Source: Phenylobacterium montanum (GTDB lineage: Bacteria; Pseudomonadota; Alphaproteobacteria; Caulobacterales; Caulobacteraceae). From it: DNA of 64,000 bases. A program made the position numbers and the translations under genes. The stretch lies in the NCBI RefSeq assembly GCF_018135625.1, contig NZ_CP073078.1:992001-1056000 (forward strand), in the 5' to 3' direction. A model generated the notes under the pieces. It ran no database searches and was not told the origin of the DNA. It was given only the letters and a program-made list of their open reading frames with translations. Positions 1 to 64,000 of this stretch are shown in pieces. Numbering within the stretch: position 1 is the first letter of the stretch; each line of letters begins with the position of its first letter.

Positions 1-2
1 CC

Positions 3-1103
3 TTCAACGGCCGGCCAGGCCCGCTCGACGCGATCACCGATGTTCCGGGCGTGCTGGTCGGCCAGGCGACGCTGATATCGGGCGCCGCCGACAAGGCGAA
101 CGGACCGGTCGTGCGCACCGGGGTCACGGTAGTCCTGCCGCGCGGCAAGGACAGCGACGCGGCGGTCACCGCCGGCCTGTTCGATCTCAACGGCAATGGC
201 GAGGTCACCGGCCAGGCCTACCTGCAGGACTACGGCGTCATCCATGGCCCGATCGGCATCACCAACACCAACGCCATCGGCCAGGTCTATGCCGGCATCC
301 AGCAGTGGACCTCGCGCCGGTTCGGATCGGCCATCTGGCCAGTGGTCGGGGAGACGTCGGACTCCACCTTGAATGACATCGAGGGCTTCCACGTCACCGC
401 CGAAACCGCTCAGGCCGCGCTCGAGGCGGCCAGAGGCGGGCCGGTCGAGGAAGGCGGCGTCGGCGGCGGGACCGGCATGATCTGCTTCGGCTTCAAAGGC
501 GGCATCGGTACGGCGTCGCGGATCGTCTCCGTCGCGGGCAAGACCTATGCGCTGGGGGTGCTGGTCCAGTGCAACACCGGGGCGCGGCGTGTCCTGCGCC
601 TCGGCGGCGCCCCGGTGGGACGCGAACTTGCGGATCGCTGGCTGCCCTGTACGGCGATCACGCCGCCGCTTGATACCGAACTGCCACCCTGCGGCCCCGA
701 CGGGACCGGCGGCCGCTGGAAGCGGGACCAGGGCTCGATCATCATGGTGGTGGCGACGGACGCCCCGCTCTCTTCCCTGCAGCTCGATCGGCTCGCCAAG
801 CGGGCGGCGATGGGGCTGGCTCGCCTCGGGTCCTATTCCGGCAACAGCTCGGGCGACCTGATGCTGGCCTTCTCGACCGCGCCGGGCGCCAACGACACCG
901 AGCATGGCGCGTCGCCCACCACGCCTCAGCTACCCAACGGCGACATCGACCCCCTGTTCGAGGCCGCCGTCGACGCCAGCGAGGAGGCGATCAGCAACGC
1001 GCTCGTCTCGGCGCAGACCATGACCGGCTATCATGGTCACCGCGCCTACGCCCTGCCGCACGATACGCTGAAGGCGATCATGGCCAAGTATGGCGCTCAA
1101 TAG
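3..1103 (+). CDS. P1 family (DmpA/S58) aminopeptidase, 5' end cut by window
   Basis: Self-processing N-terminal-nucleophile peptidase of the DmpA/BapA group, which releases N-terminal residues from peptides and amides. The frame is open from base 3 without a start, so the true N-terminus lies outside; the first residues include GPLDAITDVPGVLVGQATL, the usual opening of this family. The Asn-Gly rich middle and the Gly-Asn-Ser-Ser-Gly-Asp segment at 840-857 lie where the family cleaves itself in front of the nucleophilic Ser. No signal peptide can be judged. Its stop overlaps by a few bases the stop of the convergent acyl-CoA dehydrogenase. The substrate is unknown. Confidence 0.88.
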   Translation, partial: FNGRPGPLDAITDVPGVLVGQATLISGAADKANGPVVRTGVTVVLPRGKDSDAAVTAGLFDLNGNGEVTGQAYLQDYGVIHGPIGITNTNAIGQVYAGIQQWTSRRFGSAIWPVVGETSDSTLNDIEGFHVTAETAQAALEAARGGPVEEGGVGGGTGMICFGFKGGIGTASRIVSVAGKTYALGVLVQCNTGARRVLRLGGAPVGRELADRWLPCTAITPPLDTELPPCGPDGTGGRWKRDQGSIIMVVATDAPLSSLQLDRLAKRAAMGLARLGSYSGNSSGDLMLAFSTAPGANDTEHGASPTTPQLPNGDIDPLFEAAVDASEEAISNALVSAQTMTGYHGHRAYALPHDTLKAIMAKYGAQ

Positions 1104-2266
1104 CTCTTCGGCAGGTGCAGCACGCGCTCGGCGATGAAGTTCAGGATCATCTCGCGGCTGACCGGGGCGATGCGGGCGATCATGGCCTCGCGGAAATAGC
1201 GCTCGACGAAATATTCCTTGGCGTAGCCCATGCCGCCGTGGGCCAGGACCGCATTCTCGCAGGCGCGGAACCCGGCCTCGGCGCCCAGGTATTTCGAGGC
1301 GTTGGCCTCGGCGCCGCAGTCCTTGCCGGCGTCGTAGAGGGCCGCGGCCTTGAAGGCCATCAGGTTGGCGGCTTCCAGCTCGGCCCAGGACTTGGCCAGG
1401 GGATGCTGGATGCCCTGGTTCTTGCCGATCGGCCGGCCGAACACCACCCGCTCGTTGGCGTAGTTGGCGGCCTTGGCCAGGGCCGCGCGGCCGATGCCCA
1501 CGGCCTCGACCGCAAACAGCACCCGCTCGGGGTTCAGCCCGTGCAGCAGGTAGGAAAAGCCCTTGCCCTCCTCGCCGACCAGATCCTCGGCCGGGACCTC
1601 CAGATTGTCGATGAAGAGGGTGTTACACTCCACCGCCTTGCGGCCCATCTTCGGGATCGGGTTGGCCTCGATGTGCTTGCGGTCGAGGTCGGTATAGAAC
1701 AGCGACAGGCCCTCGGTCGGCTTCTTCACCTGGTCCTTGGGCGTGGTGCGGGCGATGATCAGGATCTTGTTGGCCCGCTGGGCGCCGGTGGTCCAGATCT
1801 TCCGCCCGTTGATGCGGTAGCCATCGTTGGTGCGCTCGGCCTTGGTCTCCAGGCTGGAGGTGTCCAGGCCCGAATTGGGCTCGGTGACGGCGAAGCACAT
1901 CTTGTCCTCACCGGAGATGATCCGCGGCAGGGCATGCTGGCGCTGAGCGTCCGAGCCGAACTTCACCAGCGGCATAGGACCGAAGATGTTCAGGTGGATC
2001 GAGGAGGCGCCGGAGAAGGCCGCGCCCGACTGGGCCACGGTCTGCATCATCACCGCCGCCTCGGTCAGGCCCAGCCCCGCCCCGCCGACGCTCTCTGGCA
2101 TGGCCACGCCCAGCCAGCCGCCCTCGGCCATGTCGGCGACGAAGTCCTCAGGATAGCGGCCGGTCTCGTCGGTCTTCAGCCAATAGTCGTCGCCATACTT
2201 GGCGCAGACCTTCTGCACGCCTTCGCGGATCGCTTCCTGTTCCTCGGTCAGCCAGAAGCCGGACAT
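1097..2266 (-). CDS. Acyl-CoA dehydrogenase family protein
   Basis: Flavoprotein of 389 residues that introduces a trans-2 double bond into an acyl-CoA thioester and passes electrons to ETF. N-terminal helical domain begins LTEEQEAIREGVQKVC; the middle beta domain carries AVTEPNSGLDTSS, the flavin-contacting ACAD motif; the C-terminal helical domain has GMGYAKEYFVERYFREA, the second ACAD signature. The start at 2266 is preceded by an AAGGGGAAGG ribosome site; the frame runs on upstream only as the antisense of the neighbour. It sits 29 bases downstream of the ThiO-like gene on the same strand, so the two may be co-transcribed. The chain-length preference cannot be read from sequence. Confidence 0.92.
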   Translation of the reverse strand: MSGFWLTEEQEAIREGVQKVCAKYGDDYWLKTDETGRYPEDFVADMAEGGWLGVAMPESVGGAGLGLTEAAVMMQTVAQSGAAFSGASSIHLNIFGPMPLVKFGSDAQRQHALPRIISGEDKMCFAVTEPNSGLDTSSLETKAERTNDGYRINGRKIWTTGAQRANKILIIARTTPKDQVKKPTEGLSLFYTDLDRKHIEANPIPKMGRKAVECNTLFIDNLEVPAEDLVGEEGKGFSYLLHGLNPERVLFAVEAVGIGRAALAKAANYANERVVFGRPIGKNQGIQHPLAKSWAELEAANLMAFKAAALYDAGKDCGAEANASKYLGAEAGFRACENAVLAHGGMGYAKEYFVERYFREAMIARIAPVSREMILNFIAERVLHLPKSY

Positions 2267-2295
2267 GGCCTTCCCCTTCTTGTTGTCTTTACGGA

Positions 2296-3357
2296 TCAGG
2301 CGTCGGCGAAACGCGCCGGCGCCAGGATTTCGGCCCAGGGCCCCAGATCGGTGTCCGCCAGATACGCCGCGGTGATTTCGGCGACAAGCGGGGCGAGCAG
2401 CCAGCCGTTGCGGCGCGCGCCCACAGCAAGCAATACGCCCGGCGCCGCCGAGGGTCCGACCATGGGCCGCCCGTCCGGCGAAGTCGCGCGCACGCCGACC
2501 GCCGGGATCGGCTCCAGGTCCCTGACCGCCGGATAGAGCCGCCCGGCCAGGGCGTGCAGGCGCTCGACGGTCGCCGGGTCGGCCATCAGGTCGTTTTGGC
2601 CCGCCTCCATGGTCGCGCCGACGAAGAGGCCATCCTCGCCGCCTGCTGCATAGCCGCCCTGGCACCGCAGGGTCGGCGCACCGGCGGGCGGCGTGAAGTC
2701 GGGATAGCTGACGATCTGGCCCTTGATCGGCGCCAGCCGGGAAAGCTCGGGAGCAAGGCCCAGGCCCGCCGCGCCGGTCGCCAGCAGCACCCGGTCGGCG
2801 ACAAGGCGGCCCCCGTCCGCCAGCACCGCGGCGCCGGGCTCGACCGCAGCCAGAGCCCCGCGCACCGCGGTCCCGCCGGCCGCGCGGAAGGCGCCCAGCA
2901 GGGCTGGCAAGGCCTCGGCGGGGCTGAGCCGCCAGTCCTCGGGGGTGAACACGGCGTTCAGGCCATCAAGGCTGGCCGGCGGCGGCGCGATCTCGGCGCC
3001 TAGGGCCTTCAGCTTGGAGCGCAAGGCCTCGACCCTGGGCTCAAGCCCCGGCAGGTCGACAAAGGCGGCGCCCGCCCGCGACAGGCCGATGTCTCGCCCG
3101 ATGCGCGCCTCGAACGCCGGCCAGAGCTCGCGCGCGGCGCGCAGCATGGCGAACGGCACGTTGGTCTCGGGATCCAGCACGCTCTCGAGGGCCGGCGCCA
3201 GCATGCCCGCGGCGACCGCCGAGGCGCTGCGGCCGAGGCCCAGGTCGGGGTCGACCAGGGTCATACGCGCGCCGGACTGGACAAGGCGAAGGGCGATGGC
3301 CGATCCGAACGCGCCCGCGCCCGCGACGATCACCCGGGCGTTGGAAAGGCCGGACAT
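2296..3357 (-). CDS. FAD-dependent oxidoreductase, glycine oxidase (ThiO)-like
   Basis: Member of the DAO/glycine-oxidase flavoprotein family (353 residues). The N-terminus has the Rossmann dinucleotide motif VIVAGAGAFGSAIALRLVQ, and the C-terminus the second FAD motif SPDGRPMVGPSAAPGVLLAVG followed by RNGWLLAP, typical of ThiO. ThiO oxidises glycine to the imine used for the thiamine thiazole, but no thiS, thiG or thiE gene is nearby, so a role in thiamine synthesis is inferred from family resemblance only; another small amine or amino-acid oxidase remains possible. The ATG at 3357 is preferred to an upstream in-frame start at 3369 because it sits directly before the dinucleotide fold. Confidence 0.7.
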   Translation of the reverse strand: MSGLSNARVIVAGAGAFGSAIALRLVQSGARMTLVDPDLGLGRSASAVAAGMLAPALESVLDPETNVPFAMLRAARELWPAFEARIGRDIGLSRAGAAFVDLPGLEPRVEALRSKLKALGAEIAPPPASLDGLNAVFTPEDWRLSPAEALPALLGAFRAAGGTAVRGALAAVEPGAAVLADGGRLVADRVLLATGAAGLGLAPELSRLAPIKGQIVSYPDFTPPAGAPTLRCQGGYAAGGEDGLFVGATMEAGQNDLMADPATVERLHALAGRLYPAVRDLEPIPAVGVRATSPDGRPMVGPSAAPGVLLAVGARRNGWLLAPLVAEITAAYLADTDLGPWAEILAPARFADA

Positions 3358-3396
3358 GGCCCTAAGCACCCCAATCGCCCCCCGGAGGTCAAGGCC

Positions 3397-3855
3397 CTAC
3401 CAATAGGCCTGCATGATCGCCCTGGCCCAGTCGGGCTCGCGCACCTCGCCCCGGGGCAGGAAGCCGGACAGCACCGGCTTGATGTCGATGATCGGGGTGC
3501 CGTCGATGGCGTCCAGCCCCTCGACCTCCACCTCGCGGCCGGTCACGGCGACGATGCGGCAGACGGTGACGCCAAGCCGGTTCGGCCGGTTCTTGCCGCG
3601 CTGGGCGAAGATGCCGACCAGCGGCCAGTCCTCGCGCCCACGCGGGCGGCGCGCGCCGGTCTCGATCTTTTCGTCGGGGACGCGGTCGAAGAGGTAGATC
3701 ACCTCGGCGTGCGAAAAATCCCCAAGACCTGCAAGGGCTTCCGGCGGGAACCTCTCGTCCAGCACCAGCCTTGCTCGGCTCTTGCCCCAGTCGTCATCGA
3801 TCGGCTGGTCCCGCCCGCCGCGTACGACACCGACGGGTTCGATGGTGAAGGGCAT
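3397..3855 (-). CDS. TrmO-type tRNA (adenine-N6)-methyltransferase domain protein (TsaA/UPF0066)
   Basis: A 152-residue single-domain protein of the TsaA/TrmO beta-barrel family. Seen: opening PFTIEPVGVVRGGR, central GDFSHAEVIYLFDRV and IFAQRGKNRPNRLGVTVCRIV, then DGTPIIDIKPVLSGF; these are the conserved blocks of the family. In E. coli TrmO adds the methyl group of N6-methyl-threonylcarbamoyl-A37 in tRNA-Thr using S-adenosylmethionine. This copy is shorter than the E. coli enzyme (about 235 residues) and lacks its C-terminal extension, so it is the short form whose substrate is less certain. ATG at 3855 opens directly on the domain. Confidence 0.75.
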   Translation of the reverse strand: MPFTIEPVGVVRGGRDQPIDDDWGKSRARLVLDERFPPEALAGLGDFSHAEVIYLFDRVPDEKIETGARRPRGREDWPLVGIFAQRGKNRPNRLGVTVCRIVAVTGREVEVEGLDAIDGTPIIDIKPVLSGFLPRGEVREPDWARAIMQAYW

Positions 3856-3890
3856 GGCGGGGATCCTTGAGCTATGAGCCCTATCTAGGG

Positions 3891-4424
3891 TCAAGGCCGT
3901 TCGATTTGAACCGCCAGTTCATGCTCCAGCAGCCATTGCTTGCGATGCAGCCCGCCGCCGTAGCCGGTCAAGGAGCCGTCGGCGCCGATCACCCGGTGGC
4001 AGGGCACAACCAGGGCCACGGGGTTGGAGCCGTTGGCCAAGCCCACCGCGCGCACCGCCTTGGGCCGCCCCACCCGCTCGGCAAGGCCGCGATAGCTGAG
4101 GGTCTCGCCCGCGCCGATGCTGGTCAGGGCGCGCCAGACGCTGCGCTGGAACTCGGTGCCCGCGGTGGCCCATTTGATTTCGTCCAAAGCCTTCAGATCG
4201 CCTGAGAAGTATCGGTCGATGCTGGCTTTCATCGCCGCCGGCGCCGGGCCTGCCGCCAGGGGCGTCGCGCCATAGTGCAGCCGCATCAGCCGGCGCATGC
4301 GCGGCTCGTAGTCCTCGAAATCGAAGGCGCGCAGCACCCCGGCTTCGTCGGTGACCAGGAGGGCGACGCCGATCGGGGTCGGATGACGATCGAGGAACAG
4401 GCGCTCAGGCGGCTTGGCGGGCAT
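3891..4424 (-). CDS. ogt: Methylated-DNA--protein-cysteine S-methyltransferase
   Basis: Suicide repair enzyme that moves the alkyl group from O6-alkylguanine onto its own cysteine. The active-site block VVPCHRVIGADGSLTGYGGGL is complete, preceded by the helix-turn-helix segment GETLSYRGLAERVGRPKAVRAVG that inserts into DNA. At 177 residues it has the normal Ogt length. Its ATG at 4424 lies 20 bases inside the end of the Ada/AlkA gene, an overlap that suggests coupled translation of the two alkylation-repair proteins. No separate promoter is visible. Confidence 0.93.
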   Translation of the reverse strand: MPAKPPERLFLDRHPTPIGVALLVTDEAGVLRAFDFEDYEPRMRRLMRLHYGATPLAAGPAPAAMKASIDRYFSGDLKALDEIKWATAGTEFQRSVWRALTSIGAGETLSYRGLAERVGRPKAVRAVGLANGSNPVALVVPCHRVIGADGSLTGYGGGLHRKQWLLEHELAVQIERP

Positions 4425-5913
4425 CGGGCTTCGTCTTTGGCGTTGGCAGGGGATCGGAGGCCCAGAGATGCAGGGCGGCATAGGCGCGCCACGGCCGCCA
4501 GGCCTCGGCGCGGGCCAGGAGTTCGGCGGGCGTCGGCCGTACGCCCTGTTCGTCGGCGAGAGCGCGCATCAGGCCGATGTCGCCATGCGGAAAGGCGTCG
4601 GGCTCGCGCATCTCGCGCATGGCGATGTACTGGGCGGTCCATTCGCCGATACCCGGCAGAGCCTTCAGCCGGGCGACAGCCTCATCCAGGTTGGCGCGGG
4701 CGCCGAAGATCAGAGGATCGGCCACCACCGCGGCGGCCATGGACGACAGCGCCTTGGCGCGCGCGCGCGGCATGCCGAGCACCAGGCCCAGATCCTGGTC
4801 GGCTATAGCGGCGGCCCGAGGGAAGGTATGGGTCAGGCCCTCCACACGCCCCTGCAGGGCGTCCGGTAGCGGGTCGCCATAAGCGGCCACCAGCTTGCCG
4901 GCCAGCACCGTAGCGGCGGTGACGGTAATCTGCTGGCCCAGGATGGCGCGCATGGAGAGCTCGAACCCGTCCCAGGCGCCGGGCGTGCGCAGGCCAGGCC
5001 GCGCCGCCACTAACGGCGCCAAGGCCGGGTCGCGGCTGAGCTGGGCGCCGATGGTCAGCGGGTCCGCCGCCAGGTCGAACACCCGCCTTACCCGCGCGAT
5101 GATCGCCGGCAGGGCCGAGAGCTTGGGAAAGCGGATCTCGACGCCCAGCCGGTCGCCCTCCAGCGGCCGCACGACCAAAAGGCCCTGGTCGCCGCCGATG
5201 GCGATGGTGCGGGCATAGCTTCGCGGCGAAACCACCTCCACGCCCGGAATGGCGCGGTGCGCCAGAAAGCCGACGATCGAGTCCCAGTCATAGGGCGGCC
5301 GGTAGGGCAATCGGATGAAGAGGGCGTCGTCGCCCTGGGCCGAGACCTCCGGCTGGGCGCCGCGGCGCAGCGCGCCCGGCGGGCGGCCGAACAGCACCTG
5401 GAAGGTCTCGTTGAAGCGGCGGATGCTGCCGAAGCCGGCGGCCATGGCCACCTCGGCCATCGGCAGCCGGGTCTCGTGGATCAGCTGCTTGGCCAGCAGC
5501 ACACGCCGGGTCTGGGCCACAGCGATCGGCGAGGCGCCGAGATGCTGGCGGAACAGCCGCCTCAGCTGCCGCTCCCCTACCCCCAGCCGCTCCGCCAGGG
5601 CCTCGACGTCGCCGGCGTCCAGCGCTCCGGTCTCGATCAGGGCCAGGGCGCGCGAGACGGTGTTGGCCGCCCCGCGCCAGGCCCCCAGGTCCGGCGAGGT
5701 CTCCGGTCGGCAGCGCAGGCAGGGGCGGAACCCCGCCGCCTGAGCCGCCGCGGCGCTGGCGAAGAAGACCATGTTTTCCGGCTTCGGCGTGCGCGCAGGG
5801 CAGATCGGGCGGCAGTAGATGCCGGTGGTCTTCACCCCGCTGAACAGGCGCCCGTCGAACCGGGCGTCGCGGGTCTGGAAAGCGCGGTAGCAGGCGTCGT
5901 GGTCGAGGTCCAT
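4405..5913 (-). CDS. Ada/AlkA hybrid: methyl-responsive AraC regulator fused to 3-methyladenine glycosylase
   Basis: Fusion of three parts. Residues 1-75 are the Ada zinc domain, with TTGIYCRPICPAR and RPCLRC giving the four cysteines; the first Cys is the expected phosphotriester methyl acceptor. An AraC helix-turn-helix region follows (ERLGVGERQLRRLFRQHLGASPIAVAQTRR), then an AlkA region with helix-hairpin-helix LPGIGEWTAQYIAMR and PHGDIGLM, whose Asp is the glycosylase catalytic residue. By family knowledge it senses DNA methylation, activates repair genes and excises alkylated bases. It has no Ada C-terminal methyltransferase domain; Ogt, overlapping downstream, supplies that activity. 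ATG at 5913 is used; an in-frame ATG at 5943 is equally possible. Confidence 0.9.
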   Translation of the reverse strand: MDLDHDACYRAFQTRDARFDGRLFSGVKTTGIYCRPICPARTPKPENMVFFASAAAAQAAGFRPCLRCRPETSPDLGAWRGAANTVSRALALIETGALDAGDVEALAERLGVGERQLRRLFRQHLGASPIAVAQTRRVLLAKQLIHETRLPMAEVAMAAGFGSIRRFNETFQVLFGRPPGALRRGAQPEVSAQGDDALFIRLPYRPPYDWDSIVGFLAHRAIPGVEVVSPRSYARTIAIGGDQGLLVVRPLEGDRLGVEIRFPKLSALPAIIARVRRVFDLAADPLTIGAQLSRDPALAPLVAARPGLRTPGAWDGFELSMRAILGQQITVTAATVLAGKLVAAYGDPLPDALQGRVEGLTHTFPRAAAIADQDLGLVLGMPRARAKALSSMAAAVVADPLIFGARANLDEAVARLKALPGIGEWTAQYIAMREMREPDAFPHGDIGLMRALADEQGVRPTPAELLARAEAWRPWRAYAALHLWASDPLPTPKTKPDARQAA

Positions 5914-5975
5914 GCGCGCATGATCGCCGCTGGAGGGCGCCATGTCTCGCGGTTTTCGGACATGGACGGCGGCGC

Positions 5976-8135
5976 CTAGAACTCCTTGGTGATCCCGCCG
6001 AAGATCCCGCGCCGGGCGCCGAACTGCGGCGCGCCGACCCCGACGCCGGTGCCGTCGCGGATCTCGTACTTCTTGTCGAACAGGTTCACCACATCGAGCC
6101 GCAGCTCCACCGGCCCCAGGGGCGCGTCCTTGAAGCGGTGCGAGAGGCCGAGATTGACCGTCGTATAGGGCGAAAGCTCCCGCCCGTTGGGCGCTGCCCC
6201 CTCAGCGCGCAAGCCGCTGCCATAGATCAGGTCCGCGCTCATCCGCGTGCCGCGCCACAGATAGGAGACCCCGGCCGAGCCGGTGAACTTCTGGTCGTGG
6301 TCCAGATAGATGTAGTGGGTCTTGATATAGGCCAGCTCGTCCGGCGCGAAATTGAACTGGCTGGAGACGATGTCGCGGCCCTGGGCGTGGCCATAGGCCA
6401 GGTTGAAATAGGCCGACAGCGGCCCGTGCTGATAGGCGCTGGAAAACTCGACGCCGTACTGGACGCCGCGATCATAGTTGAACGGAGTCAGGATGATCGG
6501 CGCACCGAACTGGCCCTCGTCGATCAGGTGGCGCGAGCGCTTGTAATAGGTGTCCAGCCCGACGGTCAGGCCGCGGATCACGGTCTGCTCGACCCCGACA
6601 TCGTAGTAGTCGGCGCGCTCGGCATAGGGAGTGGTGTCGAGGCCCGCGCCCGCCTGGCCGGTCGTGCCGGCGAACTTGCCGATGGTCTCGGCCGCCACCA
6701 GCTCGAACGGCGGCGGGGTGAAGTAGCGCGCGTAGCCGATGTGGACGGTGGTGTGCTCCAGCGGCAGCCAGACCAGGTTGGCGCGGGGGCTGACCTGGTT
6801 CTCGTCGCGATAGCCGTCGAACTGGTCGAAACGCAGGCCGTAATTCAGGGTCAGGTCCTGCAGCAGCTTCCACTCGTCTTGCAGGTAGACGCTGTAAGTC
6901 CCTGAGGTCTTGGCGCCATTGTCGATGATGGTCTCGGGCGTCTGGCTCGCCTGGCCGCCGTCCTCGGCCAGAGGGATCACCTGCGAGCTGGTCTGGCTGG
7001 TGGAACGGTCAATCTCGACGATCACCCCGCCGCGCAAGGTGTGGGCCTCGGTCAGGTGATAGACCCCCTCGGCCTGCAGGCCGCCGGCGGTGTCCGACTT
7101 GGCGGCGGTCTGGGCGATGCCGTTATAGATCAGGTCCCCCAGGACATCCGGCGCGAAGCTGAGGGTCGAATAGCGCGCGAACAGCGACAGCTGGCCGGTG
7201 AAGCGGTCGGTCGTGTGCAGGTAGCTGCCGATCAGATAGTGGGTGACCTCGCGCTGGTTCTCGTTCAGCCGGTCGCTGGGATAGGCGGTCTGGCCATCGA
7301 CATTGATCGCCTGCCCGCTCGGCAGGGTGAAGGTGCTCGTCTCGCCGGCGACATCCGGGATCTGGAAGCGCTGGATCGAGGAGCCGGCGATCAGGGAGAC
7401 CCGAGTTTCCGGATCAATCGTGTCCTCCAGATAGCCGAAGCCCTGGAACTGGTCGGTGCGGTCGTGCAGTGGGTTCGAGCGGCCGTCCGGCGACTCGACG
7501 CCCAGGTCGTTGTGCAAATATCCCAGCGAGACGAAATAGTTCAGCGAGCCGCTGGAGCCGCCGTAGTCCACGCTGGGCTGGACCTGATCGTGGCTACCGC
7601 CATAGACGCTGGCCTGCCCGCTGTTGTCGAACATCGACTTGGTGGTGATGTCGACGATGCCGGCGGTGCGCAGGCCATATTCGGCCGGCAGGGCGCCCGT
7701 GATCAGCTGGATCTTGTCGGCCAGGCGCGGGCTGAGCGCCTGGCTGAACACGCTGAGGCCCTCGGGCAGGATCACCCCGTTCAGGCGGAACTGCAGGCCG
7801 TTGTGTTCGCCGCGGATATGCAGCTGACCATAGGAGTCCTGAGCCACGCCGGGGGCCTGCAGCACCACCTGGTTCATCGAGACGTTGTCGCCGCCCGGCA
7901 GGGCCTGGATGGCCTTGGAGTCGATGGTGTAGGTCGAGGCGCCGACCTGGGGCTGGATGCTGGCGCGGGCTTCGGACAGCCGCCGGGCGGCGGTGACGAC
8001 GATGTCGGTGACTGGGCTGTCCGCCTGCCGGGGCGCGGCGGCCTCCTGGGCATAGGCGGCCAAGGGCGCCGCCAAAGCCGCGCCCATCGCGCCGGCCAGC
8101 AGCGCGGCCTTCAAATCACGGACCAGCAAACGCAA
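5976..8135 (-). CDS. TonB-dependent receptor
   Basis: Outer-membrane gated transporter of 719 residues. A signal peptide (AALLAGAMGAALAAPLAAYA) is followed by a TonB-box-like DIVVTAARR, the plug domain (VLQAPGVAQDSYGQLHIRGEHN), then a beta barrel ending in Phe. No ATG is available; the TTG at 8135 is given, but a TTG at 8129 lies 7 bases after a GAGGG ribosome site and may be the real start. It is divergent from a kinase/response-regulator pair with a shared palindromic operator between them, which suggests the pair controls it. Nothing in the sequence fixes the substrate; no SusD-like or siderophore gene is adjacent. Confidence 0.9.
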   Translation of the reverse strand: MRLLVRDLKAALLAGAMGAALAAPLAAYAQEAAAPRQADSPVTDIVVTAARRLSEARASIQPQVGASTYTIDSKAIQALPGGDNVSMNQVVLQAPGVAQDSYGQLHIRGEHNGLQFRLNGVILPEGLSVFSQALSPRLADKIQLITGALPAEYGLRTAGIVDITTKSMFDNSGQASVYGGSHDQVQPSVDYGGSSGSLNYFVSLGYLHNDLGVESPDGRSNPLHDRTDQFQGFGYLEDTIDPETRVSLIAGSSIQRFQIPDVAGETSTFTLPSGQAINVDGQTAYPSDRLNENQREVTHYLIGSYLHTTDRFTGQLSLFARYSTLSFAPDVLGDLIYNGIAQTAAKSDTAGGLQAEGVYHLTEAHTLRGGVIVEIDRSTSQTSSQVIPLAEDGGQASQTPETIIDNGAKTSGTYSVYLQDEWKLLQDLTLNYGLRFDQFDGYRDENQVSPRANLVWLPLEHTTVHIGYARYFTPPPFELVAAETIGKFAGTTGQAGAGLDTTPYAERADYYDVGVEQTVIRGLTVGLDTYYKRSRHLIDEGQFGAPIILTPFNYDRGVQYGVEFSSAYQHGPLSAYFNLAYGHAQGRDIVSSQFNFAPDELAYIKTHYIYLDHDQKFTGSAGVSYLWRGTRMSADLIYGSGLRAEGAAPNGRELSPYTTVNLGLSHRFKDAPLGPVELRLDVVNLFDKKYEIRDGTGVGVGAPQFGARRGIFGGITKEF

Positions 8136-8201
8136 ACCCTCAAACTGAACAACGTTCGCATGTGCTTTAGTGGGGCCGGCGGGAGGCGGCGATAGGCCCA
8201 G

Positions 8202-8232
8202 TTCCCGATCCGATCGGGAATTTTTCCCGATC
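8202..8232. promoter_or_regulatory. Palindromic operator with a third half-site between TBDR and kinase genes
   Basis: Two 9-base arms TTCCCGATC (8202-8210) and GATCGGGAA (8212-8220) form a perfect inverted repeat around one base. A further copy of the same half-site, TTCCCGATC, follows at 8224-8232, 22 bases after the first. Placed 66-101 bases from the start codons on both sides, it is well situated to control both divergent genes. The likely binder is the LuxR-type regulator encoded at 9634 (inference). Confidence 0.6.
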
Positions 8233-8302
8233 CCGCGCTTCCTGCTAGAAAGCTGGACGACAAGATGACGCGACTCTGCACCAGCCTTCCCGCGAGCCTG
8301 CC

Positions 8303-9637
8303 ATGTCCCTGCGCCTGAGGGTGCTGATGGCCATCGCCCTGGTGCTGATCCTGGGCGCGGCCGTAGGCTCGGCCCTGGCCACCTGGGACGCGCGCCGCGT
8401 GCTGCGTGAAGAACTGCAGGCGGCGCTGATGGGCGGACGCCAGACGGTGCGCAGCGCCTTCGAGGACCTGCCCCGCTCCGACCACCCCGAGCGGGACCTG
8501 AACCAGCTGGTGGCCACCTTCAACGGCAATCGCCATGTGATCGCCATCCTGCGCGAGCCGGACCGCCAGCCGATCGCTTCTGTCCCCTATCGCCGGGTTC
8601 TGGGCGCACCGGCCGCCTACCGCGCCCTGCTCGACCCCCAGCTGGACGACGTCGTCGTGAATGCACCGTCCGGATCCACCAGCATCGTCCTGCGCGCCGC
8701 GCCCGACAACGACGTCGCCGACAGCTGGCGCCAGTTCGTCGGCGCCCTGACCGTGACCGCCGCAGTCGGACTGGCGGGCGTGGTCCTGGTGCACCTCCTG
8801 ATCGGTCGGGCGCTGAGGCCCCTGGGCGCGATGGGCGCGGCCCTGGCCCGCGTCGGCGGCGGCGACTATGGCGCGCGCGTGGAGCTTAAAGGCCCGAAGG
8901 AGCTGGTCCGCCTGGGCCGCAGCTTCAACCGCATGACCGGCGACCTCGCCGAGATGCGCCGGCGCACGCGGGTCCTCGAAGAACAGGTGCTGAAGCTGCA
9001 GGACGAGGAGCGCGCCGACCTCGCCCGCGACCTGCACGACGAGTTCGGCCCGCACCTGTTCGCCGCCAATATCGACGCCAGCATGATCGGCCAGGCCCTG
9101 GCCGCTGGAAAGACCGACGAGGCCTTGAAGCACGCCAAGTCGATCCAGGCCTCCGTAGCGCGGATGCAGCGCCAGGTGCGCGATATCCTGGCCCGCCTCC
9201 GCCCCGCGCGCCTGACGGAGCTGGGCTTCGCCGCCGCAATCGAGGACCTGGTCGAGTTCTGGAAGAGTCGCCAGCCAGACCTGGATTTCCGAGTGGCCGT
9301 CTTAGTCGAAGAGCACGACCTGCCCGAAGCGATCCAGGAGGTGGCCTATCGCGTGGTCCAGGAGGGGCTCAGCAACGCCATCCGCCACGGCAAGCCGCGC
9401 CGCATCGAGGTAGAGCTGCGCCTCGAGGCTGGCCATTTGCTTTCGGTTCGTATCGCCGACGACGGATTCGCCGGTCCCCAGGACGACGGGCGCCCGCGCT
9501 TCGGCCTGGTCGGCATGCGCGAGCGGCTGGAGGCCGTCGGCGGCTCGCTCAGCATCACCCGCGGCTCGCCCCGCGGCTGGACTATCCTCGCCCAGACTCC
9601 CCTGCCCGACCGGATCAAGGACCCAGCGCCCGCATGA
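8303..9637 (+). CDS. Sensor histidine kinase, NarX/HisKA_3 type
   Basis: Membrane sensor of 444 residues. TM1 is about residues 5-27, followed by a periplasmic domain of about 115 residues and TM2 near 148-170. A HAMP-like linker (RALRPLGAMGAALARVGGGDYG) leads to the dimerisation helix, where LARDLHDEFGPHL places the phospho-acceptor at His245. An ATPase domain follows (VVQEGLSNAIRHG as N-box, FGLVGMRERLEAVGGSL as G-box). This class pairs with LuxR-type response regulators, and the next gene is one, overlapping by 4 bases. The signal is unknown; the periplasmic part has no motif I recognise. Confidence 0.93.
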   Translation: MSLRLRVLMAIALVLILGAAVGSALATWDARRVLREELQAALMGGRQTVRSAFEDLPRSDHPERDLNQLVATFNGNRHVIAILREPDRQPIASVPYRRVLGAPAAYRALLDPQLDDVVVNAPSGSTSIVLRAAPDNDVADSWRQFVGALTVTAAVGLAGVVLVHLLIGRALRPLGAMGAALARVGGGDYGARVELKGPKELVRLGRSFNRMTGDLAEMRRRTRVLEEQVLKLQDEERADLARDLHDEFGPHLFAANIDASMIGQALAAGKTDEALKHAKSIQASVARMQRQVRDILARLRPARLTELGFAAAIEDLVEFWKSRQPDLDFRVAVLVEEHDLPEAIQEVAYRVVQEGLSNAIRHGKPRRIEVELRLEAGHLLSVRIADDGFAGPQDDGRPRFGLVGMRERLEAVGGSLSITRGSPRGWTILAQTPLPDRIKDPAPA

Positions 9638-10245
9638 ATATCCTGCTCGTCGATGACCACGCCATCGTCCGCGCCGGCCTGCGCCGGCTTCTGGAAGCCT
9701 CGTCCAGCGACAAGGTGTTCGAGGCCCAGGATGGCGGCGAGGCCCTGGCCATGATCGCCGGGCGGGCGATCGACCTCGTAATCCTCGACCTGAACCTGCC
9801 GGGCCTGGGCGGGGTCGAGCTGATGCGCCGGATCCTGGCTGTGGCGCGCACGCGCGTGCTGATCCTGAGCATGCACGCCGAGCCGCTCTATGCCGCGCGG
9901 GCGCTCGAGGCCGGGGCCAGCGGTTATGTCAGCAAGAACGCCGCGCCGGAGGAGCTCTTGACCGCCGTGCGGCGGGTGCTGGGCGGCGGGCGCTATGTCG
10001 AGGCCGAGATCGCCCAGGCCCTGGCCTGGCGCGGCGGGAACGACCAGTCGGTGGACCAGCTGACCCCGCGCGAGATCGAAATCATGCGGCTTCTGGCCGG
10101 CGGCAAGAGCCTGTCCGAGATCGCCGCCGAACTGGGCGTTGCCTACAAGACCGCCGCCAACCTCTGCAGCCAGATCAAGTCCAAGCTCGGCGTCGCCCGC
10201 ACCGCCGACCTCGTCCGCCTGGCGATCGAGGCCGGGGTGGCCTGA
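9634..10245 (+). CDS. LuxR/NarL-family response regulator
   Basis: DNA-binding partner of the kinase encoded immediately upstream (ATGA overlap). Receiver domain residues 1-115: acidic pair Asp7-Asp8, phospho-acceptor Asp52 in VILDLNLPG, Lys101 in GYVSKNA. The C-terminal LuxR helix-turn-helix is LTPREIEIMRLLAGGKSLSEIAAELGVAYKTAANLCSQIKSKLGV (positions about 140-185). Together the two genes form a complete two-component system. The palindrome at 8202-8232 is the obvious candidate target, which would make the TonB-dependent receptor part of its regulon (inference). Confidence 0.95.
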   Translation: MNILLVDDHAIVRAGLRRLLEASSSDKVFEAQDGGEALAMIAGRAIDLVILDLNLPGLGGVELMRRILAVARTRVLILSMHAEPLYAARALEAGASGYVSKNAAPEELLTAVRRVLGGGRYVEAEIAQALAWRGGNDQSVDQLTPREIEIMRLLAGGKSLSEIAAELGVAYKTAANLCSQIKSKLGVARTADLVRLAIEAGVA

Positions 10246-10252
10246 CGGCGGC

Positions 10253-11656
10253 TCAGGCCGCCGCTGGCTCTGCGACCAGATCCGGCTCGTGCTCGGCCTT
10301 CAGGAAGCGGCCGAACACAAGGCCGAACAGCAGCAGCATGACGGCGCCTGCGGCGCAGAGGCCGGCGTGCAGCAGCCAGAACTTGATCGGCCCCATGCTT
10401 TCGAGCAGGCCGCCCAGGCGGCCGGCCAGCTCGTTTCCGAACGCCAGATAGAAGTAGTAGACGGCGATCATCACCCCGCTCAGCGACTTCGGCGCCACGC
10501 GCGAGAACAGGGCCATGCCGACGCCGTAGACATTCACGAAGCCGATGTCGTTGACGATGTGGAAGGCGAGCCCCCAGCCGAGGCCGATCTTCTGACCGGT
10601 GGCGGCTTCCTGCATGCTGGCCAGGGCCAGCAACAGCGGCGCGGTGGCCGAGATCAGGCAGCCGATGATCATCTTGGCCAGGTCCTGCGGCTCGCGCCAG
10701 AATCGCGACCACATTTGCCAGAACGCCAGCACCGAAATCAGGCATCCCACCGAGACGATCGCGTCCAGCGACACCAGCCACGAGGCCGGCATGGCCTTGC
10801 CCCCCACCAGCAGGTTGTAGTGCTGATCACCCCAGATCAGATAGGTGTTGAAGATCTGCTGGTTGCCGAGCGAGGACAGCGACAGCGCCGGAACCATGGC
10901 GATCAGGATGGCGATCAGCACGAAGTCCCGCTTGGTCAACGGCACGCGCGCTTCGCCGTCATTGGCGCGGCTCTTGGCGGCCTTCGGCAGCCACGGCTGG
11001 CCAATCACCAGGGTCGCCAGACCCAGGGCCATAGACGCCCCGGCGGCGAAGAAGCCGTATTTCCAGCCGAAGGCCTGGGCGAGGCCGCCGCAGACGATCG
11101 GCGCAAAGATCGAGCCGGCCTGAATGCTGAGCGTGAACAGCTGGAAGCCCGAACTGCGCCGCAGGTCGTCGGGTGCATAAAGATCGCCGATCTGGGCGGC
11201 GATGTTGCCCTTGAAGCAACCCACGCCGATCAGGATCAGAGCGAAGGCGATGACGAAGGAAGCCTCCGACGCCATCAGCGCATAGCCGAGCACCATGAGG
11301 GCGGCGCCCAAGGTTATGGTCTTGGACCGGCCAAGCCACTGGTCGGCCACCCAGCCGCCGACAAGCGGCGTGACGTAGCAGAGAAAGCCGTAGCGACCGA
11401 CCAGCAGGGTCGCAAAGGCGACGATGGTGACGCCGCTGGCGCCCAGCATGGACCGCACTGCGCCCATGCCGAGCACGTGCTCCACATGCCCGGGCAACAA
11501 CAGCTGCTTGGTCAGGAAAAGGGCCAGGATCGAACTGGTGCCGTAGTAAGCGAAGCGCTCGAAACCCTCGCCGACGACCAGAAAGAGCAGGCCCAGCGGA
11601 TGGCCGATAAAACGTTTGTCGACCGGCGCACTGGCGCCGGAAACACTGGTGATCAT
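10253..11656 (-). CDS. POT/PTR2 family proton-dependent oligopeptide symporter
   Basis: Inner-membrane carrier of 467 residues with many hydrophobic segments, importing di- and tripeptides with protons. The N-terminal GEGFERFAYYGTSSILALFLT matches the POT signature ExxERFxYYG that couples protons and binds substrate; FKGNIAAQIGDLY is the second conserved PTR2 block. The length is within the usual 450-500. It converges on the response-regulator gene with 7 bases between stops and is divergent from the crotonase gene, so it is a single-gene unit. No regulator is apparent. Confidence 0.9.
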   Translation of the reverse strand: MITSVSGASAPVDKRFIGHPLGLLFLVVGEGFERFAYYGTSSILALFLTKQLLLPGHVEHVLGMGAVRSMLGASGVTIVAFATLLVGRYGFLCYVTPLVGGWVADQWLGRSKTITLGAALMVLGYALMASEASFVIAFALILIGVGCFKGNIAAQIGDLYAPDDLRRSSGFQLFTLSIQAGSIFAPIVCGGLAQAFGWKYGFFAAGASMALGLATLVIGQPWLPKAAKSRANDGEARVPLTKRDFVLIAILIAMVPALSLSSLGNQQIFNTYLIWGDQHYNLLVGGKAMPASWLVSLDAIVSVGCLISVLAFWQMWSRFWREPQDLAKMIIGCLISATAPLLLALASMQEAATGQKIGLGWGLAFHIVNDIGFVNVYGVGMALFSRVAPKSLSGVMIAVYYFYLAFGNELAGRLGGLLESMGPIKFWLLHAGLCAAGAVMLLLFGLVFGRFLKAEHEPDLVAEPAAA

Positions 11657-11775
11657 AACTCCTCCCCCGGAGATTTTCGCGCACCATCCCGTTTTGCGGG
11701 GCGCAAGGCAATCGCAGCGGGTTGCATGGCCGCCAGCAGCCAGTGAAAAACGGCCAAAACAAGGGGAACGCCGTT

Positions 11776-12600
11776 ATGGAGCTGAAGACCACCCGCTACG
11801 CCCTGGAAGCCGGCATAGCCACCATCACCCTTTCCCGGCCCAAGCGGCGCAACGCCTGGACCGGGCGCATGCACACCGAATACCGCTGGCTGCTGGACCA
11901 GGCGGACAAGGACCCGGCGGTGCGGGTGATCGTGGTCACCGGCGACCCCGAGGGCCAGGCCTTCTGCGCCGGCGCCGACCTGGGCGCCCTGGAGGGCCAT
12001 GCGGAGAAGGGCCGCTATGACCCCGGCACGGCGGAGGACATCGCCCGGCCGGGCTATGGGGTCGACCCGCATTTCGACGCCAGCTTCGCGTACCACTTCG
12101 GGATCGGAAAGCCGGTGATCGCGGCGATCAACGGCGCGGCGGCGGGGGTGGGCCTGGTGTTGGCGGCCTTCGCCGACCTGAGGTTCGCCGCCGCCGGGAC
12201 CAGGTTCACCACCACCCATGGCCGCTTCAACTTCCCCGCCGAGTTCGGCCTGTCCTGGGTGCTGCCGCGCATCATCGGCCTGACCCATGCCAACGACCTC
12301 TTGCTGTCCAGCCGGATATTCACCGCCGAGGAGGCCCTGGAGATGGGCTTCCTCAACAAGGTGCTTCCCGCCGATGAGTTGATGATCCACGTCACGGACT
12401 ATGCGCGAAAACTGGCGGCGTCGGTCGCGCCCGGCTCGGCCCGCGAGACCAAGCGCCAGATCTATCGCGACCTGCACCGAGACGCCGCCACGGCCGTGAC
12501 CGAGGCCGAGCGCCTCTTGGAGACCATGATCCGCCATCCGAACTATGCCGAAGGGGTCAAGGCCTGGATGGAGAAGCGGGCCGCAGATTGGAAAGGATAG
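11776..12600 (+). CDS. Enoyl-CoA hydratase/isomerase (crotonase) family protein
   Basis: Crotonase-fold acyl-CoA enzyme of 274 residues. The oxyanion-hole blocks are present: GQAFCAGADLGALEG and INGAAAGVGLVLAAFADLRFAA. The position of the first catalytic Glu of true hydratases appears not to be conserved (HGRFNFPAEFGLSWVLPRIIG keeps the second region with a Glu), so hydratase, isomerase or another crotonase activity are all possible. The start at 11776 follows an AAGGGGAA ribosome site; the frame continues upstream to 11722 but without such support. It stands alone between two unrelated genes. Confidence 0.85.
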   Translation: MELKTTRYALEAGIATITLSRPKRRNAWTGRMHTEYRWLLDQADKDPAVRVIVVTGDPEGQAFCAGADLGALEGHAEKGRYDPGTAEDIARPGYGVDPHFDASFAYHFGIGKPVIAAINGAAAGVGLVLAAFADLRFAAAGTRFTTTHGRFNFPAEFGLSWVLPRIIGLTHANDLLLSSRIFTAEEALEMGFLNKVLPADELMIHVTDYARKLAASVAPGSARETKRQIYRDLHRDAATAVTEAERLLETMIRHPNYAEGVKAWMEKRAADWKG

Positions 12601-12672
12601 GTCGCGGGGATGAAACCTTTTCCCGCCGTTGTGCGAACTGACATCTGATCGGCCGACGCAAAGGCGCTCTCC

Positions 12673-13233
12673 TTGAAAATGACCGTCTACGCCCTGGCGA
12701 TCGTCGCCTCGACCCTGTTGGCGGCTTCAGCCCAGGCCGCGGATCTGCTCGCCGGGGCCAGGGATACGGCGGGTCGTCCCGCCAGCCTCACGGGCCTCGC
12801 CGGGCCGAGCGGCTTGGTGCTGATCGTCTTCCGTTCGGCAAGGCATTGCCCGGAATGTCGGCGACGACTGGCGAACTTTCGAGCCTCGCGCGCCGACCTG
12901 GCAAGCCGTGGCTATGGTTTGGCGGTGGTCAGTCGCGACAGCCCCGAGACGCTGGCCGTCACGGCTCGCAGATGGGCGATAGATTACCCGCTACTCTCCG
13001 TCGTCAGCATGACCACGCCTCTGCCCTTGGAGCGCCGACAGCCTAGCGTGCTGGTGCTGACGCCAAGGGGCGCCGTCGAGGCGAGGTTGATATCCTCGAG
13101 CTACGGCTCGCCGGACGTTGGCGCCGCGATCGCTGCGATCGACGCCTTGCCCCGCTGCATGACGCCGAGCGTACGCCAGCCCAGCGTGCCCACCACCTGC
13201 CAGGGCCGGCCGGCCTCGATACCGATCAACTGA
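12673..13233 (+). CDS. Secreted thioredoxin-like/peroxiredoxin-like protein
   Basis: A 186-residue protein with a signal peptide ending near SAQAADLLAG, hence probably periplasmic. The domain reads like an AhpC/TSA or thioredoxin-fold redox protein: PSGLVLIVFRSARHCPECRRRLANF contains a CPEC pair after the second beta strand, followed by LAVVSRDSPETLAV, a common peroxiredoxin feature. The C-terminus has two more cysteines outside the fold. The partner and exact activity are unknown. The TTG at 12673 has an AAAGG upstream; an ATG two codons later (12679) is equally plausible. Confidence 0.65.
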   Translation: MKMTVYALAIVASTLLAASAQAADLLAGARDTAGRPASLTGLAGPSGLVLIVFRSARHCPECRRRLANFRASRADLASRGYGLAVVSRDSPETLAVTARRWAIDYPLLSVVSMTTPLPLERRQPSVLVLTPRGAVEARLISSSYGSPDVGAAIAAIDALPRCMTPSVRQPSVPTTCQGRPASIPIN

Positions 13234-13249
13234 ATTTGGGGATTTGCGA

Positions 13250-13326
13250 TGGTACCGCCTCCCCGGTTCGAACGGGGGACCTCCAGAGCCACAATCTGGC
13301 GCTCTAACCAACTGAGCTAAGGCGGC
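13250..13326 (-). tRNA. tRNA-His (GTG), alphaproteobacterial type
   Basis: Cloverleaf of 77 bases read on the minus strand with encoded CCA (13250-13252). The anticodon stem CCAGA/TCTGG encloses TTGTGGC, anticodon GTG. The T-loop is TTCGAAC. The acceptor 5' GCCGCCU pairs with AGGCGGU, so position 1:72 is G:U, the discriminator is A73 and there is no extra G-1. This set is known from the alphaproteobacterial clade whose HisRS does not use G-1/C73. Confidence 0.97.
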
Positions 13327-13394
13327 GCATCGCGAGGGGCCACTCTCTAGTCTGTGCCGCGGCGAGGATCAAGCGCCGAGCGAGGCTTGCGGCC

Positions 13395-14303
13395 ATGATC
13401 ACGCCCAGCCATCTTGGCCTTATGCCTGACATCCGCACTGGCCAGCTGGCCGCCAATAGCCTTTCCTTCGCCTATGACGAGGCTGGCGAGGGCGATGACG
13501 TCGCCCTCCTGCTGCACGGCTTTCCCGAATGCCGCTTTTCCTGGCGACATCAGCTCGAGCCCCTGGCGGCGCTGGGCTGGCGTGCGGTGGCGCCGGACCT
13601 GCGCGGCTATGGCGGTTCCAGCAAGCCGGCGGGCAAGGCGGCCTATCGCATGGAGCGCCTGATCGAGGACGTCGCGGCCATGTTCGACGCCCTGGGCGCG
13701 CGGCGGCGGCTGTTGATCGGCCACGACTGGGGCGCCCTGATCGCCTGGGCCTTCGCCATCGAGCGATTGCGCCCGCTGGACGGCCTGGTGGTGATGAACG
13801 TGCCCCATCCGGCGGTCTATATCGAGCACATGCGCTCAGGCTGGCGACAACGCGCCAAATCCTGGTACGTGGGCATGTTCCAGATCCCGTGGCTGCCCGA
13901 GGCCATGCTGACCGCCGCCGGCGGCCAGCAGGTGGGCCGGACCTTTGCGAACACCACCGCCAATCCGGCCGCCTTCCCACCCGAGGTGCTGGATCACTAT
14001 CGCAGGAACGCGATCATCCCCGGCGCCATGACCGCCATGGTCAACTACTATCGCGCCAACACCCTCAGCCTGCCGCAATGGGGCCCGGGCCGGGCGCGGC
14101 GGATCGAGGTCCCGACCCTGCTGGTGTGGGGCGAAAAGGACCCCTTCGTCGGGGTCGAGCTGTCCGAAGGCTACGGTCCCTATGTCCGCGACCTGACGCT
14201 CGAGCGCTTGCCCCATGCCTCGCATTGGGTGCAGCAGGACGATCCTGACGGCGTCAATGCGCGGCTGAAGGCCTGGATGACGGCCAAGGGTCTGAGCGGC
14301 TGA
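13395..14303 (+). CDS. Alpha/beta hydrolase, epoxide hydrolase-like
   Basis: Cytoplasmic 302-residue alpha/beta hydrolase. HGFPECRFSWRHQL provides the oxyanion-hole HGFP typical of epoxide hydrolases and dehalogenases. LLIGHDWGALIAWAFA places an Asp as nucleophile, as in those families rather than in serine esterases. The later acid lies in LLVWGEKDPFV and the His in LPHASHWVQQDDP. The two cap-domain tyrosines that activate the epoxide ring could be in YYRANTLSL and nearby but cannot be fixed by eye. ATG 13395 is used; an ATG at 13422 would also fit. Convergent with the tonB operon. Confidence 0.85.
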   Translation: MITPSHLGLMPDIRTGQLAANSLSFAYDEAGEGDDVALLLHGFPECRFSWRHQLEPLAALGWRAVAPDLRGYGGSSKPAGKAAYRMERLIEDVAAMFDALGARRRLLIGHDWGALIAWAFAIERLRPLDGLVVMNVPHPAVYIEHMRSGWRQRAKSWYVGMFQIPWLPEAMLTAAGGQQVGRTFANTTANPAAFPPEVLDHYRRNAIIPGAMTAMVNYYRANTLSLPQWGPGRARRIEVPTLLVWGEKDPFVGVELSEGYGPYVRDLTLERLPHASHWVQQDDPDGVNARLKAWMTAKGLSG

Positions 14304-14317
14304 CAAAGCCATCCCTC

Positions 14318-14356
14318 AAAAGAAAAAGCGCCCCGGAACTTTCGCTCCGGAGCGCT
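14318..14356 (-). terminator. Rho-independent terminator of the exbB-exbD-tonB operon
   Basis: On the minus strand an 11-base stem starting AGCGCTCCGGA closes over GCGAAAGT and is followed by TTTTCTTTT. It starts 28 bases after the tonB stop and ends just before the convergent hydrolase stop. Confidence 0.85.
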
Positions 14357-14383
14357 GCATTAGAGCCCTGACAGGCCTGCCGA

Positions 14384-15097
14384 TTACTCCTTCGGCAGCC
14401 GCCAGGTGATCTTGAAGGTGTAGCTGGCGCCGTCGACCGGGACACCGTCCTTGGTCATCGGCTTCAGCCGGAAGATCTTCGACAGGGCGATCGACGCAGA
14501 GTCGAAGCCCATGTCGGCCGGGGTCACCGCGAGCACTTCGCAGTTCACCAGCTGGCCCTTCGACGTCACGGTGCACTTCACCGTGGTCGAGCCCTCGACG
14601 TTGTTCCGCTGCGCACGGTCCGGATAGTACCGCGCCATGTCGTCCTCATCGGGGCGACGGGCGAAGTCCGGCTGCGTGATCACCGCCTGGTGGGGCGGCG
14701 AGGGCGGCGCAGGCGCCGGCGGCGGCGGCGGGGCCTTAGGCGCCGGCGGCAGCTCTAGCGGCGGCGGCGGCGGCAGGCCCGGCGGCGGCGGCACCGGAGG
14801 ACGCGGAGCGACCTTCGGCGGCGGCGGCGGCGGTGCGTTCTTGGGCGGCGGAGGCGGAGGCGGAGGCGGAGGCGGCGGCGGCGGCGGGTGCAGAAGGTTG
14901 ACCTTCACCGCCTCGTCGGAGAACTCCTGGTACTTCGGCTCGAACTTCGCCTTGTAGATATAGACGCCGATAATGGTGTGCAGCACCGCCGCGAAACCCA
15001 GGCCGACATAGAAGCCGGTCCGGTTCCGCCGCGGGCGGCGGTCAGCCGTCAACGGGTCGTAGTGGTGCGCGTGTTCGGGATGCTCTTGATCAGCCAT
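14384..15097 (-). CDS. tonB: TonB family energy transducer
   Basis: Periplasm-spanning protein (237 residues) that passes proton-motive energy from ExbB-ExbD to TonB-dependent receptors. Residues 1-25 are cytoplasmic and rich in His/Arg, TM is about 28-48 (FYVGLGFAAVLHTIIGVYIY), then a long proline-rich spacer (about 70-145) including 15 consecutive prolines, then the C-terminal domain (QGSTT-like VEGSTTVKCTVTSKGQLVNCEV to FKITWRLP). Two Cys in the C-terminal domain could form a disulfide. The spacer DNA is a GC-only run of Pro codons, a likely site of slippage. Third gene of exbB-exbD-tonB; a clear terminator follows. Confidence 0.95.
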   Translation of the reverse strand: MADQEHPEHAHHYDPLTADRRPRRNRTGFYVGLGFAAVLHTIIGVYIYKAKFEPKYQEFSDEAVKVNLLHPPPPPPPPPPPPPPPKNAPPPPPPKVAPRPPVPPPPGLPPPPPLELPPAPKAPPPPPAPAPPSPPHQAVITQPDFARRPDEDDMARYYPDRAQRNNVEGSTTVKCTVTSKGQLVNCEVLAVTPADMGFDSASIALSKIFRLKPMTKDGVPVDGASYTFKITWRLPKE

Positions 15098-15113
15098 GCT
15101 GTTCCGCGAGCTC

Positions 15114-15560
15114 CTAACTTGGCTTGTGCCCGCGCTGATCGGTGCCGATCAGAGCGACGCTGTAGAAGCCATTGTCCTGGAGCTTGTCCATCACACCCAT
15201 GAAGTCCCCATAGAGGGTCAGCTTGTCGGCGCGGATATAGATGCGCTCCTTGGTCGGGTCCCGCTTGCCGATCAGCCGGCGGAGGTCGCCGCCCAACGCG
15301 TCCAGGTCAGTGGGCGAGTCGTAGATGTGCAGCGAGCCGTCGGCCTGGATCGTGATGTAAACGGGTTTCGGCGGGCTTTTCGAGACGGGCGCCACCGCGG
15401 GAGGTAGGTCGACTTTCACCGACACGGTGGCCATTGGCGCGGCCACCATGAAGATGATGAGGAGAACCAGCATAACGTCCACGAAGGGCGTGACGTTAAT
15501 TTCGTGGTTCGACTCGATATTGAACTTACCTCCGCCAGCCCCTGCGAGTTTGGCGGCCAT
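15114..15560 (-). CDS. exbD: Biopolymer transport protein ExbD
   Basis: Inner-membrane partner of ExbB (148 residues). One N-terminal transmembrane helix, INVTPFVDVMLVLLIIFMVA, carries the essential membrane Asp in PFVDVMLVLL that is thought to conduct protons. The rest is periplasmic and ends in the expected ExbD fold (IYIRADKLTLYGDFMGVMDKL). It lies 5 bases after exbB and 16 before tonB on the minus strand, so the three are one operon. Confidence 0.96.
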   Translation of the reverse strand: MAAKLAGAGGGKFNIESNHEINVTPFVDVMLVLLIIFMVAAPMATVSVKVDLPPAVAPVSKSPPKPVYITIQADGSLHIYDSPTDLDALGGDLRRLIGKRDPTKERIYIRADKLTLYGDFMGVMDKLQDNGFYSVALIGTDQRGHKPS

Positions 15561-15565
15561 CGGTA

Positions 15566-16459
15566 TTACGCCCCCTTATCGAGCTGGCGCGAGATGACGT
15601 TCAGGACTTCAGCCACGAAACCTTCCGACCGGGTGCCGTAGGCGGAGATCCGGGTCTGGAAGAAGTTGTACATGACCACGGCCGGGATAGCGGCGAAGAG
15701 GCCGACGCCGGTGGCGAGCAGCGCTTCAGCGATACCGGGCGCCACGACGGCCAGGTTGGTGGTGTTGGTGTTCGCGATGCCGATGAACGAGTTCATGATC
15801 CCGAACACGGTGCCGAACAGACCCACGAACGGGCCGGTCGAACCGACCGAGGCCAGGAACTGCATGCCGCCCGACAGGCGCTTGGCCAGCGAGGCCTGAA
15901 CGGCCACGACCGCCGAGGACGCGCGGGTCAGGGTGGTGTCGCGATGTTCGCCGGTGACCGACAGGCCAGCCTGGCGGGACAGTTCGACTTCGGTGGCGGC
16001 CGCGGCGGCCATGTCGGCCATCGGGTTGCCTTCGAACTCTTCCGAGGTGGCGATGCGGTTGATGTCGGCGACCGAACGGGCGGTGCGGAACGACTCCAGG
16101 AACTTGTCCGATTCACGGTTCAGGCCGGCGAACTCGAACAGCTTGGTGACCAGCATCACCCACGAGAACACCGAGCAGGCCAGGAGGCCCAGGATAACGA
16201 TCTTCACCACCAGGGTGGCGTTGCCGAACATGACCGGGATGGTCAGCTTCTGCGGGCCCTTGGCGGCTTCGGCGGACTGGTCGGCCGGAGCGGCGGAGGC
16301 AGCAACCGAGGAGTCGGCCGGGGCGCCGGATTCGGCCGGAGCGCTGGCGGCGGAGGAAGCCGCCGAAGACGCCGCCGTCTGAGCGAGAGCCGGCGTGCTC
16401 ATCACCAACGCCGCGGCGCCGAGGAGAGCAATGATGGGGGTCGTTCGTTTGTTGAGCAT
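15566..16459 (-). CDS. exbB: Biopolymer transport protein ExbB (MotA/TolQ/ExbB family)
   Basis: Proton-channel subunit of the TonB motor (297 residues). Unlike E. coli ExbB it begins with a cleavable-looking signal peptide (IIALLGAAALVMSTPALAQ) and an Ala/Ser/Glu-rich periplasmic segment of about 50 residues before TM1 (LVVKIVILGLLACSVFSWVMLVTKL). The conserved core is FVGLFGTVFGIMNSFIGIANTNTTNLAVVAPGIAEALLATGVGLFAAIPAVVMYNFF, spanning TM2 and TM3. Together with exbD and tonB it powers receptors such as those at 5976 and 25807. The longer N-terminal form is common in alphaproteobacteria. Confidence 0.94.
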   Translation of the reverse strand: MLNKRTTPIIALLGAAALVMSTPALAQTAASSAASSAASAPAESGAPADSSVAASAAPADQSAEAAKGPQKLTIPVMFGNATLVVKIVILGLLACSVFSWVMLVTKLFEFAGLNRESDKFLESFRTARSVADINRIATSEEFEGNPMADMAAAAATEVELSRQAGLSVTGEHRDTTLTRASSAVVAVQASLAKRLSGGMQFLASVGSTGPFVGLFGTVFGIMNSFIGIANTNTTNLAVVAPGIAEALLATGVGLFAAIPAVVMYNFFQTRISAYGTRSEGFVAEVLNVISRQLDKGA

Positions 16460-17220
16460 CTGTCGCCAGTTCCTGCTTGGTCTAGCACATTTGGACCGAA
16501 GGGTCGTCGCGCGAGAGCGTCTTCCCGTGAATTCGTTAGCCCGAAACCGCCCCCTTGCGGAACCGATTTCAGTTTATTTTCGCCGTTTCGTCCCGTTGCG
16601 CTCACTGGCCTCCGCCCTATCTGAGGGAGGCGCCGAGAGCGGCCGTGACGCACCGCCGAAGCCCCATCGGCCTGAGGCCGACGGAACATTACCGCAAGGT
16701 TAGACTTGCGGAACGCGCTCCAATGGCAACCCCTTCGAACATCGTCAAGGGCGAAGGATTCATTTCCAAATGTGGGGCGCCGACGCAAAAGACTTCTTGT
16801 TGCAGCGCACAATCGAGGTGCGATTGATAATTTGTGCTTTCCCGAGAGGAAAAGCCTGATTTTCGTTGCAGCGCAGCGCGATCTGTTATCACAAAATTGC
16901 CCGTCAGGTCACAGCCGCCGGTAACGGCGCTCGGGCAAGGGCGCCCGTTCGCCGTCGAAAAAAATCAGAGCCTTAGGAAGCGGCGAGGCCGGACGATGAA
17001 AATCTGAGCGGTCCGCCGCCCAGATTTTGTCACGCTTGCGCCCCAAAAGGATTGGATCGGGCACGAAATCCCGATGGAACCGGGAACTTTTCCCGGCCCT
17101 CCCCGGACAACCTGAGCCATGGAAGTGGCGTTGCGAGCGGCGGCGCTTCGGCCGCGACGCGCATGTGGGGATACCAAACGACGATCACAGCTCGAATCGA
17201 ACCCCTGGGAACCCAGCAAA
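16460..17220. other. Gene-free stretch upstream of exbB
   Basis: About 760 bases in which I see no credible gene; open frames here lack ribosome sites and recognisable products. It must hold the exbB promoter. Features visible: a small hairpin CAATCG-AGGTG-CGATTG (16810-16826), inside the outer pair GCACAA/TTGTGC, and an 11-base direct repeat GTTGCAGCGCA at 16799-16809 and 16865-16875. The part from 16740 to 16910 is AT-richer than its surroundings. A small RNA could lie here but nothing proves it. Confidence 0.4.
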
Positions 17221-17253
17221 GGAAAACGCCCGCCGGCGATGGCCAGCGGGCGT
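17221..17253 (-). terminator. Rho-independent terminator after the first beta-helix-like gene
   Basis: On the minus strand ACGCCCGC (17253-17246) pairs with GCGGGCGT (17233-17226) over a 12-base loop, followed by TTTTCC. It lies about 37 bases beyond the stop of the gene ending at 17290. Confidence 0.75.
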
Positions 17254-17289
17254 CTGAAGCGGGGTTTCGGCCCGAGGACCGTCCCAGTC

Positions 17290-18252
17290 CTATTGGTATC
17301 CGGGGGATACGTAGCTGACGCCAGCCACGCCGGCGGGCACGAAGTCGCCTCCGGGAGGCGCGCCATAGTTCACCCCGCCGACCACCCTCAGCCCCGGGAA
17401 GGTGATGGTCGAAGTGGTGACAAGCGGCGTCGAGACCAAAACGCCCGACGAGGTCGAATAGACCGTGCTGGCGAAGGAAGCGCCCGAGCGCGGTTGCAGA
17501 TAGACGCTGTAGAAAGATGTCAGCGCCATGTTGGTGCAGGCGGTGTCGCGGCAGGGCCAATAGAGATAGCCGCCGTCGTTGTGCGTACCCCAGATGATCG
17601 GCCCGATGGAGACGATGTTGGTCCGCTCAATGTCCGCGGTCCAACCGACCGGGCTGGTCGAGACCGGCCAGATCGACATGCCTTGATAGCCCGTGCGGCA
17701 AGTGAAGTTGTAGATACGCAGCGCCTTGACCCCGCCGAATGGCTGAAGGCAGTCCGCGTGGAACTGGTCGGAATAGCCGTAGATGCCGTCGATGCGGACG
17801 TTCTCGATCTGGATCGTGGCGGCCGGCGAGTTGAACACCAGGCCGTCCGACATGGCGCCGCCCGACGCATCGCCCAGCAGGCCCTCGATATGCACTACGC
17901 CGGTGGCGCCGCTGACCTCGAGGATCCGGCTGGCCGGGCTGTTGGATTTATCGACGGTCCCATTGGACAGATAGGTCGGCGGCACGGTGTTGTAGCCGCC
18001 GATCGACACCACGTTGTGGCAGTTGAAGATCTGAACCCGCCCGACGTGCTTGGTCTTCGGCCAGTTGAGGATGCAGTCGGGGTGGTTCATGGGCGAGGCC
18101 ATGAAATTGCCGGCCGCGATGTTGATAACCACCGGGTTGTAGAGGGTCGGCGGTCGCCACTTCAAGGTTCCGGCGGAAGCCAGGGCCGGGGCGACGAGCA
18201 GGCACAGGCCCGCGAGTGCCGCCCAGAGCGGGCGACGCAGGGGGTTCGGCAT
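17290..18252 (-). CDS. Secreted protein of unknown function, tandem paralogue A
   Basis: A 320-residue exported protein (signal peptide PLWAALAGLCLLVAPALASA). The mature part is rich in Asn, Gly, Ile and Val with short repeating strands (VVHIEGLLGDASGGAMSDG, IQIENVRIDGIYGY), suggesting a right-handed beta-helix as in pectate lyases and polysaccharide depolymerases; this is inference from texture. Conserved with the neighbour at 18474 are FHADC-QPFGGVKALR, IWPVSTSPVGWTADIE and GGYLYWPC with a second Cys 5 residues later. No catalytic signature I can name. The start at 18252 was chosen because it opens directly on the signal peptide and gives the same length as the paralogue. Confidence 0.75.
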   Translation of the reverse strand: MPNPLRRPLWAALAGLCLLVAPALASAGTLKWRPPTLYNPVVINIAAGNFMASPMNHPDCILNWPKTKHVGRVQIFNCHNVVSIGGYNTVPPTYLSNGTVDKSNSPASRILEVSGATGVVHIEGLLGDASGGAMSDGLVFNSPAATIQIENVRIDGIYGYSDQFHADCLQPFGGVKALRIYNFTCRTGYQGMSIWPVSTSPVGWTADIERTNIVSIGPIIWGTHNDGGYLYWPCRDTACTNMALTSFYSVYLQPRSGASFASTVYSTSSGVLVSTPLVTTSTITFPGLRVVGGVNYGAPPGGDFVPAGVAGVSYVSPGYQ

Positions 18253-18473
18253 AAAGTCGAGCCTTTCAGGTTGCTTGGAGTTCGCCGACGGCGTTCTGCC
18301 CGCCCGGCGATGGTGGACGCCTGGGTCCGAATACGCAGAGCCCGCAAAAGGGTTGCGAGCTGAGCCGCGCGGCCGAATGCCGCACCCTGCACGGTCTAAC
18401 CGACACATTTCATTAACGAATCGCCCGGCCGACGAAACCACGGTCACACCTGGTTCGCCGGCCGTTGCGCGCA

Positions 18474-19436
18474 TCAGAGGCCGTATCCGGTCGAGACGTA
18501 GTGCAGGCCCGCGACACTTACGGGAACGAAATCGCCAACGGGCGGAACGCCATAGGTGACGCCGCTGATCACCGGCAGCTGCGGGAAGCTGATGCTCGCG
18601 CCGCTGACGACCGGCGGATGGATCAGGACGCCCGGCGAGGTCGAATAGACCGTCATGGCGAAAGAATTTGTCGGGCGCGGCTTCAGATAGACGTTCTTGA
18701 ACGACGTCAGAGCCATATTGCTGCAGCTGTAGGAAGCGCAGGGCCAGTAGAGATAGCCGCCGTTGTTGTGGGAGCCCCAGATCTGCGTGCCGATCGAGGT
18801 GACGTTGGTGTTCTCGATATCGGCGGTCCAACCCACCGGGCTGGTCGAAACAGGCCAGATGCTCAGGCCCTGGTAGGCGGTGTTGCAGGTGAAGTGGTCG
18901 ACCCGCAGCGCCTTCACGCCGCCGAACGGCTGGATGCAGTCGGCATGGAACTGGTCGTTGTAGCCGTAGATGCCGTCAATGCGGACGTTCTCGATCTCGA
19001 CCGTCGCCTGAGGGGCGTTGATGTCGATACCGTCCGACATGGCGCCGCCCGACGCATCGCCCAGCAGGCCCTCGATGTGGGCCACGCCGGTCGTCGCGCT
19101 CAGATAGAGGATGCGGGAATTGGCGTTGTTGGAGGTGTCGACGGCCCCGCTGGAAAGCTTGGCCGGCGGAACCGTGTTGTAGCCGCCCATCGAGACGAGG
19201 TTGTGGCAACCTTCGATCCAGACCGTGCCGACATGCTTGGTGGACGGCCAGCGCAGCACGCAGTCCTGATTGGTGGCGACGCGAGCGTGGAAGAAGCCCG
19301 ACCCGATGGTGATCACCACCGGGTTGACCAGGGCGGGCGGCGCCCACTTCAGCGGAACCGCGGCGAGGGCTGGGGCCGCGAGCAGGCAAAGGCTCGCCGT
19401 CACCGCCCCGGCCAGGCGGCTGAAGATACTCGACAT
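18474..19436 (-). CDS. Secreted protein of unknown function, tandem paralogue B
   Basis: Also 320 residues, aligning end to end and essentially without gaps to the protein encoded at 17290; well over half the residues look identical by eye. Signal peptide AGAVTASLCLLAAPALA. Shared blocks: HIEGLLGDASGGAMSDG, NVRIDGIYGY, QFHADC, QPFGGVKALR, IWPVSTSPVGWTADIE, MALTSF. The middle is much better conserved than the signal peptide, which argues that both copies are under selection. Likely beta-helix, possibly acting on or binding a cell-surface or environmental polysaccharide (inference). 221 bases separate the two genes, so each may have its own promoter. Confidence 0.75.
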   Translation of the reverse strand: MSSIFSRLAGAVTASLCLLAAPALAAVPLKWAPPALVNPVVITIGSGFFHARVATNQDCVLRWPSTKHVGTVWIEGCHNLVSMGGYNTVPPAKLSSGAVDTSNNANSRILYLSATTGVAHIEGLLGDASGGAMSDGIDINAPQATVEIENVRIDGIYGYNDQFHADCIQPFGGVKALRVDHFTCNTAYQGLSIWPVSTSPVGWTADIENTNVTSIGTQIWGSHNNGGYLYWPCASYSCSNMALTSFKNVYLKPRPTNSFAMTVYSTSPGVLIHPPVVSGASISFPQLPVISGVTYGVPPVGDFVPVSVAGLHYVSTGYGL

Positions 19437-20009
19437 GAACTGACCTCATCTGGTTGGAGGCGCCTGGCCGCCACAGGGACTTCCGCCCGGCGACAAGGCG
19501 ATTTTGAATTTCGCGGGTCGACCCTGGCTGAGTTCAGCCGGTTTTGGGCGGCGGCAGGTTGCCGCGCTTTCGTCGCCCCGCGCCCCAATCATGCCCCAGT
19601 TGAAAGGACATCGGTTTCCGAAATCCTTAACACCGGAATTACCAAGATCTGAATTACGAACAGACCGTTAAGCAACTCGGCGCAAGACAACCCTGCTCAT
19701 AATACCCTCCGACAAGAGGTGTTATTCTGAGAGCGGCGTTATCGGCCTCTGCATCTCTTTGATTTCTTCAGAATTCTGATTCCCCGCCGACGGCCGGGCC
19801 GTTCGATCCACGCACCATGCGAGACCCGAAACGGCCTGTGACGCAGGGAACACTGCGGCGTCGATCTGAGCGGGAGATGGAGGAAATGGATTAACGCGCT
19901 GGAAGCTTTGCTGCAGCGGCCGAAACAGGGCGGTTTCGCCCCTTCTTGCGACAGTCCGCCACAAGGGTCGCGGGGAGGAATCCAAGCTTGGCTGGGGGAG
20001 AGCCAGCGC
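19437..20009. other. Gene-free stretch between paralogue B and the LysR gene
   Basis: About 570 bases with no supported gene. The part 19600-19790 is clearly AT-richer than the rest and probably carries the promoter of the minus-strand gene starting at 19436. Open frames of up to 97 codons exist on the minus strand (for instance 19722-19985) but have no ribosome site, odd composition and no recognisable domain. Confidence 0.4.
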
Positions 20010-20927
20010 TCAGGTCGGCGAGGCCCACGGCGCCCCTGCGAATCGGCGGGCCAGGAAATCGAGCAGAACCCCGACCCGCGCCGGCCTGAGCCCCCCGGGC
20101 GGGGTCACCAAATTCAGGGCGATTGGCTCCGTGGTCCAGTCGGCCAGCGCCTCCAGCAAGGCGCCGGACCGCAGCTCGCGCCACACCATGAATTCAGGCA
20201 GCAGAGCCATGCCCAGCCCCGCCAGAAGGGCCGGACCCATGGCGTCACCATTGTTGACCTTCAGGCGCCCGCGCACGTTCACGACATATTCGCCCGCCTC
20301 GGCGTGGCGGAACCGCCAGACGTGGGGCGAAGCGGTGTTGGTGTAGATCAGGCCCTCATGCGCCTGGAGTTCGCGCGGATGCCTCGGCATGCCGTTGCGC
20401 GCGAAATAGGCCGGCGCCGCGACCAGCGGCCGGCGAACGGAACAGAGCCGCCGCGCCCTCAGGCTTGAATCGGCCAGGGCGGCGATGCGCAGCGCCAGGT
20501 CGTAACCGCCACCGACCAGGTCGACCTGCTCGTCGCCAAGGTGCAGGTCGATCTCGACCTCGGGATAAAGGGCCAGGAACTCGGGCAGCAGGGGCGCAAG
20601 GTGCGCCACGCCGAACGACATCGGCGCAGCCATGCGAACCATGCCACGCGGCGTGGCGGCCTGGGCCGAGGTTTCGGCTTCGGCCGCCTCCCCTTCCGCC
20701 AGGATCCGGTTGGCGCGCTCCAGCACCGCCAGCCCCGCCTGGGTCACCGACAGCTTGCGTGAGGTCCTGTGCAGCAGCGGTGCGCCCAGGCGCCGCTCCA
20801 GGCGGGTGACCGCCTTGGACACGGTCGCCTTGGACAGGCCGAGCTGTTCGGCGGCGCGGGAGAACGAACCGGTTTGCGCCACCTTGGCGAAAACGGCCCA
20901 GGCTTCGAAATCAGGCAGGGCGATCAT
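20010..20927 (-). CDS. LysR family transcriptional regulator (divergent to pirin)
   Basis: A 305-residue LysR regulator. The helix-turn-helix [43 protein letters not shown] is at residues 10-53, and the effector domain ([32 protein letters not shown]) follows. The start at 20927 opens directly on the DNA-binding domain; an in-frame start at 20954 is possible. It is divergent from the pirin gene, which with wrbA is its likely target. Overlapping inverted repeats occupy the intergenic region at 20931-20952. Related LysR-pirin pairs occur widely in proteobacteria and respond to quinone or electrophile stress in some species (family knowledge). Confidence 0.93.
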
Positions 20928-20930
20928 GGC

Positions 20931-20952
20931 GTTTCCAGAAACGATCCGTTTC
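20931..20952. promoter_or_regulatory. Overlapping inverted repeats, candidate LysR operator
   Basis: GTTTC-CA-GAAAC (20931-20942) overlaps GAAACG-ATC-CGTTTC (20938-20952). Located directly in front of the LysR start and 93 bases from the pirin start, a usual place for an autoregulatory LysR site. Confidence 0.45.
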
Positions 20953-21044
20953 AATCATTTCTATTTTTATCCATCGATCAAGTCGCCATCTTCTCCCTCG
21001 AACGCGGCGCTGGCTTCTTCGGCGCCCAAGGGGAGACACAGATC

Positions 21045-21746
21045 ATGATCGACCGCAGGCCCTTCGAACGCCTCGGCGGCGCCAACCATGGATGGCTGGA
21101 CGCCAAGCACCACTTCTCCTTCTCCAACTACTACGATCCCAAGCGCATGCACTGGGGCGCCCTGCGCGTCTGGAACGACGACGCCATCGCCGCCGGGACC
21201 GGCTTTCCGCCCCACCCGCACGCGGAGATGGAGATCATCACCTATGTCCGCGAGGGGGCCATCACCCACCAGGACAGCATGGGCAACAAGGGCCGCACCC
21301 TGGCCGGCGACGTCCAGGTCATGAGCGCCGGCACCGGGGTCCGGCATGCCGAATACAATCTGGAAGACGAAACCACCCGCCTGTTCCAGATCTGGATCGA
21401 GCCGAACCAGCACGGCGGCGCGCCGAGCTGGGGCGCCAAGCCCTTCCCCAGGGGCGAGCGGGCCGGCAAGTTCGTGGCCCTGGCCAGCGGCTTTTCCGAA
21501 GACGCCGACGCCCTGCCGATCCGCACCGACGCCCGCGTGCTGGGCGCGACGCTGAAGGCCGGCGACGAGACCGACTACGAGATCGGCGCCCACCGCCTGG
21601 GCTATCTGGTGCCAGCCAAGGGCTCGATCGAGATCAACGGCGTCGTGATCGGCGAGCGCGACGGCGCGGCCATAGCCGACGAGGCGGTGCTGCGCATCAA
21701 GGCCCTGGAAGACGCCGAACTGGTGCTGGTGGACGCGGCCGCCTGA
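21045..21746 (+). CDS. Pirin family protein (possible quercetinase-type cupin)
   Basis: A 233-residue bicupin. The metal-binding pattern of pirins is visible: FPPHPHAEMEIITYVREGAITHQDSMGN gives two His, a Glu and the later His; GAGTGVRHAEYN-like SAGTGVRHAEYNLED follows. Bacterial pirins of this kind, such as YhhW, can cleave quercetin and bind iron. The start at 21045 follows AAGGGGAGA; upstream in-frame extension overlaps the LysR promoter. The wrbA gene 54 bases downstream on the same strand and the divergent LysR suggest a redox/quinone stress unit. Confidence 0.92.
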   Translation: MIDRRPFERLGGANHGWLDAKHHFSFSNYYDPKRMHWGALRVWNDDAIAAGTGFPPHPHAEMEIITYVREGAITHQDSMGNKGRTLAGDVQVMSAGTGVRHAEYNLEDETTRLFQIWIEPNQHGGAPSWGAKPFPRGERAGKFVALASGFSEDADALPIRTDARVLGATLKAGDETDYEIGAHRLGYLVPAKGSIEINGVVIGERDGAAIADEAVLRIKALEDAELVLVDAAA

Positions 21747-21800
21747 CGCCGCGTCCGTCCCCCTACCCTTTTACCCTCAAGAATTAGAAGGAACCCGACC

Positions 21801-22400
21801 ATGACCAAGGTCCTGGTGCTCTATCACTCTGCCTATGGCCATCTCGAAACCATGGCCAACGCCGTCGCCGAGGGCGCGCGCGAAGCCGGCGCAGAGGTCG
21901 ACGTCAAGCGCGTGCCCGAGACCGTTCCGGAAGAGATCGCCAAGGCGGCCCACTTCAAGCTCGACCAGAAGGCGCCGGTCGCCACAGTCGCCGAACTGGC
22001 CGACTACGACGCCGTCGTCATCGGCGCCGGCACCCGCTTCGGCCGCATGAACTCGCAGATGGCCGCCTTCCTCGACCAGGCCGGCGGGCTCTGGGCAAAG
22101 GGCGCCCTGCACGGCAAGGTCGGCGGCGCCTTCACCTCGACCGCGACCCAGCACGGCGGGCAGGAGACGACCCTGTTCTCGATCATCACCAACCTGCTGC
22201 ACTTCGGCATGGTGGTCGTCGGGCTGGATTACGGCCACGCCGGCCAGATGACCCTGGACGAAATCACTGGCGGCAGTCCCTATGGCGCCTCGACCATCGC
22301 CGGCGGGGACGGCTCGCGCCAGCCCAGCGCCAACGAACTGGCCGGCGCGCGGTACCAGGGCCGCAAGATCGCCGAGACGGCGGCGAAGCTGAAAGGCTAG
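21801..22400 (+). CDS. wrbA: NAD(P)H:quinone oxidoreductase WrbA
   Basis: Flavodoxin-fold FMN enzyme (199 residues) that reduces quinones by two electrons. Seen: [23 protein letters not shown] (phosphate-binding loop), [46 protein letters not shown] and [20 protein letters not shown], all standard WrbA blocks; the length is normal. Its TAG stop and the TAG stop of the convergent LysR gene share the tetranucleotide CTAG at 22397-22400. Likely transcribed with pirin. Confidence 0.96.
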
Positions 22401-23314
22401 TTGAGGGCCTGCGGGGGGGCCAGGCGGCCGCCCTGCTCCGCCTGGATCGCGCTCACCACGCCCCGCAGCGACCGCATCAGCGCGCTGCGGCGGCGCTCTC
22501 TCAGACAGACAAAATAGCTCTGCAGCCGAAACTCCCGCGTCGCCGCGTCCAGTGGGCGATAGGCGATGCGGCGGTCTGGGGGGCATTCGGTGGCGAAGAA
22601 GATGCTGACGCCGAGGCCCAAAGCGATCCCCTCGCGAATGGTCTCGCGGCTCTGCAGTTCGATCACAGAGGCCGGCTCGACCGCCGCCGCGGCCATGGCC
22701 CGGTCTGCAAAGGCCCGGGTCTTGGAGCTGGTCTCCCGCTGCAGCATCACTTCGCGCGACAGTTCGATGATGCTGACCTCATGACGGTCCGCCAAAGGAT
22801 GCCCTGCCGGCAGGGCGCACCAGAGCTCGTCGGAATAGAGCGGGTCGTAGCTGAACGCGTCGTCGCCGGGCGGGTCGCTGACCAGGGCGGCGTCGACCTC
22901 CGCCTCGGCCAGCAGCCGCACCACGTCCCTGCCATTGGCCATGCGCACCTGCACGCCCATCTGTGGGTGCAGCCGACGAAAGCCCTGCACCAGGCGGGCC
23001 GCATAGCCGGGCGAGTCCGAGCCCAGGCGCAGCATGCCGCCCATCAGCCCGGCGCCCTCGTCCAGCATCTCGTCGACCTCCGCCGCCGCGGCGAAAAGGC
23101 GCTCGGTCAAGGCGAACAGGTCGCGCCCGGCCAGCGACAGCTGCAAGGGCGACTTGCGGCTCTCGAACAGCTGCACCCCGTGCCGCTCCTCCAGCGCCTT
23201 CAATTGTTGGGACAGGGTCGGCTGGGCGACGTTGAGCCGCCGCGCCGCGCGGGTGACGCTGCCTTCCTTGGCGATGGCGTGAAAGGCGCGCAGGTGCTGA
23301 TAGTTTGCAGCCAT
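22397..23314 (-). CDS. LysR family regulator divergent to the phosphonate genes
   Basis: A 305-residue LysR protein: helix-turn-helix at residues 4-47 ([33 protein letters not shown]...) and a substrate-binding-type effector domain with [25 protein letters not shown]. It is encoded head to head with the FAD oxidase/phnX operon, the position usual for phosphonate-catabolism LysR regulators, which respond to an aminophosphonate (inference from context). The ATG at 23314 opens directly on the DNA-binding domain; an ATG at 23341 is possible and would run through the candidate Pho box. Confidence 0.88.
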
Positions 23315-23339
23315 GGGAAGTTGCCGATAAGCGCGCTCC

Positions 23340-23357
23340 ATGACGTCCGCATGACAA
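23340..23357 (-). promoter_or_regulatory. Candidate Pho box in the LysR/phosphonate promoter region
   Basis: Read on the minus strand, TTGTCAT (23357-23351), spacer GCGG and ACGTCAT (23346-23340) form two 7-base repeats with the 11-base period of PhoB sites (consensus CTGTCAT, 4 bases, CTGTCAT). Matches are 6/7 and 5/7. The spacer is GC, whereas classic sites have A/T there, so the call is tentative. Confidence 0.35.
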
Positions 23358-23488
23358 GGCGCCGGCGCGCCGCCATAGGCCCCGGCTATGCCCCGCATCC
23401 AAGCAAAGGCTTGGCGTCGCGCGCGGCCTTGGGATGAAAAGCGGACGCCTCGCGCGCGGGCTCTATATACAGTGAAGGATCGCCGGCC

Positions 23489-24631
23489 TTGTCAGAACAG
23501 CGTTTCGATCTCGCCGTCGTCGGCGCCGGCATAGTCGGTCTGGCCCACGCCCTGGCGGCGGCGCGGCTGGGCAAGCAGGTGGTGGTGGTCGACCGCGACG
23601 CCCAGGCCAATGGCGCCTCGATCCGCAATTTCGGCTTCGTCACCGTTACTGGACAGGAACAGGGCCTGATCTGGCGCCGCGCCCGCCGTTCGCGCGACGT
23701 GTGGGCCGAGGTCGCTGGGCCAGCGGGGATCGCCATCGAACATGCGGGCCTGGTCCTGCCGGCCCAGCGCCCTGAGGCCGCGGCGGTGCTGCAAGCTTTC
23801 CTCGAGACCGACATGGCCGGAGGCTGCCGCTGGCTGGGTAAGGACGAGGCATCCGGACAATTGGGTCCGGTCCAGCCCCCGGCGCTCGAAGGCGCCCTCA
23901 TCAGCGACGTCGACCTGCGCGTCGAGTCGCGTCAGGCGATCCCGCGCCTGGCCGCCTGGCTGGAAGCAGCCCATGGGGTCATCTTCCGCCGCGGCGTCAC
24001 GGTCCAAGCGGTCGAGACCGGCCTGCTGGTGACCAGCCAGGGGTCAATCCATGCGGACGCCATCGTCGTCTGCCCTGGCGACGATCTGTTTGGCCTGTTC
24101 CCGGACAGCTTTACCCAGGCTGGCGTGACTCGCTGCAAGCTGCAGATGCTGCGCCTGGCGGCGCCGGGCTGGCGCCTGCCGGCGGCGGTGATGTCCGACC
24201 TCAGCCTGGTTCGCTACCTGGGCTACGCCGCCCTGCCCGAGGCCGAAGCCCTGAAGGCGCGGCTGCTGTCCGAACAGCGCAGTCACCTGGCCCACGGCGT
24301 GCACCTGATCGTGGTGCAGAGCGCCGACGGCAGCCTGGTGGTGGGCGACAGCCACGACTATGCCCCGACACCCGATCCGTTCTCGTCCGACGCCCTAGAC
24401 CAGCTGATCCTGGATGAGTTCGCCGCCGTGTTCGGCCAGGCGCCGCCTCCCGTGATCGAGCGCTGGACAGGAACCTACGCCTCGGCCCCAGGCCACAGCC
24501 TCGTCGAGACGCCGGCGCCGGGCGTGCGGCTGGTTGTGGTGACGGCTGGCAACGGGGCCTCCACCGCCTTCGGCCTGGCCGAGGAGGTGATCGGCGAACT
24601 CTATGGTGTGAAGATGGGAGACGCAGCATGA
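23489..24631 (+). CDS. FAD-dependent aminophosphonate oxidase (TIGR03364/PbfC-PbfD type)
   Basis: A 380-residue DAO-family flavoprotein: Rossmann motif DLAVVGAGIVGLAHALAAARLG at residues 7-28, then RDAQANGASIRNFGFVTVTGQ, a block I associate with the phosphonate-linked subfamily, and C-terminal TAGNGASTAFGLAEE closing the FAD site. Such enzymes have been reported to oxidise N-methyl-2-aminoethylphosphonate, and some plain 2-aminoethylphosphonate, to phosphonoacetaldehyde. The next gene, phnX with a 4-base overlap, cleaves that product. No phnW transaminase is present in the window. The start is TTG 23489, with AAGGA 9 bases before; no ATG or GTG fits. A TATATAC at 23464 may be the -10. Confidence 0.82.
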   Translation: MSEQRFDLAVVGAGIVGLAHALAAARLGKQVVVVDRDAQANGASIRNFGFVTVTGQEQGLIWRRARRSRDVWAEVAGPAGIAIEHAGLVLPAQRPEAAAVLQAFLETDMAGGCRWLGKDEASGQLGPVQPPALEGALISDVDLRVESRQAIPRLAAWLEAAHGVIFRRGVTVQAVETGLLVTSQGSIHADAIVVCPGDDLFGLFPDSFTQAGVTRCKLQMLRLAAPGWRLPAAVMSDLSLVRYLGYAALPEAEALKARLLSEQRSHLAHGVHLIVVQSADGSLVVGDSHDYAPTPDPFSSDALDQLILDEFAAVFGQAPPPVIERWTGTYASAPGHSLVETPAPGVRLVVVTAGNGASTAFGLAEEVIGELYGVKMGDAA

Positions 24632-25434
24632 CCTCGGCGATCAAGGCGGTGGTGCTGGACTGGGCCGGGACCATGATCGACCACGGCTGCCGCGCGCCCG
24701 TGGTGGCGCTTCAGCGGGTATTCGCCGAGGCCGGCGTGGAGATCACCGAGGCCGAGGCGCGGGCCGACATGGGCCGGGCCAAGCGCGACCACATCCGCGC
24801 GCTTCTGGCCATGCCGCGCATCGCCGAGGCTTGGCTCGCCGCTCGCGGCGCCCCGTCTGGCGAAGGCGACGTGACGGCTCTCCACGACGCGGTCGAGCCT
24901 ATGATGCGCGCCGCCGCGGCCGATTGCGCCCAGTTGATCCCCGGCGCGGCCGCCCTCTCGGCCTATCTGCGAGAACAGGGAATCAAGATCGGCTCCACCA
25001 CTGGCTACACCCGGCCGATGATGACTGACATCCTGCCCCGCGCGGCCGACCAGGGCTATACCCCGGACACAGTGGTCTGTTCCGGCGAGACGCTTGAGGG
25101 GCGCCCCTCCCCGCTGATGATGTGGAAGGCCCTGGTCGAGATCGGCGCCTGGCCGGCGAGCGCCTGTGTCAAGGTCGACGACGCGCCGGTGGGCATGGGC
25201 GAAGGCCGCGCCGCCGGCGCCTGGGCGGTCGGCGTCGCCGCCTCTGGCAACGGCGTGGGCCTGGACCACGACACGCTGACGGCCCTGAATCCCGTCGTGC
25301 GGCGCGAGCGGATCGAGGCCGCCGCCGCGGCCCTGAAGGCGGCCGGCGCGCACTATGTGGTGGACAGCGTCGCAGATCTGCCGCCAGTGCTGTCCGAGAT
25401 CGCCACCCGCATCGAACGCGGCATGCGGCCCTGA
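24628..25434 (+). CDS. phnX: Phosphonoacetaldehyde hydrolase (phosphonatase)
   Basis: HAD-superfamily enzyme (268 residues) that splits phosphonoacetaldehyde into acetaldehyde and phosphate. Nucleophile Asp11 is in VVLDWAGTMIDHG, the usual PhnX motif with Trp after the Asp. The Schiff-base lysine is Lys52 in MGRAKRDHIRALL. IKIGSTTGYTRPMM provides HAD motif 2, GRPSPLMMWKAL motif 3 and VKVDDAPVGMGEGRAAG motif 4. Length and motif order match true phosphonatases rather than general HAD phosphatases. It overlaps the oxidase gene by 4 bases. Acts in the cytoplasm as the last step of phosphonate degradation. Confidence 0.93.
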   Translation: MTSAIKAVVLDWAGTMIDHGCRAPVVALQRVFAEAGVEITEAEARADMGRAKRDHIRALLAMPRIAEAWLAARGAPSGEGDVTALHDAVEPMMRAAAADCAQLIPGAAALSAYLREQGIKIGSTTGYTRPMMTDILPRAADQGYTPDTVVCSGETLEGRPSPLMMWKALVEIGAWPASACVKVDDAPVGMGEGRAAGAWAVGVAASGNGVGLDHDTLTALNPVVRRERIEAAAAALKAAGAHYVVDSVADLPPVLSEIATRIERGMRP

Positions 25435-25806
25435 GCGGCCACTATCCTCGGGTTTTGTGACAGGCCGCTTCGCACAACGGACGGGGGCCGATGACCGGCG
25501 CCAGACTGTCCGATCGCAGAAAATCCATCACCCGCGGCGCAAAAAGGCACAGATTCAGTCGAAATAGTTCAAACAATTATTCGATTGCTGCGTCACACGT
25601 GAAACTTTCGCGACGCATCGTTTTCAATACAGTTTTATGACGTTCCCGCTCATAGGTCTGACCTATAAGCGCATTCGCTATTAAATATTAGCTCCAATCG
25701 CTCCCCTCGCTCAGTTTCCATTCGGACTGTTTTCGGCGTCCGAGCGGGGACTTCACCTCGTCCGGCGCAGTTCGGCTGTTTGCCGGCGTCTACGGGGGAT
25801 GAGGTC
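25435..25806. other. Gene-free stretch, promoter region of the second TonB-dependent receptor
   Basis: About 370 bases, clearly AT-richer than its neighbours between 25550 and 25710. It holds a 15-base palindrome (25652-25666) and an AT-rich segment at 25678-25692 suited to a promoter. No open frame of note and no hairpin terminator after phnX were seen, so some read-through from phnX into the receptor gene is possible. Confidence 0.45.
25652..25666. promoter_or_regulatory. 15-base palindrome upstream of the TonB-dependent receptor
   Basis: ATAGGTC-T-GACCTAT, perfect arms of 7 bases, 141 bases before the receptor start. The core GT-N3-AC resembles operators of GntR-family regulators, but no GntR gene is present in the window. 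Confidence 0.45.
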
Positions 25807-28494
25807 ATGAGAGCCAGCTATATGATTTCCTGCGCGGTCGCCGCGCTCTTGAGCGGCGCGGCCAGCGCCAACGCCGCAGATCAGGCCACCGCGCCTGCCG
25901 CCGCCGCGGCGGACGCCGCCGGCCCCGGCATCGAGGCCATTGTGGTCACGGCGCAGCGCCGCGACGAAAGCGTGCAGAAGGTCCCCATGACCGTTCAGGC
26001 CATGACCGGCCTGACCCTGCAGAAGCTGAACGTCACCACGCTGGACGACATCCTGAAATATACGCCGAACGTCACTTTCGCGAACAACGGGCCGGGCCAG
26101 GGCAACATCTACATGCGCGGCCTCTCGGCCGGCTTCGCGGGCAACCAGTCGAGCGCCACGGCCGGCAACTTCCCGAACGTCGCGGTCTATCTCGACGACC
26201 AGTCCATGCAGTTCCCGGCCCGCAACGTCGACATCTACATGGCCGACATGGAGCGCGTCGAAGTGCTGGAGGGCCCGCAGGGCACCCTGTTCGGCGGCGG
26301 CGCGGAGGCCGGCGCGGTGCGCTACATCACCAACAAGCCCAAACTGAACGTCTATTCGGGCGCCTTCGAGGGCAGCTATGGCGGAACGGTAGGCGGCGGC
26401 GCCAACGGCAGCGCCAATGTGGTGATCAACCTGCCGGTGATCCAGGACAAGCTGGCGGTGCGCGCGGTGATCTACGACGATCACCATGGCGGCTACATCA
26501 ACAACGTGCCGAGCACCTTCACGCGGAAGAACTCCGACCTCGGCAACAGCTATTTCAACATCCAGCCCGGCGCCAACGGGCTCTGCCCCAACGGCCTGCC
26601 CCCCGCCGGAACCAATCCGTGCTCACCGCCGAATTCCGGGCCGATCAACAACTACAATATCGCTCATAAGAACTGGAACCCGGCCGACTATCTGGGCGGC
26701 CGAGTCGAAGCGCTCTACCAGATCAACGACGACTGGAACGTCCTGATCTCCGAAAGCGCCCAGCATCTGGACGCCGAGGGCATCTCCGCGGCGTATCCGA
26801 TCGGTTCAGATGGCCAGAAGCTTCAACCGCTCCAAATCACGGCCTTCAACCCGTCCTATGAAAAGGACAGCTACGAGAACACCGCCTGGACCATCAACGG
26901 CAAGATCGGCCCGCTGAAGGCCGTCTATACCGGGTCCTATATGTCCCGGCACATTTCCGAGCAGATGGACTACGTGAACTATTCCCGCACGGCCGGCGGC
27001 ATGTATTACCAATGCGTCGGCGGCGGCACAGGCTGGGCGGGATCGCCGAGCTGCTATTCGCCGAACGGCTATTGGCAGGACACGGTCAAGAACACCCACC
27101 TGACCAATGAGGTGCGCCTGAGCACGCCGGACACCTGGCGCATCCGGGCGATCGGCGGCGTATTTTTCGAAGATTTCAAGATCTACGACGACCAGAACTT
27201 CAACTACAGGACGATCCCCGCCTGCAACGCGACGACCCTCCCCATCGCCCTTGCGGGCGGGGCGACCTGCGTTGGCGACGTGGGGCCCCTGCCGGGCACG
27301 ACGACCAACCATCCCGGATTGCGCAGCGACAGCACCGCCTTCGGTGAAGACGCCCAGCGCGGCTACGACCAGGACGCGGTGTTCGGCTCGGTCGATTTCG
27401 ACGTCATTCCCGACGTCCTCACCGTTACGGCCGGCACCCGCTGGTACCGGTACTCGGAATACGAGGTGGGAACTCAGTACGGCACCAGCACCGCCTGCGC
27501 CAATGTGCTGGTCTGCTCCGCCGCAGACGTGAACATCGACGCCGCCCACGACCACAAGGTCTACACAGGCTTCCGCAGCCGCGCGAACGTCACCTGGCAC
27601 ATCACGCCCAACGTGCTGACCTATTTCACGTTCTCACAAGGTTTCCGGCCCGGCGGCTTCAACCGCTCGGTCAAGGGCGTGGCCAAGGACGCCGATGGCT
27701 TCGCGCAGTACGAAAAGCCCAACTCATACGCGCCGGACTCGCTGACCAACTACGAGATCGGCTTCAAGAGCGAACTGTTAGATCATCGTCTGCAGTTCAA
27801 CCTGTCCGCCTACTACATGCAGTGGGAAAACGTTCAGTTCCTGTTCTTCAACCCGACCCAGCTGGGCAACACCACCTTCGGCGTCAACGGCCCCAACTAC
27901 GAGGTCAAGGGCGTCGAGGCGCAATTCGTCGGCCGCGTCACCCACGAGCTGACGGTGCAGGGTTCGGCGTCCTACAATGACGCCACCCAGGCGAACTCGC
28001 CCTGCCTGGTAGCCAATATCGCGACGCCGGCCGGCGACACTGATCCCAATCGAGCCAAGGTCGGGCAGTGCATCACCGAGGTGAAGGGAAATCCGTTCCA
28101 GAACCCGTTCGGCTCGGTCGGCTCGACCCCCGCGTTTTCGCCGAAGTTCCAGGGCACCATCCGCGCCCGCTACGAGCGGGAGATCGGCGACAAGACGGCC
28201 TTCGCCACGGTCGGGGCCAACTATACCGGCAGCATGTTCAATCAGCCGGCCACCTATCAGTCGGGCGAGGGCGTGACCATCCCGACCACAACCTATCTGC
28301 GCTACAAGCAGCCGTCCTACACGACCTATGACGCTTCGGCCGGCATCGACATGGGCAAGTACACGGTGACCGTGTTCGGGGCCAATCTGGGGAACTCGCA
28401 CGCCAGCATGTTCACCTCGTCGGCCCAGTTCATCAAATCGGAGGTGCCACTCCGGCCGACCACCTACGGCGTGAAGATCAACGCCAGCTTCTAG
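25807..28494 (+). CDS. TonB-dependent receptor, candidate phosphonate or organophosphate importer
   Basis: Outer-membrane receptor of 895 residues with a signal peptide (SYMISCAVAALLSGAASANA). TonB box IEAIVVTAQRRDESVQKVPMTVQ, plug (LDDILKYTPNVTF...NIYMRGLSAG), MERVEVLEGPQGTLFGGGAEAGAVRYITNKP and a barrel ending in SF. It is of the large caulobacter/sphingomonad type. GGGGGATGAGG precedes ATG 25807. It lies 372 bases downstream of phnX and upstream of a TPR-sulfotransferase and a DUF5690 carrier on the same strand. The substrate is inferred from these neighbours only; the barrel has several Cys pairs (CVGGGTGWAGSPSC, CANVLVC) in likely surface loops. Confidence 0.9.
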   Translation: MRASYMISCAVAALLSGAASANAADQATAPAAAAADAAGPGIEAIVVTAQRRDESVQKVPMTVQAMTGLTLQKLNVTTLDDILKYTPNVTFANNGPGQGNIYMRGLSAGFAGNQSSATAGNFPNVAVYLDDQSMQFPARNVDIYMADMERVEVLEGPQGTLFGGGAEAGAVRYITNKPKLNVYSGAFEGSYGGTVGGGANGSANVVINLPVIQDKLAVRAVIYDDHHGGYINNVPSTFTRKNSDLGNSYFNIQPGANGLCPNGLPPAGTNPCSPPNSGPINNYNIAHKNWNPADYLGGRVEALYQINDDWNVLISESAQHLDAEGISAAYPIGSDGQKLQPLQITAFNPSYEKDSYENTAWTINGKIGPLKAVYTGSYMSRHISEQMDYVNYSRTAGGMYYQCVGGGTGWAGSPSCYSPNGYWQDTVKNTHLTNEVRLSTPDTWRIRAIGGVFFEDFKIYDDQNFNYRTIPACNATTLPIALAGGATCVGDVGPLPGTTTNHPGLRSDSTAFGEDAQRGYDQDAVFGSVDFDVIPDVLTVTAGTRWYRYSEYEVGTQYGTSTACANVLVCSAADVNIDAAHDHKVYTGFRSRANVTWHITPNVLTYFTFSQGFRPGGFNRSVKGVAKDADGFAQYEKPNSYAPDSLTNYEIGFKSELLDHRLQFNLSAYYMQWENVQFLFFNPTQLGNTTFGVNGPNYEVKGVEAQFVGRVTHELTVQGSASYNDATQANSPCLVANIATPAGDTDPNRAKVGQCITEVKGNPFQNPFGSVGSTPAFSPKFQGTIRARYEREIGDKTAFATVGANYTGSMFNQPATYQSGEGVTIPTTTYLRYKQPSYTTYDASAGIDMGKYTVTVFGANLGNSHASMFTSSAQFIKSEVPLRPTTYGVKINASF

Positions 28495-28521
28495 TGTCCG
28501 ACCCAAACTAGTGTGACTATC

Positions 28522-28547
28522 CGCGGCGGGCGGCGACGCCCGCCGCG
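28522..28547 (+). terminator. Strong hairpin between receptor and sulfotransferase genes
   Basis: Perfect 11-base stem CGCGGCGGGCG / CGCCCGCCGCG closed by a GCGA (GNRA) tetraloop and followed by TCTTTA. It begins 28 bases after the receptor stop and ends 15 bases before the next start, so it may terminate part of the transcripts or protect the receptor mRNA 3' end. Confidence 0.65.
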
Positions 28548-28562
28548 TCTTTACAGGGCTTC

Positions 28563-30584
28563 ATGCAGATCACCCCAGCGACCGCGGCCTCCTCGCCGAT
28601 CGAACACGAAGTGCGCCGCCTGCGGGCTTTGCAGCAGCAGGGCCAGTACGAGGAGGCCCTGCAGAGCGCCCTCCCCCTGTTGGCGCAGATCCCGGAAAAT
28701 CGCGATCTCCTACTGATCATTGGCGGCAGCCTGCGGCTGCTCGGCCGCATCGCCGAGGCCCTGGAAGCGCTCGACCGGCTGGTGGCGCTGCAACCGCGCT
28801 TCAGCCTGGGCCACCAGGAACGCGGGCTCTGCTTCGTCGCGCTCAAGGATGCCCCGCGCTCCATCGAGGCGCTGTTGCAGGCGGTGAACATCAATCCGGC
28901 CCTGCCGATGAGCTGGCGCATGCTGGAAGGGGTCTATCGCATCGCCGGCGACGCCGAAAACGCCGCCAAGGCGGCCGCCCACGTCGCCACGCTGAAGGCC
29001 ATGCCGCCGGAGGTGGTGACCGCCACCTCGCTGTTTTCCGACGGCGACCTCGTCCCGGCGGAACAGATCATCCGCGCCTTTCTCCTACGCCATGGCGACC
29101 ATCCCGAGGCGATGCGCCTTCTCGCAAAGATCGGCATGGCCCACGACGTGCTGGACGATGCGGAGCTACTGCTCGAAGCGACCCTGGCGTTGGAGCCCGA
29201 CCATCACGCAGCCCGTTACGACTACGCCCAGACCCTGATCAACCGGCACAAGCACGCCCAGGCCCGCGAACAGGTCCAGCAACTTCTGGCGATCGATCCC
29301 GGCAACCTGGACTACCGCTCCCTTGCCGCCACCGCCGCTGTGGGACTGGGCGAGCAGGAGGTGGCTATCGAGATCTATCGCGGCATGCTGGCGGATGTCC
29401 CCGGGTCCGCGGACATCCAGCTCTGGTTAGGTCATGCCCTGAAGACCACTGGACAGGTTCCATCCGCTATCGAAGCCTATCGCGGCGCGGCTGCGGCGCG
29501 GCCAGGCTTCGGCGACGCCTACTGGAGCCTCGCCAACCTCAAGACCTACCGCTTCGAGGACGCCGAAATCGCCTGCATGCAGGCCGAGGAGGCCTCCGCC
29601 TCGATCTCGACGGAAGACCGCACCCACCTCTGCTTCGCCCTCGGCAAGGCGTTCGAGGACCGCGGAGAGATCGAGCGATCCTGGTCGTTCTACGAACGCG
29701 GCAACCGGCTAAGGCGTAATGAAAGCCATTACCGCCCGGAGATCCTGGAGACCAACACCCGGCGTCAGATCGAGGTCTGCAACAGCGCGTTCTTCGAGCG
29801 CCGAACCGGCTGGGGCGATCCGCGGCCCGACCCGATCTTCATCCTCGGCCTGCCGCGCGCCGGGTCGACCCTGCTGGAACAGATCCTGGCCTCCCATTCG
29901 CAGGTCGAGGGCACTCAGGAATTGCCCGACATCCAGCGTTTCGCCCTGGACCTGCAAGGCCGCGATCCGGACCTCGACGATCCCCGCTACCCGGGCGCGC
30001 TCGAAGACCTGTCCGCCGACGACATCCGCCAGATGGGCGAAAAGTACCTGGCCGACACCCAAGTCTATCGCTCCGGCCGGCCGTTCTTCATCGACAAGAT
30101 GCCGAACAATTTCCGCCACATCGGCCTGATCCACCTGATCCTGCCAAAAGCGAAGATCATCGACGCCAGGCGCGAACCGATGGCCTGCTGCTTTTCGAAC
30201 CTCAAGCAGCTGTTCGCCCAGGGCCAGGAATTCTCGTACAGCCCTGAGGACATCGCCCGCTACTACCGCACCTATCTCGACCTGATGGAACACTGGGACC
30301 GCGCATTGCCAGGCCGCGTGCTGCGGGTGCACCACGAGGACATTATCGACGATCTGGAGAGCGGCGTGCGGCGAATCCTGGATTACTGCGGCCTCGACTT
30401 CGAACCCGGTTGCATCGAATTCCACAAGACGAGGCGCAGCGTGCGGACACCGAGCTCCGAACAGGTCCGCCAGCCCATCTTTCGCGACGGGCTGGACCAG
30501 TGGCGGGCCTACGAGCCCTGGCTGGGGCCGCTGAAGGACGCGCTGGGCGACGCGGTGATCAGATACAGGAGCAAACGCGCGTGA
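28563..30584 (+). CDS. TPR-repeat protein with C-terminal sulfotransferase domain
   Basis: A 673-residue cytoplasmic-looking protein. Residues 1-400 are tetratricopeptide repeats (for example YEEALQSALPLLAQIPENRDLLLIIGGS and IEAYRGAAAARPGFGDAYWSLANL). Residues 425-670 are a sulfotransferase domain: PIFILGLPRAGSTLLEQIL near residue 429 is the 5'-phosphosulfate loop of PAPS, and KIIDARREPMACCFSNLKQLF is the 3'-phosphate block. By family knowledge it moves sulfate from PAPS to a hydroxyl or amine; the acceptor is unknown. Genes of this type are frequent beside TonB-dependent receptors in Caulobacterales and sphingomonads, with unknown purpose. It overlaps the next gene by 4 bases (GTGA). Confidence 0.88.
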   Translation: MQITPATAASSPIEHEVRRLRALQQQGQYEEALQSALPLLAQIPENRDLLLIIGGSLRLLGRIAEALEALDRLVALQPRFSLGHQERGLCFVALKDAPRSIEALLQAVNINPALPMSWRMLEGVYRIAGDAENAAKAAAHVATLKAMPPEVVTATSLFSDGDLVPAEQIIRAFLLRHGDHPEAMRLLAKIGMAHDVLDDAELLLEATLALEPDHHAARYDYAQTLINRHKHAQAREQVQQLLAIDPGNLDYRSLAATAAVGLGEQEVAIEIYRGMLADVPGSADIQLWLGHALKTTGQVPSAIEAYRGAAAARPGFGDAYWSLANLKTYRFEDAEIACMQAEEASASISTEDRTHLCFALGKAFEDRGEIERSWSFYERGNRLRRNESHYRPEILETNTRRQIEVCNSAFFERRTGWGDPRPDPIFILGLPRAGSTLLEQILASHSQVEGTQELPDIQRFALDLQGRDPDLDDPRYPGALEDLSADDIRQMGEKYLADTQVYRSGRPFFIDKMPNNFRHIGLIHLILPKAKIIDARREPMACCFSNLKQLFAQGQEFSYSPEDIARYYRTYLDLMEHWDRALPGRVLRVHHEDIIDDLESGVRRILDYCGLDFEPGCIEFHKTRRSVRTPSSEQVRQPIFRDGLDQWRAYEPWLGPLKDALGDAVIRYRSKRA

Positions 30585-31897
30585 GCGTTCTCGAAGAGGC
30601 TGTCGCGCCTTCGCCCGCGCGCCGCGGGGGCCTGACCGCCTGGCTCGAGCGGGCGCCGCCGGCCCTGTTCTGCGCCTTCGCGGGACTCGCCGCCCTCTCG
30701 GCCTATTCGGCCATGTACGCCTTCAGAAAGCCGATCGCGGCGGCCAGTTTCGATCATGTGGCCGGCTGGCCCTTCGCTCTGGACTACAAGACCGCCCTGA
30801 TCATCGCCCAGACACTGGGCTATGCCTTCTCCAAGATCGTCGGGGTCAAGCTGATCGCCGAGTTCGGACAGCGGCGGCGAGGCGTCGCCATCCTTGGCCT
30901 GATCGCCGCGGCCTGGGCGGCTCTCGTACTCTTTGCGATCCTGCCGGCGCCCTGGAACGTGGCCTGCCTGTTCCTCAATGGCGTGCCGCTGGGCCTGATC
31001 TGGGGCCTGGTGATCAGCTATCTGGAGGGTCGGCGCACCTCCGAGGTCCTGGGCGCAATCCTCTGCGCCAGCTTCGTGATCTCCTCCGGCGTCGTCAAAT
31101 CGATCGGCCGCATTTTACTGGACCACTTCCAGGTCACCGAGTTCTGGATGCCGGCGGCGACCGGGGCGGTGTTTTTCCCGCTGCTGATCATCGCGGTCAT
31201 GGGCCTTTCGGCCATTCCACCACCGAACGAGGCGGACAAGGCCCAACGCAGCCCGCGCTCACCGATGGATCGGACCCAGCGCCGCAATTTCGTGGCCGGT
31301 CACTGGGGCGCGCTCGTCCCGCTCGTGCTGGCCTATGTGCTGCTGACCGCCTTCCGCGATTTCCGCGACAACTTCGCCGCCGAGATCTGGCGAGCTCTGG
31401 GCTACCGCAACGTCGCGGCCATGTTCACCGGCAGCGAACTGCCGGTGGCGGTGGTGACGCTGGCGGCCGTGGCGGCCCTGATCAAGGTGCGCGACAACCT
31501 GAAGGCCCTGATGCTGGTCCACGGCATGATCGGCTTCGGCGCCGTGCTGCTGGCCGGCTCGACCATCGCCCAGACCATGGGGCTGATCGACCCCTTGAGC
31601 TGGATGATCCTCTCGGGCGCCGGCCTCTACATGGCCTATGTGCCCTACAACGCCGTGCTGTTCGACCGCATGATCGCGGTGACACGCGAGACCGGCAATG
31701 TGGGATTCCTGATCTATCTCAGCGACGCCACCGGCTATGCCGGTTCGGTCGGCCTGATGCTGCTGCGCGACTTCGCCACCCTGCACGCAGACTGGCTGGG
31801 CTTCTTCCGCGACGCGGCCTACGCCACGGCGGCGCTGTGCGCCGTTTGCGCGGCCCTGTCGGCGCGGCATTTCCTGAGGAATCACAGAGCCGCCTGA
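30581..31897 (+). CDS. DUF5690 family multi-pass membrane protein, MFS-like carrier
   Basis: A 438-residue protein with about 12 hydrophobic segments in two halves, separated by a charged loop (PPPNEADKAQRSPRSPMDRTQRRNF, about 213-236), the layout of a major-facilitator carrier. TM1 reads YSAMYAFRKPIAAASF with Arg49-Lys50, placed as in the RK of GlpT and UhpT that binds phosphate. TM7 carries LLTAFRDFRDNF with Arg259 and Arg262, near where GlpT has its second phosphate Arg. I infer an inner-membrane carrier for a phosphate- or phosphonate-bearing solute. GTG start at 30581 overlaps the sulfotransferase stop. Function unproven. Confidence 0.72.
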   Translation: MSVLEEAVAPSPARRGGLTAWLERAPPALFCAFAGLAALSAYSAMYAFRKPIAAASFDHVAGWPFALDYKTALIIAQTLGYAFSKIVGVKLIAEFGQRRRGVAILGLIAAAWAALVLFAILPAPWNVACLFLNGVPLGLIWGLVISYLEGRRTSEVLGAILCASFVISSGVVKSIGRILLDHFQVTEFWMPAATGAVFFPLLIIAVMGLSAIPPPNEADKAQRSPRSPMDRTQRRNFVAGHWGALVPLVLAYVLLTAFRDFRDNFAAEIWRALGYRNVAAMFTGSELPVAVVTLAAVAALIKVRDNLKALMLVHGMIGFGAVLLAGSTIAQTMGLIDPLSWMILSGAGLYMAYVPYNAVLFDRMIAVTRETGNVGFLIYLSDATGYAGSVGLMLLRDFATLHADWLGFFRDAAYATAALCAVCAALSARHFLRNHRAA

Positions 31898-31933
31898 GCG
31901 GCGGTGCGCCATCTTCTGCTTCAGGGAGAAAGA

Positions 31934-31950
31934 ATGGTGCCTGGGGGCGG
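31934..31950. repeat. Left attachment-site copy (17-base direct repeat)
   Basis: ATGGTGCCTGGGGGCGG, identical to the tRNA-Phe 3' terminus at 33706-33722. The match stops sharply at 31950, where this copy continues GAGA instead of the T-arm sequence ATTCGAAC, so it is a fragment, not a second tRNA. Confidence 0.8.
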
Positions 31951-32140
31951 GAGATCAATGACGCATTAAAACATTGGTTTTATTCGATTTTATTTTGAAA
32001 AAGCTTGAGAAGGCCAACAGCGAGGCCAACAATCTTCATCGCATCCAGATATGATAATGCATTGATTTATATACAATATTTCCGAGACCCTCTGGCAAAG
32101 CGCTTGGGACGATGGTCCAGCGCGTTACGAGGCGCGGCGC

Positions 32141-33316
32141 TCACGGTGTTGATCGTTGTGCCGGAGGAACGGCGGGCATCTCAACGACCCAAGCTCCATC
32201 CTTGAGCTGACCGGGCTCGGCCGTCGTGACGAGTGGCGGCATTTTCGAGCGCAAACGAACAAAGCGAATATGCGGGCACGCAAAGTCAAACGTGCGCTTC
32301 AGGTTCTGAGCCACGGCCGCCTCGCTTGGATTCATCTGTGAAGCGATCAGGTCACGGTTTGTTGTCGCCGCGGTCCGGTTTGTGGCATCACTCTCGGGAA
32401 ATCGAGAAATTGCCCTGTCCATCCAGACCCACGCACCGGGCAAGCTTCGACTGACACCCCACCCAGAGTAGTACATCACACTCATGTGGAATTGCGCGAC
32501 AGGGTCTTCCTGGCAGGCCGCTTTTTGATAGAGATCGAAGGCGACGCCCCAGTCTCGTGCAACACCTTCACCGTTATCGTAGAGCTGAGCCAGGCTTAGT
32601 TGCGCAGGCGCATATCCCTGATCCGCCGCCTTGCGATACCAGCCGATCGCCGCTGCTATGTCTGGCGGCCCATCAACTCCCTTCCTTTGATAGAGATCCG
32701 CAAGAGCAGTCTGGCCGTACCGGCTTCCGCCCTCAGCACTCTTTCGCAGCCAGGCTATCGCCTTGGCATGGTCTTTCGAAACCCCCTGACCTTGGTCATA
32801 AGCCAATGAAAGCGCGTATTGGGCATCGGCGTAGCCCTTGTCGGCCGCCTTTTGCCACCACTCTGCGGCGAGGGAATAGTCCTGCGAGACCCCGCGCCCA
32901 TCGCGGTAAAAGACCGCTAGGTTGAACTGCGCCTCGTCATAACCCTGGTCGGCCGCTTTGCGATACCAAGACGCGGCTGCAACGGGGTCGGGGTTCACGC
33001 CGAGACCGCGGTCGTACAAGGAACCGATGTTAGATTGGGCCTCCGCCAATCCTTGGTCGGCGGCTCGATGCAACCATTTTTGTCCCTCGACGAGATTTTG
33101 AGGAACCCCTAGGCCATTGATGTAGAGGGTTCCAACGTCGTACTGCGCCGATGCGTCGCCAGAACGCGCTAATGGCAGCAGCAGCTTGATCGCTGTCGCA
33201 TAGTCGCCGTGTTCAAATGCAGCCTTTCCATCCTCCAGCGGTCCCCCAACCGCAGTCCCTAACGCCGGTAGGGCCAGCAGGCAGCCCAATACAATCACAG
33301 AAGGGTTGAACCTCAC
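32141..33316 (-). CDS. Secreted Sel1-repeat (SLR) protein
   Basis: A 391-residue exported protein (signal peptide VIVLGCLLALPALGTAVG). It consists mainly of about seven Sel1/TPR-like repeats of 36 residues with the pattern A-x2-G-x2-AQ-x2-L-x2-LY-x3-GV-x2-D-x3-A-x2-W-x3-A, for example DEAQFNLAVFYRDGRGVSQDY and ADAQYALSLAYDQGQGVSKDH. Such solenoids mediate protein-protein contacts; some serve in stress signalling or host interaction. The C-terminal 90 residues are not repeats and are unrecognised. It is the only gene inside the tRNA-Phe mini-element and has lower GC and more mixed codons than the flanking genes, consistent with acquisition by transfer. Confidence 0.85.
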   Translation of the reverse strand: MRFNPSVIVLGCLLALPALGTAVGGPLEDGKAAFEHGDYATAIKLLLPLARSGDASAQYDVGTLYINGLGVPQNLVEGQKWLHRAADQGLAEAQSNIGSLYDRGLGVNPDPVAAASWYRKAADQGYDEAQFNLAVFYRDGRGVSQDYSLAAEWWQKAADKGYADAQYALSLAYDQGQGVSKDHAKAIAWLRKSAEGGSRYGQTALADLYQRKGVDGPPDIAAAIGWYRKAADQGYAPAQLSLAQLYDNGEGVARDWGVAFDLYQKAACQEDPVAQFHMSVMYYSGWGVSRSLPGAWVWMDRAISRFPESDATNRTAATTNRDLIASQMNPSEAAVAQNLKRTFDFACPHIRFVRLRSKMPPLVTTAEPGQLKDGAWVVEMPAVPPAQRSTP

Positions 33317-33706
33317 CCTCGCCCCCTTAAGTCGTCTGTATCAGGGAAACAAAATGGGCTGGCGCACGATGTCAATCATCGGACAGCCTTGGCGCTAGCT
33401 TTTTAGACTAAGCCGTGCCGGCACGCGGCACCCGCGCAGTGTAGTTCGATTCCGGTAGCGGGAATCGAACCTCCGCCATCGGCGCTCTGGACTCGCTATC
33501 CGAGTCCTTGAGAATAGGCACAATTTCAACGTGTTACGGAAACCGCAAACGCGGAATTCTGTTGGCCTCGGCACCGACGCATGTTTGAGGGGGCCAACAA
33601 AAAAGCCAACAAATTTGTGTTTCTGATTGGGTCCGGGGGCCGAAGATTCGGCCAACCATCTGATTTTGTTGAATAACCCTTAGTTGAAAATGCAACCCAA
33701 AGTTGA
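33317..33706. other. Gene-free end of the mini-element
   Basis: About 390 bases, AT-rich between 33510 and 33700, no supported gene. It contains a tRNA T-arm-like palindrome (33444-33470), a second hairpin GGACTCG-CTATC-CGAGTCC starting at 33491, and four copies of GGCCAAC or close variants (33561 inverted, 33592, 33605, 33650). This looks like an attachment-site region. Confidence 0.5.
33444..33470. repeat. Inverted repeat resembling a tRNA T-arm
   Basis: GTTCGATTCC (33444-33453) and GGAATCGAAC (33461-33470) are perfect 10-base arms around GGTAGCG. Each arm is the consensus T-loop/T-stem sequence of a tRNA, but the rest does not fold into a tRNA. Confidence 0.6.
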
Positions 33707-33782
33707 TGGTGCCTGGGGGCGGATTCGAACCACCGACACGCGGATTTTCAATCCGCTGCTCTACCAACTGAGCTACCCAGGC
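33707..33782 (-). tRNA. tRNA-Phe (GAA)
   Basis: 76 bases on the minus strand with encoded CCA at 33707-33709. Acceptor GCCTGGG/CCCAGGC with A73; anticodon stem GCGGA/TCCGC around TTGAAAA gives anticodon GAA; T-loop TTCGAAT. Its 3' end is the insertion site of the mini-element to the left, and it remains intact. Confidence 0.97.
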
Positions 33783-33857
33783 CCTTGGGAGCGCCGTCTA
33801 TAAGGGAGGGGCCGCCGGCTGTCCAGGGCCGGTTTCGCGGTTTTCCACGGGCGCCGG

Positions 33858-34037
33858 CTAGTCGTCGCTGGGGGCCGGTGAGCCGGGCGTGTCCTCGTCT
33901 TCGTCCTCGCGGCTCCCGGCGATGACATAGCGACCGGAGAGCCAGCGCTGCAGGTCCACATCGGCGCAGCGCTTGGAGCAGAAGGGTCGAAATTCCGGGG
34001 TTTGCGGCCGACCGCAAGTCGGGCAGCGGGCGCTCAT
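33858..34037 (-). CDS. yacG: DNA gyrase inhibitor YacG
   Basis: A 59-residue zinc protein. MSARCPTCGRPQTPEFRPFCSKRCADVDL gives the four zinc cysteines (Cys5, Cys8, Cys20, Cys24) in the YacG arrangement CxxC-x11-CxxxC, followed by RWLSGRYVIAG and an acidic tail. In E. coli YacG binds GyrB and blocks gyrase; the cellular need is unclear. Its ATG overlaps the stop of the RNase E/G gene by 4 bases (ATGA), so it is translated together with it. The gene is short and easily missed by length-limited gene finders. Confidence 0.93.
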   Translation of the reverse strand: MSARCPTCGRPQTPEFRPFCSKRCADVDLQRWLSGRYVIAGSREDEDEDTPGSPAPSDD

Positions 34038-35077
34038 TGCGGGCTGATCTCCATCTCTTCGGGCGCCAGGCCGGCATCGGGCCGGATCTCGAACCGGGCG
34101 CCGATGCGCGCCGACAGGGCTGCACTATAGGCCGCCGACGCCTGGGCGACAGCCGGGTGACAGCGCGCAACCAAGCGAGCGCCGCGATCGGCCTCGGCCT
34201 CGCGCTCCAGGCTGCGCAGCAGGCGAAGCGCCAGGGTTTCGGGCGCAGGCTCAGAAACGCCCGCGCCACAGAGCTGCTCGGCCAGCGGCCGCACGCGCCA
34301 GGGAATTGCGAGTTGCAGCAGCCCGAACCGGCTGAGCGGCCCCAGCGCCACGCCCGGTTCATCCGGCGCGAAGGCCTGGCGGGCCACGGTGCTCAAGGCG
34401 GCGGCGTCATGGCCGGCGCCGACAAGGTCGATGACCACCAAGCCGCCCAGCCCCTTCAGCCGCAAAAGGCGTGCGGCCTCCTCCAGCGCCTGGTGGTTGA
34501 CCTGGCGAGCGATGCGGCGGGCGTCGCCCTGGCGGGCGCCGAGGTCGACGTCGACGGCGACCAGGGCCCGGGTCGGCTCGATGGCCAGGGAGCCGCCGCC
34601 CGGCAGAGCGTGCTCGACGGTCAGCACCTCGGCCTCGGCGCGGTCGGCCATATCGCGGGCCTCGCGGCCCTGGACGATGGCCGCGCCAGGAACATAGGCC
34701 TGGAGCCGCGCGGCCGTGTCTGGGCGCTGGTTCAGGGCGCGGGCGGCCCCCTGCCCGGCCCCGACGAAGCGCGCCAGGGCCAGCTTGCCGCGACGGGCCT
34801 CGGCGGTGATTTCGATCTCGACGATCTGACCCTCGGCCAGGGCCTTGGCCTCGCCGCTCAAGGCCAGCAGCGCCTCCTGGCCGTCGCCGAGGTCGAGGAA
34901 GGCGCTGGCGATGGCCCGTTCGATGCGCGCCAGGCGAGCGACATGGCGCCCGCCCAGCCAGGGCGTCTCGGGCTCGCCGGCGCGATCGAGAATCAGCCGC
35001 TCGGGCCGGCCGCCCAGGGTGACCACGCCGCGGCGCTCGCCGGGGGCATCGTTCAGGTAAAGCTTACGGCGGCTCAT
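34034..35077 (-). CDS. Ribonuclease E/G family protein, short form
   Basis: A 347-residue RNase E/G relative, against 489 in E. coli RNase G. Both metal-binding aspartates are present in ALVAVDVDLGAR and GGLVVIDLVGAG. An S1-like N-terminal part (ASAFLDLGDGQEALLALSGEAKALAEGQIVEIEI) is recognisable. The zinc-link CPxC motif expected just before the C-terminal small domain is absent; that place reads EQLCGAGVSEPAPETLALRLL, with one Cys only. The gene overlaps maf upstream and yacG downstream by 4 bases each. By family it makes 5'-phosphate-dependent endonucleolytic cuts in rRNA precursors or mRNA; a full-length RNase E is presumably elsewhere. Confidence 0.85.
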   Translation of the reverse strand: MSRRKLYLNDAPGERRGVVTLGGRPERLILDRAGEPETPWLGGRHVARLARIERAIASAFLDLGDGQEALLALSGEAKALAEGQIVEIEITAEARRGKLALARFVGAGQGAARALNQRPDTAARLQAYVPGAAIVQGREARDMADRAEAEVLTVEHALPGGGSLAIEPTRALVAVDVDLGARQGDARRIARQVNHQALEEAARLLRLKGLGGLVVIDLVGAGHDAAALSTVARQAFAPDEPGVALGPLSRFGLLQLAIPWRVRPLAEQLCGAGVSEPAPETLALRLLRSLEREAEADRGARLVARCHPAVAQASAAYSAALSARIGARFEIRPDAGLAPEEMEISPQ

Positions 35078-35661
35078 GGCCGGCGAAACCCGAGCCCTTC
35101 CAAGAGGCAGAGGGTCTCATAGAGCGGCAGGCCCACCACCCCGCTGTAGGAGCCCTGCAGGTCGATGACGAAGCCGGCCGCCTCACCCTGAATGGCATAG
35201 CCGCCAGCCTTGCCATGCCATTCGCCGCCCGCGAGGTAGCGGCGGCGCTCGTCCGGGGTCAGGCGCTTGAAATGGACCTTGGTCTCGCTGAGCCGGGCCG
35301 AGCAGCGCCCGTCCGGGGCGATCACGGCGACGCCGGTCAGCACCTTGTGCGCTCGGCCGGACAGGAGCTCGAGGCAGGCGGCGGCCTCGGCCTCGGTCTC
35401 GGCCTTGGGCAACATGCGCCGGCCGACCGCGACAACGGTGTCGGCGGCAAGGACGAATCCCTCGGGCTCGGCCGCACGCACGGCCTCGGCCTTGGCCCTG
35501 GCCAGGCGCAGAGCGGCGAGCCGCGGCGTCTCCCTGGGCAAAGGCGTCTCGTCCAGATGCGCCGGAACCGTACGCGCCGGCTCCAGCCCCACCTGGCGCA
35601 GCAGGTCCAGGCGGCGCGGGCTGGCGCTCGCCAGGACAAGAAAGGAGGTGGTCGGGGTCAT
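35074..35661 (-). CDS. maf: Maf family nucleotide pyrophosphatase
   Basis: House-cleaning enzyme of 195 residues that hydrolyses non-canonical or modified nucleoside triphosphates. LASASPRRLDLLRQVGL is the phosphate-binding N-terminal motif; AADTVVAVGRRMLPKAETEAEA contains the catalytic Asp, and GGYAIQGEAAGFVIDLQGSYSGVVGLPL the C-terminal motif. All are standard. It sits between infA and the RNase gene and overlaps the latter by 4 bases; this order is common in alphaproteobacteria. Confidence 0.95.
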   Translation of the reverse strand: MTPTTSFLVLASASPRRLDLLRQVGLEPARTVPAHLDETPLPRETPRLAALRLARAKAEAVRAAEPEGFVLAADTVVAVGRRMLPKAETEAEAAACLELLSGRAHKVLTGVAVIAPDGRCSARLSETKVHFKRLTPDERRRYLAGGEWHGKAGGYAIQGEAAGFVIDLQGSYSGVVGLPLYETLCLLEGLGFRRP

Positions 35662-35750
35662 GAGCGCCGGACTTCTGGCGTCGAAAACATGGCCGGCGGA
35701 CGAATCACGGTCGGCCGAAAGCCGGTGAAGCTGGCGGCGGGGCGCGCCAG

Positions 35751-35969
35751 CTATTTGAACCGGTAGGTGATGCGACCCTTGGTCAGGTCATAGGGAGTCA
35801 TCTCGACCAGCACCTTGTCGCCGGCCAGCACCCGGATGCGGTTCTTGCGCATCTTGCCCGCGGTGTGGGCGATGATTTCGTGTTCGTTTTCAAGCTTCAC
35901 ACGGAACGTCGCGTTGGGCAGCAGTTCGCTGACGGTGCCCGGAAACTCCAAAAGTTCTTCTTTAGCCAT
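35751..35969 (-). CDS. infA: Translation initiation factor IF-1
   Basis: 72 residues, the normal length, starting [24 protein letters not shown] and ending [15 protein letters not shown]; the OB fold motif [19 protein letters not shown] is intact. It binds the A site of the 30S subunit during initiation. The ATG at 35969 matches the family; a start further upstream is not needed. Confidence 0.98.
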
Positions 35970-36061
35970 ACAGCCTCTCAAGCGGTGATCATAAAGCAAG
36001 ACGGCCCGCGCCGGTTCCTAGGCCGGTGCGCGAGCCGCTCGCTGACGCAATCATACCTTAA

Positions 36062-36508
36062 TTAGCCCCCCATCGTCGATGGTTCGCCGAAATGGCCGAC
36101 AATGTAGGTTCGAAGTTGGTCGCGGACGGCGCGATAGGCCGCGAGCCGCGCTTCGCGCGAGCCTTCGGCATGGGTCGGATCGGCGGTGTCCCAATAGTCG
36201 ACCTCGACCGAGCGTCCGCGCGAATAGTCGGCCGCGCGGGCCTGGGCTTCGGGGGTCAGGGTCACGATGACGTCGAACGAGCCGTCGGCCAGATCCTCGA
36301 AGCTCTTGGCCTGGTGGGCGGAAAGGTCGGCCCCGACCTCCTCCATCACCTGCAGCACGAACGGGTCGATATCTTCTTCCGGCCGCAGGCCGCAGCTATC
36401 GACATAGACCCGGGTCCCGTACAGCAGGCGCATCAACCCCGCCGCCATCGGCGAGCGCACGCGGTTGAAGTTGCAGGCGAACAATACGGCCCCGGGAAGA
36501 TCGCCCAC
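36062..36508 (-). CDS. Low-molecular-weight protein-tyrosine-phosphatase family protein
   Basis: A 148-residue phosphatase. AVLFACNFNRVRSPMAAGLM holds the CX5R catalytic loop (Cys-Asn-Phe-Asn-Arg-Val-Arg) near residue 12, and the general-acid Asp is in DYWDTADP near residue 115. Relatives are called LMW-PTP or arsenate reductase-like. There is no ATG; GTG at 36508 lies 2 bases after the UPF0262 stop, so coupling with that gene is likely. The physiological substrate is unknown. Confidence 0.85.
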   Translation of the reverse strand: MGDLPGAVLFACNFNRVRSPMAAGLMRLLYGTRVYVDSCGLRPEEDIDPFVLQVMEEVGADLSAHQAKSFEDLADGSFDVIVTLTPEAQARAADYSRGRSVEVDYWDTADPTHAEGSREARLAAYRAVRDQLRTYIVGHFGEPSTMGG

Positions 36509-36510
36509 CG

Positions 36511-36987
36511 TCAGCCTCGCCAATGCAGGGCGCAGATCAGGGTGAAGAGGCGCCGCGCCGTGTCGAGGTCGGTGGCGACCTTCCCTTCCAGCCGGGTGCG
36601 CAGCAAGGTCGATCCCTCGTTGTGCAGGCCGCGGCGGCCCATGTCCAAGGCCTCGATCTGCGCCGGCGTCGAATTGCGGATGGCGTCGTAATAGCTTTCG
36701 CAGACCAGGAAATAGTCCTTGATCACGCTGCGGAACGGCGACAGCGAGAGCAGGTGCCGGTGCTGGTAGTTCGGGCCGGTGATGTCGAGCGCCAGCCGGT
36801 TGTCGATCAGGGCGATCTTCAGGTCGTAGGGGCCGCCCTCGGCGCCCTCGGGCTTGAAGGAATTGGCTTCCAGAAGGTCGAAAATAGCGACCTGGCGCTC
36901 GTGCTCCTGGTCGCGCGAGATCGAGCCCAGCGAGGCTTCGTCCAGCACGACGCTCTGCAGGAAATGCTTTGAGCTGTCCTCGGTCAT
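36511..36987 (-). CDS. UPF0262 family protein
   Basis: A 158-residue protein of a family restricted mainly to alphaproteobacteria and of unknown function. Recognised by [37 protein letters not shown] and [22 protein letters not shown]. No signal peptide, membrane segment or catalytic motif seen. It always tends to be next to hisD, as here (about 120 bases downstream of it), suggesting transcription with histidine biosynthesis without proving a role. Confidence 0.88.
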
Positions 36988-37107
36988 CCAAAGCCGTTCA
37001 AAGGGAGCCGGCCGCGAGCGCCGCCGTAGGTCAGGTTTAGTGCATCCGGGGCCGGTTCGTCATCCAGGCGAATGCATTGCCGGCCGCGCCGTGGGCTCGA
37101 GGCCACA

Positions 37108-38394
37108 CTAGGCTCTCGGGTTGAGGCGGATCGAGGCCGAGCGCGCGTGGGCCGGCAGGCCCTCGGCCTCGGCCAGGGCTACGGTCGGCGGCCCAAGGAT
37201 CGCAAACGAGGCCGGATCGCACTTCACGATCGAGGTCCGCTTGATGAAGTCGTAGATCGACAGGCCCGAGGAGAACCTCGCCGCCCGGCTGGTCGGCAGG
37301 ACGTGGTTGGAGCCGGCCACATAGTCGCCGATGGCTTCGGGGGTGTGCCGGCCCATGAAGATGGCGCCGGCATGGCGTACCCGGTCGGCCAGTCGCTCGG
37401 GCGCGTCGACCGCGAACTCGACGTGCTCGGGCGCTATGCGGTCCACCAGGCCCGGCGAGGCGTCCAGCGGGGACAGGATCACCGCGCCATGGTCGCGCCA
37501 GGAGGCGCGGGCGTCCTCGCCGGTGGCCAGGACCGCGAGTTGCCGATCGACCGCCTGCTCGACCTCGGCGGCGAAGGCGGCGTCGTCGGTGATCAGGATC
37601 GACTGGGCGGCCGGATCGTGCTCAGCCTGGGACAGAAGGTCCGCGGCGATCCAGTCGGGGTTGTTGGCCGCGTCGGCCACCACCACGATCTCGGACGGCC
37701 CGGCCAGGGCGTCGATGCCCACGACGCCATAGAGCCGGCGCTTGGCGGCGGTGACGAAGGCGTTGCCGGGACCGACGATCTTGTCCACTGGGCGGATCGG
37801 GCCGGCGCCGTAGGCCAGGGCCGCGCAGGCATGGGCCCCGCCGACCCGCCAGATCTCGGTCACCCCCGCCGCCTTCGCCGCCGCCAGCACCGCAGGCTGC
37901 AGCTTGCCGGGCGGCGTGACCATGGCGATGCGGCCGACGCCCGCGACCTTGGCCGGGACGGCGTTCATCAAGACGGTCGAGGGATAGGCCGCACGTCCGC
38001 CGGGCACATAGACCCCGACCGCCTCGAGCGGCGTCCAGCGCCAGCCGAGTTCGACCCCGGCCTCGTCGACGAAGCGGGCGTCGGCGGGGCGCTGGCGCTC
38101 GTGATAGGCGCGGATGCGCTCGGCGGCGAAGGCGATCGCCTGGCGCACATCCTCGGCGCAGTCGGCGGCGCCGGCCTCGATCTCGGCCGCGCTGACCCGG
38201 ATCGATTGCTCGGTGAGATCGGCCCGATCGAAGCGGCGGGTGTAGTCCAGAAGCGCGGCAAGCCCGCCCGTGCGCACGCCCTCGATGATCTCGGCGGCGG
38301 CGGCGTCCACCTCGGCCGGCTGGCCGCGGCGCTCGTTCAGGTAGGCGTCGAAGGCGGCCTCGAAGCCGGCGTCTCGGGTGTCAAAGCGGCGCAT
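37108..38394 (-). CDS. hisD: Histidinol dehydrogenase
   Basis: Zinc- and NAD-dependent enzyme (428 residues) for the last two steps of histidine synthesis, histidinol to histidine. Seen: VYVPGGRAAYPSTVLMNAVPAKVAGV (NAD-binding region), GPGNAFVTAAKRRLYGVVGIDALAGPSEIVVVAD (signature with zinc ligands nearby) and NHVLPTSRAARFSSGLSIYDFIKR. Length is normal. It follows the DUF2948 gene by about 50 bases; the two are probably one transcript with murA upstream. Confidence 0.97.
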   Translation of the reverse strand: MRRFDTRDAGFEAAFDAYLNERRGQPAEVDAAAAEIIEGVRTGGLAALLDYTRRFDRADLTEQSIRVSAAEIEAGAADCAEDVRQAIAFAAERIRAYHERQRPADARFVDEAGVELGWRWTPLEAVGVYVPGGRAAYPSTVLMNAVPAKVAGVGRIAMVTPPGKLQPAVLAAAKAAGVTEIWRVGGAHACAALAYGAGPIRPVDKIVGPGNAFVTAAKRRLYGVVGIDALAGPSEIVVVADAANNPDWIAADLLSQAEHDPAAQSILITDDAAFAAEVEQAVDRQLAVLATGEDARASWRDHGAVILSPLDASPGLVDRIAPEHVEFAVDAPERLADRVRHAGAIFMGRHTPEAIGDYVAGSNHVLPTSRAARFSSGLSIYDFIKRTSIVKCDPASFAILGPPTVALAEAEGLPAHARSASIRLNPRA

Positions 38395-38446
38395 GGGGCC
38401 TAGATGAAGATTACGCCCCGAAACTCAAGGGAAAATGTCGCCGCCC

Positions 38447-38878
38447 TCATTCGTGCTGCGGCGCGCGACGCGCCGGCCAGGCTTCGGAGACATCGGACAG
38501 CACGGCCTCGACGCACTCCACCTCCAGCTTCAGGTCCGCCCCACCGGCGAAGGTCAGGGTGATCGTCCCGCCTGGCGCTTCGCCGGGCTCGAACCCCAGG
38601 GTCAGGAGTTCTACCACGGCGCTCGGAGCGTCTCGCTTCAGCTTGCGCGACCTGACCGCCAGCACGCCGCCGAACTGCAGGCCGGTGCGCACCCGCTCGC
38701 GGGTCTTGGAGGCTGCTTCCCAGCGATAGCGGTTGAAGCCGATGGTCAGGCGCCGCGCCGAGGCCTCCCAGGCGATGTCGCCCAGCTTGGCGACCGCGTC
38801 CTGCAGGGCGGCCGCGATCACGCCGAGGTCCTCGGCGTCCTCGGCCAGCAAACGCAATGGTCCCCGCCCCTCGGCCAT
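38447..38878 (-). CDS. DUF2948 family protein
   Basis: A 143-residue soluble protein of unknown function, typical of alphaproteobacteria and found between murA and hisD, as here. Recognised by LRLLAEDAEDLGVIAAALQDAVAKLGDIAW and FNRYRWEAASKTRERVRTGLQFGGVLAVRSRKL. It starts 10 bases after murA stops (38889), so it is almost certainly co-transcribed. No catalytic motif. Confidence 0.88.
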   Translation of the reverse strand: MAEGRGPLRLLAEDAEDLGVIAAALQDAVAKLGDIAWEASARRLTIGFNRYRWEAASKTRERVRTGLQFGGVLAVRSRKLKRDAPSAVVELLTLGFEPGEAPGGTITLTFAGGADLKLEVECVEAVLSDVSEAWPARRAPQHE

Positions 38879-38888
38879 GCCCGTCCCT

Positions 38889-40184
<1,296 letters not shown>

Positions 40185-40275
40185 GGATATTCCCGAGAAG
40201 GCTCGTCCCGTTGCGCCGGGGCGAAGGGCCAAAGAACTGGCTTCTACAAGACGCTAGGGGATGCGCAAGACCCGC

Positions 40276-40425
40276 TCAGCCCTCGGATGGGGACGTTTTT
40301 GCCCCGCCCTGTTTGCGTCGGCGCAGATTGGCGCGCAGGGCCTCGGCCAGGCGGGCCTCACGCGCCGTGGGCGGGGGCTTTCGCGCTGGCGGCGCGGCGG
40401 GTTTTTCGGGGCCGTTCGGATCCAT
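40276..40425 (-). CDS. Small conserved-looking basic protein upstream of murA
   Basis: A 49-residue frame, too short for usual length cut-offs. It reads MDPNGPEKPAAPPARKPPPT then REARLAEALRANLRRRKQGG and ends SPSEG. The second half is a strongly basic amphipathic helix of the kind seen in small alphaproteobacterial proteins encoded before murA (LAEALRANLRRRK pattern). The Pro-rich first half is likely disordered. The murA start lies 91 bases downstream. I rate it as real because of its biased composition and position; no function can be given. Confidence 0.55.
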   Translation of the reverse strand: MDPNGPEKPAAPPARKPPPTAREARLAEALRANLRRRKQGGAKTSPSEG

Positions 40426-40518
40426 CCACAACAAGAGTTGGTGGGTCAAAGCGTCCCGGTCAATGTTTTTGCTTCACCTCGCAGGCAAGGTTCGCTATAG
40501 CCCCGGCCTCCTGATCCC

Positions 40519-40593
<75 letters not shown>

Positions 40594-40595
40594 TC

Positions 40596-40627
40596 GGAAC
40601 CCAAGCCTTTTCGAGGGCTTGGGTTCC
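40596..40627. terminator. Perfect 12-base hairpin between tRNA-Thr and pobR
   Basis: GGAACCCAAGCC (40596-40607) pairs with GGCTTGGGTTCC (40616-40627) over an 8-base loop TTTTCGAG. It lies 3 bases after the tRNA and 22 bases beyond the pobR stop, so it can end transcription from both sides, though no T-run follows on either strand. Confidence 0.65.
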
Positions 40628-40649
40628 GGCCATTCCCCAACCGACATTG

Positions 40650-42866
<2,217 letters not shown>

Positions 42867-42888
42867 CTGAGCCTCCTGAGAGAGCCCT

Positions 42889-43608
42889 ATGAGCCGCAAG
42901 ATCTATGACAGCCCGGAGGCCGCCTTGGAGGGCGTGCTGTTCGACGGCATGACCATCATGTCCGGCGGCTTCGGCCTGTCCGGCAACCCCGAAAACCTGA
43001 TCCCGGCGATCAAGGACGCCGGGGTGAAGAACCTGACGGTGATCTCGAACAACTGCGGCGCCGACGGCTTCGGCCTGTGGATGCTGCTGAACAACGGGCA
43101 GATCAAGAAGATGATCAGCTCCTATGTCGGGGAGAACAAGCTGTTCGAGCAGCTCTATCTGTCCGGCGAACTGGAGCTGGAGCTGAACCCTCAGGGCACC
43201 CTGGCCGAGCGGATCCGCGCCGGCGGCGCCGGCATCCCGGCCTTCTACACCAAGACCGGCGTCGGCACCGTGGTGGCCGAGGGCAAGCCGGTCGAGGAGT
43301 TCGAGGGCGAACTCTATGTGCGCGAACGCTGGCTGAGGGCGGACCTCGCCATCGTCAAGGCCTGGAAGGCCGACCCGGAGGGCAACCTCGTCTATCGGAA
43401 GACCGCGCGGAACTTCAATCCGGTGATGGCCACCGCCGGCAAGGTCACCATCGTCGAGGTCGAGGAGATCGTCGAAGCCGGCGCCCTGGGCGCCGACAAC
43501 ATCCATACCCCCGGCATCTATGTCGACCGCATCATCAAGGGCGCGCGCTACGACAAGCGCATCGAGCGGGTGACCACCCGGCCGCGTCCCGAGAAGGAAG
43601 CCGTCTGA
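42889..43608 (+). CDS. pcaI: 3-oxoadipate CoA-transferase subunit A
   Basis: 239-residue alpha subunit of the enzyme that activates 3-oxoadipate with CoA from succinyl-CoA. [27 protein letters not shown] includes the GGFGLSG CoA-binding loop; [19 protein letters not shown] is the second signature. Similar enzymes act on acetoacetate (scoA/atoD), but the position between pobA and pcaJHGB argues for PcaI. It overlaps pcaJ by one base (TGATG). Confidence 0.9.
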
Positions 43609-44276
43609 TGGCCCCCCTGCAAAAAGGATGGACCCGCGAACAGATGGCCGAGCGCGCCGCGCGCGAACTGAAGGACGGCTTCTACGTCAATCTCGGCATC
43701 GGCATCCCGACGCTTGTCGCCAACTACATCCCCGACGGCGTCAGCGTCACCCTGCAGAGCGAGAACGGCATGCTGGGCATGGGCCCCTTCCCTTTCGAGG
43801 GCGAAGAGGACGCCGACCTGATCAACGCCGGCAAGCAGACCATCACCGAGCTCGAGACCTCATCCTTCTTCTCGTCCGCCGACAGCTTCGCCATGATCCG
43901 CGGCGGACATATCGACCTGACCATCCTGGGCGCCATGGAGGTGGCCGAGAACGGCGACATCGCCAACTGGACCATCCCCGGCAAGATGCTGAAGGGCATG
44001 GGCGGGGCCATGGACCTGGTCGCCGGGGTCAAGCGCGTGATCGTGGTCATGGAGCACGCCAACAAGGCCGGCCAGTCCAAGGTGCTGAAGCGGTGCGCCC
44101 TGCCGCTGACCGGCGCCGGGTGCGTCGACCGGATCATCACCGACCTCTCCGTGTTCGACGTCGACCGCAAGGCCGGCGGCCTGATCCTGGTCGAGCTGGC
44201 GCCAAGCGTCGGACTCGACGAGGTGCGGGCCAAGACCGAGGCCCACTTCGAGATCGCCCTGGAGGCTGCGGAATGA
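43608..44276 (+). CDS. pcaJ: 3-oxoadipate CoA-transferase subunit B
   Basis: 222-residue beta subunit. The catalytic glutamate that forms the CoA thioester is in [34 protein letters not shown] and [23 protein letters not shown] are family blocks. The start is shared with the pcaI stop and its own end overlaps pcaH by 4 bases, so translation of the set is coupled. Works only as a complex with PcaI. Confidence 0.92.
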
Positions 44277-44971
44277 GCGAAACCATCGAATATGCGCGCG
44301 AGGACGCCGGCCAGCCGCCGTCGCTGCATCCGCCCTACGCATCCACCGTGGCGCGATCGCCGCGTCAGCCGCTGGTGCGCATCCCCCAGACCCTGACCGA
44401 GACCACCGGCCCCGCCGACTGGAGCCGGCTGATGGGCGGGGCGATGGCCGACCTGACCAAGCAGCACGCCGGAGAGCCTCTGGGCCAGCGGATCATCGTC
44501 TCCGGCCGGGTGCTGGACGAGGCCGGCCGACCGGTTCCCAACACCGTGGTCGAGATCTGGCAGGCCAACGCCGCCGGCCGCTACATCCACAAGAAGGACC
44601 AGTGGGACGCGCCGCTGGACCCCAATTTCACCGGCGCGGGTCGTGTGATCACCGACACGGAAGGCCGCTATCGCTATGTCACCGTGCGGCCGGGCGCCTA
44701 TCCGTGGAAGAACCACCACAACGCCTGGCGGCCGTCACACATCCACCTGTCGCTGCTGGGACCGGCCTTCGCCACCCGGCTGGTGACGCAGATGTACTTC
44801 CCGGACGATCCCCTGATTCCGATCGACCCCATCGCCGGCGCCGTGCCCGAGCCCTATCGCCAGCGGATGGTCTCGCGCTTCGACCTCGCCACCACCCAGC
44901 CGGAATGGGCCCTGGGTTATCTGTTCGACATTGTGCTGCGCGGCCCTGCGGCCACGCCCATGGGACTCTGA
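44273..44971 (+). CDS. pcaH: Protocatechuate 3,4-dioxygenase beta subunit
   Basis: 232 residues. Catalytic iron subunit of the intradiol dioxygenase that opens protocatechuate to 3-carboxy-cis,cis-muconate. The four iron ligands can be placed: Tyr in [13 protein letters not shown], Tyr in [12 protein letters not shown], and the two His in [44 protein letters not shown] is the typical intradiol block. Forms alpha-beta pairs with PcaG, encoded 2 bases downstream. Confidence 0.97.
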
Positions 44972-44973
44972 TC

Positions 44974-45642
44974 ATGGCCCAGGACAACCAGAGCCCCGAA
45001 CTGTTCGGCCAGACCCCCTGGCAGACCGTCGGCCCGTTCTTCCACTACGGCCTGCCCTGGAAGGGCGGCGCCGACCTGACCGGCCGCTCGGACCTGGGCG
45101 CACGGCCGGAACTGATGCCGGACGAGAACTATGTGCTGGCCGAGCCTCGGGAGCGCGGCGCGATCGCCGGCCAGAAGATCGAGATCGTCGGCCAGGTGTT
45201 CGATGCGGCCGGCGCGCCGGTTCCGGACGCCATGATCGAGATCTGGCAGGCCAACGCCGCCGGCCGCTACGACAGCCCGGCCGACGACCGGGGCGAGCTG
45301 GCGCTGGACGAGGGCTTCACCGGCTTCGGTCGCGCCTCCACCGGCGACGACGGCGGCTTCCGTTTCCGCACGGTTCTGCCGGGCCGCGTTCCCGGCCCCG
45401 GCAACAGTCAGCAGGCGCCGCACATCGCCATTGGCGTGTTCGGTCGCGGGCTGATCAAGCGCCTGGTCACCCGGCTCTATTTCGAGGGCGGACCCGGCAA
45501 TGACGAGGACCCGATCCTGGCGCTGGTCCCGGCCGCGCGGCGCGCGACCCTGATCGCGCGACCGGTCGAGGGCGAACCCCAAACCTGGCGCTTTGACATC
45601 CGCCTGCAGGGCGAGCACGAAACGGTGTTCTTCGACTGCTGA
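44974..45642 (+). CDS. pcaG: Protocatechuate 3,4-dioxygenase alpha subunit
   Basis: 222 residues. Structural partner of PcaH; QTPWQTVGPFFHYGLPW is the usual PcaG N-terminus and [17 protein letters not shown] the intradiol fold block. It lacks the full set of iron ligands, as expected for the alpha subunit: the HIH of PcaH is replaced by APHIAIGVFGRG. ATG at 44974 is 2 bases after the pcaH stop. Confidence 0.96.
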   Translation: MAQDNQSPELFGQTPWQTVGPFFHYGLPWKGGADLTGRSDLGARPELMPDENYVLAEPRERGAIAGQKIEIVGQVFDAAGAPVPDAMIEIWQANAAGRYDSPADDRGELALDEGFTGFGRASTGDDGGFRFRTVLPGRVPGPGNSQQAPHIAIGVFGRGLIKRLVTRLYFEGGPGNDEDPILALVPAARRATLIARPVEGEPQTWRFDIRLQGEHETVFFDC

Positions 45643-45658
45643 TCTCAAGGAGCCTGCC

Positions 45659-46810
45659 CTGGCCTCGCTGCTTCGGGACCGACCGGCGACCACCCCCGCC
45701 ATGCTCGCCGCCCTCGGCGATGAGACGCTGCTGCGCGCCGCCCTCGCCTTCGAGGCCGCCCTCGCCCGCGCCGAGGCTGCCGAAGGTCTGATTCCGGCCA
45801 CAGCGGCGGAGGCGATCGCTGAGGTCTGCGCTGGCGCTGTGTTCGACATTGCAGAGCTGGCCGAAGAGGCGGCCCATGCCGGGACCCTGGCCATTCCGCT
45901 GGTCGCGCGCCTGCGCGGCCTGCTGGCCGAGCGCGATCCGGCGGCGTCGCAGCTCGTACACAAGGGCGCCACCAGCCAGGACCTGGCCGACACCGCCCTG
46001 ATGCTGCAGGCGCGCGCCGGGAGCGACCTGGTCCTGGCCCAGGCGCGCAACCTGACTCACGCTTTGGCCGACCTGGCCGAAACGCATGCCGAGACGCCCA
46101 TGCTGGGCCGGACCCTGCTGCAAGGCGCGCTGCCGATCACCTTCGGGCTCAAGGCGGCCGGCTGGCTGGTCGGCGTCGACGGCGCACGCCGCCGTTTCGA
46201 GCGGGAGGCCGCCCACGCCCTGCAGCTCCAGCTCGGCGGCGCCGCCGGGACCCTGGCCGGGCTCGAACTCGCCGTCACAGACCGCATGGCGGCCCAACTC
46301 GGCCTCAAAGCGCCGCCCCTGCCCTGGCACGCCAACCGTGAAGGCATGGCGGGCCTCGCTGCGGCGCTGGCCATCCAGGTCGGCGAAGTCGGCAAGATCG
46401 CGCGGGATCTGTCGCTGCTGGCCCAGAACGAGGTCGCCGAGGCCTTCGAACCCCGTGTCGCCGGTCGCGGCGGCTCCTCGGCCATGGCCCACAAGCGCAA
46501 TCCCACCGGATGCCAGGTGGCGCTGTCGGCGGCGACCCGCGCGCCGGGTCTTGTCGCCGGCATCCTCGCCGGCCTGCCGCAGGAGCATGAGCGCGGTCTG
46601 GGCGGCTGGCAGGCGGAGGCGCCCGCCCTGGCCAGCCTGTTCGAGCTTGCGGACGGGGCGCTGACGGCGATCACCCCGGTGATCCAGGGGCTGGAGGTCG
46701 ACACCGAAGCCATGGCCCGCAACCTAGCCGCCGCCCGGGTCGGACATGACGTCGGCCAGTCCGTCACCCTGGTCCGGCGGGCGCTCGATCACTACCGAAA
46801 GGAAGCCTGA
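45659..46810 (+). CDS. pcaB: 3-carboxy-cis,cis-muconate cycloisomerase, apparent CTG start
   Basis: Fumarase/argininosuccinate-lyase superfamily enzyme making gamma-carboxymuconolactone. Superfamily loop GRGGSSAMAHKRNPTGCQ is complete; KGATSQDLADTALMLQ and GRTLLQGALPITFG are PcaB blocks. No ATG, GTG or TTG stands at the expected N-terminus. A CTG at 45659 lies 6 bases after a perfect AAGGAG (45647-45652) and gives ASLLRDRPATTPAML, which fits the family opening. The alternatives are worse: ATG 45701 would remove conserved residues, and TTG 45593 overlaps pcaG by 50 bases. With the CTG start the protein has 383 residues. Confidence 0.9.
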   Translation: MASLLRDRPATTPAMLAALGDETLLRAALAFEAALARAEAAEGLIPATAAEAIAEVCAGAVFDIAELAEEAAHAGTLAIPLVARLRGLLAERDPAASQLVHKGATSQDLADTALMLQARAGSDLVLAQARNLTHALADLAETHAETPMLGRTLLQGALPITFGLKAAGWLVGVDGARRRFEREAAHALQLQLGGAAGTLAGLELAVTDRMAAQLGLKAPPLPWHANREGMAGLAAALAIQVGEVGKIARDLSLLAQNEVAEAFEPRVAGRGGSSAMAHKRNPTGCQVALSAATRAPGLVAGILAGLPQEHERGLGGWQAEAPALASLFELADGALTAITPVIQGLEVDTEAMARNLAAARVGHDVGQSVTLVRRALDHYRKEA

Positions 46811-48009
46811 TGGCCTTTGCGGACAATGGCGGGGTGCGGCTCTACTGGAAGCTGGAGGGCGCGGCGGGCAAGCCAGTGCTGCTGCTGCTCAACTCCATCG
46901 GCACAGACATGAGCCTGTGGGACAGGGCGGCCCCGCACCTCCTGCCCCAGTTCCGCCTGCTGCGGATGGACACCCGCGGACACGGCGCATCCGATGCGCC
47001 CCCCGACGACTACAGCCTGGAGACCTTGGCGCGGGACGCCCAGGTGGTGATGGATGCGGCCGGGGTCGAGCGCGCCTGCGTCTGCGGCCTCTCGCTCGGT
47101 GGCATGATCGCCATGACCCTGGCGCTGCAGGCGCCGCGCCGGATCGAGGCCCTGATCCTGGCCTGCACCTCGCCCCAGATGGACAAGGCCCTTTGGACCC
47201 AGCGGGTGGAAACGGTGCGCACGCAAGGCCTCGCCGCGATCGTCGACGGCGCCATGGCGCGCTTCTTCTCGGAAGGGTTCGTCAGCCATCATCCCGAAGT
47301 CACCGATACCGCTCGAGCCGGCCTCCTCGCCATGAACCCGTGCGGTTATGCCGCCTGCGGGGCGGCCATCCGCGACATGGACCTGATCGGCCGGATCAGC
47401 GCCATCCAGGCGCCGACCCTCGTGATCCATGGCCGGCAGGATATCTCCACCCCTTATGCGGGCCACGCCGACCAGCTCCTGGCCCGGATAGAGGGCGCAC
47501 AGGCCGCAGCGCTGGACGCCGCCCACCTGGCCTGCGTCGAGGCGCCGACCGCGTTCGCCGGCGCGATCCGGGGCTTCGTCTCGGGCCTGGCCGAGCAAGC
47601 GACCGGCGAGGCCGCTGAGACCCTGTTCGAGGCCGGGCTGAAGGTCCGCCGCAAGGTCTTGGGCGACGCCTGGGTCGACCGATCCCTCTCGTCTCGCACC
47701 CCGTTCAACGCCGACTTCCAGGCCATGATCACCCGCTACGCCTGGCAGGAGATCTGGGGCCGCCCCGGCCTGGATCATCGCACCCGGCGGCTGATCGTGA
47801 TCGCCATCACCACCGCCCTCGGCCGCTGGGAGGAGTTTCGCCTGCATGTGAGGGCCGGCCTGGAACAGGGCGGCTTCACCGAGGACGAACTGAAGGAAGT
47901 CCTGATGCAGTCGGCCATCTATGCCGGCGTGCCCGCCGCCAACACCGCCTTCGCCGAAGCTGCGGCGGTGATCCGCGGTCTCGAGGCCGAAACACCCAAT
48001 TCGGGTTGA
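46810..48009 (+). CDS. pcaL: Fused 3-oxoadipate enol-lactonase / 4-carboxymuconolactone decarboxylase (PcaL)
   Basis: One 399-residue protein with two enzymes. Residues 1-260 are an alpha/beta hydrolase, PcaD: CGLSLGGMIAM holds the Ser nucleophile, IHGRQDISTP the Asp, DAAHLACVE the His. Residues 270-395 are an AhpD-like decarboxylase, PcaC: RKVLGDAWVDRSLSSRTPFNADFQAMITRYAWQEIWGRPGLDHRTRRL and EELKEVLMQSAIYAGVPAANTAF. It performs the decarboxylation and lactone hydrolysis that give 3-oxoadipate. It overlaps pcaB by one base (TGATG). Such fusions are known in several actinobacteria and proteobacteria. Confidence 0.95.
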   Translation: MAFADNGGVRLYWKLEGAAGKPVLLLLNSIGTDMSLWDRAAPHLLPQFRLLRMDTRGHGASDAPPDDYSLETLARDAQVVMDAAGVERACVCGLSLGGMIAMTLALQAPRRIEALILACTSPQMDKALWTQRVETVRTQGLAAIVDGAMARFFSEGFVSHHPEVTDTARAGLLAMNPCGYAACGAAIRDMDLIGRISAIQAPTLVIHGRQDISTPYAGHADQLLARIEGAQAAALDAAHLACVEAPTAFAGAIRGFVSGLAEQATGEAAETLFEAGLKVRRKVLGDAWVDRSLSSRTPFNADFQAMITRYAWQEIWGRPGLDHRTRRLIVIAITTALGRWEEFRLHVRAGLEQGGFTEDELKEVLMQSAIYAGVPAANTAFAEAAAVIRGLEAETPNSG

Positions 48010-48143
48010 AGCGGCCCCCAGGGCCGTGACAATGCGCCGTCTGGCTCCGCACGCGTACAGACTCCATTAAGGGATGCGCCCGCTCCTAGTCGCATGGCGG
48101 CGACTCGGGCGTAGTAGGCCGTCAACGGGAGGCAGACCTCGCT

Positions 48144-48725
48144 TTGAGATCGTCGCTTCGATTGAAATCCACCTTGACCGCGGCCGCCGCCCCCGAAGCC
48201 CGCGCCGGGAGGATGGCTGCGCCCCGAGCGGCGGTAGGTTCGGCCGACTATCTGTTCCACCTCCTGACCGTGGTCTCCCAGCTTCGCGATGCAGAGCTGG
48301 ACCGGCGGCTGCAGCCGCTGCAGCTGAATGTCGGGCGCTATCGGGCCCTGGCCATGATCGACGCCTTCGGCCCCTGCACTATGTCGCTGTTCGCCAGCCA
48401 CAGCCCGCTCGACCGCACCACCCTCTCACGGACCATCGACCATCTGGTGAGAGCGGGATGGGTCGCACGCAGCAAGGACTCGGAGGACCGGCGCCAGGTC
48501 TTCATCGACCTGACCCCGGAAGGCGCCGAGATCTTCAGCCGGGCCAGGGACATCGTGTCTGCGCACAACGCCACGCTGATCGAGGGCGTCGACGACGAGC
48601 TTCAGGCCCAGATCATCGCCGCCGAACTGATGCTCGCGGCCAAGCTGGAACCGCGCGGCGGCCAGTTCGTCGACCGCCAGAGCGAAAGCGGCGCCAGCCT
48701 GTCCAAGACGGCGATCGTCTCCTAG
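48144..48725 (+). CDS. MarR family transcriptional regulator
   Basis: 193-residue winged-helix protein. DNA-binding region: MSLFASHSPLDRTTLSRTIDHLVRAGWVARSKDSEDRRQVFIDLTPEGAEIF, the MarR recognition helix and wing (SEDRR). It lies 134 bases after pcaL on the same strand and may control that cluster or sense a phenolic ligand, but it has no divergent partner, so the target is open. TTG 48144 with GGGAGG 10 bases upstream is used; ATG 48213 would give a shorter protein but has its ribosome site directly against the codon. Confidence 0.85.
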   Translation: MRSSLRLKSTLTAAAAPEARAGRMAAPRAAVGSADYLFHLLTVVSQLRDAELDRRLQPLQLNVGRYRALAMIDAFGPCTMSLFASHSPLDRTTLSRTIDHLVRAGWVARSKDSEDRRQVFIDLTPEGAEIFSRARDIVSAHNATLIEGVDDELQAQIIAAELMLAAKLEPRGGQFVDRQSESGASLSKTAIVS

Positions 48726-49118
48726 ACCGAGGCTCGCGGCCGGTCGGCCCAGAAGGGGCCCATCCGCAGCCTGCACGCGCAGATTGTCGCACCCTCGGGC
48801 TGCAAGAGAAAATAAATTCAACGATTTAAAAGAGTTATCGAAGCGCGCGCTCTGCAACCCGCCGCGCCCCAGGATGGGGACCTGTGCATTAACCACCCAT
48901 TAGCCTCCTCCGCGCCATGGGTACGCGGTCGAAGCGAACTCGCAAGGTGAAGCGGAGACCTGCCGCACAGCAGAAAAGTAACTGATTACGACGCCACGCG
49001 AATATATCGCGCGGCGACGCTGAACTTCTGACTAATCCAGGCAAAAATTGGAAAGCGCTTTCCAACTGTGGCGAGCGTTACTGAAGAGCTACGAGCAGAT
49101 GGCGCGGAAGGGGTCCTC
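48726..49118. other. Gene-free stretch upstream of the chemoreceptor
   Basis: About 390 bases without a supported gene. The segments 48800-48840 and 48960-49050 are AT-richer. It holds the 18-base palindrome at 49048-49065 and presumably the promoter of the chemoreceptor operon. Confidence 0.45.
49048..49065. promoter_or_regulatory. LacI-family-type operator palindrome before the chemoreceptor gene
   Basis: TTGGAAAGCGCTTTCCAA is a perfect 18-base palindrome with central CG. It fits the general LacI/CcpA-family operator pattern TGNAANCGNTTNCA. It lies 53 bases before the ATG at 49119. No LacI-family gene is in the window, so the regulator is encoded elsewhere. Confidence 0.6.
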
Positions 49119-51083
49119 ATGAGCTTCGATGATCTGAAACTGAGGACCAAGGTCCTGATCCCGCTGGTCGGCATGGCCGCAGTGTTCGCCTGTGTCGTCG
49201 CCGGCGCCACGCTGAAACTGAACGACCTGACCCACCGCTATGGCCAGATCACTTCCGGCGTGGATCCAGCCATCCTGCGCGTGAACCGCGTCCTGCGCAT
49301 CGCCAACGAACTCGACCGCGACGTCTATGGCATCGTGGTCTACGACCCGGCCGATCCGCGTCACAAGGATGTCGAGGATCACTACGCCACGGCCAAGGAA
49401 CAGGCCGAGAAGGCCCTGGACGAGGCCACCAAGCTGAACCCGGACAAGGCGGACACCTACGCAGCCTTCAAGCAGAGGTTCGACGCCATCTTCGAAGAGA
49501 CCAAGGCGCCTAAGGCGATCGGCGACGCGGTGCCGGGCCTGGCCGTCGGCTCGAAGCTGTCGGCGAAGGATCTCGACCAGATGGCCGTCGCCGCCAAGGA
49601 GATGGAAGACCTGGACGGCCACATCAGCGCCTTTTCCAACGAGGTGCAGGCCTTCAACCACAAGGAAGAGGCCGACGACGAAGTGGTCGTCGAGACCCTG
49701 AAGCGCCAGTCGCAGCAGACCATCGCCATGATGATCGGCCTGGGCCTGCTCTCGATCCTGGGCGGGCTCGGCATCTCGGCCTGGATCGTCGGCGCCAAGG
49801 TCTCGGGGCCGCTGGTCAAGGTCGGCGAGCGGATGAAGGCCCTGGCCAATGGCGACCTGAAGGTGGTGATCGAGGGCCAGGAGCGCGCCGACGAGGTCGG
49901 GGCCATGGCCAAGGCGGTGCAGGTGTTCAAGGACAATGCCCTGAAGGCCGAGGCCATGGAGGCCGAGGCCGCGGGCCTGCGCGACCAGTCCGAGGCCGAG
50001 CGCCGGGCCGCCGAGCGCGAGCGCGCCGCCCGGGCCGCCGAACTGGCCAAGGTGGTCGAGGCCCTGGCGTCCGGCCTGGGCGCCCTGGCCGACGGGGTCC
50101 TGACCCATCGCATCGACGCCGCCTTCACCGGCGAATACGAAAAGCTGCGCCACGACTTCAACGCCGCCGTGGCCAAGCTCGAGGGCGCGGTCGGCCAGGT
50201 GGTCGGCTCGGCCCAGGCGATCAGCTCCGGCGCCGGCCAGATCACCCAGGCCGCCGACGACATGTCCCGCCGCACCGAGCAGCAGGCGGCCAGCCTGGAA
50301 GAAACCGCCGCGGCCCTGGACGAGATCACCGCCACGGTGAAGAAGACCGCCGAGGGCGCCCAGCACGCCCGAAGCGTGGTGGCCAAGGCCAAGGGCGACG
50401 CCGAGGCCTCCGGCGAGGTGGTGGAAGGCGCGGTCAAGGCCATGAGCGCCATCGAACGCTCCTCCAGCCAGATCAGCCAGATCATCGGGGTGATCGACGA
50501 GATCGCCTTCCAGACCAACCTTCTGGCCCTCAACGCCGGGGTCGAGGCGGCCCGGGCGGGCGAGGCTGGCCGCGGCTTTGCCGTCGTGGCCCAGGAAGTG
50601 CGGGCCCTGGCCCAGCGCTCGGCCGACGCGGCCAAGGAGATCAAGGGCCTGATCACCGCCTCCGCCGGCGAAGTCGGCCAGGGCGTGCAGCTGGTGGGCG
50701 AGGCAGGCGAGGCCCTGCGCCGCATCACCGACCAGGTGGCCGAGATCAACGCCATCGTCGAGGAGATCACCCACTCCACCCAGGAACAGGCCACCGGCCT
50801 TTCCCAGGTCAACACCGCCGTCAACCAGATGGACCAGATGACCCAGCAGAACGCCGCCATGGTCGAGGAGTCCACCGCCGCCAGCCACAGCCTGGCCAAT
50901 GAATCCCGCTCTCTGGAAAGCCTGACCCGCGGCTTCCAGGTGAGCGGTGGCGGCCGAGCCGGCGCACCGCCCCCGCGCCGGCCGGCCGCCAACCCCGTCC
51001 ATGCCGCTCAAGGGCGCGTGGCCAGCTTCGCCAAGTCCAACCTGGCCGTCGCCCAGGACCGGGACACCTGGGAGGAGTTCTGA
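49119..51083 (+). CDS. Methyl-accepting chemotaxis protein
   Basis: 654-residue chemoreceptor. TM1 about residues 12-32, a periplasmic domain of about 170 mostly helical residues (four-helix-bundle type, with [28 protein letters not shown]), TM2 about 203-225, HAMP, then the cytoplasmic coiled coil. The signalling tip is complete: [45 protein letters not shown]. The C-terminus DTWEEF resembles the tether that recruits CheR/CheB. GGAAGGGG precedes ATG 49119. CheW follows directly. The ligand is unknown; the operator in front hints at a sugar-linked regulon. Confidence 0.96.
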
Positions 51084-51137
51084 GGCGGAGCTGATGCTCC
51101 CCTCGCCCATCCCCCCTCGACCCTGGAGCCAAGCCGC

Positions 51138-51602
51138 ATGACCGAGACCGATCCGACCTTCGATTCCAAACTCGAACTGATCTCGTTCGAGATCGCCGGG
51201 CAGGAGTTCTGCATCGACATCCGCGCAGTGCGCGAGATCCGTGGCTGGACACCCGCGACCCCGATCCCCCAGACGCCCAGCTACGTCAAAGGCGTGATCA
51301 ACCTGCGCGGAGCGGTGATCCCGGTGCTGGACCTGCGCAACCGCCTCGGCCTGGGCATGACCGAGCCCATGTCACGGCACGTGATCGTGGTCATACAGTA
51401 CGAAGCCAATGTCGTCGGCCTTCTGGTCGACGGGGTGCAGGAGACGTTCCAGGTGGACGCGACGATGCTGCAGCCGCCGCCGGCCGTGGGCTCGACCGCG
51501 ACCACCCGCTTCGTCGATGCGATCATTCCTATGGAAGGACGCATGCTGAGCCGGCTGGTGGTCGGCTCCCTGCTCCCGGCCGAGCAGCGCGAAGCCGCCT
51601 GA
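51138..51602 (+). CDS. cheW: Chemotaxis adaptor CheW
   Basis: 154-residue SH3-like adaptor linking receptors to CheA. LISFEIAGQEFCIDIRAVREIRGWTPATPIPQTPSYVKGVINLRGAVIPVLDLRNRLGL is the CheW core, and VVGLLVDGVQETFQV the second barrel. It follows the chemoreceptor by 54 bases; no cheA, cheY, cheR or cheB gene is in the window, so this is a satellite chemotaxis unit feeding an array encoded elsewhere. Confidence 0.95.
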   Translation: MTETDPTFDSKLELISFEIAGQEFCIDIRAVREIRGWTPATPIPQTPSYVKGVINLRGAVIPVLDLRNRLGLGMTEPMSRHVIVVIQYEANVVGLLVDGVQETFQVDATMLQPPPAVGSTATTRFVDAIIPMEGRMLSRLVVGSLLPAEQREAA

Positions 51603-51607
51603 CTACC

Positions 51608-52132
51608 GTGTCGAAAACCAAGGTGAAGGCGGCGGTCGCCGGGGCGCCGGCGACCGACCGCAACTCGATCAAGGTCAAGAACCGCCTGCGCGAGCTCATG
51701 CAGCAGCCCGGCGGCCGTTCCGTGGTGGAGGCCCTGCGCGGCGCCGACCAGCGGCTCGGCAAGATCCGCGACCAGTGTCTGGACGGCCTGGACCGCTCCC
51801 TGGCCCGCATGACCACGGCCTCTCAGGCCCTGGGACAGCCGCCCAGTCCCGACCTGATCGACGAAATCTATGCGTCGGCCAACGAGATCATCATGGTCGC
51901 AGGCCTGTTCGGCTTCGAGGCGCTGGACGAGCCGGCGCACGGCCTTTGCGAGTTGATCGACCGGTTCCGCGACGGCCTGCCTTGGAGCACCGAGGCCATC
52001 CAGGTCCACGTCGCCGCCCTGCAGCTGATGCGCGGACTGGACAAGGCCGACGAGGCCGAGGTCCGGCGCGTCAGCCTGGCCCTGCGCGAAGTCTGGGTCC
52101 ACTTCGGCCTGATCTCGCCGCCCGCCAGCTGA
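51608..52132 (+). CDS. Small helical protein of the chemotaxis unit, possibly CheE-like
   Basis: A 174-residue, mostly helical soluble protein. The body resembles the Caulobacter chemotaxis proteins annotated CheE (VKNRLRELMQQPGGRSVVEALRGADQRLGKIRDQCLDGLDRSLARM). ANEIIMVAGLFGFEALDEPAHGLCELIDRF recalls an Hpt four-helix bundle but has no phosphorylatable His in the usual place. It begins with GTG 5 bases after cheW, hence co-expressed. The identity is a suggestion from resemblance and context; no activity can be assigned. Confidence 0.6.
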   Translation: MSKTKVKAAVAGAPATDRNSIKVKNRLRELMQQPGGRSVVEALRGADQRLGKIRDQCLDGLDRSLARMTTASQALGQPPSPDLIDEIYASANEIIMVAGLFGFEALDEPAHGLCELIDRFRDGLPWSTEAIQVHVAALQLMRGLDKADEAEVRRVSLALREVWVHFGLISPPAS

Positions 52133-52139
52133 ACTCGGG

Positions 52140-52829
52140 TCACATCACGCGCGCCGCCGCCCGCTCCGCGCCGGCCAGGCGGTCGGGCAGCAGCTTGGCC
52201 ATCCGCGCCTGGACCAATTCCAGCACTTCTTTGGGCGCGGTCTCTGGCCGGCCGGCGTTGAACGGCGGGGCGGGCGCATACTCGATATTGAGCTGCAGGG
52301 CCTGGGCGAAGGTGTCGCCGGCCAACTCCGCCGCCACCACCAGGGCGAAGTCGATGCCGGCGGTCACCCCGCCCCCGGTGATGATGTCGCCGTCACGCGC
52401 CACTCGCGCCGGGTCCGGCTCGGCGCCGAACAGCTTCAGCATGTCGCGCCAGCCCCAGTGACAGGCGGCGCGCCGGCCCTTCAGCAGCCCCGCAGCCCCA
52501 AGAACCAGCGAGCCGGTGCAGACCGAGGTCAGATAGCGGGCTGTTCCGGCGAGGCGCTTGAACTCGGCCATGAAAGCCAGGTCGTTGATCACGTCGGTCG
52601 TCGCCAGCCCACCGGGGACGAACAGCAGGTCGCAGCGTTCGATCTCCGCCAGACGCTTTGTGCCGGCAAAGACCAAGCCACCCTCGGACTCGATCTCGCC
52701 GCCGGGCTCCGAGGCGACGATGGTCTTCGTGTTGGGGATACGGCTGAACACCGTGTGCGGCCCGGTGAAATCGAGCTGGGTCATGCCCGGATAGAGGGCT
52801 TCGACGATGACGAAGGGCTGGTCGGACAT
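52140..52829 (-). CDS. DJ-1/PfpI family protein, isonitrile hydratase-like
   Basis: 229 residues, the size of Pseudomonas isonitrile hydratase InhA. FVIVEALYPGMTQLDFTGPHTVFSRIP and DLLFVPGGLATTDVIND are the DJ-1 fold blocks; LTSVCTGSLVLGAAGLLKGRRAACHW carries the nucleophilic Cys at the elbow, and GGGVTAGIDFALVVAAEL follows. InhA converts isonitriles to N-formamides; the true substrate here is unproven. It is divergent from a GlxA-type regulator with the same fold, the likely controller. Confidence 0.82.
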   Translation of the reverse strand: MSDQPFVIVEALYPGMTQLDFTGPHTVFSRIPNTKTIVASEPGGEIESEGGLVFAGTKRLAEIERCDLLFVPGGLATTDVINDLAFMAEFKRLAGTARYLTSVCTGSLVLGAAGLLKGRRAACHWGWRDMLKLFGAEPDPARVARDGDIITGGGVTAGIDFALVVAAELAGDTFAQALQLNIEYAPAPPFNAGRPETAPKEVLELVQARMAKLLPDRLAGAERAAARVM

Positions 52830-52908
52830 GGGCGGCTCCAAACATTGACAGCCCACTATCGCTGCAAATAGCCTTGGCTGAAATGACAGGCTTCCCACGA
52901 TATAGGCC

Positions 52909-53853
52909 ATGATCCGCCAGATCGGCTTCCTGATCTTTCCCGATTTCCAGCTCTTGGACGCGACCGGGCCGATCTCGACCTTCGAGATCGGCGGCCGCTA
53001 CGGCGGCGATCGCTACGCCCTGTCCGTGCTGGCGGCCGAGGCGGGGCCGGTGATCAGCTCCGCCGGCGCCAGCCTGAACGCGGTCGGGATCGAGGACGCC
53101 CCGCCGCTCGACACCCTGATCGTCTCCGGCGGCGATGGCACCCGCGTCGCGGCCCGCGATCCGGCGGTGCTGGACTTCGTACGGCGCATGGGCGTCTCGG
53201 CGCGGCGAGTCGCCAGCGTCTGTTCGGGGACCTACGTCCTGGCCGAGGCGGGGCTGCTGGATGGGCGGCGCGCCACCACCCACTGGAGCCGGGCGGCCGA
53301 CTTCGCCCGACGCTATCCCAAGGTTCAGCTGGAGGCTGACCGCATCTTCATCCGCGACGGGACGGTCTGGAGTTCGGCCGGGATCACCGCCGGCATCGAC
53401 CTGTCCCTGGCCCTGGTGGCCGAGGACCTGGGCGAGGAGATCGCCCAGCGCACCGCCCAGCAGCTGGTGGTCTATCGCCGCCGCCCGGGCGGGCAGAGCC
53501 AGTTCTCGGCCCTCCTCGAGCTGGAGCGCCCCGGCGGCCGCTTCGGCCCCCTGCTCGCCTGGGCGCGGGAGCGGCTGGACGAGCCCCTGACCGTGGAGCA
53601 GCTGGCCGAGCGGGCGGCGATGAGCCCGCGCAACTTCGCCCGCCGTTTCGCCGAGGAGACCGGCATGACCCCCGCCCGCGCGGTCGAGCGTCTGCGGATC
53701 GAGGCCGCGCGCGAGCGGGTCGAGGCGGGGCCTGAGCCGATCGACCAGATCGCCCTCGTGTCCGGCTTCGGCGATCCGGAGCGCATGCGCCGGGCCTTCG
53801 TCCGCGCCTTCGGCCAGCCGCCCCAGGCCCTGAGGCGCGCCGCCAGACGCTGA
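52909..53853 (+). CDS. GlxA family transcriptional regulator (DJ-1 domain plus AraC HTH)
   Basis: 314 residues. Residues 1-190 are a DJ-1/PfpI-like sensing domain (GFLIFPDFQLLDATGPISTFEI, VASVCSGTYVLAEAGLLDGRRATTHW with the Cys kept). Residues 215-312 are an AraC-type DNA-binding region (LTVEQLAERAAMSPRNFARRFAEETGMTPARAVERLRIEAAR and IALVSGFGDPERMRRAFVRAFGQPPQALRR). It is encoded divergently from a DJ-1 enzyme with 79 bases between, so it probably regulates it. The ligand is unknown. Confidence 0.93.
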   Translation: MIRQIGFLIFPDFQLLDATGPISTFEIGGRYGGDRYALSVLAAEAGPVISSAGASLNAVGIEDAPPLDTLIVSGGDGTRVAARDPAVLDFVRRMGVSARRVASVCSGTYVLAEAGLLDGRRATTHWSRAADFARRYPKVQLEADRIFIRDGTVWSSAGITAGIDLSLALVAEDLGEEIAQRTAQQLVVYRRRPGGQSQFSALLELERPGGRFGPLLAWARERLDEPLTVEQLAERAAMSPRNFARRFAEETGMTPARAVERLRIEAARERVEAGPEPIDQIALVSGFGDPERMRRAFVRAFGQPPQALRRAARR

Positions 53854-53878
53854 TCGTGGCTTGACTCGCGCGTAAGCT

Positions 53879-53897
53879 ATGACTTACGGTAAGTCAT
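53879..53897. promoter_or_regulatory. Palindromic operator overlapping the ArsR start codon
   Basis: ATGACTTAC-G-GTAAGTCAT, perfect 9-base arms; the last two bases are the first two of the ATG at 53896. A second overlapping inverted repeat CGTAAG-CTATGA-CTTACG lies at 53871-53888. Probably the site of autoregulation by the ArsR protein. Confidence 0.65.
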
Positions 53898-54228
53898 GCC
53901 TAACCAATCTGCCCTGTTCGCCGCCCTCGCCGACCCCACGCGCCGTCAGGTGCTGGAGCGGCTGCAGGCCGGGCCGGCGCCGGTGGGGCGCATCGCCGAG
54001 GGCCTGCCGGTCAGCCGGCCGGCGGTCTCCCAGCACCTGAAGGTCTTGAAGGAGGCAGGTCTGGTGACCGACCGGCCCGACGGGACACGACGGGTCTATC
54101 ACATAGACCCCAAGGGCCTGGGCGCCCTGCGCGCCTGGCTGGACCAGTTCTGGACCACGTCGCTGGACGCCTTCGCCGCCGAGGTCGAGCGTCAGGAAAA
54201 GGCCGAGCGGACCAAGGAGGACCAATGA
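53896..54228 (+). CDS. ArsR family regulator (SRPBCC-associated)
   Basis: 110-residue winged-helix repressor. LFAALADPTRRQVLERLQAG then GLPVSRPAVSQHLKVLKEAGLVTDRPDGTRRVYHI is the ArsR fold; no metal-binding cysteines are present, so it does not belong to the metal sensors. It overlaps the SRPBCC gene by 4 bases; this ArsR-AHSA1 pair is widespread, with the SRPBCC protein perhaps sensing a hydrophobic ligand. The start codon lies inside its own operator-like palindrome and no ribosome site is visible, consistent with a leaderless or very short-leader transcript. Confidence 0.92.
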   Translation: MPNQSALFAALADPTRRQVLERLQAGPAPVGRIAEGLPVSRPAVSQHLKVLKEAGLVTDRPDGTRRVYHIDPKGLGALRAWLDQFWTTSLDAFAAEVERQEKAERTKEDQ

Positions 54229-54689
54229 CTCGAACGATCACCCCCGCCCCGGTGCGCCGCTCGGTCACCGTAAAGGCCTCGCGCGAGCGGGCCTGGGCCG
54301 TGTTCACCCATGACATCGGCCTCTGGTGGCCCCGCACGCACCACATCGGCGCCGCGGCGATGAAGACCGCGACCATCGAACCGCGAGCCGGCGGCCGCTG
54401 GTACGAGACCGGCGAGGACGGCTCGCAATGCCCCTGGGGCGAGGTGCTCACCTGGGAGCCGCCCAGCCGGCTGGTGCTGGTCTGGCGGATCGGCGGGGAC
54501 TTCACCTACGACCCGACCCTGCACACAGAGGTCGAGGTGGTGTTCACCGAAACGGCCGACGGCGTGCGGGTTGACCTGGAGCACCGGTATCTGGAGCGCA
54601 TGGGCGAGGCCGAGGGACGCGCCCGGGCCGCCTTCGAATCTCCCAACGGCTGGGGCGGTGTCCTGGCCCTGTTCGCCGAAGCCGTTTGA
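54225..54689 (+). CDS. SRPBCC/AHSA1 domain protein
   Basis: 154-residue START-like fold with a deep hydrophobic pocket. VRRSVTVKASRERAWAVFTHDIGLWWPRTHHIG, GGRWYETGEDGSQCPWGEVLTWEPPSRLVLVWRI and GWGGVLALFAEAV are the AHSA1 blocks. Co-translated with the ArsR regulator (ATGA overlap) and followed by a GST gene 30 bases later, suggesting a small detoxification operon. Confidence 0.9.
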   Translation: MTRTITPAPVRRSVTVKASRERAWAVFTHDIGLWWPRTHHIGAAAMKTATIEPRAGGRWYETGEDGSQCPWGEVLTWEPPSRLVLVWRIGGDFTYDPTLHTEVEVVFTETADGVRVDLEHRYLERMGEAEGRARAAFESPNGWGGVLALFAEAV

Positions 54690-54718
54690 CCAATTCACGC
54701 CAAGGAAGGAACCGCACC

Positions 54719-55372
54719 ATGTCCCGTTCTCCCGTCACCCTGCATACCGTGCCCGGCAGTCCCTATGGCCGTGTGGTGATGATCGCCCTGGAGGAGAAGG
54801 GCGCGTCCTATCGGATCGCCCCGCTGGCCTTCGGCGACCACAAGAAGCCTAACTATCTGGCCCTGCAGCCCTTCGGTCGCATCCCGGTGCTGGATGACGG
54901 CGACTTCCGGCTCTACGAGACCCAGGCGATCCTGCGCTATGTCGACCGGGCCTTCGAAGGGCCGGCGCTGCAACCCAAGGAGCCCAAGGCCCTGGCGCGT
55001 ATGGACCAACTGATGAACATCATCGACTGGTACCTGTTCCCGCAGGTGACCGTCACCATCCCCTACCAGCGCATCGTGGTCCCGCTGATGCTAGGCGGCC
55101 AGCCGGACGAGGCCGTGGTGGCGGAGGGCGTGCCGAAGGCGCGGCATTGCGTGGGCGCGATCGAGGATTTGATGGCGGGCCAGCCATTCCTGACTGGCGA
55201 CAACTTGAGCCTCGCCGACATCATGATGTTCACCCACATCGACTATCTGGCGGCCACGCCGGAGGGCCGCGAGATCCTGGAGGGCCGGCCACTCCTGGCC
55301 TGGCTGGGCCGCATGCAGGCCCGCGACAGCGTCAAGGCCACCAACCCGCCGGCGCAGCCCGCCGCAGCCTGA
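54719..55372 (+). CDS. Glutathione S-transferase family protein
   Basis: 217 residues. Thioredoxin-like N-terminal domain (TLHTVPGSPYGRVVMIALEEKGASYRI, FGRIPVLDDGDFRLYETQAILRYVD with the cis-Pro and ETQAI glutathione-binding motif) and all-helical C-terminal domain (GQPFLTGDNLSLADIMMFTHIDYL). Ser in GSPYGR is the likely glutathione-activating residue. AAGGAAGGA precedes ATG 54719. Third gene of arsR-SRPBCC-GST. Confidence 0.94.
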   Translation: MSRSPVTLHTVPGSPYGRVVMIALEEKGASYRIAPLAFGDHKKPNYLALQPFGRIPVLDDGDFRLYETQAILRYVDRAFEGPALQPKEPKALARMDQLMNIIDWYLFPQVTVTIPYQRIVVPLMLGGQPDEAVVAEGVPKARHCVGAIEDLMAGQPFLTGDNLSLADIMMFTHIDYLAATPEGREILEGRPLLAWLGRMQARDSVKATNPPAQPAAA

Positions 55373-55378
55373 GCGACC

Positions 55379-55900
55379 TCAGACCTTCAGGCGCATCGGT
55401 CCTGTGTAGTCGCGCTTGCCGATCGGCGCGCCCTTCATACGCAGGATGTCGTAGGCGGTGGTGGCGTGGAAGTGCAGGTTCGGCAGCGAGAAGGACAGCA
55501 AAAAGCCTTCCGCCACGAACGGCATCCTGTAGTCGCGGAACTGGAAGGTGACGTCCCGGCCCTCCAGGGCGTCCACCTCCTCCCGGCTCAGCGCCTTCAG
55601 GGCGGACAAGGAGTCGGCCACCACGCCCTGCAGGGCGGCGTAGTCGTGCGGGCGGCCGTCGCTGGGCGGCCCGAACACGCCTGCCTTGACCCCTTCGATG
55701 GCGCCCAGCGAGTGGTGCGCCACCGAAACGATCTGGAAGCGGAACGGGAACATGTCGGAATGGAGCCGGGTCTCGACGATCTCGTCCGGGTTGATGCCGT
55801 TCTCGGTGCAATAAGCCAGGCCCCGGTCGAGGAAGCCGGACACCCCGGTCAGGGTCTGGATGAAACAGGCGACGCTCGCGTCGTAGAGTGAAATCGCCAT
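55379..55900 (-). CDS. DUF1993 family protein
   Basis: 173-residue soluble protein of unknown function. Recognised by SLYDASVACFIQTLTGVSGFLDRGLAYC, LHSDMFPFRFQIVSVAHHSLGAIEGVKAGVF and LPNLHFHATTAYDILRMKGAPIGKRDYTG. The fold is probably a DinB-like four-helix bundle, which the two His-bearing segments would suit, but no metal site is proven. Convergent with the GST gene, 6 bases apart. Confidence 0.85.
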   Translation of the reverse strand: MAISLYDASVACFIQTLTGVSGFLDRGLAYCTENGINPDEIVETRLHSDMFPFRFQIVSVAHHSLGAIEGVKAGVFGPPSDGRPHDYAALQGVVADSLSALKALSREEVDALEGRDVTFQFRDYRMPFVAEGFLLSFSLPNLHFHATTAYDILRMKGAPIGKRDYTGPMRLKV

Positions 55901-56048
55901 GGTGGACCACCTCCCGGAGATTCGATTGTGATTGGCGGCGAGCCTATCGAGGCGAGACCTGCTCGGGCAAGGAAAAGCGGCGGCCGCTCTTGAAAGCCGG
56001 ACGCCCGATCATAACTCCGGTCGCCACCCCCTGCCCGGTTTCGCCGCC

Positions 56049-56555
56049 ATGATGGACGCTGTCACGCTTCGCGCCCTGGAAGCCTTCCCCGATCAGCTGG
56101 AGGCCCATTTCGCCGCCTTTCCGCCAAGCTTTCGTCATTGGGCGCCGCCGTCCTGGGACGGTGTCCCCAGCGAGGCCTTCACCGCGATCGAGCAGGTCTG
56201 CCATGTGCGCGACATCGAGATCCTCGGCTATCACTTGCGCCTGCGCCGCACCCTGGCCGAAACCGATCCGATCCTGGCCTCGATCGACAGCGAAGTCCTG
56301 GCGATCGAGCGCGACTATGGCTCAGCCGACGCGCAAGCCGCTTTGGCCGCGTTCCGCGCCGCGCGCCTGGAGACCCTGGCGATCATCAGTGGACTGAGCG
56401 ACGCCGATTTCGCCCGAACCGCCGTGTTCGAGGGTTACGGCCCGCTCACGCTGAGAAGCCTCATCCACTATCTCTGCAGCCATGACCAGCAGCACCTGGC
56501 CGGGTTGCAGTGGCTGCGGGGCAAGATCGACGCCGCCGGCCTGTCAGGCCACTGA
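56049..56555 (+). CDS. DinB family protein
   Basis: 168 residues, putative metal-binding four-helix bundle of the DinB/YfiT type. The expected His ligands are in AIEQVCHVRDIEILGYH and LIHYLCSHDQQHLAGLQWLRG. Relatives include thiol transferases such as bacillithiol or mycothiol enzymes, but those thiols are not made by alphaproteobacteria, so the substrate is unknown. Two ATG codons in a row (56049, 56052). Its 3' end overlaps the convergent amidase gene by 12 bases. Confidence 0.82.
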   Translation: MMDAVTLRALEAFPDQLEAHFAAFPPSFRHWAPPSWDGVPSEAFTAIEQVCHVRDIEILGYHLRLRRTLAETDPILASIDSEVLAIERDYGSADAQAALAAFRAARLETLAIISGLSDADFARTAVFEGYGPLTLRSLIHYLCSHDQQHLAGLQWLRGKIDAAGLSGH

Positions 56556-58121
56556 CGCCAGCAGGGCCGGCGGACGTTTCTTCGGCCACTGGGTGGCCTG
56601 GTCATAGGCGTAGGCCAGCTGGAGACAGGCCAGCTCGGCGTGGTTCGGGCCGACGATCTGCAGCCCCATCGGCAGGCCCTGGGGGCCGAACCCAGCCGGA
56701 ACAGCCAGGGCCGGGCAACCAGTCATGCTGATCGGCAGCACCACCTTCATCCACTCGTGATAGGTCTCCATCTGGCGCCCGGCGATCTCGCTCGGCCAGT
56801 GCATATCGACGTTGAACGGGAACACCTGGGCCGTCGGCAGGACGAAATAGTCGTAGCGTTCGAACAGCTTGCGCACAGCCTGGTACCATTCGGCGCGCAC
56901 GACCTCGGCCCGGGTCACGTCATAGGCCGAGAGCTTCATGCCGCTCTCGACCTCGAAGATCGCCTCGGGCTTGAGCAGGGCCCGATGGGCCGGATCGTTG
57001 TAGTGCGCCAGGAGCCCGCTGCCTTCCTGCCAGGCGCGAAACACCAGCCAGGCGCGCCAGACCTTGTCGATCGGATAGTCGGGAACCGCCTCCTCGACCA
57101 CGCAGCCCAGGCTCTCGAAAGTCTTGAGGGCCACGCGACAGGTTTCCAGCACGCCCGGCTCGAACGGCAGATAGCCGCCGAAGTCGCCGCCCCAGGCGAT
57201 CTTCAACCCCTTGACCTCCCGCTTCAAAGGCCCCGCGAACTGGGCTGGATCCTCGGGGATCGACAAAGGCGCGCGGGCGTCATAGCCAGCCTGGACCGAC
57301 AGCAGCCAGGCGAGATCGGTCACGGTGCGCGCCATCGGCCCGGCCACGCCCATGGAGGGCAGGAAGATGTCCGGGCTCGCCGAGGGCACGCGGCCATAGC
57401 TGGTGCGGAAGCCATAGACGTTGTTCCAGCCCGCCGGGTTGCGCAGCGAGCCGCCATAGTCGCTGCCGTCCGCCACCGGCAGCATCCGCAGGGCCAGCGC
57501 CACCGCCGCCCCGCCGCTGCTGCCGCCGCTGGTGCGGCTCTGGTCGTAGGCGTTGCGGGTGGCGCCATAGACGTTGTTGTAGGTCTGCGAACCCAGGCCG
57601 AACTCCGGGGCGTTGGTCTTGCCGATCAGAATCGCGCCGGCCCTGCGCAGTCGCTCGACCATGATGCTGTCGAAGTCGGGGACGAAATCCTTGAAGATCG
57701 GCGAGCCGAAGGTGGTGCGTATGCCCTTGGTCGGCTGCAGGTCCTTCACGGCCAGCGGAAAGCCGTGCAGCGGCCCCAGCCGTTCGCCGCGAACCGCCCG
57801 CTCGTCGGCCTCAAGCGCCTCGGCCAGCAGCACCTCGCGCTCCCGCAGCGCGACGATGGCGTTGACCTTGGGGTTGAGCCTGTCGATCTGGTCCAGATAG
57901 GCGCCCATGGTTTCCCGCGCGGACAGCTTGCGCTTGCGCAGCGCCACCGCCAGGTCGACCGCATCCATCTCTACGAGGCCGGGCGCCTTGCCCACAGCCG
58001 TTCCCGCCGAGGCCATCACCGCCGCTCCCGAAAAGCCGAGAAAGTCGCGGCGGTCGAAGCCAGCCGAGTCGGCGCCGCAATCGTCCTTGCCCATGGCGCC
58101 CTCCAGCCCCGATCCGCCCAT
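56544..58121 (-). CDS. Tat-exported amidase (amidase signature family)
   Basis: 525 residues. The N-terminus has a twin-arginine signal, FDRRDFLGFSGAAVMASAGTAVG, so a folded protein is exported to the periplasm. Amidase signature triad: Lys in FPLAVKDLQPTKG, the cis-Ser in DYGGSLRNPAGWNN and the nucleophile in SRTSGGSSGGAAVALA. Related sequences include GatA, but export rules out a role in tRNA amidation. Substrate unknown; relatives act on amides, ureas or peptides. The ATG at 58121 is given; an ATG at 58094 would keep the Tat motif and is equally likely. Confidence 0.92.
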   Translation of the reverse strand: MGGSGLEGAMGKDDCGADSAGFDRRDFLGFSGAAVMASAGTAVGKAPGLVEMDAVDLAVALRKRKLSARETMGAYLDQIDRLNPKVNAIVALREREVLLAEALEADERAVRGERLGPLHGFPLAVKDLQPTKGIRTTFGSPIFKDFVPDFDSIMVERLRRAGAILIGKTNAPEFGLGSQTYNNVYGATRNAYDQSRTSGGSSGGAAVALALRMLPVADGSDYGGSLRNPAGWNNVYGFRTSYGRVPSASPDIFLPSMGVAGPMARTVTDLAWLLSVQAGYDARAPLSIPEDPAQFAGPLKREVKGLKIAWGGDFGGYLPFEPGVLETCRVALKTFESLGCVVEEAVPDYPIDKVWRAWLVFRAWQEGSGLLAHYNDPAHRALLKPEAIFEVESGMKLSAYDVTRAEVVRAEWYQAVRKLFERYDYFVLPTAQVFPFNVDMHWPSEIAGRQMETYHEWMKVVLPISMTGCPALAVPAGFGPQGLPMGLQIVGPNHAELACLQLAYAYDQATQWPKKRPPALLASVA

Positions 58122-58287
58122 CTCTTGGGCGCCGATTTAGAGGGGTAAGCCAGTCGCTGCGCAAGCCGCCGTGATCGCCGCTCGCGCCCCGGCCGCGGTC
58201 ACCGGCGCCCGCTGACCTTTTCGGGCAGGCCGCCTCGCACGCGGGGCGGGCGCGCACGTGAAGCATGCCCCAGGGGCGAGCGGCGCT

Positions 58288-58767
58288 TTACCGCTCCACG
58301 ATGTCTCGTTCTTGCGGCGCCAGTTTGGCGAGCAGGCGGTTCTGGGCGCGAAACGGCACGCCCTCCCGGTCCATCGCCGTCTGCAGGTTCTCGACCAGGG
58401 CGTTGAAGTCGGTGCGCTGGATGCCGAGGTCCTTGTGCGACGCCTTCATGGTCCGGCCGGTATAGGCGCAGCCGCCGTTCAGGATGTAGCAGAACTGCTC
58501 CTTCAAGGTCCGGCGCAGGCGCTCGATGTCCTGGTTCTTGAAGATGTCCGAGATGCGCGGGTCGGCGAGGTTCAGGTCGACCATCCGATCGACGATCCGG
58601 CCTATGCCCTCACGTCCATGAAACGCCTTCAGCATGGCCTCGCCCTCGAACGGCCTCGCCCCGGCGTTGGCGTTCGACTGGACGTAGGGATCTACGGGCT
58701 GCTCTTCGGCGAAGGCGGCGACGGGCGCCAGGATCAAGCCCACAGCCAGGGCGATCGGCTTCAGCAT
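58288..58767 (-). CDS. Secreted group 1 truncated haemoglobin
   Basis: 159 residues with a clear signal peptide (PIALAVGLILAPVAAFAEE), followed by a truncated globin (LKAFHGREGIGRIVDRMVDLNLADPRISDIFKN, KEQFCYILNGGCAYTGRTMKASHKDLGI). The proximal His would be in MKASHKDLGI. Two Cys in FCYILNGGC could form a disulfide in the periplasm. Truncated globins usually detoxify NO or carry O2 in the cytoplasm; an exported one is less usual. It starts 2 bases after the DUF3034 gene, with which it forms an operon. Confidence 0.85.
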   Translation of the reverse strand: MLKPIALAVGLILAPVAAFAEEQPVDPYVQSNANAGARPFEGEAMLKAFHGREGIGRIVDRMVDLNLADPRISDIFKNQDIERLRRTLKEQFCYILNGGCAYTGRTMKASHKDLGIQRTDFNALVENLQTAMDREGVPFRAQNRLLAKLAPQERDIVER

Positions 58768-58769
58768 CC

Positions 58770-59654
58770 TCAAAACCCCGTCTGCAGCGAAACATAGACC
58801 CCGTCCTGGCGGCGGAAGGTGGCGATGTCGCCGAGGTTCACATAGGCCAGGGTCGCCGAGACGTGCTTGTTCAGCGCATAGGCGGCGAACAGGTCCCACC
58901 AGTCGTTCTCGCGGGCGAAGCGCAGGTTGTCGGGCTTGGTCCTGTACTCCCCGCCCACGACAAGGCGGCGGCTGAGCATCACGCCGACCGAGCTTTCACT
59001 CTCCAGCGCATAGCCGCCCGAGCGGTCGCCGCCGAAGCCGAGGAGGCCGGTCTGGTTGGCGCGCGTCTCGCGCAGGGCCTCGTTCAGCACCAGGCTCCGG
59101 TCCAGCAGCAGCTTGGTCGCCGCCACATAGTAATCGACCCCGTCCGCCTGCCTGGCCCCCACTGCATGCAGCACGGCGGCCTGGCCGTTGTGCTTGTACT
59201 GCACGCCGACCGAGACCTGCGGCCACCAGCGGTCCTGGTCATAGACCGCATCGCCCAGTACATGCAGCTTGGCCCCGACCACGTCCTGGTCGAAGGTGAA
59301 GCCCTTGCCCAGGCCGAGCTTCGCCCCCGTCTCGCCGGTGTCGAACGACTGGCGGGCATAGGACAACTCCAGCCGGTCGCGGATCCCCATCGCCGCGCCA
59401 TAGCTGGTCAGGGTGAAGTTCGGCAGAGCGATATAGGTCGCGTGCAGGTTCGCGCCATAGCCGTCTCGGGTGGCGTAGCCGGTGGTCACCGCCCAGGTCG
59501 CCAGCCCCCCGCCGCCGGCCCCCTCGATGCTGCTGACCCCGCCGGTCAGCAGCAGCTTGCCCTGATAGGCGATCTCTTCGGCGGCCTCGGCGGCGCCGGC
59601 CGGGAGCCCGAGGGTCACGGCGAACAGGGACAGCAACAGGACGGGCGTGCGCAT
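58770..59654 (-). CDS. DUF3034 family outer-membrane-like protein
   Basis: 294 residues with a signal peptide (TPVLLLSLFAVTLGLPAGAAEA). The rest consists of alternating amphipathic strands ending in SLQTGF, which suggests a small outer-membrane beta barrel of about 12 strands. Family blocks: GKLLLTGGVSSIEGAGGGGLATWAVTTGYATRDGYGANLHATY and LSYARQSFDTGETGAKLGLGKGFTFDQDVVGAKLHVLGDAVYD. Function unknown. Encoded directly before the secreted globin; both products would meet in the periplasm or outer membrane. Confidence 0.85.
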   Translation of the reverse strand: MRTPVLLLSLFAVTLGLPAGAAEAAEEIAYQGKLLLTGGVSSIEGAGGGGLATWAVTTGYATRDGYGANLHATYIALPNFTLTSYGAAMGIRDRLELSYARQSFDTGETGAKLGLGKGFTFDQDVVGAKLHVLGDAVYDQDRWWPQVSVGVQYKHNGQAAVLHAVGARQADGVDYYVAATKLLLDRSLVLNEALRETRANQTGLLGFGGDRSGGYALESESSVGVMLSRRLVVGGEYRTKPDNLRFARENDWWDLFAAYALNKHVSATLAYVNLGDIATFRRQDGVYVSLQTGF

Positions 59655-59751
59655 GCCCCATGCCTTGCCAGACGCCGCCGCACAATTCGGTTAACGCCGC
59701 GACGTCAAACCGCCGCGCCAACTGGATTCGCGGGCGCCGCCGCATCGCCCG

Positions 59752-60153
59752 CTACCGCTCGGCGACGCCGGTCCCCTTGACCACGCCCTGGACGTTGACG
59801 TCCTCGGCGTCCCAGCGCCAGACCCAGGCGGTGTCGTCGCCGGCCGTGCGGCGACGCATCTGGATGATCCCGCCGTCGATGCAGTCGCCCTTGGTGATGT
59901 GCTCCTTGTAGCGCCAGGTGGTCCCGTCCGAGCCCAGGAACGAAAGGTCGCCGTCGCAGGAGACGGACGGATAGCTGATGCGCCCGCCGGCCCCGTCCAG
60001 GGTCATGGCCATCGGATAGGTCTCCGAGGTGTCGTTCTGCGTCACCCGCCCCTGCAGGGAGCCGCCGAGCCCGGACGCCCAGGCCCCGCCGGCCGCCAGC
60101 AGAGCCGCCGCCGCCACGCTGGCGCCCAAGGCCGAAAAGACTGCACGCTTCAT
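59752..60153 (-). CDS. Secreted protein of unknown function
   Basis: 133 residues with a signal peptide (VFSALGASVAAAALLAAGGAWA). The mature part GSLQGRVTQNDTSETYPMAMTLDGAGGRISYPSVSCDGDLSFLG and EHITKGDCIDGGIIQMRRR contains two Cys that may pair, and looks like an all-beta domain. The pattern SY-x-S-x-C-x-G and the length recall small periplasmic lysozyme-inhibitor-like or lipocalin-like proteins, but I cannot assign it. ATG 60153 follows GAGGAGA. Confidence 0.7.
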   Translation of the reverse strand: MKRAVFSALGASVAAAALLAAGGAWASGLGGSLQGRVTQNDTSETYPMAMTLDGAGGRISYPSVSCDGDLSFLGSDGTTWRYKEHITKGDCIDGGIIQMRRRTAGDDTAWVWRWDAEDVNVQGVVKGTGVAER

Positions 60154-60253
60154 CTGAAGTCTCCTCCTCGCCGTTCGCATCGTTTCTCGGGCCCGAGCGG
60201 GCGCCCGGGTCGCGACGATCCTTCCACCGTCAGGCCGTAGGCGCAAACGAATA

Positions 60254-60280
60254 GCCGCGGGCGCTCGGAACGCCCGCGGC
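60254..60280 (-). terminator. GC-rich hairpin after the lipoprotein gene
   Basis: GCCGCGGGCG (60254-60263) pairs perfectly with CGCCCGCGGC (60271-60280) over 7 bases. It lies about 95 bases beyond the stop of the minus-strand gene ending at 60374; only a weak T-rich tail follows, so termination is likely but not certain. Confidence 0.5.
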
Positions 60281-60373
60281 CATGGCGACCCGGGCCGAGC
60301 CCGCGCCGCCTTCGTTCGCAATCGCAGCGGCCTGGACGGCGACGCTGCAAGGCGCCGCCGCTGGCCTGCCGGG

Positions 60374-60895
60374 TCAGGTCGCCGGCTTGGCGGCCACTGT
60401 GGCCGGCGCCGCCGCCGCAGGCGCCGCAGCGGGCGCCGGCGGGGTTGCGGCCGGCGTGGCCGTCGCGGCCGGCGCAGGCGTCGCAGCCACAGCCGCAGGG
60501 GCCGCCTCGGCCGCCTCGAGGTTCACGTGCAGCGGATTCGGGTCCAGATCCAAGGTCGCGCCGCTGCCGACGTCCACTGCCGCGCCGATCACGCCGCCGA
60601 TCAGGGCGTTGCCGAGGAAGCCCGCCGCGCCGTTGCCGGCGATCTTCGGCTTTACGTCGACCGTCACCGACTTGTAGCCGGCCTTGGTCACGGTGACCGA
60701 AAAGCCGTCCTTGCGCGGCATGCGGATCGTGCATGGCGTGGACTCGCAGTTGAAGCCGCTCGTCGTCCGGGCCTGCGCCCCCGGCGGAGTCGATTCGATG
60801 GTGAATTGCTGGCTGGTGCCGCGCGTAACCGTGGCGCAGCCGCCCAGGCCGGCTGTCAGCGCAACGGCTGACAGCCCATAAATGATGGCTCGCAT
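60374..60895 (-). CDS. PEGA-like lipoprotein with Ala/Pro-rich tail
   Basis: 173 residues. Signal peptide with lipobox (SAVALTAGLGGCATVTRG), so Cys21 or so is probably lipidated. The next 60 residues, QFTIESTPPGAQARTTSGFNCESTPCTIRMPRKDGFSVTVTKAGYKSVTVDV, are a PEGA-type beta-sandwich with two Cys. Then a Gly-rich hydrophobic segment (GFLGNALIGGVIGAAVDVGSGA) that may lie in the membrane, and an Ala/Pro repeat tail. Similar proteins are common in Caulobacterales; their role is unknown. Confidence 0.78.
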   Translation of the reverse strand: MRAIIYGLSAVALTAGLGGCATVTRGTSQQFTIESTPPGAQARTTSGFNCESTPCTIRMPRKDGFSVTVTKAGYKSVTVDVKPKIAGNGAAGFLGNALIGGVIGAAVDVGSGATLDLDPNPLHVNLEAAEAAPAAVAATPAPAATATPAATPPAPAAAPAAAAPATVAAKPAT

Positions 60896-61066
60896 AAGTC
60901 CCCCCTTGAGAAACACGCCGCGCGGGCGCCCCGCCCCGCGGCTCCCGCGAGCGTAGCAAGCTTGGCTTTGGCTCGTCAACGGACAGCATGTTCGGGGGCG
61001 CAGACCCCAGCCGGTTGCCGAAGCTTTGCCTTGGTGTATAGCCGGTCAAGCGATTGGGGGGAATCA

Positions 61067-61942
61067 ATGCAGCGTTCAATCTTGACGATCCTTGCGGCCG
61101 TTGCCGCGGCGTCCGCCGCTTCACCTGCGGCCCTGGCCCAGTCCGCAGCTATGGCGCAGCCCGCAGCGCCGGCGACCGCCGAGGCGCCGGCCGCTCAGCC
61201 TGCCGCCCCGTCTTCGGCGACTCAGCCCGCCGCGCCTTCCCCGTCGGCGCCGACGCCAGCCCCCGCCGCGCCCGGGCCGGACTCGGCGGCCCAGACCGCC
61301 GCGCCCCAGACCACCGCGGCTCCCGCCGCCGCCAGCGCCACGACCCAGCCGGCGCCGGCCCAGGGCGCGACCGCGGGCGCAGTCACCGTCGCCTATGTCA
61401 AACACACCAAGCCGCCGCTTCTCTCCGACACCACCCCCGGCAAGGCCGGCATGGCCATGGTCGGCGCCATCGTCGCCCTGTCCACGGGCAAGGAGATCGT
61501 CGAAACCAACGACATCCAGGACCCGTCGGGGGCCATGGCCCACGACATCGCCGCCGCCTACGCCGCCGCGCACGGGGCGCAGGTTCAGGACGCACCCATC
61601 TCCAGCGACCGCGCCATGACTCGCGCCAAGCCGGAAGAGCTGGCGCAGCAGGCCGCCGGCGCGCGCTATGTCGTGGACGTCGACCCGCCCGGCCTCAACC
61701 TGATCTATTTCGGCCTCGACTGGGGCAAGTACGACCTGATGTTCATGGACTACGTGCGGATCATCGACACCTCCAGCAACACGGTGGTGGCCCACGCCAA
61801 GTGCTTCCTCAGGACCGAGAAGACCCCGGACAGCCCGAGCCACGACGCCTTGCTGGCCAATCGGGCCGAGAAGCTGAAGGCGCTGCTCGCCAAGAAGAGC
61901 CAGACCTGCGTCGAGCGCATGAAGGCCGACCTCAAGCTCTGA
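61067..61942 (+). CDS. Secreted protein with Ala/Pro-rich linker, unknown function
   Basis: 291 residues. Signal peptide (ILTILAAVAAASAASPAALAQ), a low-complexity Ala/Pro/Thr/Gln stretch from about 25 to 105, then an unrecognised domain (VAYVKHTKPPLLSDTTPGKAGMAMVGAIVALSTGKEIVETNDIQDPSGAMAHDIAAAYAA) ending with PGLNLIYFGLDWGKYDLMFMDYVRIIDTSSNTVVAHAKCFL. Two Cys near the end (AKCFLR, TCVERM) may pair. I have seen similar domains only as hypothetical proteins. GGGGGGAA precedes ATG 61067. Confidence 0.72.
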   Translation: MQRSILTILAAVAAASAASPAALAQSAAMAQPAAPATAEAPAAQPAAPSSATQPAAPSPSAPTPAPAAPGPDSAAQTAAPQTTAAPAAASATTQPAPAQGATAGAVTVAYVKHTKPPLLSDTTPGKAGMAMVGAIVALSTGKEIVETNDIQDPSGAMAHDIAAAYAAAHGAQVQDAPISSDRAMTRAKPEELAQQAAGARYVVDVDPPGLNLIYFGLDWGKYDLMFMDYVRIIDTSSNTVVAHAKCFLRTEKTPDSPSHDALLANRAEKLKALLAKKSQTCVERMKADLKL

Positions 61943-62017
61943 GGCTGTCGAGCTCGCGCCCCTAGCGCCGTCGATCGCCAGACGGTCCCGCTGCAAAGGC
62001 CGGCCGTTTCTCCCCGG

Positions 62018-62728
62018 TCACCCGTCGTCCCATCCGGCCGCCCAGCGCGCCTTGCGGCGGGCTTCGGCGGCGTAGGGGGAGCCGCGGGCGCGGGTCTCGG
62101 CTTCCCGGCCGGCCCAGGCCTCGTCGCGCCACAGGCCCCAGTCGGGCCGGAGGCCGAGATCGGCGCAGATGCGGGCGATGGTCTCGCTGACCGGCCGGTC
62201 GGCGAAGTCCGCCTCGGTCGGCTCGTTCAGCCGCTCGGCCAGGGCGTCCAGCAGCGGCTCGATATCGCACGCCTCCGCCTCGGTCTCGATCAGGGTCTCG
62301 ATCGCCTTGCGCGCCGCCGCCTGGTTGTTCACGGCGATGATGTTGCGCCCGACCCGTTCGGTCAGGGCCCGGTCCTCGGCCCGCGCGCGCCTGGCCGCCT
62401 CGGCCTCGCGCCGCGCCTCGACCTCAGGGCCCGACGCCCTCTCCGCCGGCCCCTCGGCCAGCCGCGCCTCCAGCGCCAGGGTCAGGCGCACGGCCCGGGC
62501 GATGCGCGAGAAGGCTAGCCCGGGATCGCCCGCCGCCGCCGGCCCGGCCTCACCGGCCTCCGCCGCCTCGGCCCGCGCCCGGGCCTCGCGCCCCAGCGCC
62601 TCGGCCATCTCCATGCCGATCTCGGCCAGCCGCGCCAGCACCCGCCCATGCCGCAGCGCCCGCGCCTCGGCGGGGCTGAGGGCGGGGTCGGCGTCATCGA
62701 AACCTGACTGCGGGACCGGAGCGTTCAT
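62018..62728 (-). CDS. Hypothetical cytoplasmic protein, helical and charged
   Basis: 236 residues, strongly charged and Ala/Glu/Arg rich, predicted mostly helical. Distinct pieces: RHGRVLARLAEIGMEMAEALGREARARAEAAEAGEAG, FSRIARAVRLTLALEARLAEGP, and a C-terminal part with LTERVGRNIIAVNNQAAARKAIETLIETEAEACDIEPLLDALAERLNEP and CADLGLRPDWGLWRDEAWA. No motif or signal found. The coding bias and complementary strand pattern support a real gene; converges with the gene at 61067. Confidence 0.65.
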   Translation of the reverse strand: MNAPVPQSGFDDADPALSPAEARALRHGRVLARLAEIGMEMAEALGREARARAEAAEAGEAGPAAAGDPGLAFSRIARAVRLTLALEARLAEGPAERASGPEVEARREAEAARRARAEDRALTERVGRNIIAVNNQAAARKAIETLIETEAEACDIEPLLDALAERLNEPTEADFADRPVSETIARICADLGLRPDWGLWRDEAWAGREAETRARGSPYAAEARRKARWAAGWDDG

Positions 62729-62916
62729 GCGCGCCAGCGCACCAGAGATTCAAGGCGCGGTCAAGAAAATGTTGCTGTTTTGTTCTTAAACCGATTTGAG
62801 GCCGCCGAAGACTTGACGCTACGGCCAAGCCGGCCTGAGATGCACGCGGGCGTAAGGGCCGGGCGCAGACCACCTCAAGGGTTGCGCGCCGTCGGTTCGG
62901 GATTGGGGGACAGTTC

Positions 62917-63723
62917 ATGACCATGGCGGCCAGCGTCGGCGCGCGCTCGGGCGGCGACATGGGAGATGTGGTCCGCAGGGCCGTGGCGCTGGTGCGCCGC
63001 CATCCCCTCGCCTTCCTCGGCGGGGGCGCGCTGCTGGTCGGCCTGCCGCGCGTCGCACAACAGGCCTTCGTGCTTCACCTTTCCAAGCTCGCACCCGGCA
63101 TCTTCGTCCGGCCGGACAGCAGCCATGTCGTGCTCAGCGTCCTGCTGCTCGCGGCTCCGTTCGCGGTCACCCTTGCGCTCACGGCGCTCTACAGTGCGTG
63201 GATGTGCCGGTTGGCTCTGGCCAGCGCTGCGGGTGGGCCGGCCACGCCCGCCTCGAGCCTGGTCGAGTGTAGCCGCCGCGCCGGCCCGATCATTCTGGCG
63301 GGCCTCGCCGTCGCGATCCTGACCCTGCTGGGCGCTGTTGTTCTGATCGTGCCCGGCGTGTTCTTCAGCCTGGCGAGCTTCCTCACGATTCCAGCCCTGA
63401 CGATGGAGGAGTTGAGGCCGTTCGACGCCATCCGGCGCAGTTTCGACATCACCCAGGGCCGCCGCGGAACCATCTTCCTGCTCAGCGCCGCGATCGTGAT
63501 CGCCGAGCTCGTCGCCACCATCCTGGCCGAGCTCGCGTTGGTCGCCAGCGGTCACTGGAACTTCGGCAACGCCGCCATTGCGCCCCTGTTCGCCTACGCC
63601 CTCAATCCGCTGATCATCGCCATCAGCCAGATCGCCTTCGCAGCCGTGGCCGTCGCCCTCTATGACGCTCGGACCAGCGGCGCCTACCGTCCGGCGACGG
63701 CCATCGCCGACGTGTTTTCGTAG
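62917..63723 (+). CDS. Multi-pass inner-membrane protein, unknown function
   Basis: 268 residues with five to six transmembrane segments (about 30-50, 75-100, 125-150, 190-215, 225-255). The central TPALTMEELRPFDAIRRSFDITQGRR, a conserved amphipathic bend between helices, recalls the GPDPase-membrane-domain/DUF975-type families where the pattern is EGLGPLEALRRSWELTRG. These proteins often sit with membrane phosphodiesterases, none of which is visible here. The ATG 62917 has GGGGGACAG before it. The next gene looks like a shortened paralogue-type membrane protein. Confidence 0.75.
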   Translation: MTMAASVGARSGGDMGDVVRRAVALVRRHPLAFLGGGALLVGLPRVAQQAFVLHLSKLAPGIFVRPDSSHVVLSVLLLAAPFAVTLALTALYSAWMCRLALASAAGGPATPASSLVECSRRAGPIILAGLAVAILTLLGAVVLIVPGVFFSLASFLTIPALTMEELRPFDAIRRSFDITQGRRGTIFLLSAAIVIAELVATILAELALVASGHWNFGNAAIAPLFAYALNPLIIAISQIAFAAVAVALYDARTSGAYRPATAIADVFS

Positions 63724-63756
63724 GGCGGGAATGGGCTTGCAGGAGCGAGGATCGCG

Positions 63757-64000
63757 GTGACTTCAGCATGGACGCCAGGCCCGGCGCCACGCGCCCGTTT
63801 CGGCCAGGTGTTCGCTCGCGCAGTCATGGTGCTTGGAACCGCCTGGCCCGCTCTGGCGGGGCTCACCGTGCTGCTGGCCCTTGCGCCCAGCCTCGCGGTC
63901 GCCGCCTTCCTGGCTCCAGCCTTGGCCCGCACGACGCCCGCCTGGGCCGATATCGTCGTGCGAGAGCTGATCTGGCGCGTCACCCACGCCCTGTTCGCCG
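63757..64000 (+). CDS. Membrane protein, 3' end outside window
   Basis: GTG at 63757 with GGAGCGAGG upstream opens a frame that is still open at the window edge (81 codons). It reads VTSAWTPGPAPRARFGQVFA then AVMVLGTAWPALAGLTVLLALAPSLAVAAFLAPALA, a long hydrophobic helix. It follows the multi-pass protein by 34 bases on the same strand and has a similar N-terminal layout (basic segment, then first helix), so the two may be partners. Too little is visible for a family call. Confidence 0.6.
   Translation, partial: MTSAWTPGPAPRARFGQVFARAVMVLGTAWPALAGLTVLLALAPSLAVAAFLAPALARTTPAWADIVVRELIWRVTHALFA

Follow-up and report, generated by a model that had tools for sequence, protein, structure and literature searches.

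Positions 22397–31897 of the window (the whole 64,000-nucleotide stretch analysed) are likely to form one LysR-controlled regulon that scavenges 2-aminoethylphosphonate (AEP), and probably also its N-methyl form, imported by a TonB-dependent receptor and a carrier of the DUF5690 family. This reading is based on the gene families, their conserved linkage, a palindrome shared by the two halves of the locus, the lack of any PhnW match over cut-off in the genome and the fold of the carrier. Reduced phosphorus is widespread in the form of aminophosphonates, whose uptake by bacteria is known for few transporters. In the available part of a review of the subject, ABC importers and facilitators of the symporter or antiporter type are described, entry through porins (e.g. 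PhoE) is presumed, and the word TonB is absent (PMC10574752).

Gene content and predicted catabolism

The genes listed in the earlier note were found where it had placed them, and matches to Pfam and NCBIfam profiles confirmed their families (Table 1). The run of five genes in one direction, from the FAD enzyme to DUF5690, was confirmed as well; it occupies 8.4 kb, within the 8.5 kb previously given. The FAD/PhnX and sulfotransferase/DUF5690 gene pairs overlap by 4 bases each, while 372 bases separate PhnX from the receptor and 68 bases separate the receptor from the sulfotransferase. The plus strand of the locus is probably divided into two transcription units. Scans for promoter-like sites (4, versus 1.7 in shuffled sequence) and terminator-like sites (6, versus 6.4) were uninformative; the gap between PhnX and the receptor holds one promoter-like site, on the minus strand. 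The gene caller, clusters and profiles were made for this analysis, and some genes were missed; a Sel1 gene at 32141 is among those missed by the gene caller.

Table 1. Features of the candidate aminophosphonate locus, in window coordinates.
Feature	Position	Strand	Evidence or remark
LysR regulator	22397..23314, longest ORF to 23398	-	LysR_substrate and HTH_1 domains
Operator-like palindrome ATAGGCCCCGGCTAT	23375..23389	.	LysR/FAD gap; ATAG-N7-CTAT
FAD-dependent aminophosphonate oxidase, PbfD/TIGR03364 type	23489..24631	+	402.1 bits vs cut-off 285.1
PhnX, phosphonoacetaldehyde hydrolase	24628..25434	+	TIGR01422, 333.6 bits vs cut-off 220
Second palindrome ATAGGTCTGACCTAT	25652..25666	.	ATAG-N7-CTAT; ~140-155 bases 5' of receptor start
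TonB-dependent receptor	25807..28494	+	Plug PF07715 and barrel PF00593 domains
TPR-sulfotransferase	28563..30584	+	Sulfotransfer_3, 165.7 bits, and TPRs
DUF5690 (PF18943), MFS-fold candidate carrier	30581..31897, GTG start	+	506.9 bits vs cut-off 25

The FAD enzyme matched TIGR03364 over its full length (profile positions 2-365 of 365) and had no sequence match in the PDB at 0.001. PhnX aligned with solved phosphonatases (E 1e-65 to 3e-54), and its LDWAGT and MGxxK stretches aligned with 3iru, the nucleophilic aspartate and the Schiff-base lysine being conserved. Judged by its sequence, the PbfD-type flavoenzyme would oxidise the amine to phosphonoacetaldehyde, which PhnX would split into acetaldehyde and phosphate. 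As phosphonoacetaldehyde would come directly from the amine, PhnW would not be needed; no PhnW over cut-off was found in this genome, the best match scoring 37.9 bits against 360.8. According to the available text of PMC10590968, PbfD enzymes convert both N-methyl-AEP and AEP to phosphonoacetaldehyde in vitro, and PbfD2 may replace PhnW. The locus resembles the PbfD-PhnX pathway of that paper in having a TIGR03364 FAD enzyme beside phnX without phnW, and the same reactions are expected; the paper's main text contains the word TonB 0 times and transporter once.

None of the locus genes encodes PhnC, PhnD or PhnE. Elsewhere in the genome there are a PhnD match (at G000:C1:4745736), with genes that look by eye like PhnE and ATPase genes, and a gene resembling phosphonate HD-domain oxygenases, so the locus would be a second route. 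The proposed system shares aminophosphonate import with the PhnCDE and AepXVW ABC importers, but differs from them in having no ABC genes in the locus, the PhnD-type gene of this genome being located elsewhere.

Conserved linkage and the imported substrate

Every genome with the FAD enzyme also had PhnX and vice versa (64 of 149). The FAD enzyme was accompanied by DUF5690 in 54 of the 149 (Fisher p 1e-20, from related genomes that are not independent samples), with 10 of 64 FAD genomes lacking DUF5690 and 9 of 63 DUF5690 genomes lacking the FAD enzyme. The two genes were at most 10 kb apart in 41 of the 54 genomes with both; in the other 13 they were mostly on separate contigs of draft assemblies. 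The association was also seen in the phylum of [Muricauda] okinawensis, where 21 of 296 sampled genomes had both genes (p 5e-23, again from kin genomes that are not independent) and 17 of the 21 had them within 10 kb. The receptor, sulfotransferase, FAD enzyme, PhnX and DUF5690 stand in line in loci L268 and L257, the latter run having a phospholipase C gene at its end, and whole gene sets are also together in L271 and L193; the runs in L105 and L108, like those in L257 and L268, support the linkage. The earlier note had joined the two halves of the locus by adjacency, and conserved co-occurrence across genomes now indicates that they belong together.

Gene neighbourhoods were also compared in the best 80 of 427 DUF5690 relatives, a set that partly duplicates the 149 genomes and favours near relatives, since the query was built from the DUF5690 family. 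No FAD enzyme, PhnX, HD oxygenase or TmpA-like gene lay within 6 kb of DUF5690 in 20 of these 80 loci, and 11 of 29 other-phylum DUF5690 loci had no such phosphonate gene within about 1.5 kb. Counts from the locus maps are lower bounds; L139, L171, L190 and L191 yielded no anchor gene, and the FAD gene of L136 was missed in the maps, although the genome search for the FAD enzyme detects it.

It is possible, though less likely, that the FAD enzyme, PhnX and DUF5690 form an aminophosphonate unit while the receptor and sulfotransferase import a phosphonate source other than free AEP, perhaps a larger one such as phosphonolipid head groups or phosphonate-bearing glycans. A phospholipase C gene was present within 6 kb of DUF5690 in 23 of the 80 loci (again the best 80 of 427), and such phospholipase C enzymes are expected to be secreted; PhoD-like or other phosphoesterase genes occur in related loci, and free AEP is small enough that it could pass porins, which counts against the need for a receptor. 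However, no phospholipase gene accompanies the set in the window, and in L268 and L257 the receptor and sulfotransferase directly precede FAD-PhnX-DUF5690.

In the preferred reading, i.e., a regulon that scavenges AEP, the receptor is a candidate outer-membrane aminophosphonate importer, with its ligand suggested by the linkage and the shared palindrome, and it would bring an aminophosphonate, or something carrying one, through the outer membrane. Its translation, read by eye, has a signal-like N-terminus and a stretch, IVVTAQRR, that resembles a TonB box.

The DUF5690 carrier

The earlier note had described DUF5690 as a carrier, and this was upheld by the predicted structure, which is helical throughout and has an MFS fold (pLDDT 88.0). 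The fold search returned sialin and G6PT entries first (TM-scores 0.55-0.67 over the query), with other MFS carriers close behind. The DUF5690 profile had no match to PDB sequences at E 10, and no MFS_1 match was obtained in Pfam. Comparison with GlpT/UhpT/UhpC profiles gave a weak match (hhalign probability 27%, E 6.6e-4) in which R49-K50 and K85 of DUF5690 align with R45-K46 and K80 of GlpT, and in which the seventh-helix arginine has no clear alignment. The literature searched contained no mention of DUF5690. The family is put forward as a candidate inner-membrane aminophosphonate permease: it would carry the aminophosphonate across the inner membrane, perhaps in exchange for phosphate by analogy with the organophosphate antiporters.

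In other loci DUF5690 also adjoins TmpB/PhnZ-type HD oxygenases, TmpA-like oxygenases, or PhnW with PhnX, and therefore tracks aminophosphonates and not one enzyme. These neighbours are related to the TmpA-TmpB and PhnY-PhnZ genes, which are absent from the locus in the window; the TmpA and TmpB relatives score under the curated TmpA and TmpB cut-offs. This variety also bears on whether DUF5690 might be a sensor, or an exporter of a product such as phosphate or excess aminophosphonate. Either role in place of import seems quite unlikely. MFS folds permit transport both ways, the antiporter relative UhpC carries a sensor annotation, and Stappia stellulata exports phosphate when growing on AEP according to the available text of PMC8316502; yet DUF5690 accompanies pathways with differing carbon products (PhnX, TmpA/TmpB-like and PhnWX). 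Phosphate alone is common to those pathways, so phosphate export is still compatible with the distribution.

The closest parallel to import by DUF5690 is AepP of P. putida BIRD-1, described in the available text of PMC8316502, which is likewise of the MFS type, is encoded next to genes for AEP catabolism and has the same proposed role. AepP is related to GlpT (27.75% identity; PMC8316502), whereas DUF5690 forms a Pfam family of its own and has a weak likeness to GlpT/UhpT/UhpC. In the distinct, non-ABC arrangement proposed earlier, MFS-type uptake of AEP is already known from AepP; the new elements would be the DUF5690 family and the receptor.

The sulfotransferase and a palindrome common to both halves

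The protein combines a TPR superhelix with a sulfotransferase of the PAPS type. Its PAPS-binding motifs, GLPRxGSTLxEQ and RRxPxxCxFSNxKQxF, are invariant or nearly so among 24 sulfotransferase sequences. The best match of known structure was 8w5z, a protein-tyrosine sulfotransferase fragment (E 4.3e-6), with the polyketide-synthase sulfotransferase 4gox near it (E 1.8e-5). In the fold search with the model the TPR part dominated (OGT and SPINDLY, and non-enzymes including Ctr9, Naa15 and BBSome parts), so little information was gained on the catalytic domain. Sulfotransfer_3 genes adjoin TonB receptors in at least five of eight further loci of this genome, a count that covers 9 of 10 further Sulfotransfer_3 matches (a partial one at 5385857 being left out) and uses receptor profiles from five clusters. 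The sulfotransferase appears to accompany TonB receptors in general, and would serve the receptor and not phosphonate chemistry. The earlier note had included it in the phosphonate route, but since the same type is found beside other TonB receptors it is not phosphonate-specific. Action of the sulfotransferase on phosphonates was set aside, its paralogs adjoining other TonB receptors.

The 23 genomes (of 149) that have a receptor ortholog are also those that have a sulfotransferase ortholog, each pair lying on one contig. Among the 150 sulfotransferase matches listed, which comprise groups of 24, 18, 18 and 90, 17 of the 24 orthologs had FAD, PhnX or DUF5690 no more than 10 kb away, versus 1 of the 90 paralogs. 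The density of TonB receptors near DUF5690 was not raised (34 in 722 kb within 5 kb, versus 29 in 612 kb further out in the same loci), so the receptor link rests on orthology and the palindromes and not on mere proximity.

An operator-like palindrome provides a link between the halves additional to those in the earlier note. The form ATAG-N7-CTAT occurs just twice in the 64 kb, with 0.03 expected, once between LysR and the FAD gene and once ahead of the TonB receptor; the first copy, ATAGGCCCCGGCTAT, matches the T-N11-A form of LysR sites. It recurs before the same genes in other loci. Across 166 loci (174 minus 8 redundant), 20 sites with spacer 7 were found upstream of locus-type genes in 100 kb, versus 3 in the 516 kb preceding other genes, and other spacers gave 0-2 sites upstream of locus-type genes. 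This survey also counts sites 5' of LysR, so that the lack of sites without LysR is partly built in, a bias of which the count at receptor promoters is free. The exact palindrome is present in just 6 of 28 promoters of this receptor type, i.e., before 6 of the 7 receptors with a LysR gene in the locus and 0 of the 21 others. No palindrome preceded the locus-type genes in 24 of 39 LysR-bearing loci.

The start of LysR chosen by the gene caller, at 23314, places the HTH near the N-terminus. Its best NCBIfam match was TIGR03339, the aminoethylphosphonate-associated LysR family, at 240.6 bits, and the locus LysR differs from AepR/TIGR03339 in scoring under that cut-off (341.1). In the available text of PMC9311074, the LysR protein AepR is required for phnWX of P. 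putida to be fully induced, and here too the LysR gene is divergent from AEP catabolic genes; the text of that paper does not mention TonB, and its available passages name no binding site. The AepR-like regulator would bind the palindrome and act at both copies, those preceding FAD-PhnX and the receptor operon.

That the receptor and sulfotransferase have no connection with phosphonates (e.g. as an iron or vitamin importer) and are adjacent by chance or loose clustering is highly improbable: Sulfotransfer_3 genes do stand beside other TonB receptors, such receptors are common in these genomes and 372 bases part the halves, but the proximity of the orthologs to phosphonate genes, the runs in L105, L108, L257 and L268 and the palindrome common to both halves all argue against it.

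A broader generalization is speculative and rather unlikely to hold in full, namely that DUF5690 proteins are widespread aminophosphonate permeases of Alphaproteobacteria and Bacteroidota, that in the present lineage they act behind a dedicated TonB-dependent aminophosphonate receptor, which the TPR-sulfotransferase modifies as a protein sulfotransferase, and that such modification extends to other receptor-sulfotransferase pairs. If the AEP regulon is as proposed, TonB-receptor-associated sulfotransferases would gain a study system with a probable substrate, the outer-membrane step of aminophosphonate uptake would become testable, and a marker of aminophosphonate use could be counted in metagenomes. 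It would also give a function to the Pfam family DUF5690, which has the same gene neighbours in a distant phylum and so may represent a new class of phosphonate transporters.

Composition of the locus

The window belongs to a 5.65 Mb genome of two contigs. Profile matches bore out the genes and order proposed in the earlier note: a LysR gene on the minus strand is followed, on the plus strand, by genes for a FAD enzyme, PhnX, a TonB-dependent receptor, a TPR-sulfotransferase and DUF5690. The FAD enzyme and PhnX passed curated NCBIfam cut-offs, DUF5690 lay far above its Pfam cut-off, and TIGR03364, PhnX and DUF5690 each had one match over cut-off in the genome. Two gene pairs of the locus overlap by 4 bases, and 372 bases separate PhnX from the receptor gene.

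According to the accessible part of PMC10590968, PbfD1 is annotated under TIGR03364, PbfD enzymes convert N-methyl-2-aminoethylphosphonate (N-methyl-AEP) to phosphonoacetaldehyde using oxygen, PbfD2 also converts AEP itself to a good degree, and a pbfD gene that does not fall in the PbfD1 group mostly adjoins phnX alone. PhnX could be aligned over its full length with solved phosphonatases. Among 149 genomes sampled from Caulobacteraceae, the family of the window, the FAD enzyme and PhnX occurred in an identical set of 64. No PhnW over cut-off was found in the window's genome, and the FAD enzyme with PhnX is therefore the expected route. The same genome has a second phosphonate set (L338) with a PhnD gene, PhnE and ATPase genes assigned by eye beside it, and a gene resembling phosphonate HD-domain oxygenases (TIGR03276, 212.7 bits against a cut-off of 214.6).

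Positions of features in the window and, in the last row, elsewhere in its genome (G000)
Feature	Position	Strand	Remark
Run of TonB, ExbD and ExbB genes (PF03544, PF02472, PF01618)	14384-16459	minus	about 6 kb from the locus
Adjoining 320-residue proteins, similar by eye	17290-18252 and 18474-19436	minus	no Pfam family at E 0.001
ATAG-N7-CTAT site	23375-23389		exactly in promoter region
ATAG-N7-CTAT site	25652-25666		exactly in promoter region
Second phosphonate set (L338)	G000:C1:4738000-4757900

Receptor and sulfotransferase

Orthologs of the receptor (at least 53% identity) and of the sulfotransferase (at least 64%) occurred in an identical 23 of the 149 genomes. The two always shared a contig, and only in G055 did their starts lie more than 4 kb from each other. 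Among the 150 matches listed, 17 of 24 sulfotransferase orthologs were no further than 10 kb from an FAD, PhnX or DUF5690 gene, as were 12/18 sulfotransferases at 53-60% identity, 1/18 at 48-52% and 1/90 below 48% (Fisher p 8e-14, orthologs versus the last group). Of the seven orthologs not so placed, four are on contigs shorter than 10 kb (genomes G032, G040, G046 and G068); in G010 an HD oxygenase gene adjoins the receptor, in G104 another copy lies 388 bases away from PhnX, and G019 (contig of 38.6 kb) is a real exception. Complete sets were found in L268 (an alphaproteobacterial assembly), L257 (Sphingomonas sp. TREG-RG-20F-R18-01), L271 (a Sphingomonadales assembly) and other loci. TonB receptors in general showed no raised density next to DUF5690, which counts against the proposed link. 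The TonB-ExbD-ExbB run may supply the receptor with energy. Among the papers listed from the literature searched, which included few subscription papers, none on a TonB receptor for aminophosphonates was found; in the accessible part of PMC5955973, the TonB receptors described there are treated as iron uptake.

In the window's genome, a TonB receptor lies beside the Sulfotransfer_3 gene in at least five of eight further loci, so sulfotransferases of this type go with such receptors in general. Its catalytic motifs were kept in 24 sequences, its TPR part resembles the protein-modifying enzymes OGT and SPINDLY and also non-enzyme TPR proteins, and its best sequence match among sulfotransferase structures is a protein-tyrosine sulfotransferase, only narrowly ahead of a polyketide-synthase domain. 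The kept motifs, the OGT/SPINDLY-like TPR and the nearest structure prompt the bold guess that the TPR-sulfotransferase may modify the receptor. The receptor operon is larger in other loci related to this one, where it also contains Asp/Asn-hydroxylase-like genes and a second family of sulfotransferases. Operons of a TonB receptor, Sulfotransfer_2, an Asp/Asn-hydroxylase-like gene and the TPR-sulfotransferase were seen in loci L124, L128, L137, L151 and L327-L329, most with a second hydroxylase-like gene; such operons are a putative modification cassette.

A palindrome shared by the two halves

The link between the FAD-PhnX pair and the receptor-sulfotransferase-DUF5690 set, drawn earlier from adjacency only, now also has a shared palindrome, ATAG-N7-CTAT, which fits the T-N11-A form of LysR sites. 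It occurs twice in 64 kb, against 0.03 expected, and two were present in 0/100 shuffles. Across 166 non-redundant loci, within 300 bases upstream of genes, a spacer of 7 gave 20 sites before LysR, FAD, receptor, sulfotransferase or DUF5690 genes (100 kb) versus 3 before other genes (516 kb), and spacers of 3-6 and 8-12 gave 0 to 2. The 20 sites were spread over 15 loci, all of them among the 39 with this LysR gene; the 127 loci lacking it had none, a difference partly built in, as sites before LysR itself count. Three sites occur in L193 (before DUF5690, in the sulfotransferase-FAD interval and in the receptor-LysR interval) and two each in L257 and L234. A count of receptors only is free of this circularity: the exact site lay upstream of 6 of 28 receptors of the window's type, at 6/7 with LysR in the locus versus 0/21 without. 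Other TonB receptors had it in 1/80 cases with one receptor cluster, c17, left out; in c17 it was found at 7/12, most of the 12 adjoining the same LysR. No site was found in 24 of the 39 LysR loci, which suggests that operators drifted or that other regulators (GntR-like) took over. As a putative operator, the shared palindrome links the two halves beyond adjacency alone.

The locus would work like the Pseudomonas AEP systems in the accessible parts of PMC8316502 and PMC9311074, which have LysR regulators and an MFS permease, but differs from them in that its carrier is of another family, an outer-membrane receptor falls within the predicted regulon and the amine would be removed by oxidation.

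Company and fold of DUF5690

DUF5690 was found in 63 and the FAD enzyme in 64 of the 149 genomes, with both in 54 (Fisher p 1.1e-20) and at most 10 kb apart in 41 of these, so the co-occurrence that the earlier note had proposed looking for is present. DUF5690 may be divergent with FAD, downstream of PhnX or upstream of FAD, and the linkage therefore survives rearrangement. In the named loci, the best 80 of 427 relatives and chosen by DUF5690 alone, FAD (49/80), PhnX (45/80) and an HD-domain protein (34/80) lay within 6 kb of DUF5690; 60/80 had at least one of FAD, PhnX, HD oxygenase and a TmpA-like protein within that distance, and 20/80 had none of them. The HD protein is similar to TmpB and PhnZ and scored just under the cut-off of the phosphonate HD oxygenase model (197.2 vs 214.6); a TauD-like neighbour matches TmpA (305.7, under a cut-off of 400). 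One Ignavibacteriales locus has PhnW and PhnX, each above its cut-off, after DUF5690.

A second sample comprised 296 genomes from Bacteroidota, the phylum of [Muricauda] okinawensis. DUF5690 was present in 30 (29 over cut-off), FAD in 23 and both in 21 (p 4.5e-23), within 10 kb in 17 of the 21; 18 of the 29 over-cut-off loci had FAD, PhnX or a PhnX-like hydrolase, HD oxygenase or PhnW within about 1.5 kb. Aminophosphonate breakdown, rather than any single enzyme, is the common factor of DUF5690 loci. One DUF5690 type in the genus of Caulobacter sp. 602-1 (g22) has a conserved neighbourhood (L169, L173, L177, L183, L185, L186) in which no FAD, PhnX or HD oxygenase was mapped beside it. Like the 20 named loci with none of the four enzyme types, this counts against a general link with aminophosphonates. 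Phospholipase C genes accompany GntR, HD oxygenase and DUF5690 in L109, L195, L212, L220, L233 and L254, and phospholipase C lies within 6 kb of DUF5690 in 23/80 named loci (best 80 of 427), which suggests use of phosphonolipid head groups.

The earlier proposal that DUF5690 is a carrier agrees with an AlphaFold model from 18 sequences (pLDDT 88.0), helical throughout and with a predicted MFS-type fold. Sialin and G6PT, which transports glucose 6-phosphate, headed its PDB matches (TM-scores 0.55-0.67 over the query, best E 6.1e-8); other MFS carriers followed closely, and the fold alone therefore does not name the substrate. Similarity to the GlpT/UhpT/UhpC profile was weak (probability 27%, E 6.6e-4); in this weak match R49-K50 and K85, which do not vary among the 18 sequences, align with R45-K46 and K80 of GlpT, which bind phosphate. 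Our guess is that DUF5690 may exchange its substrate for phosphate. No mention of DUF5690 was found in the literature searched; on synteny it is a strong candidate for a new carrier family for aminophosphonates.
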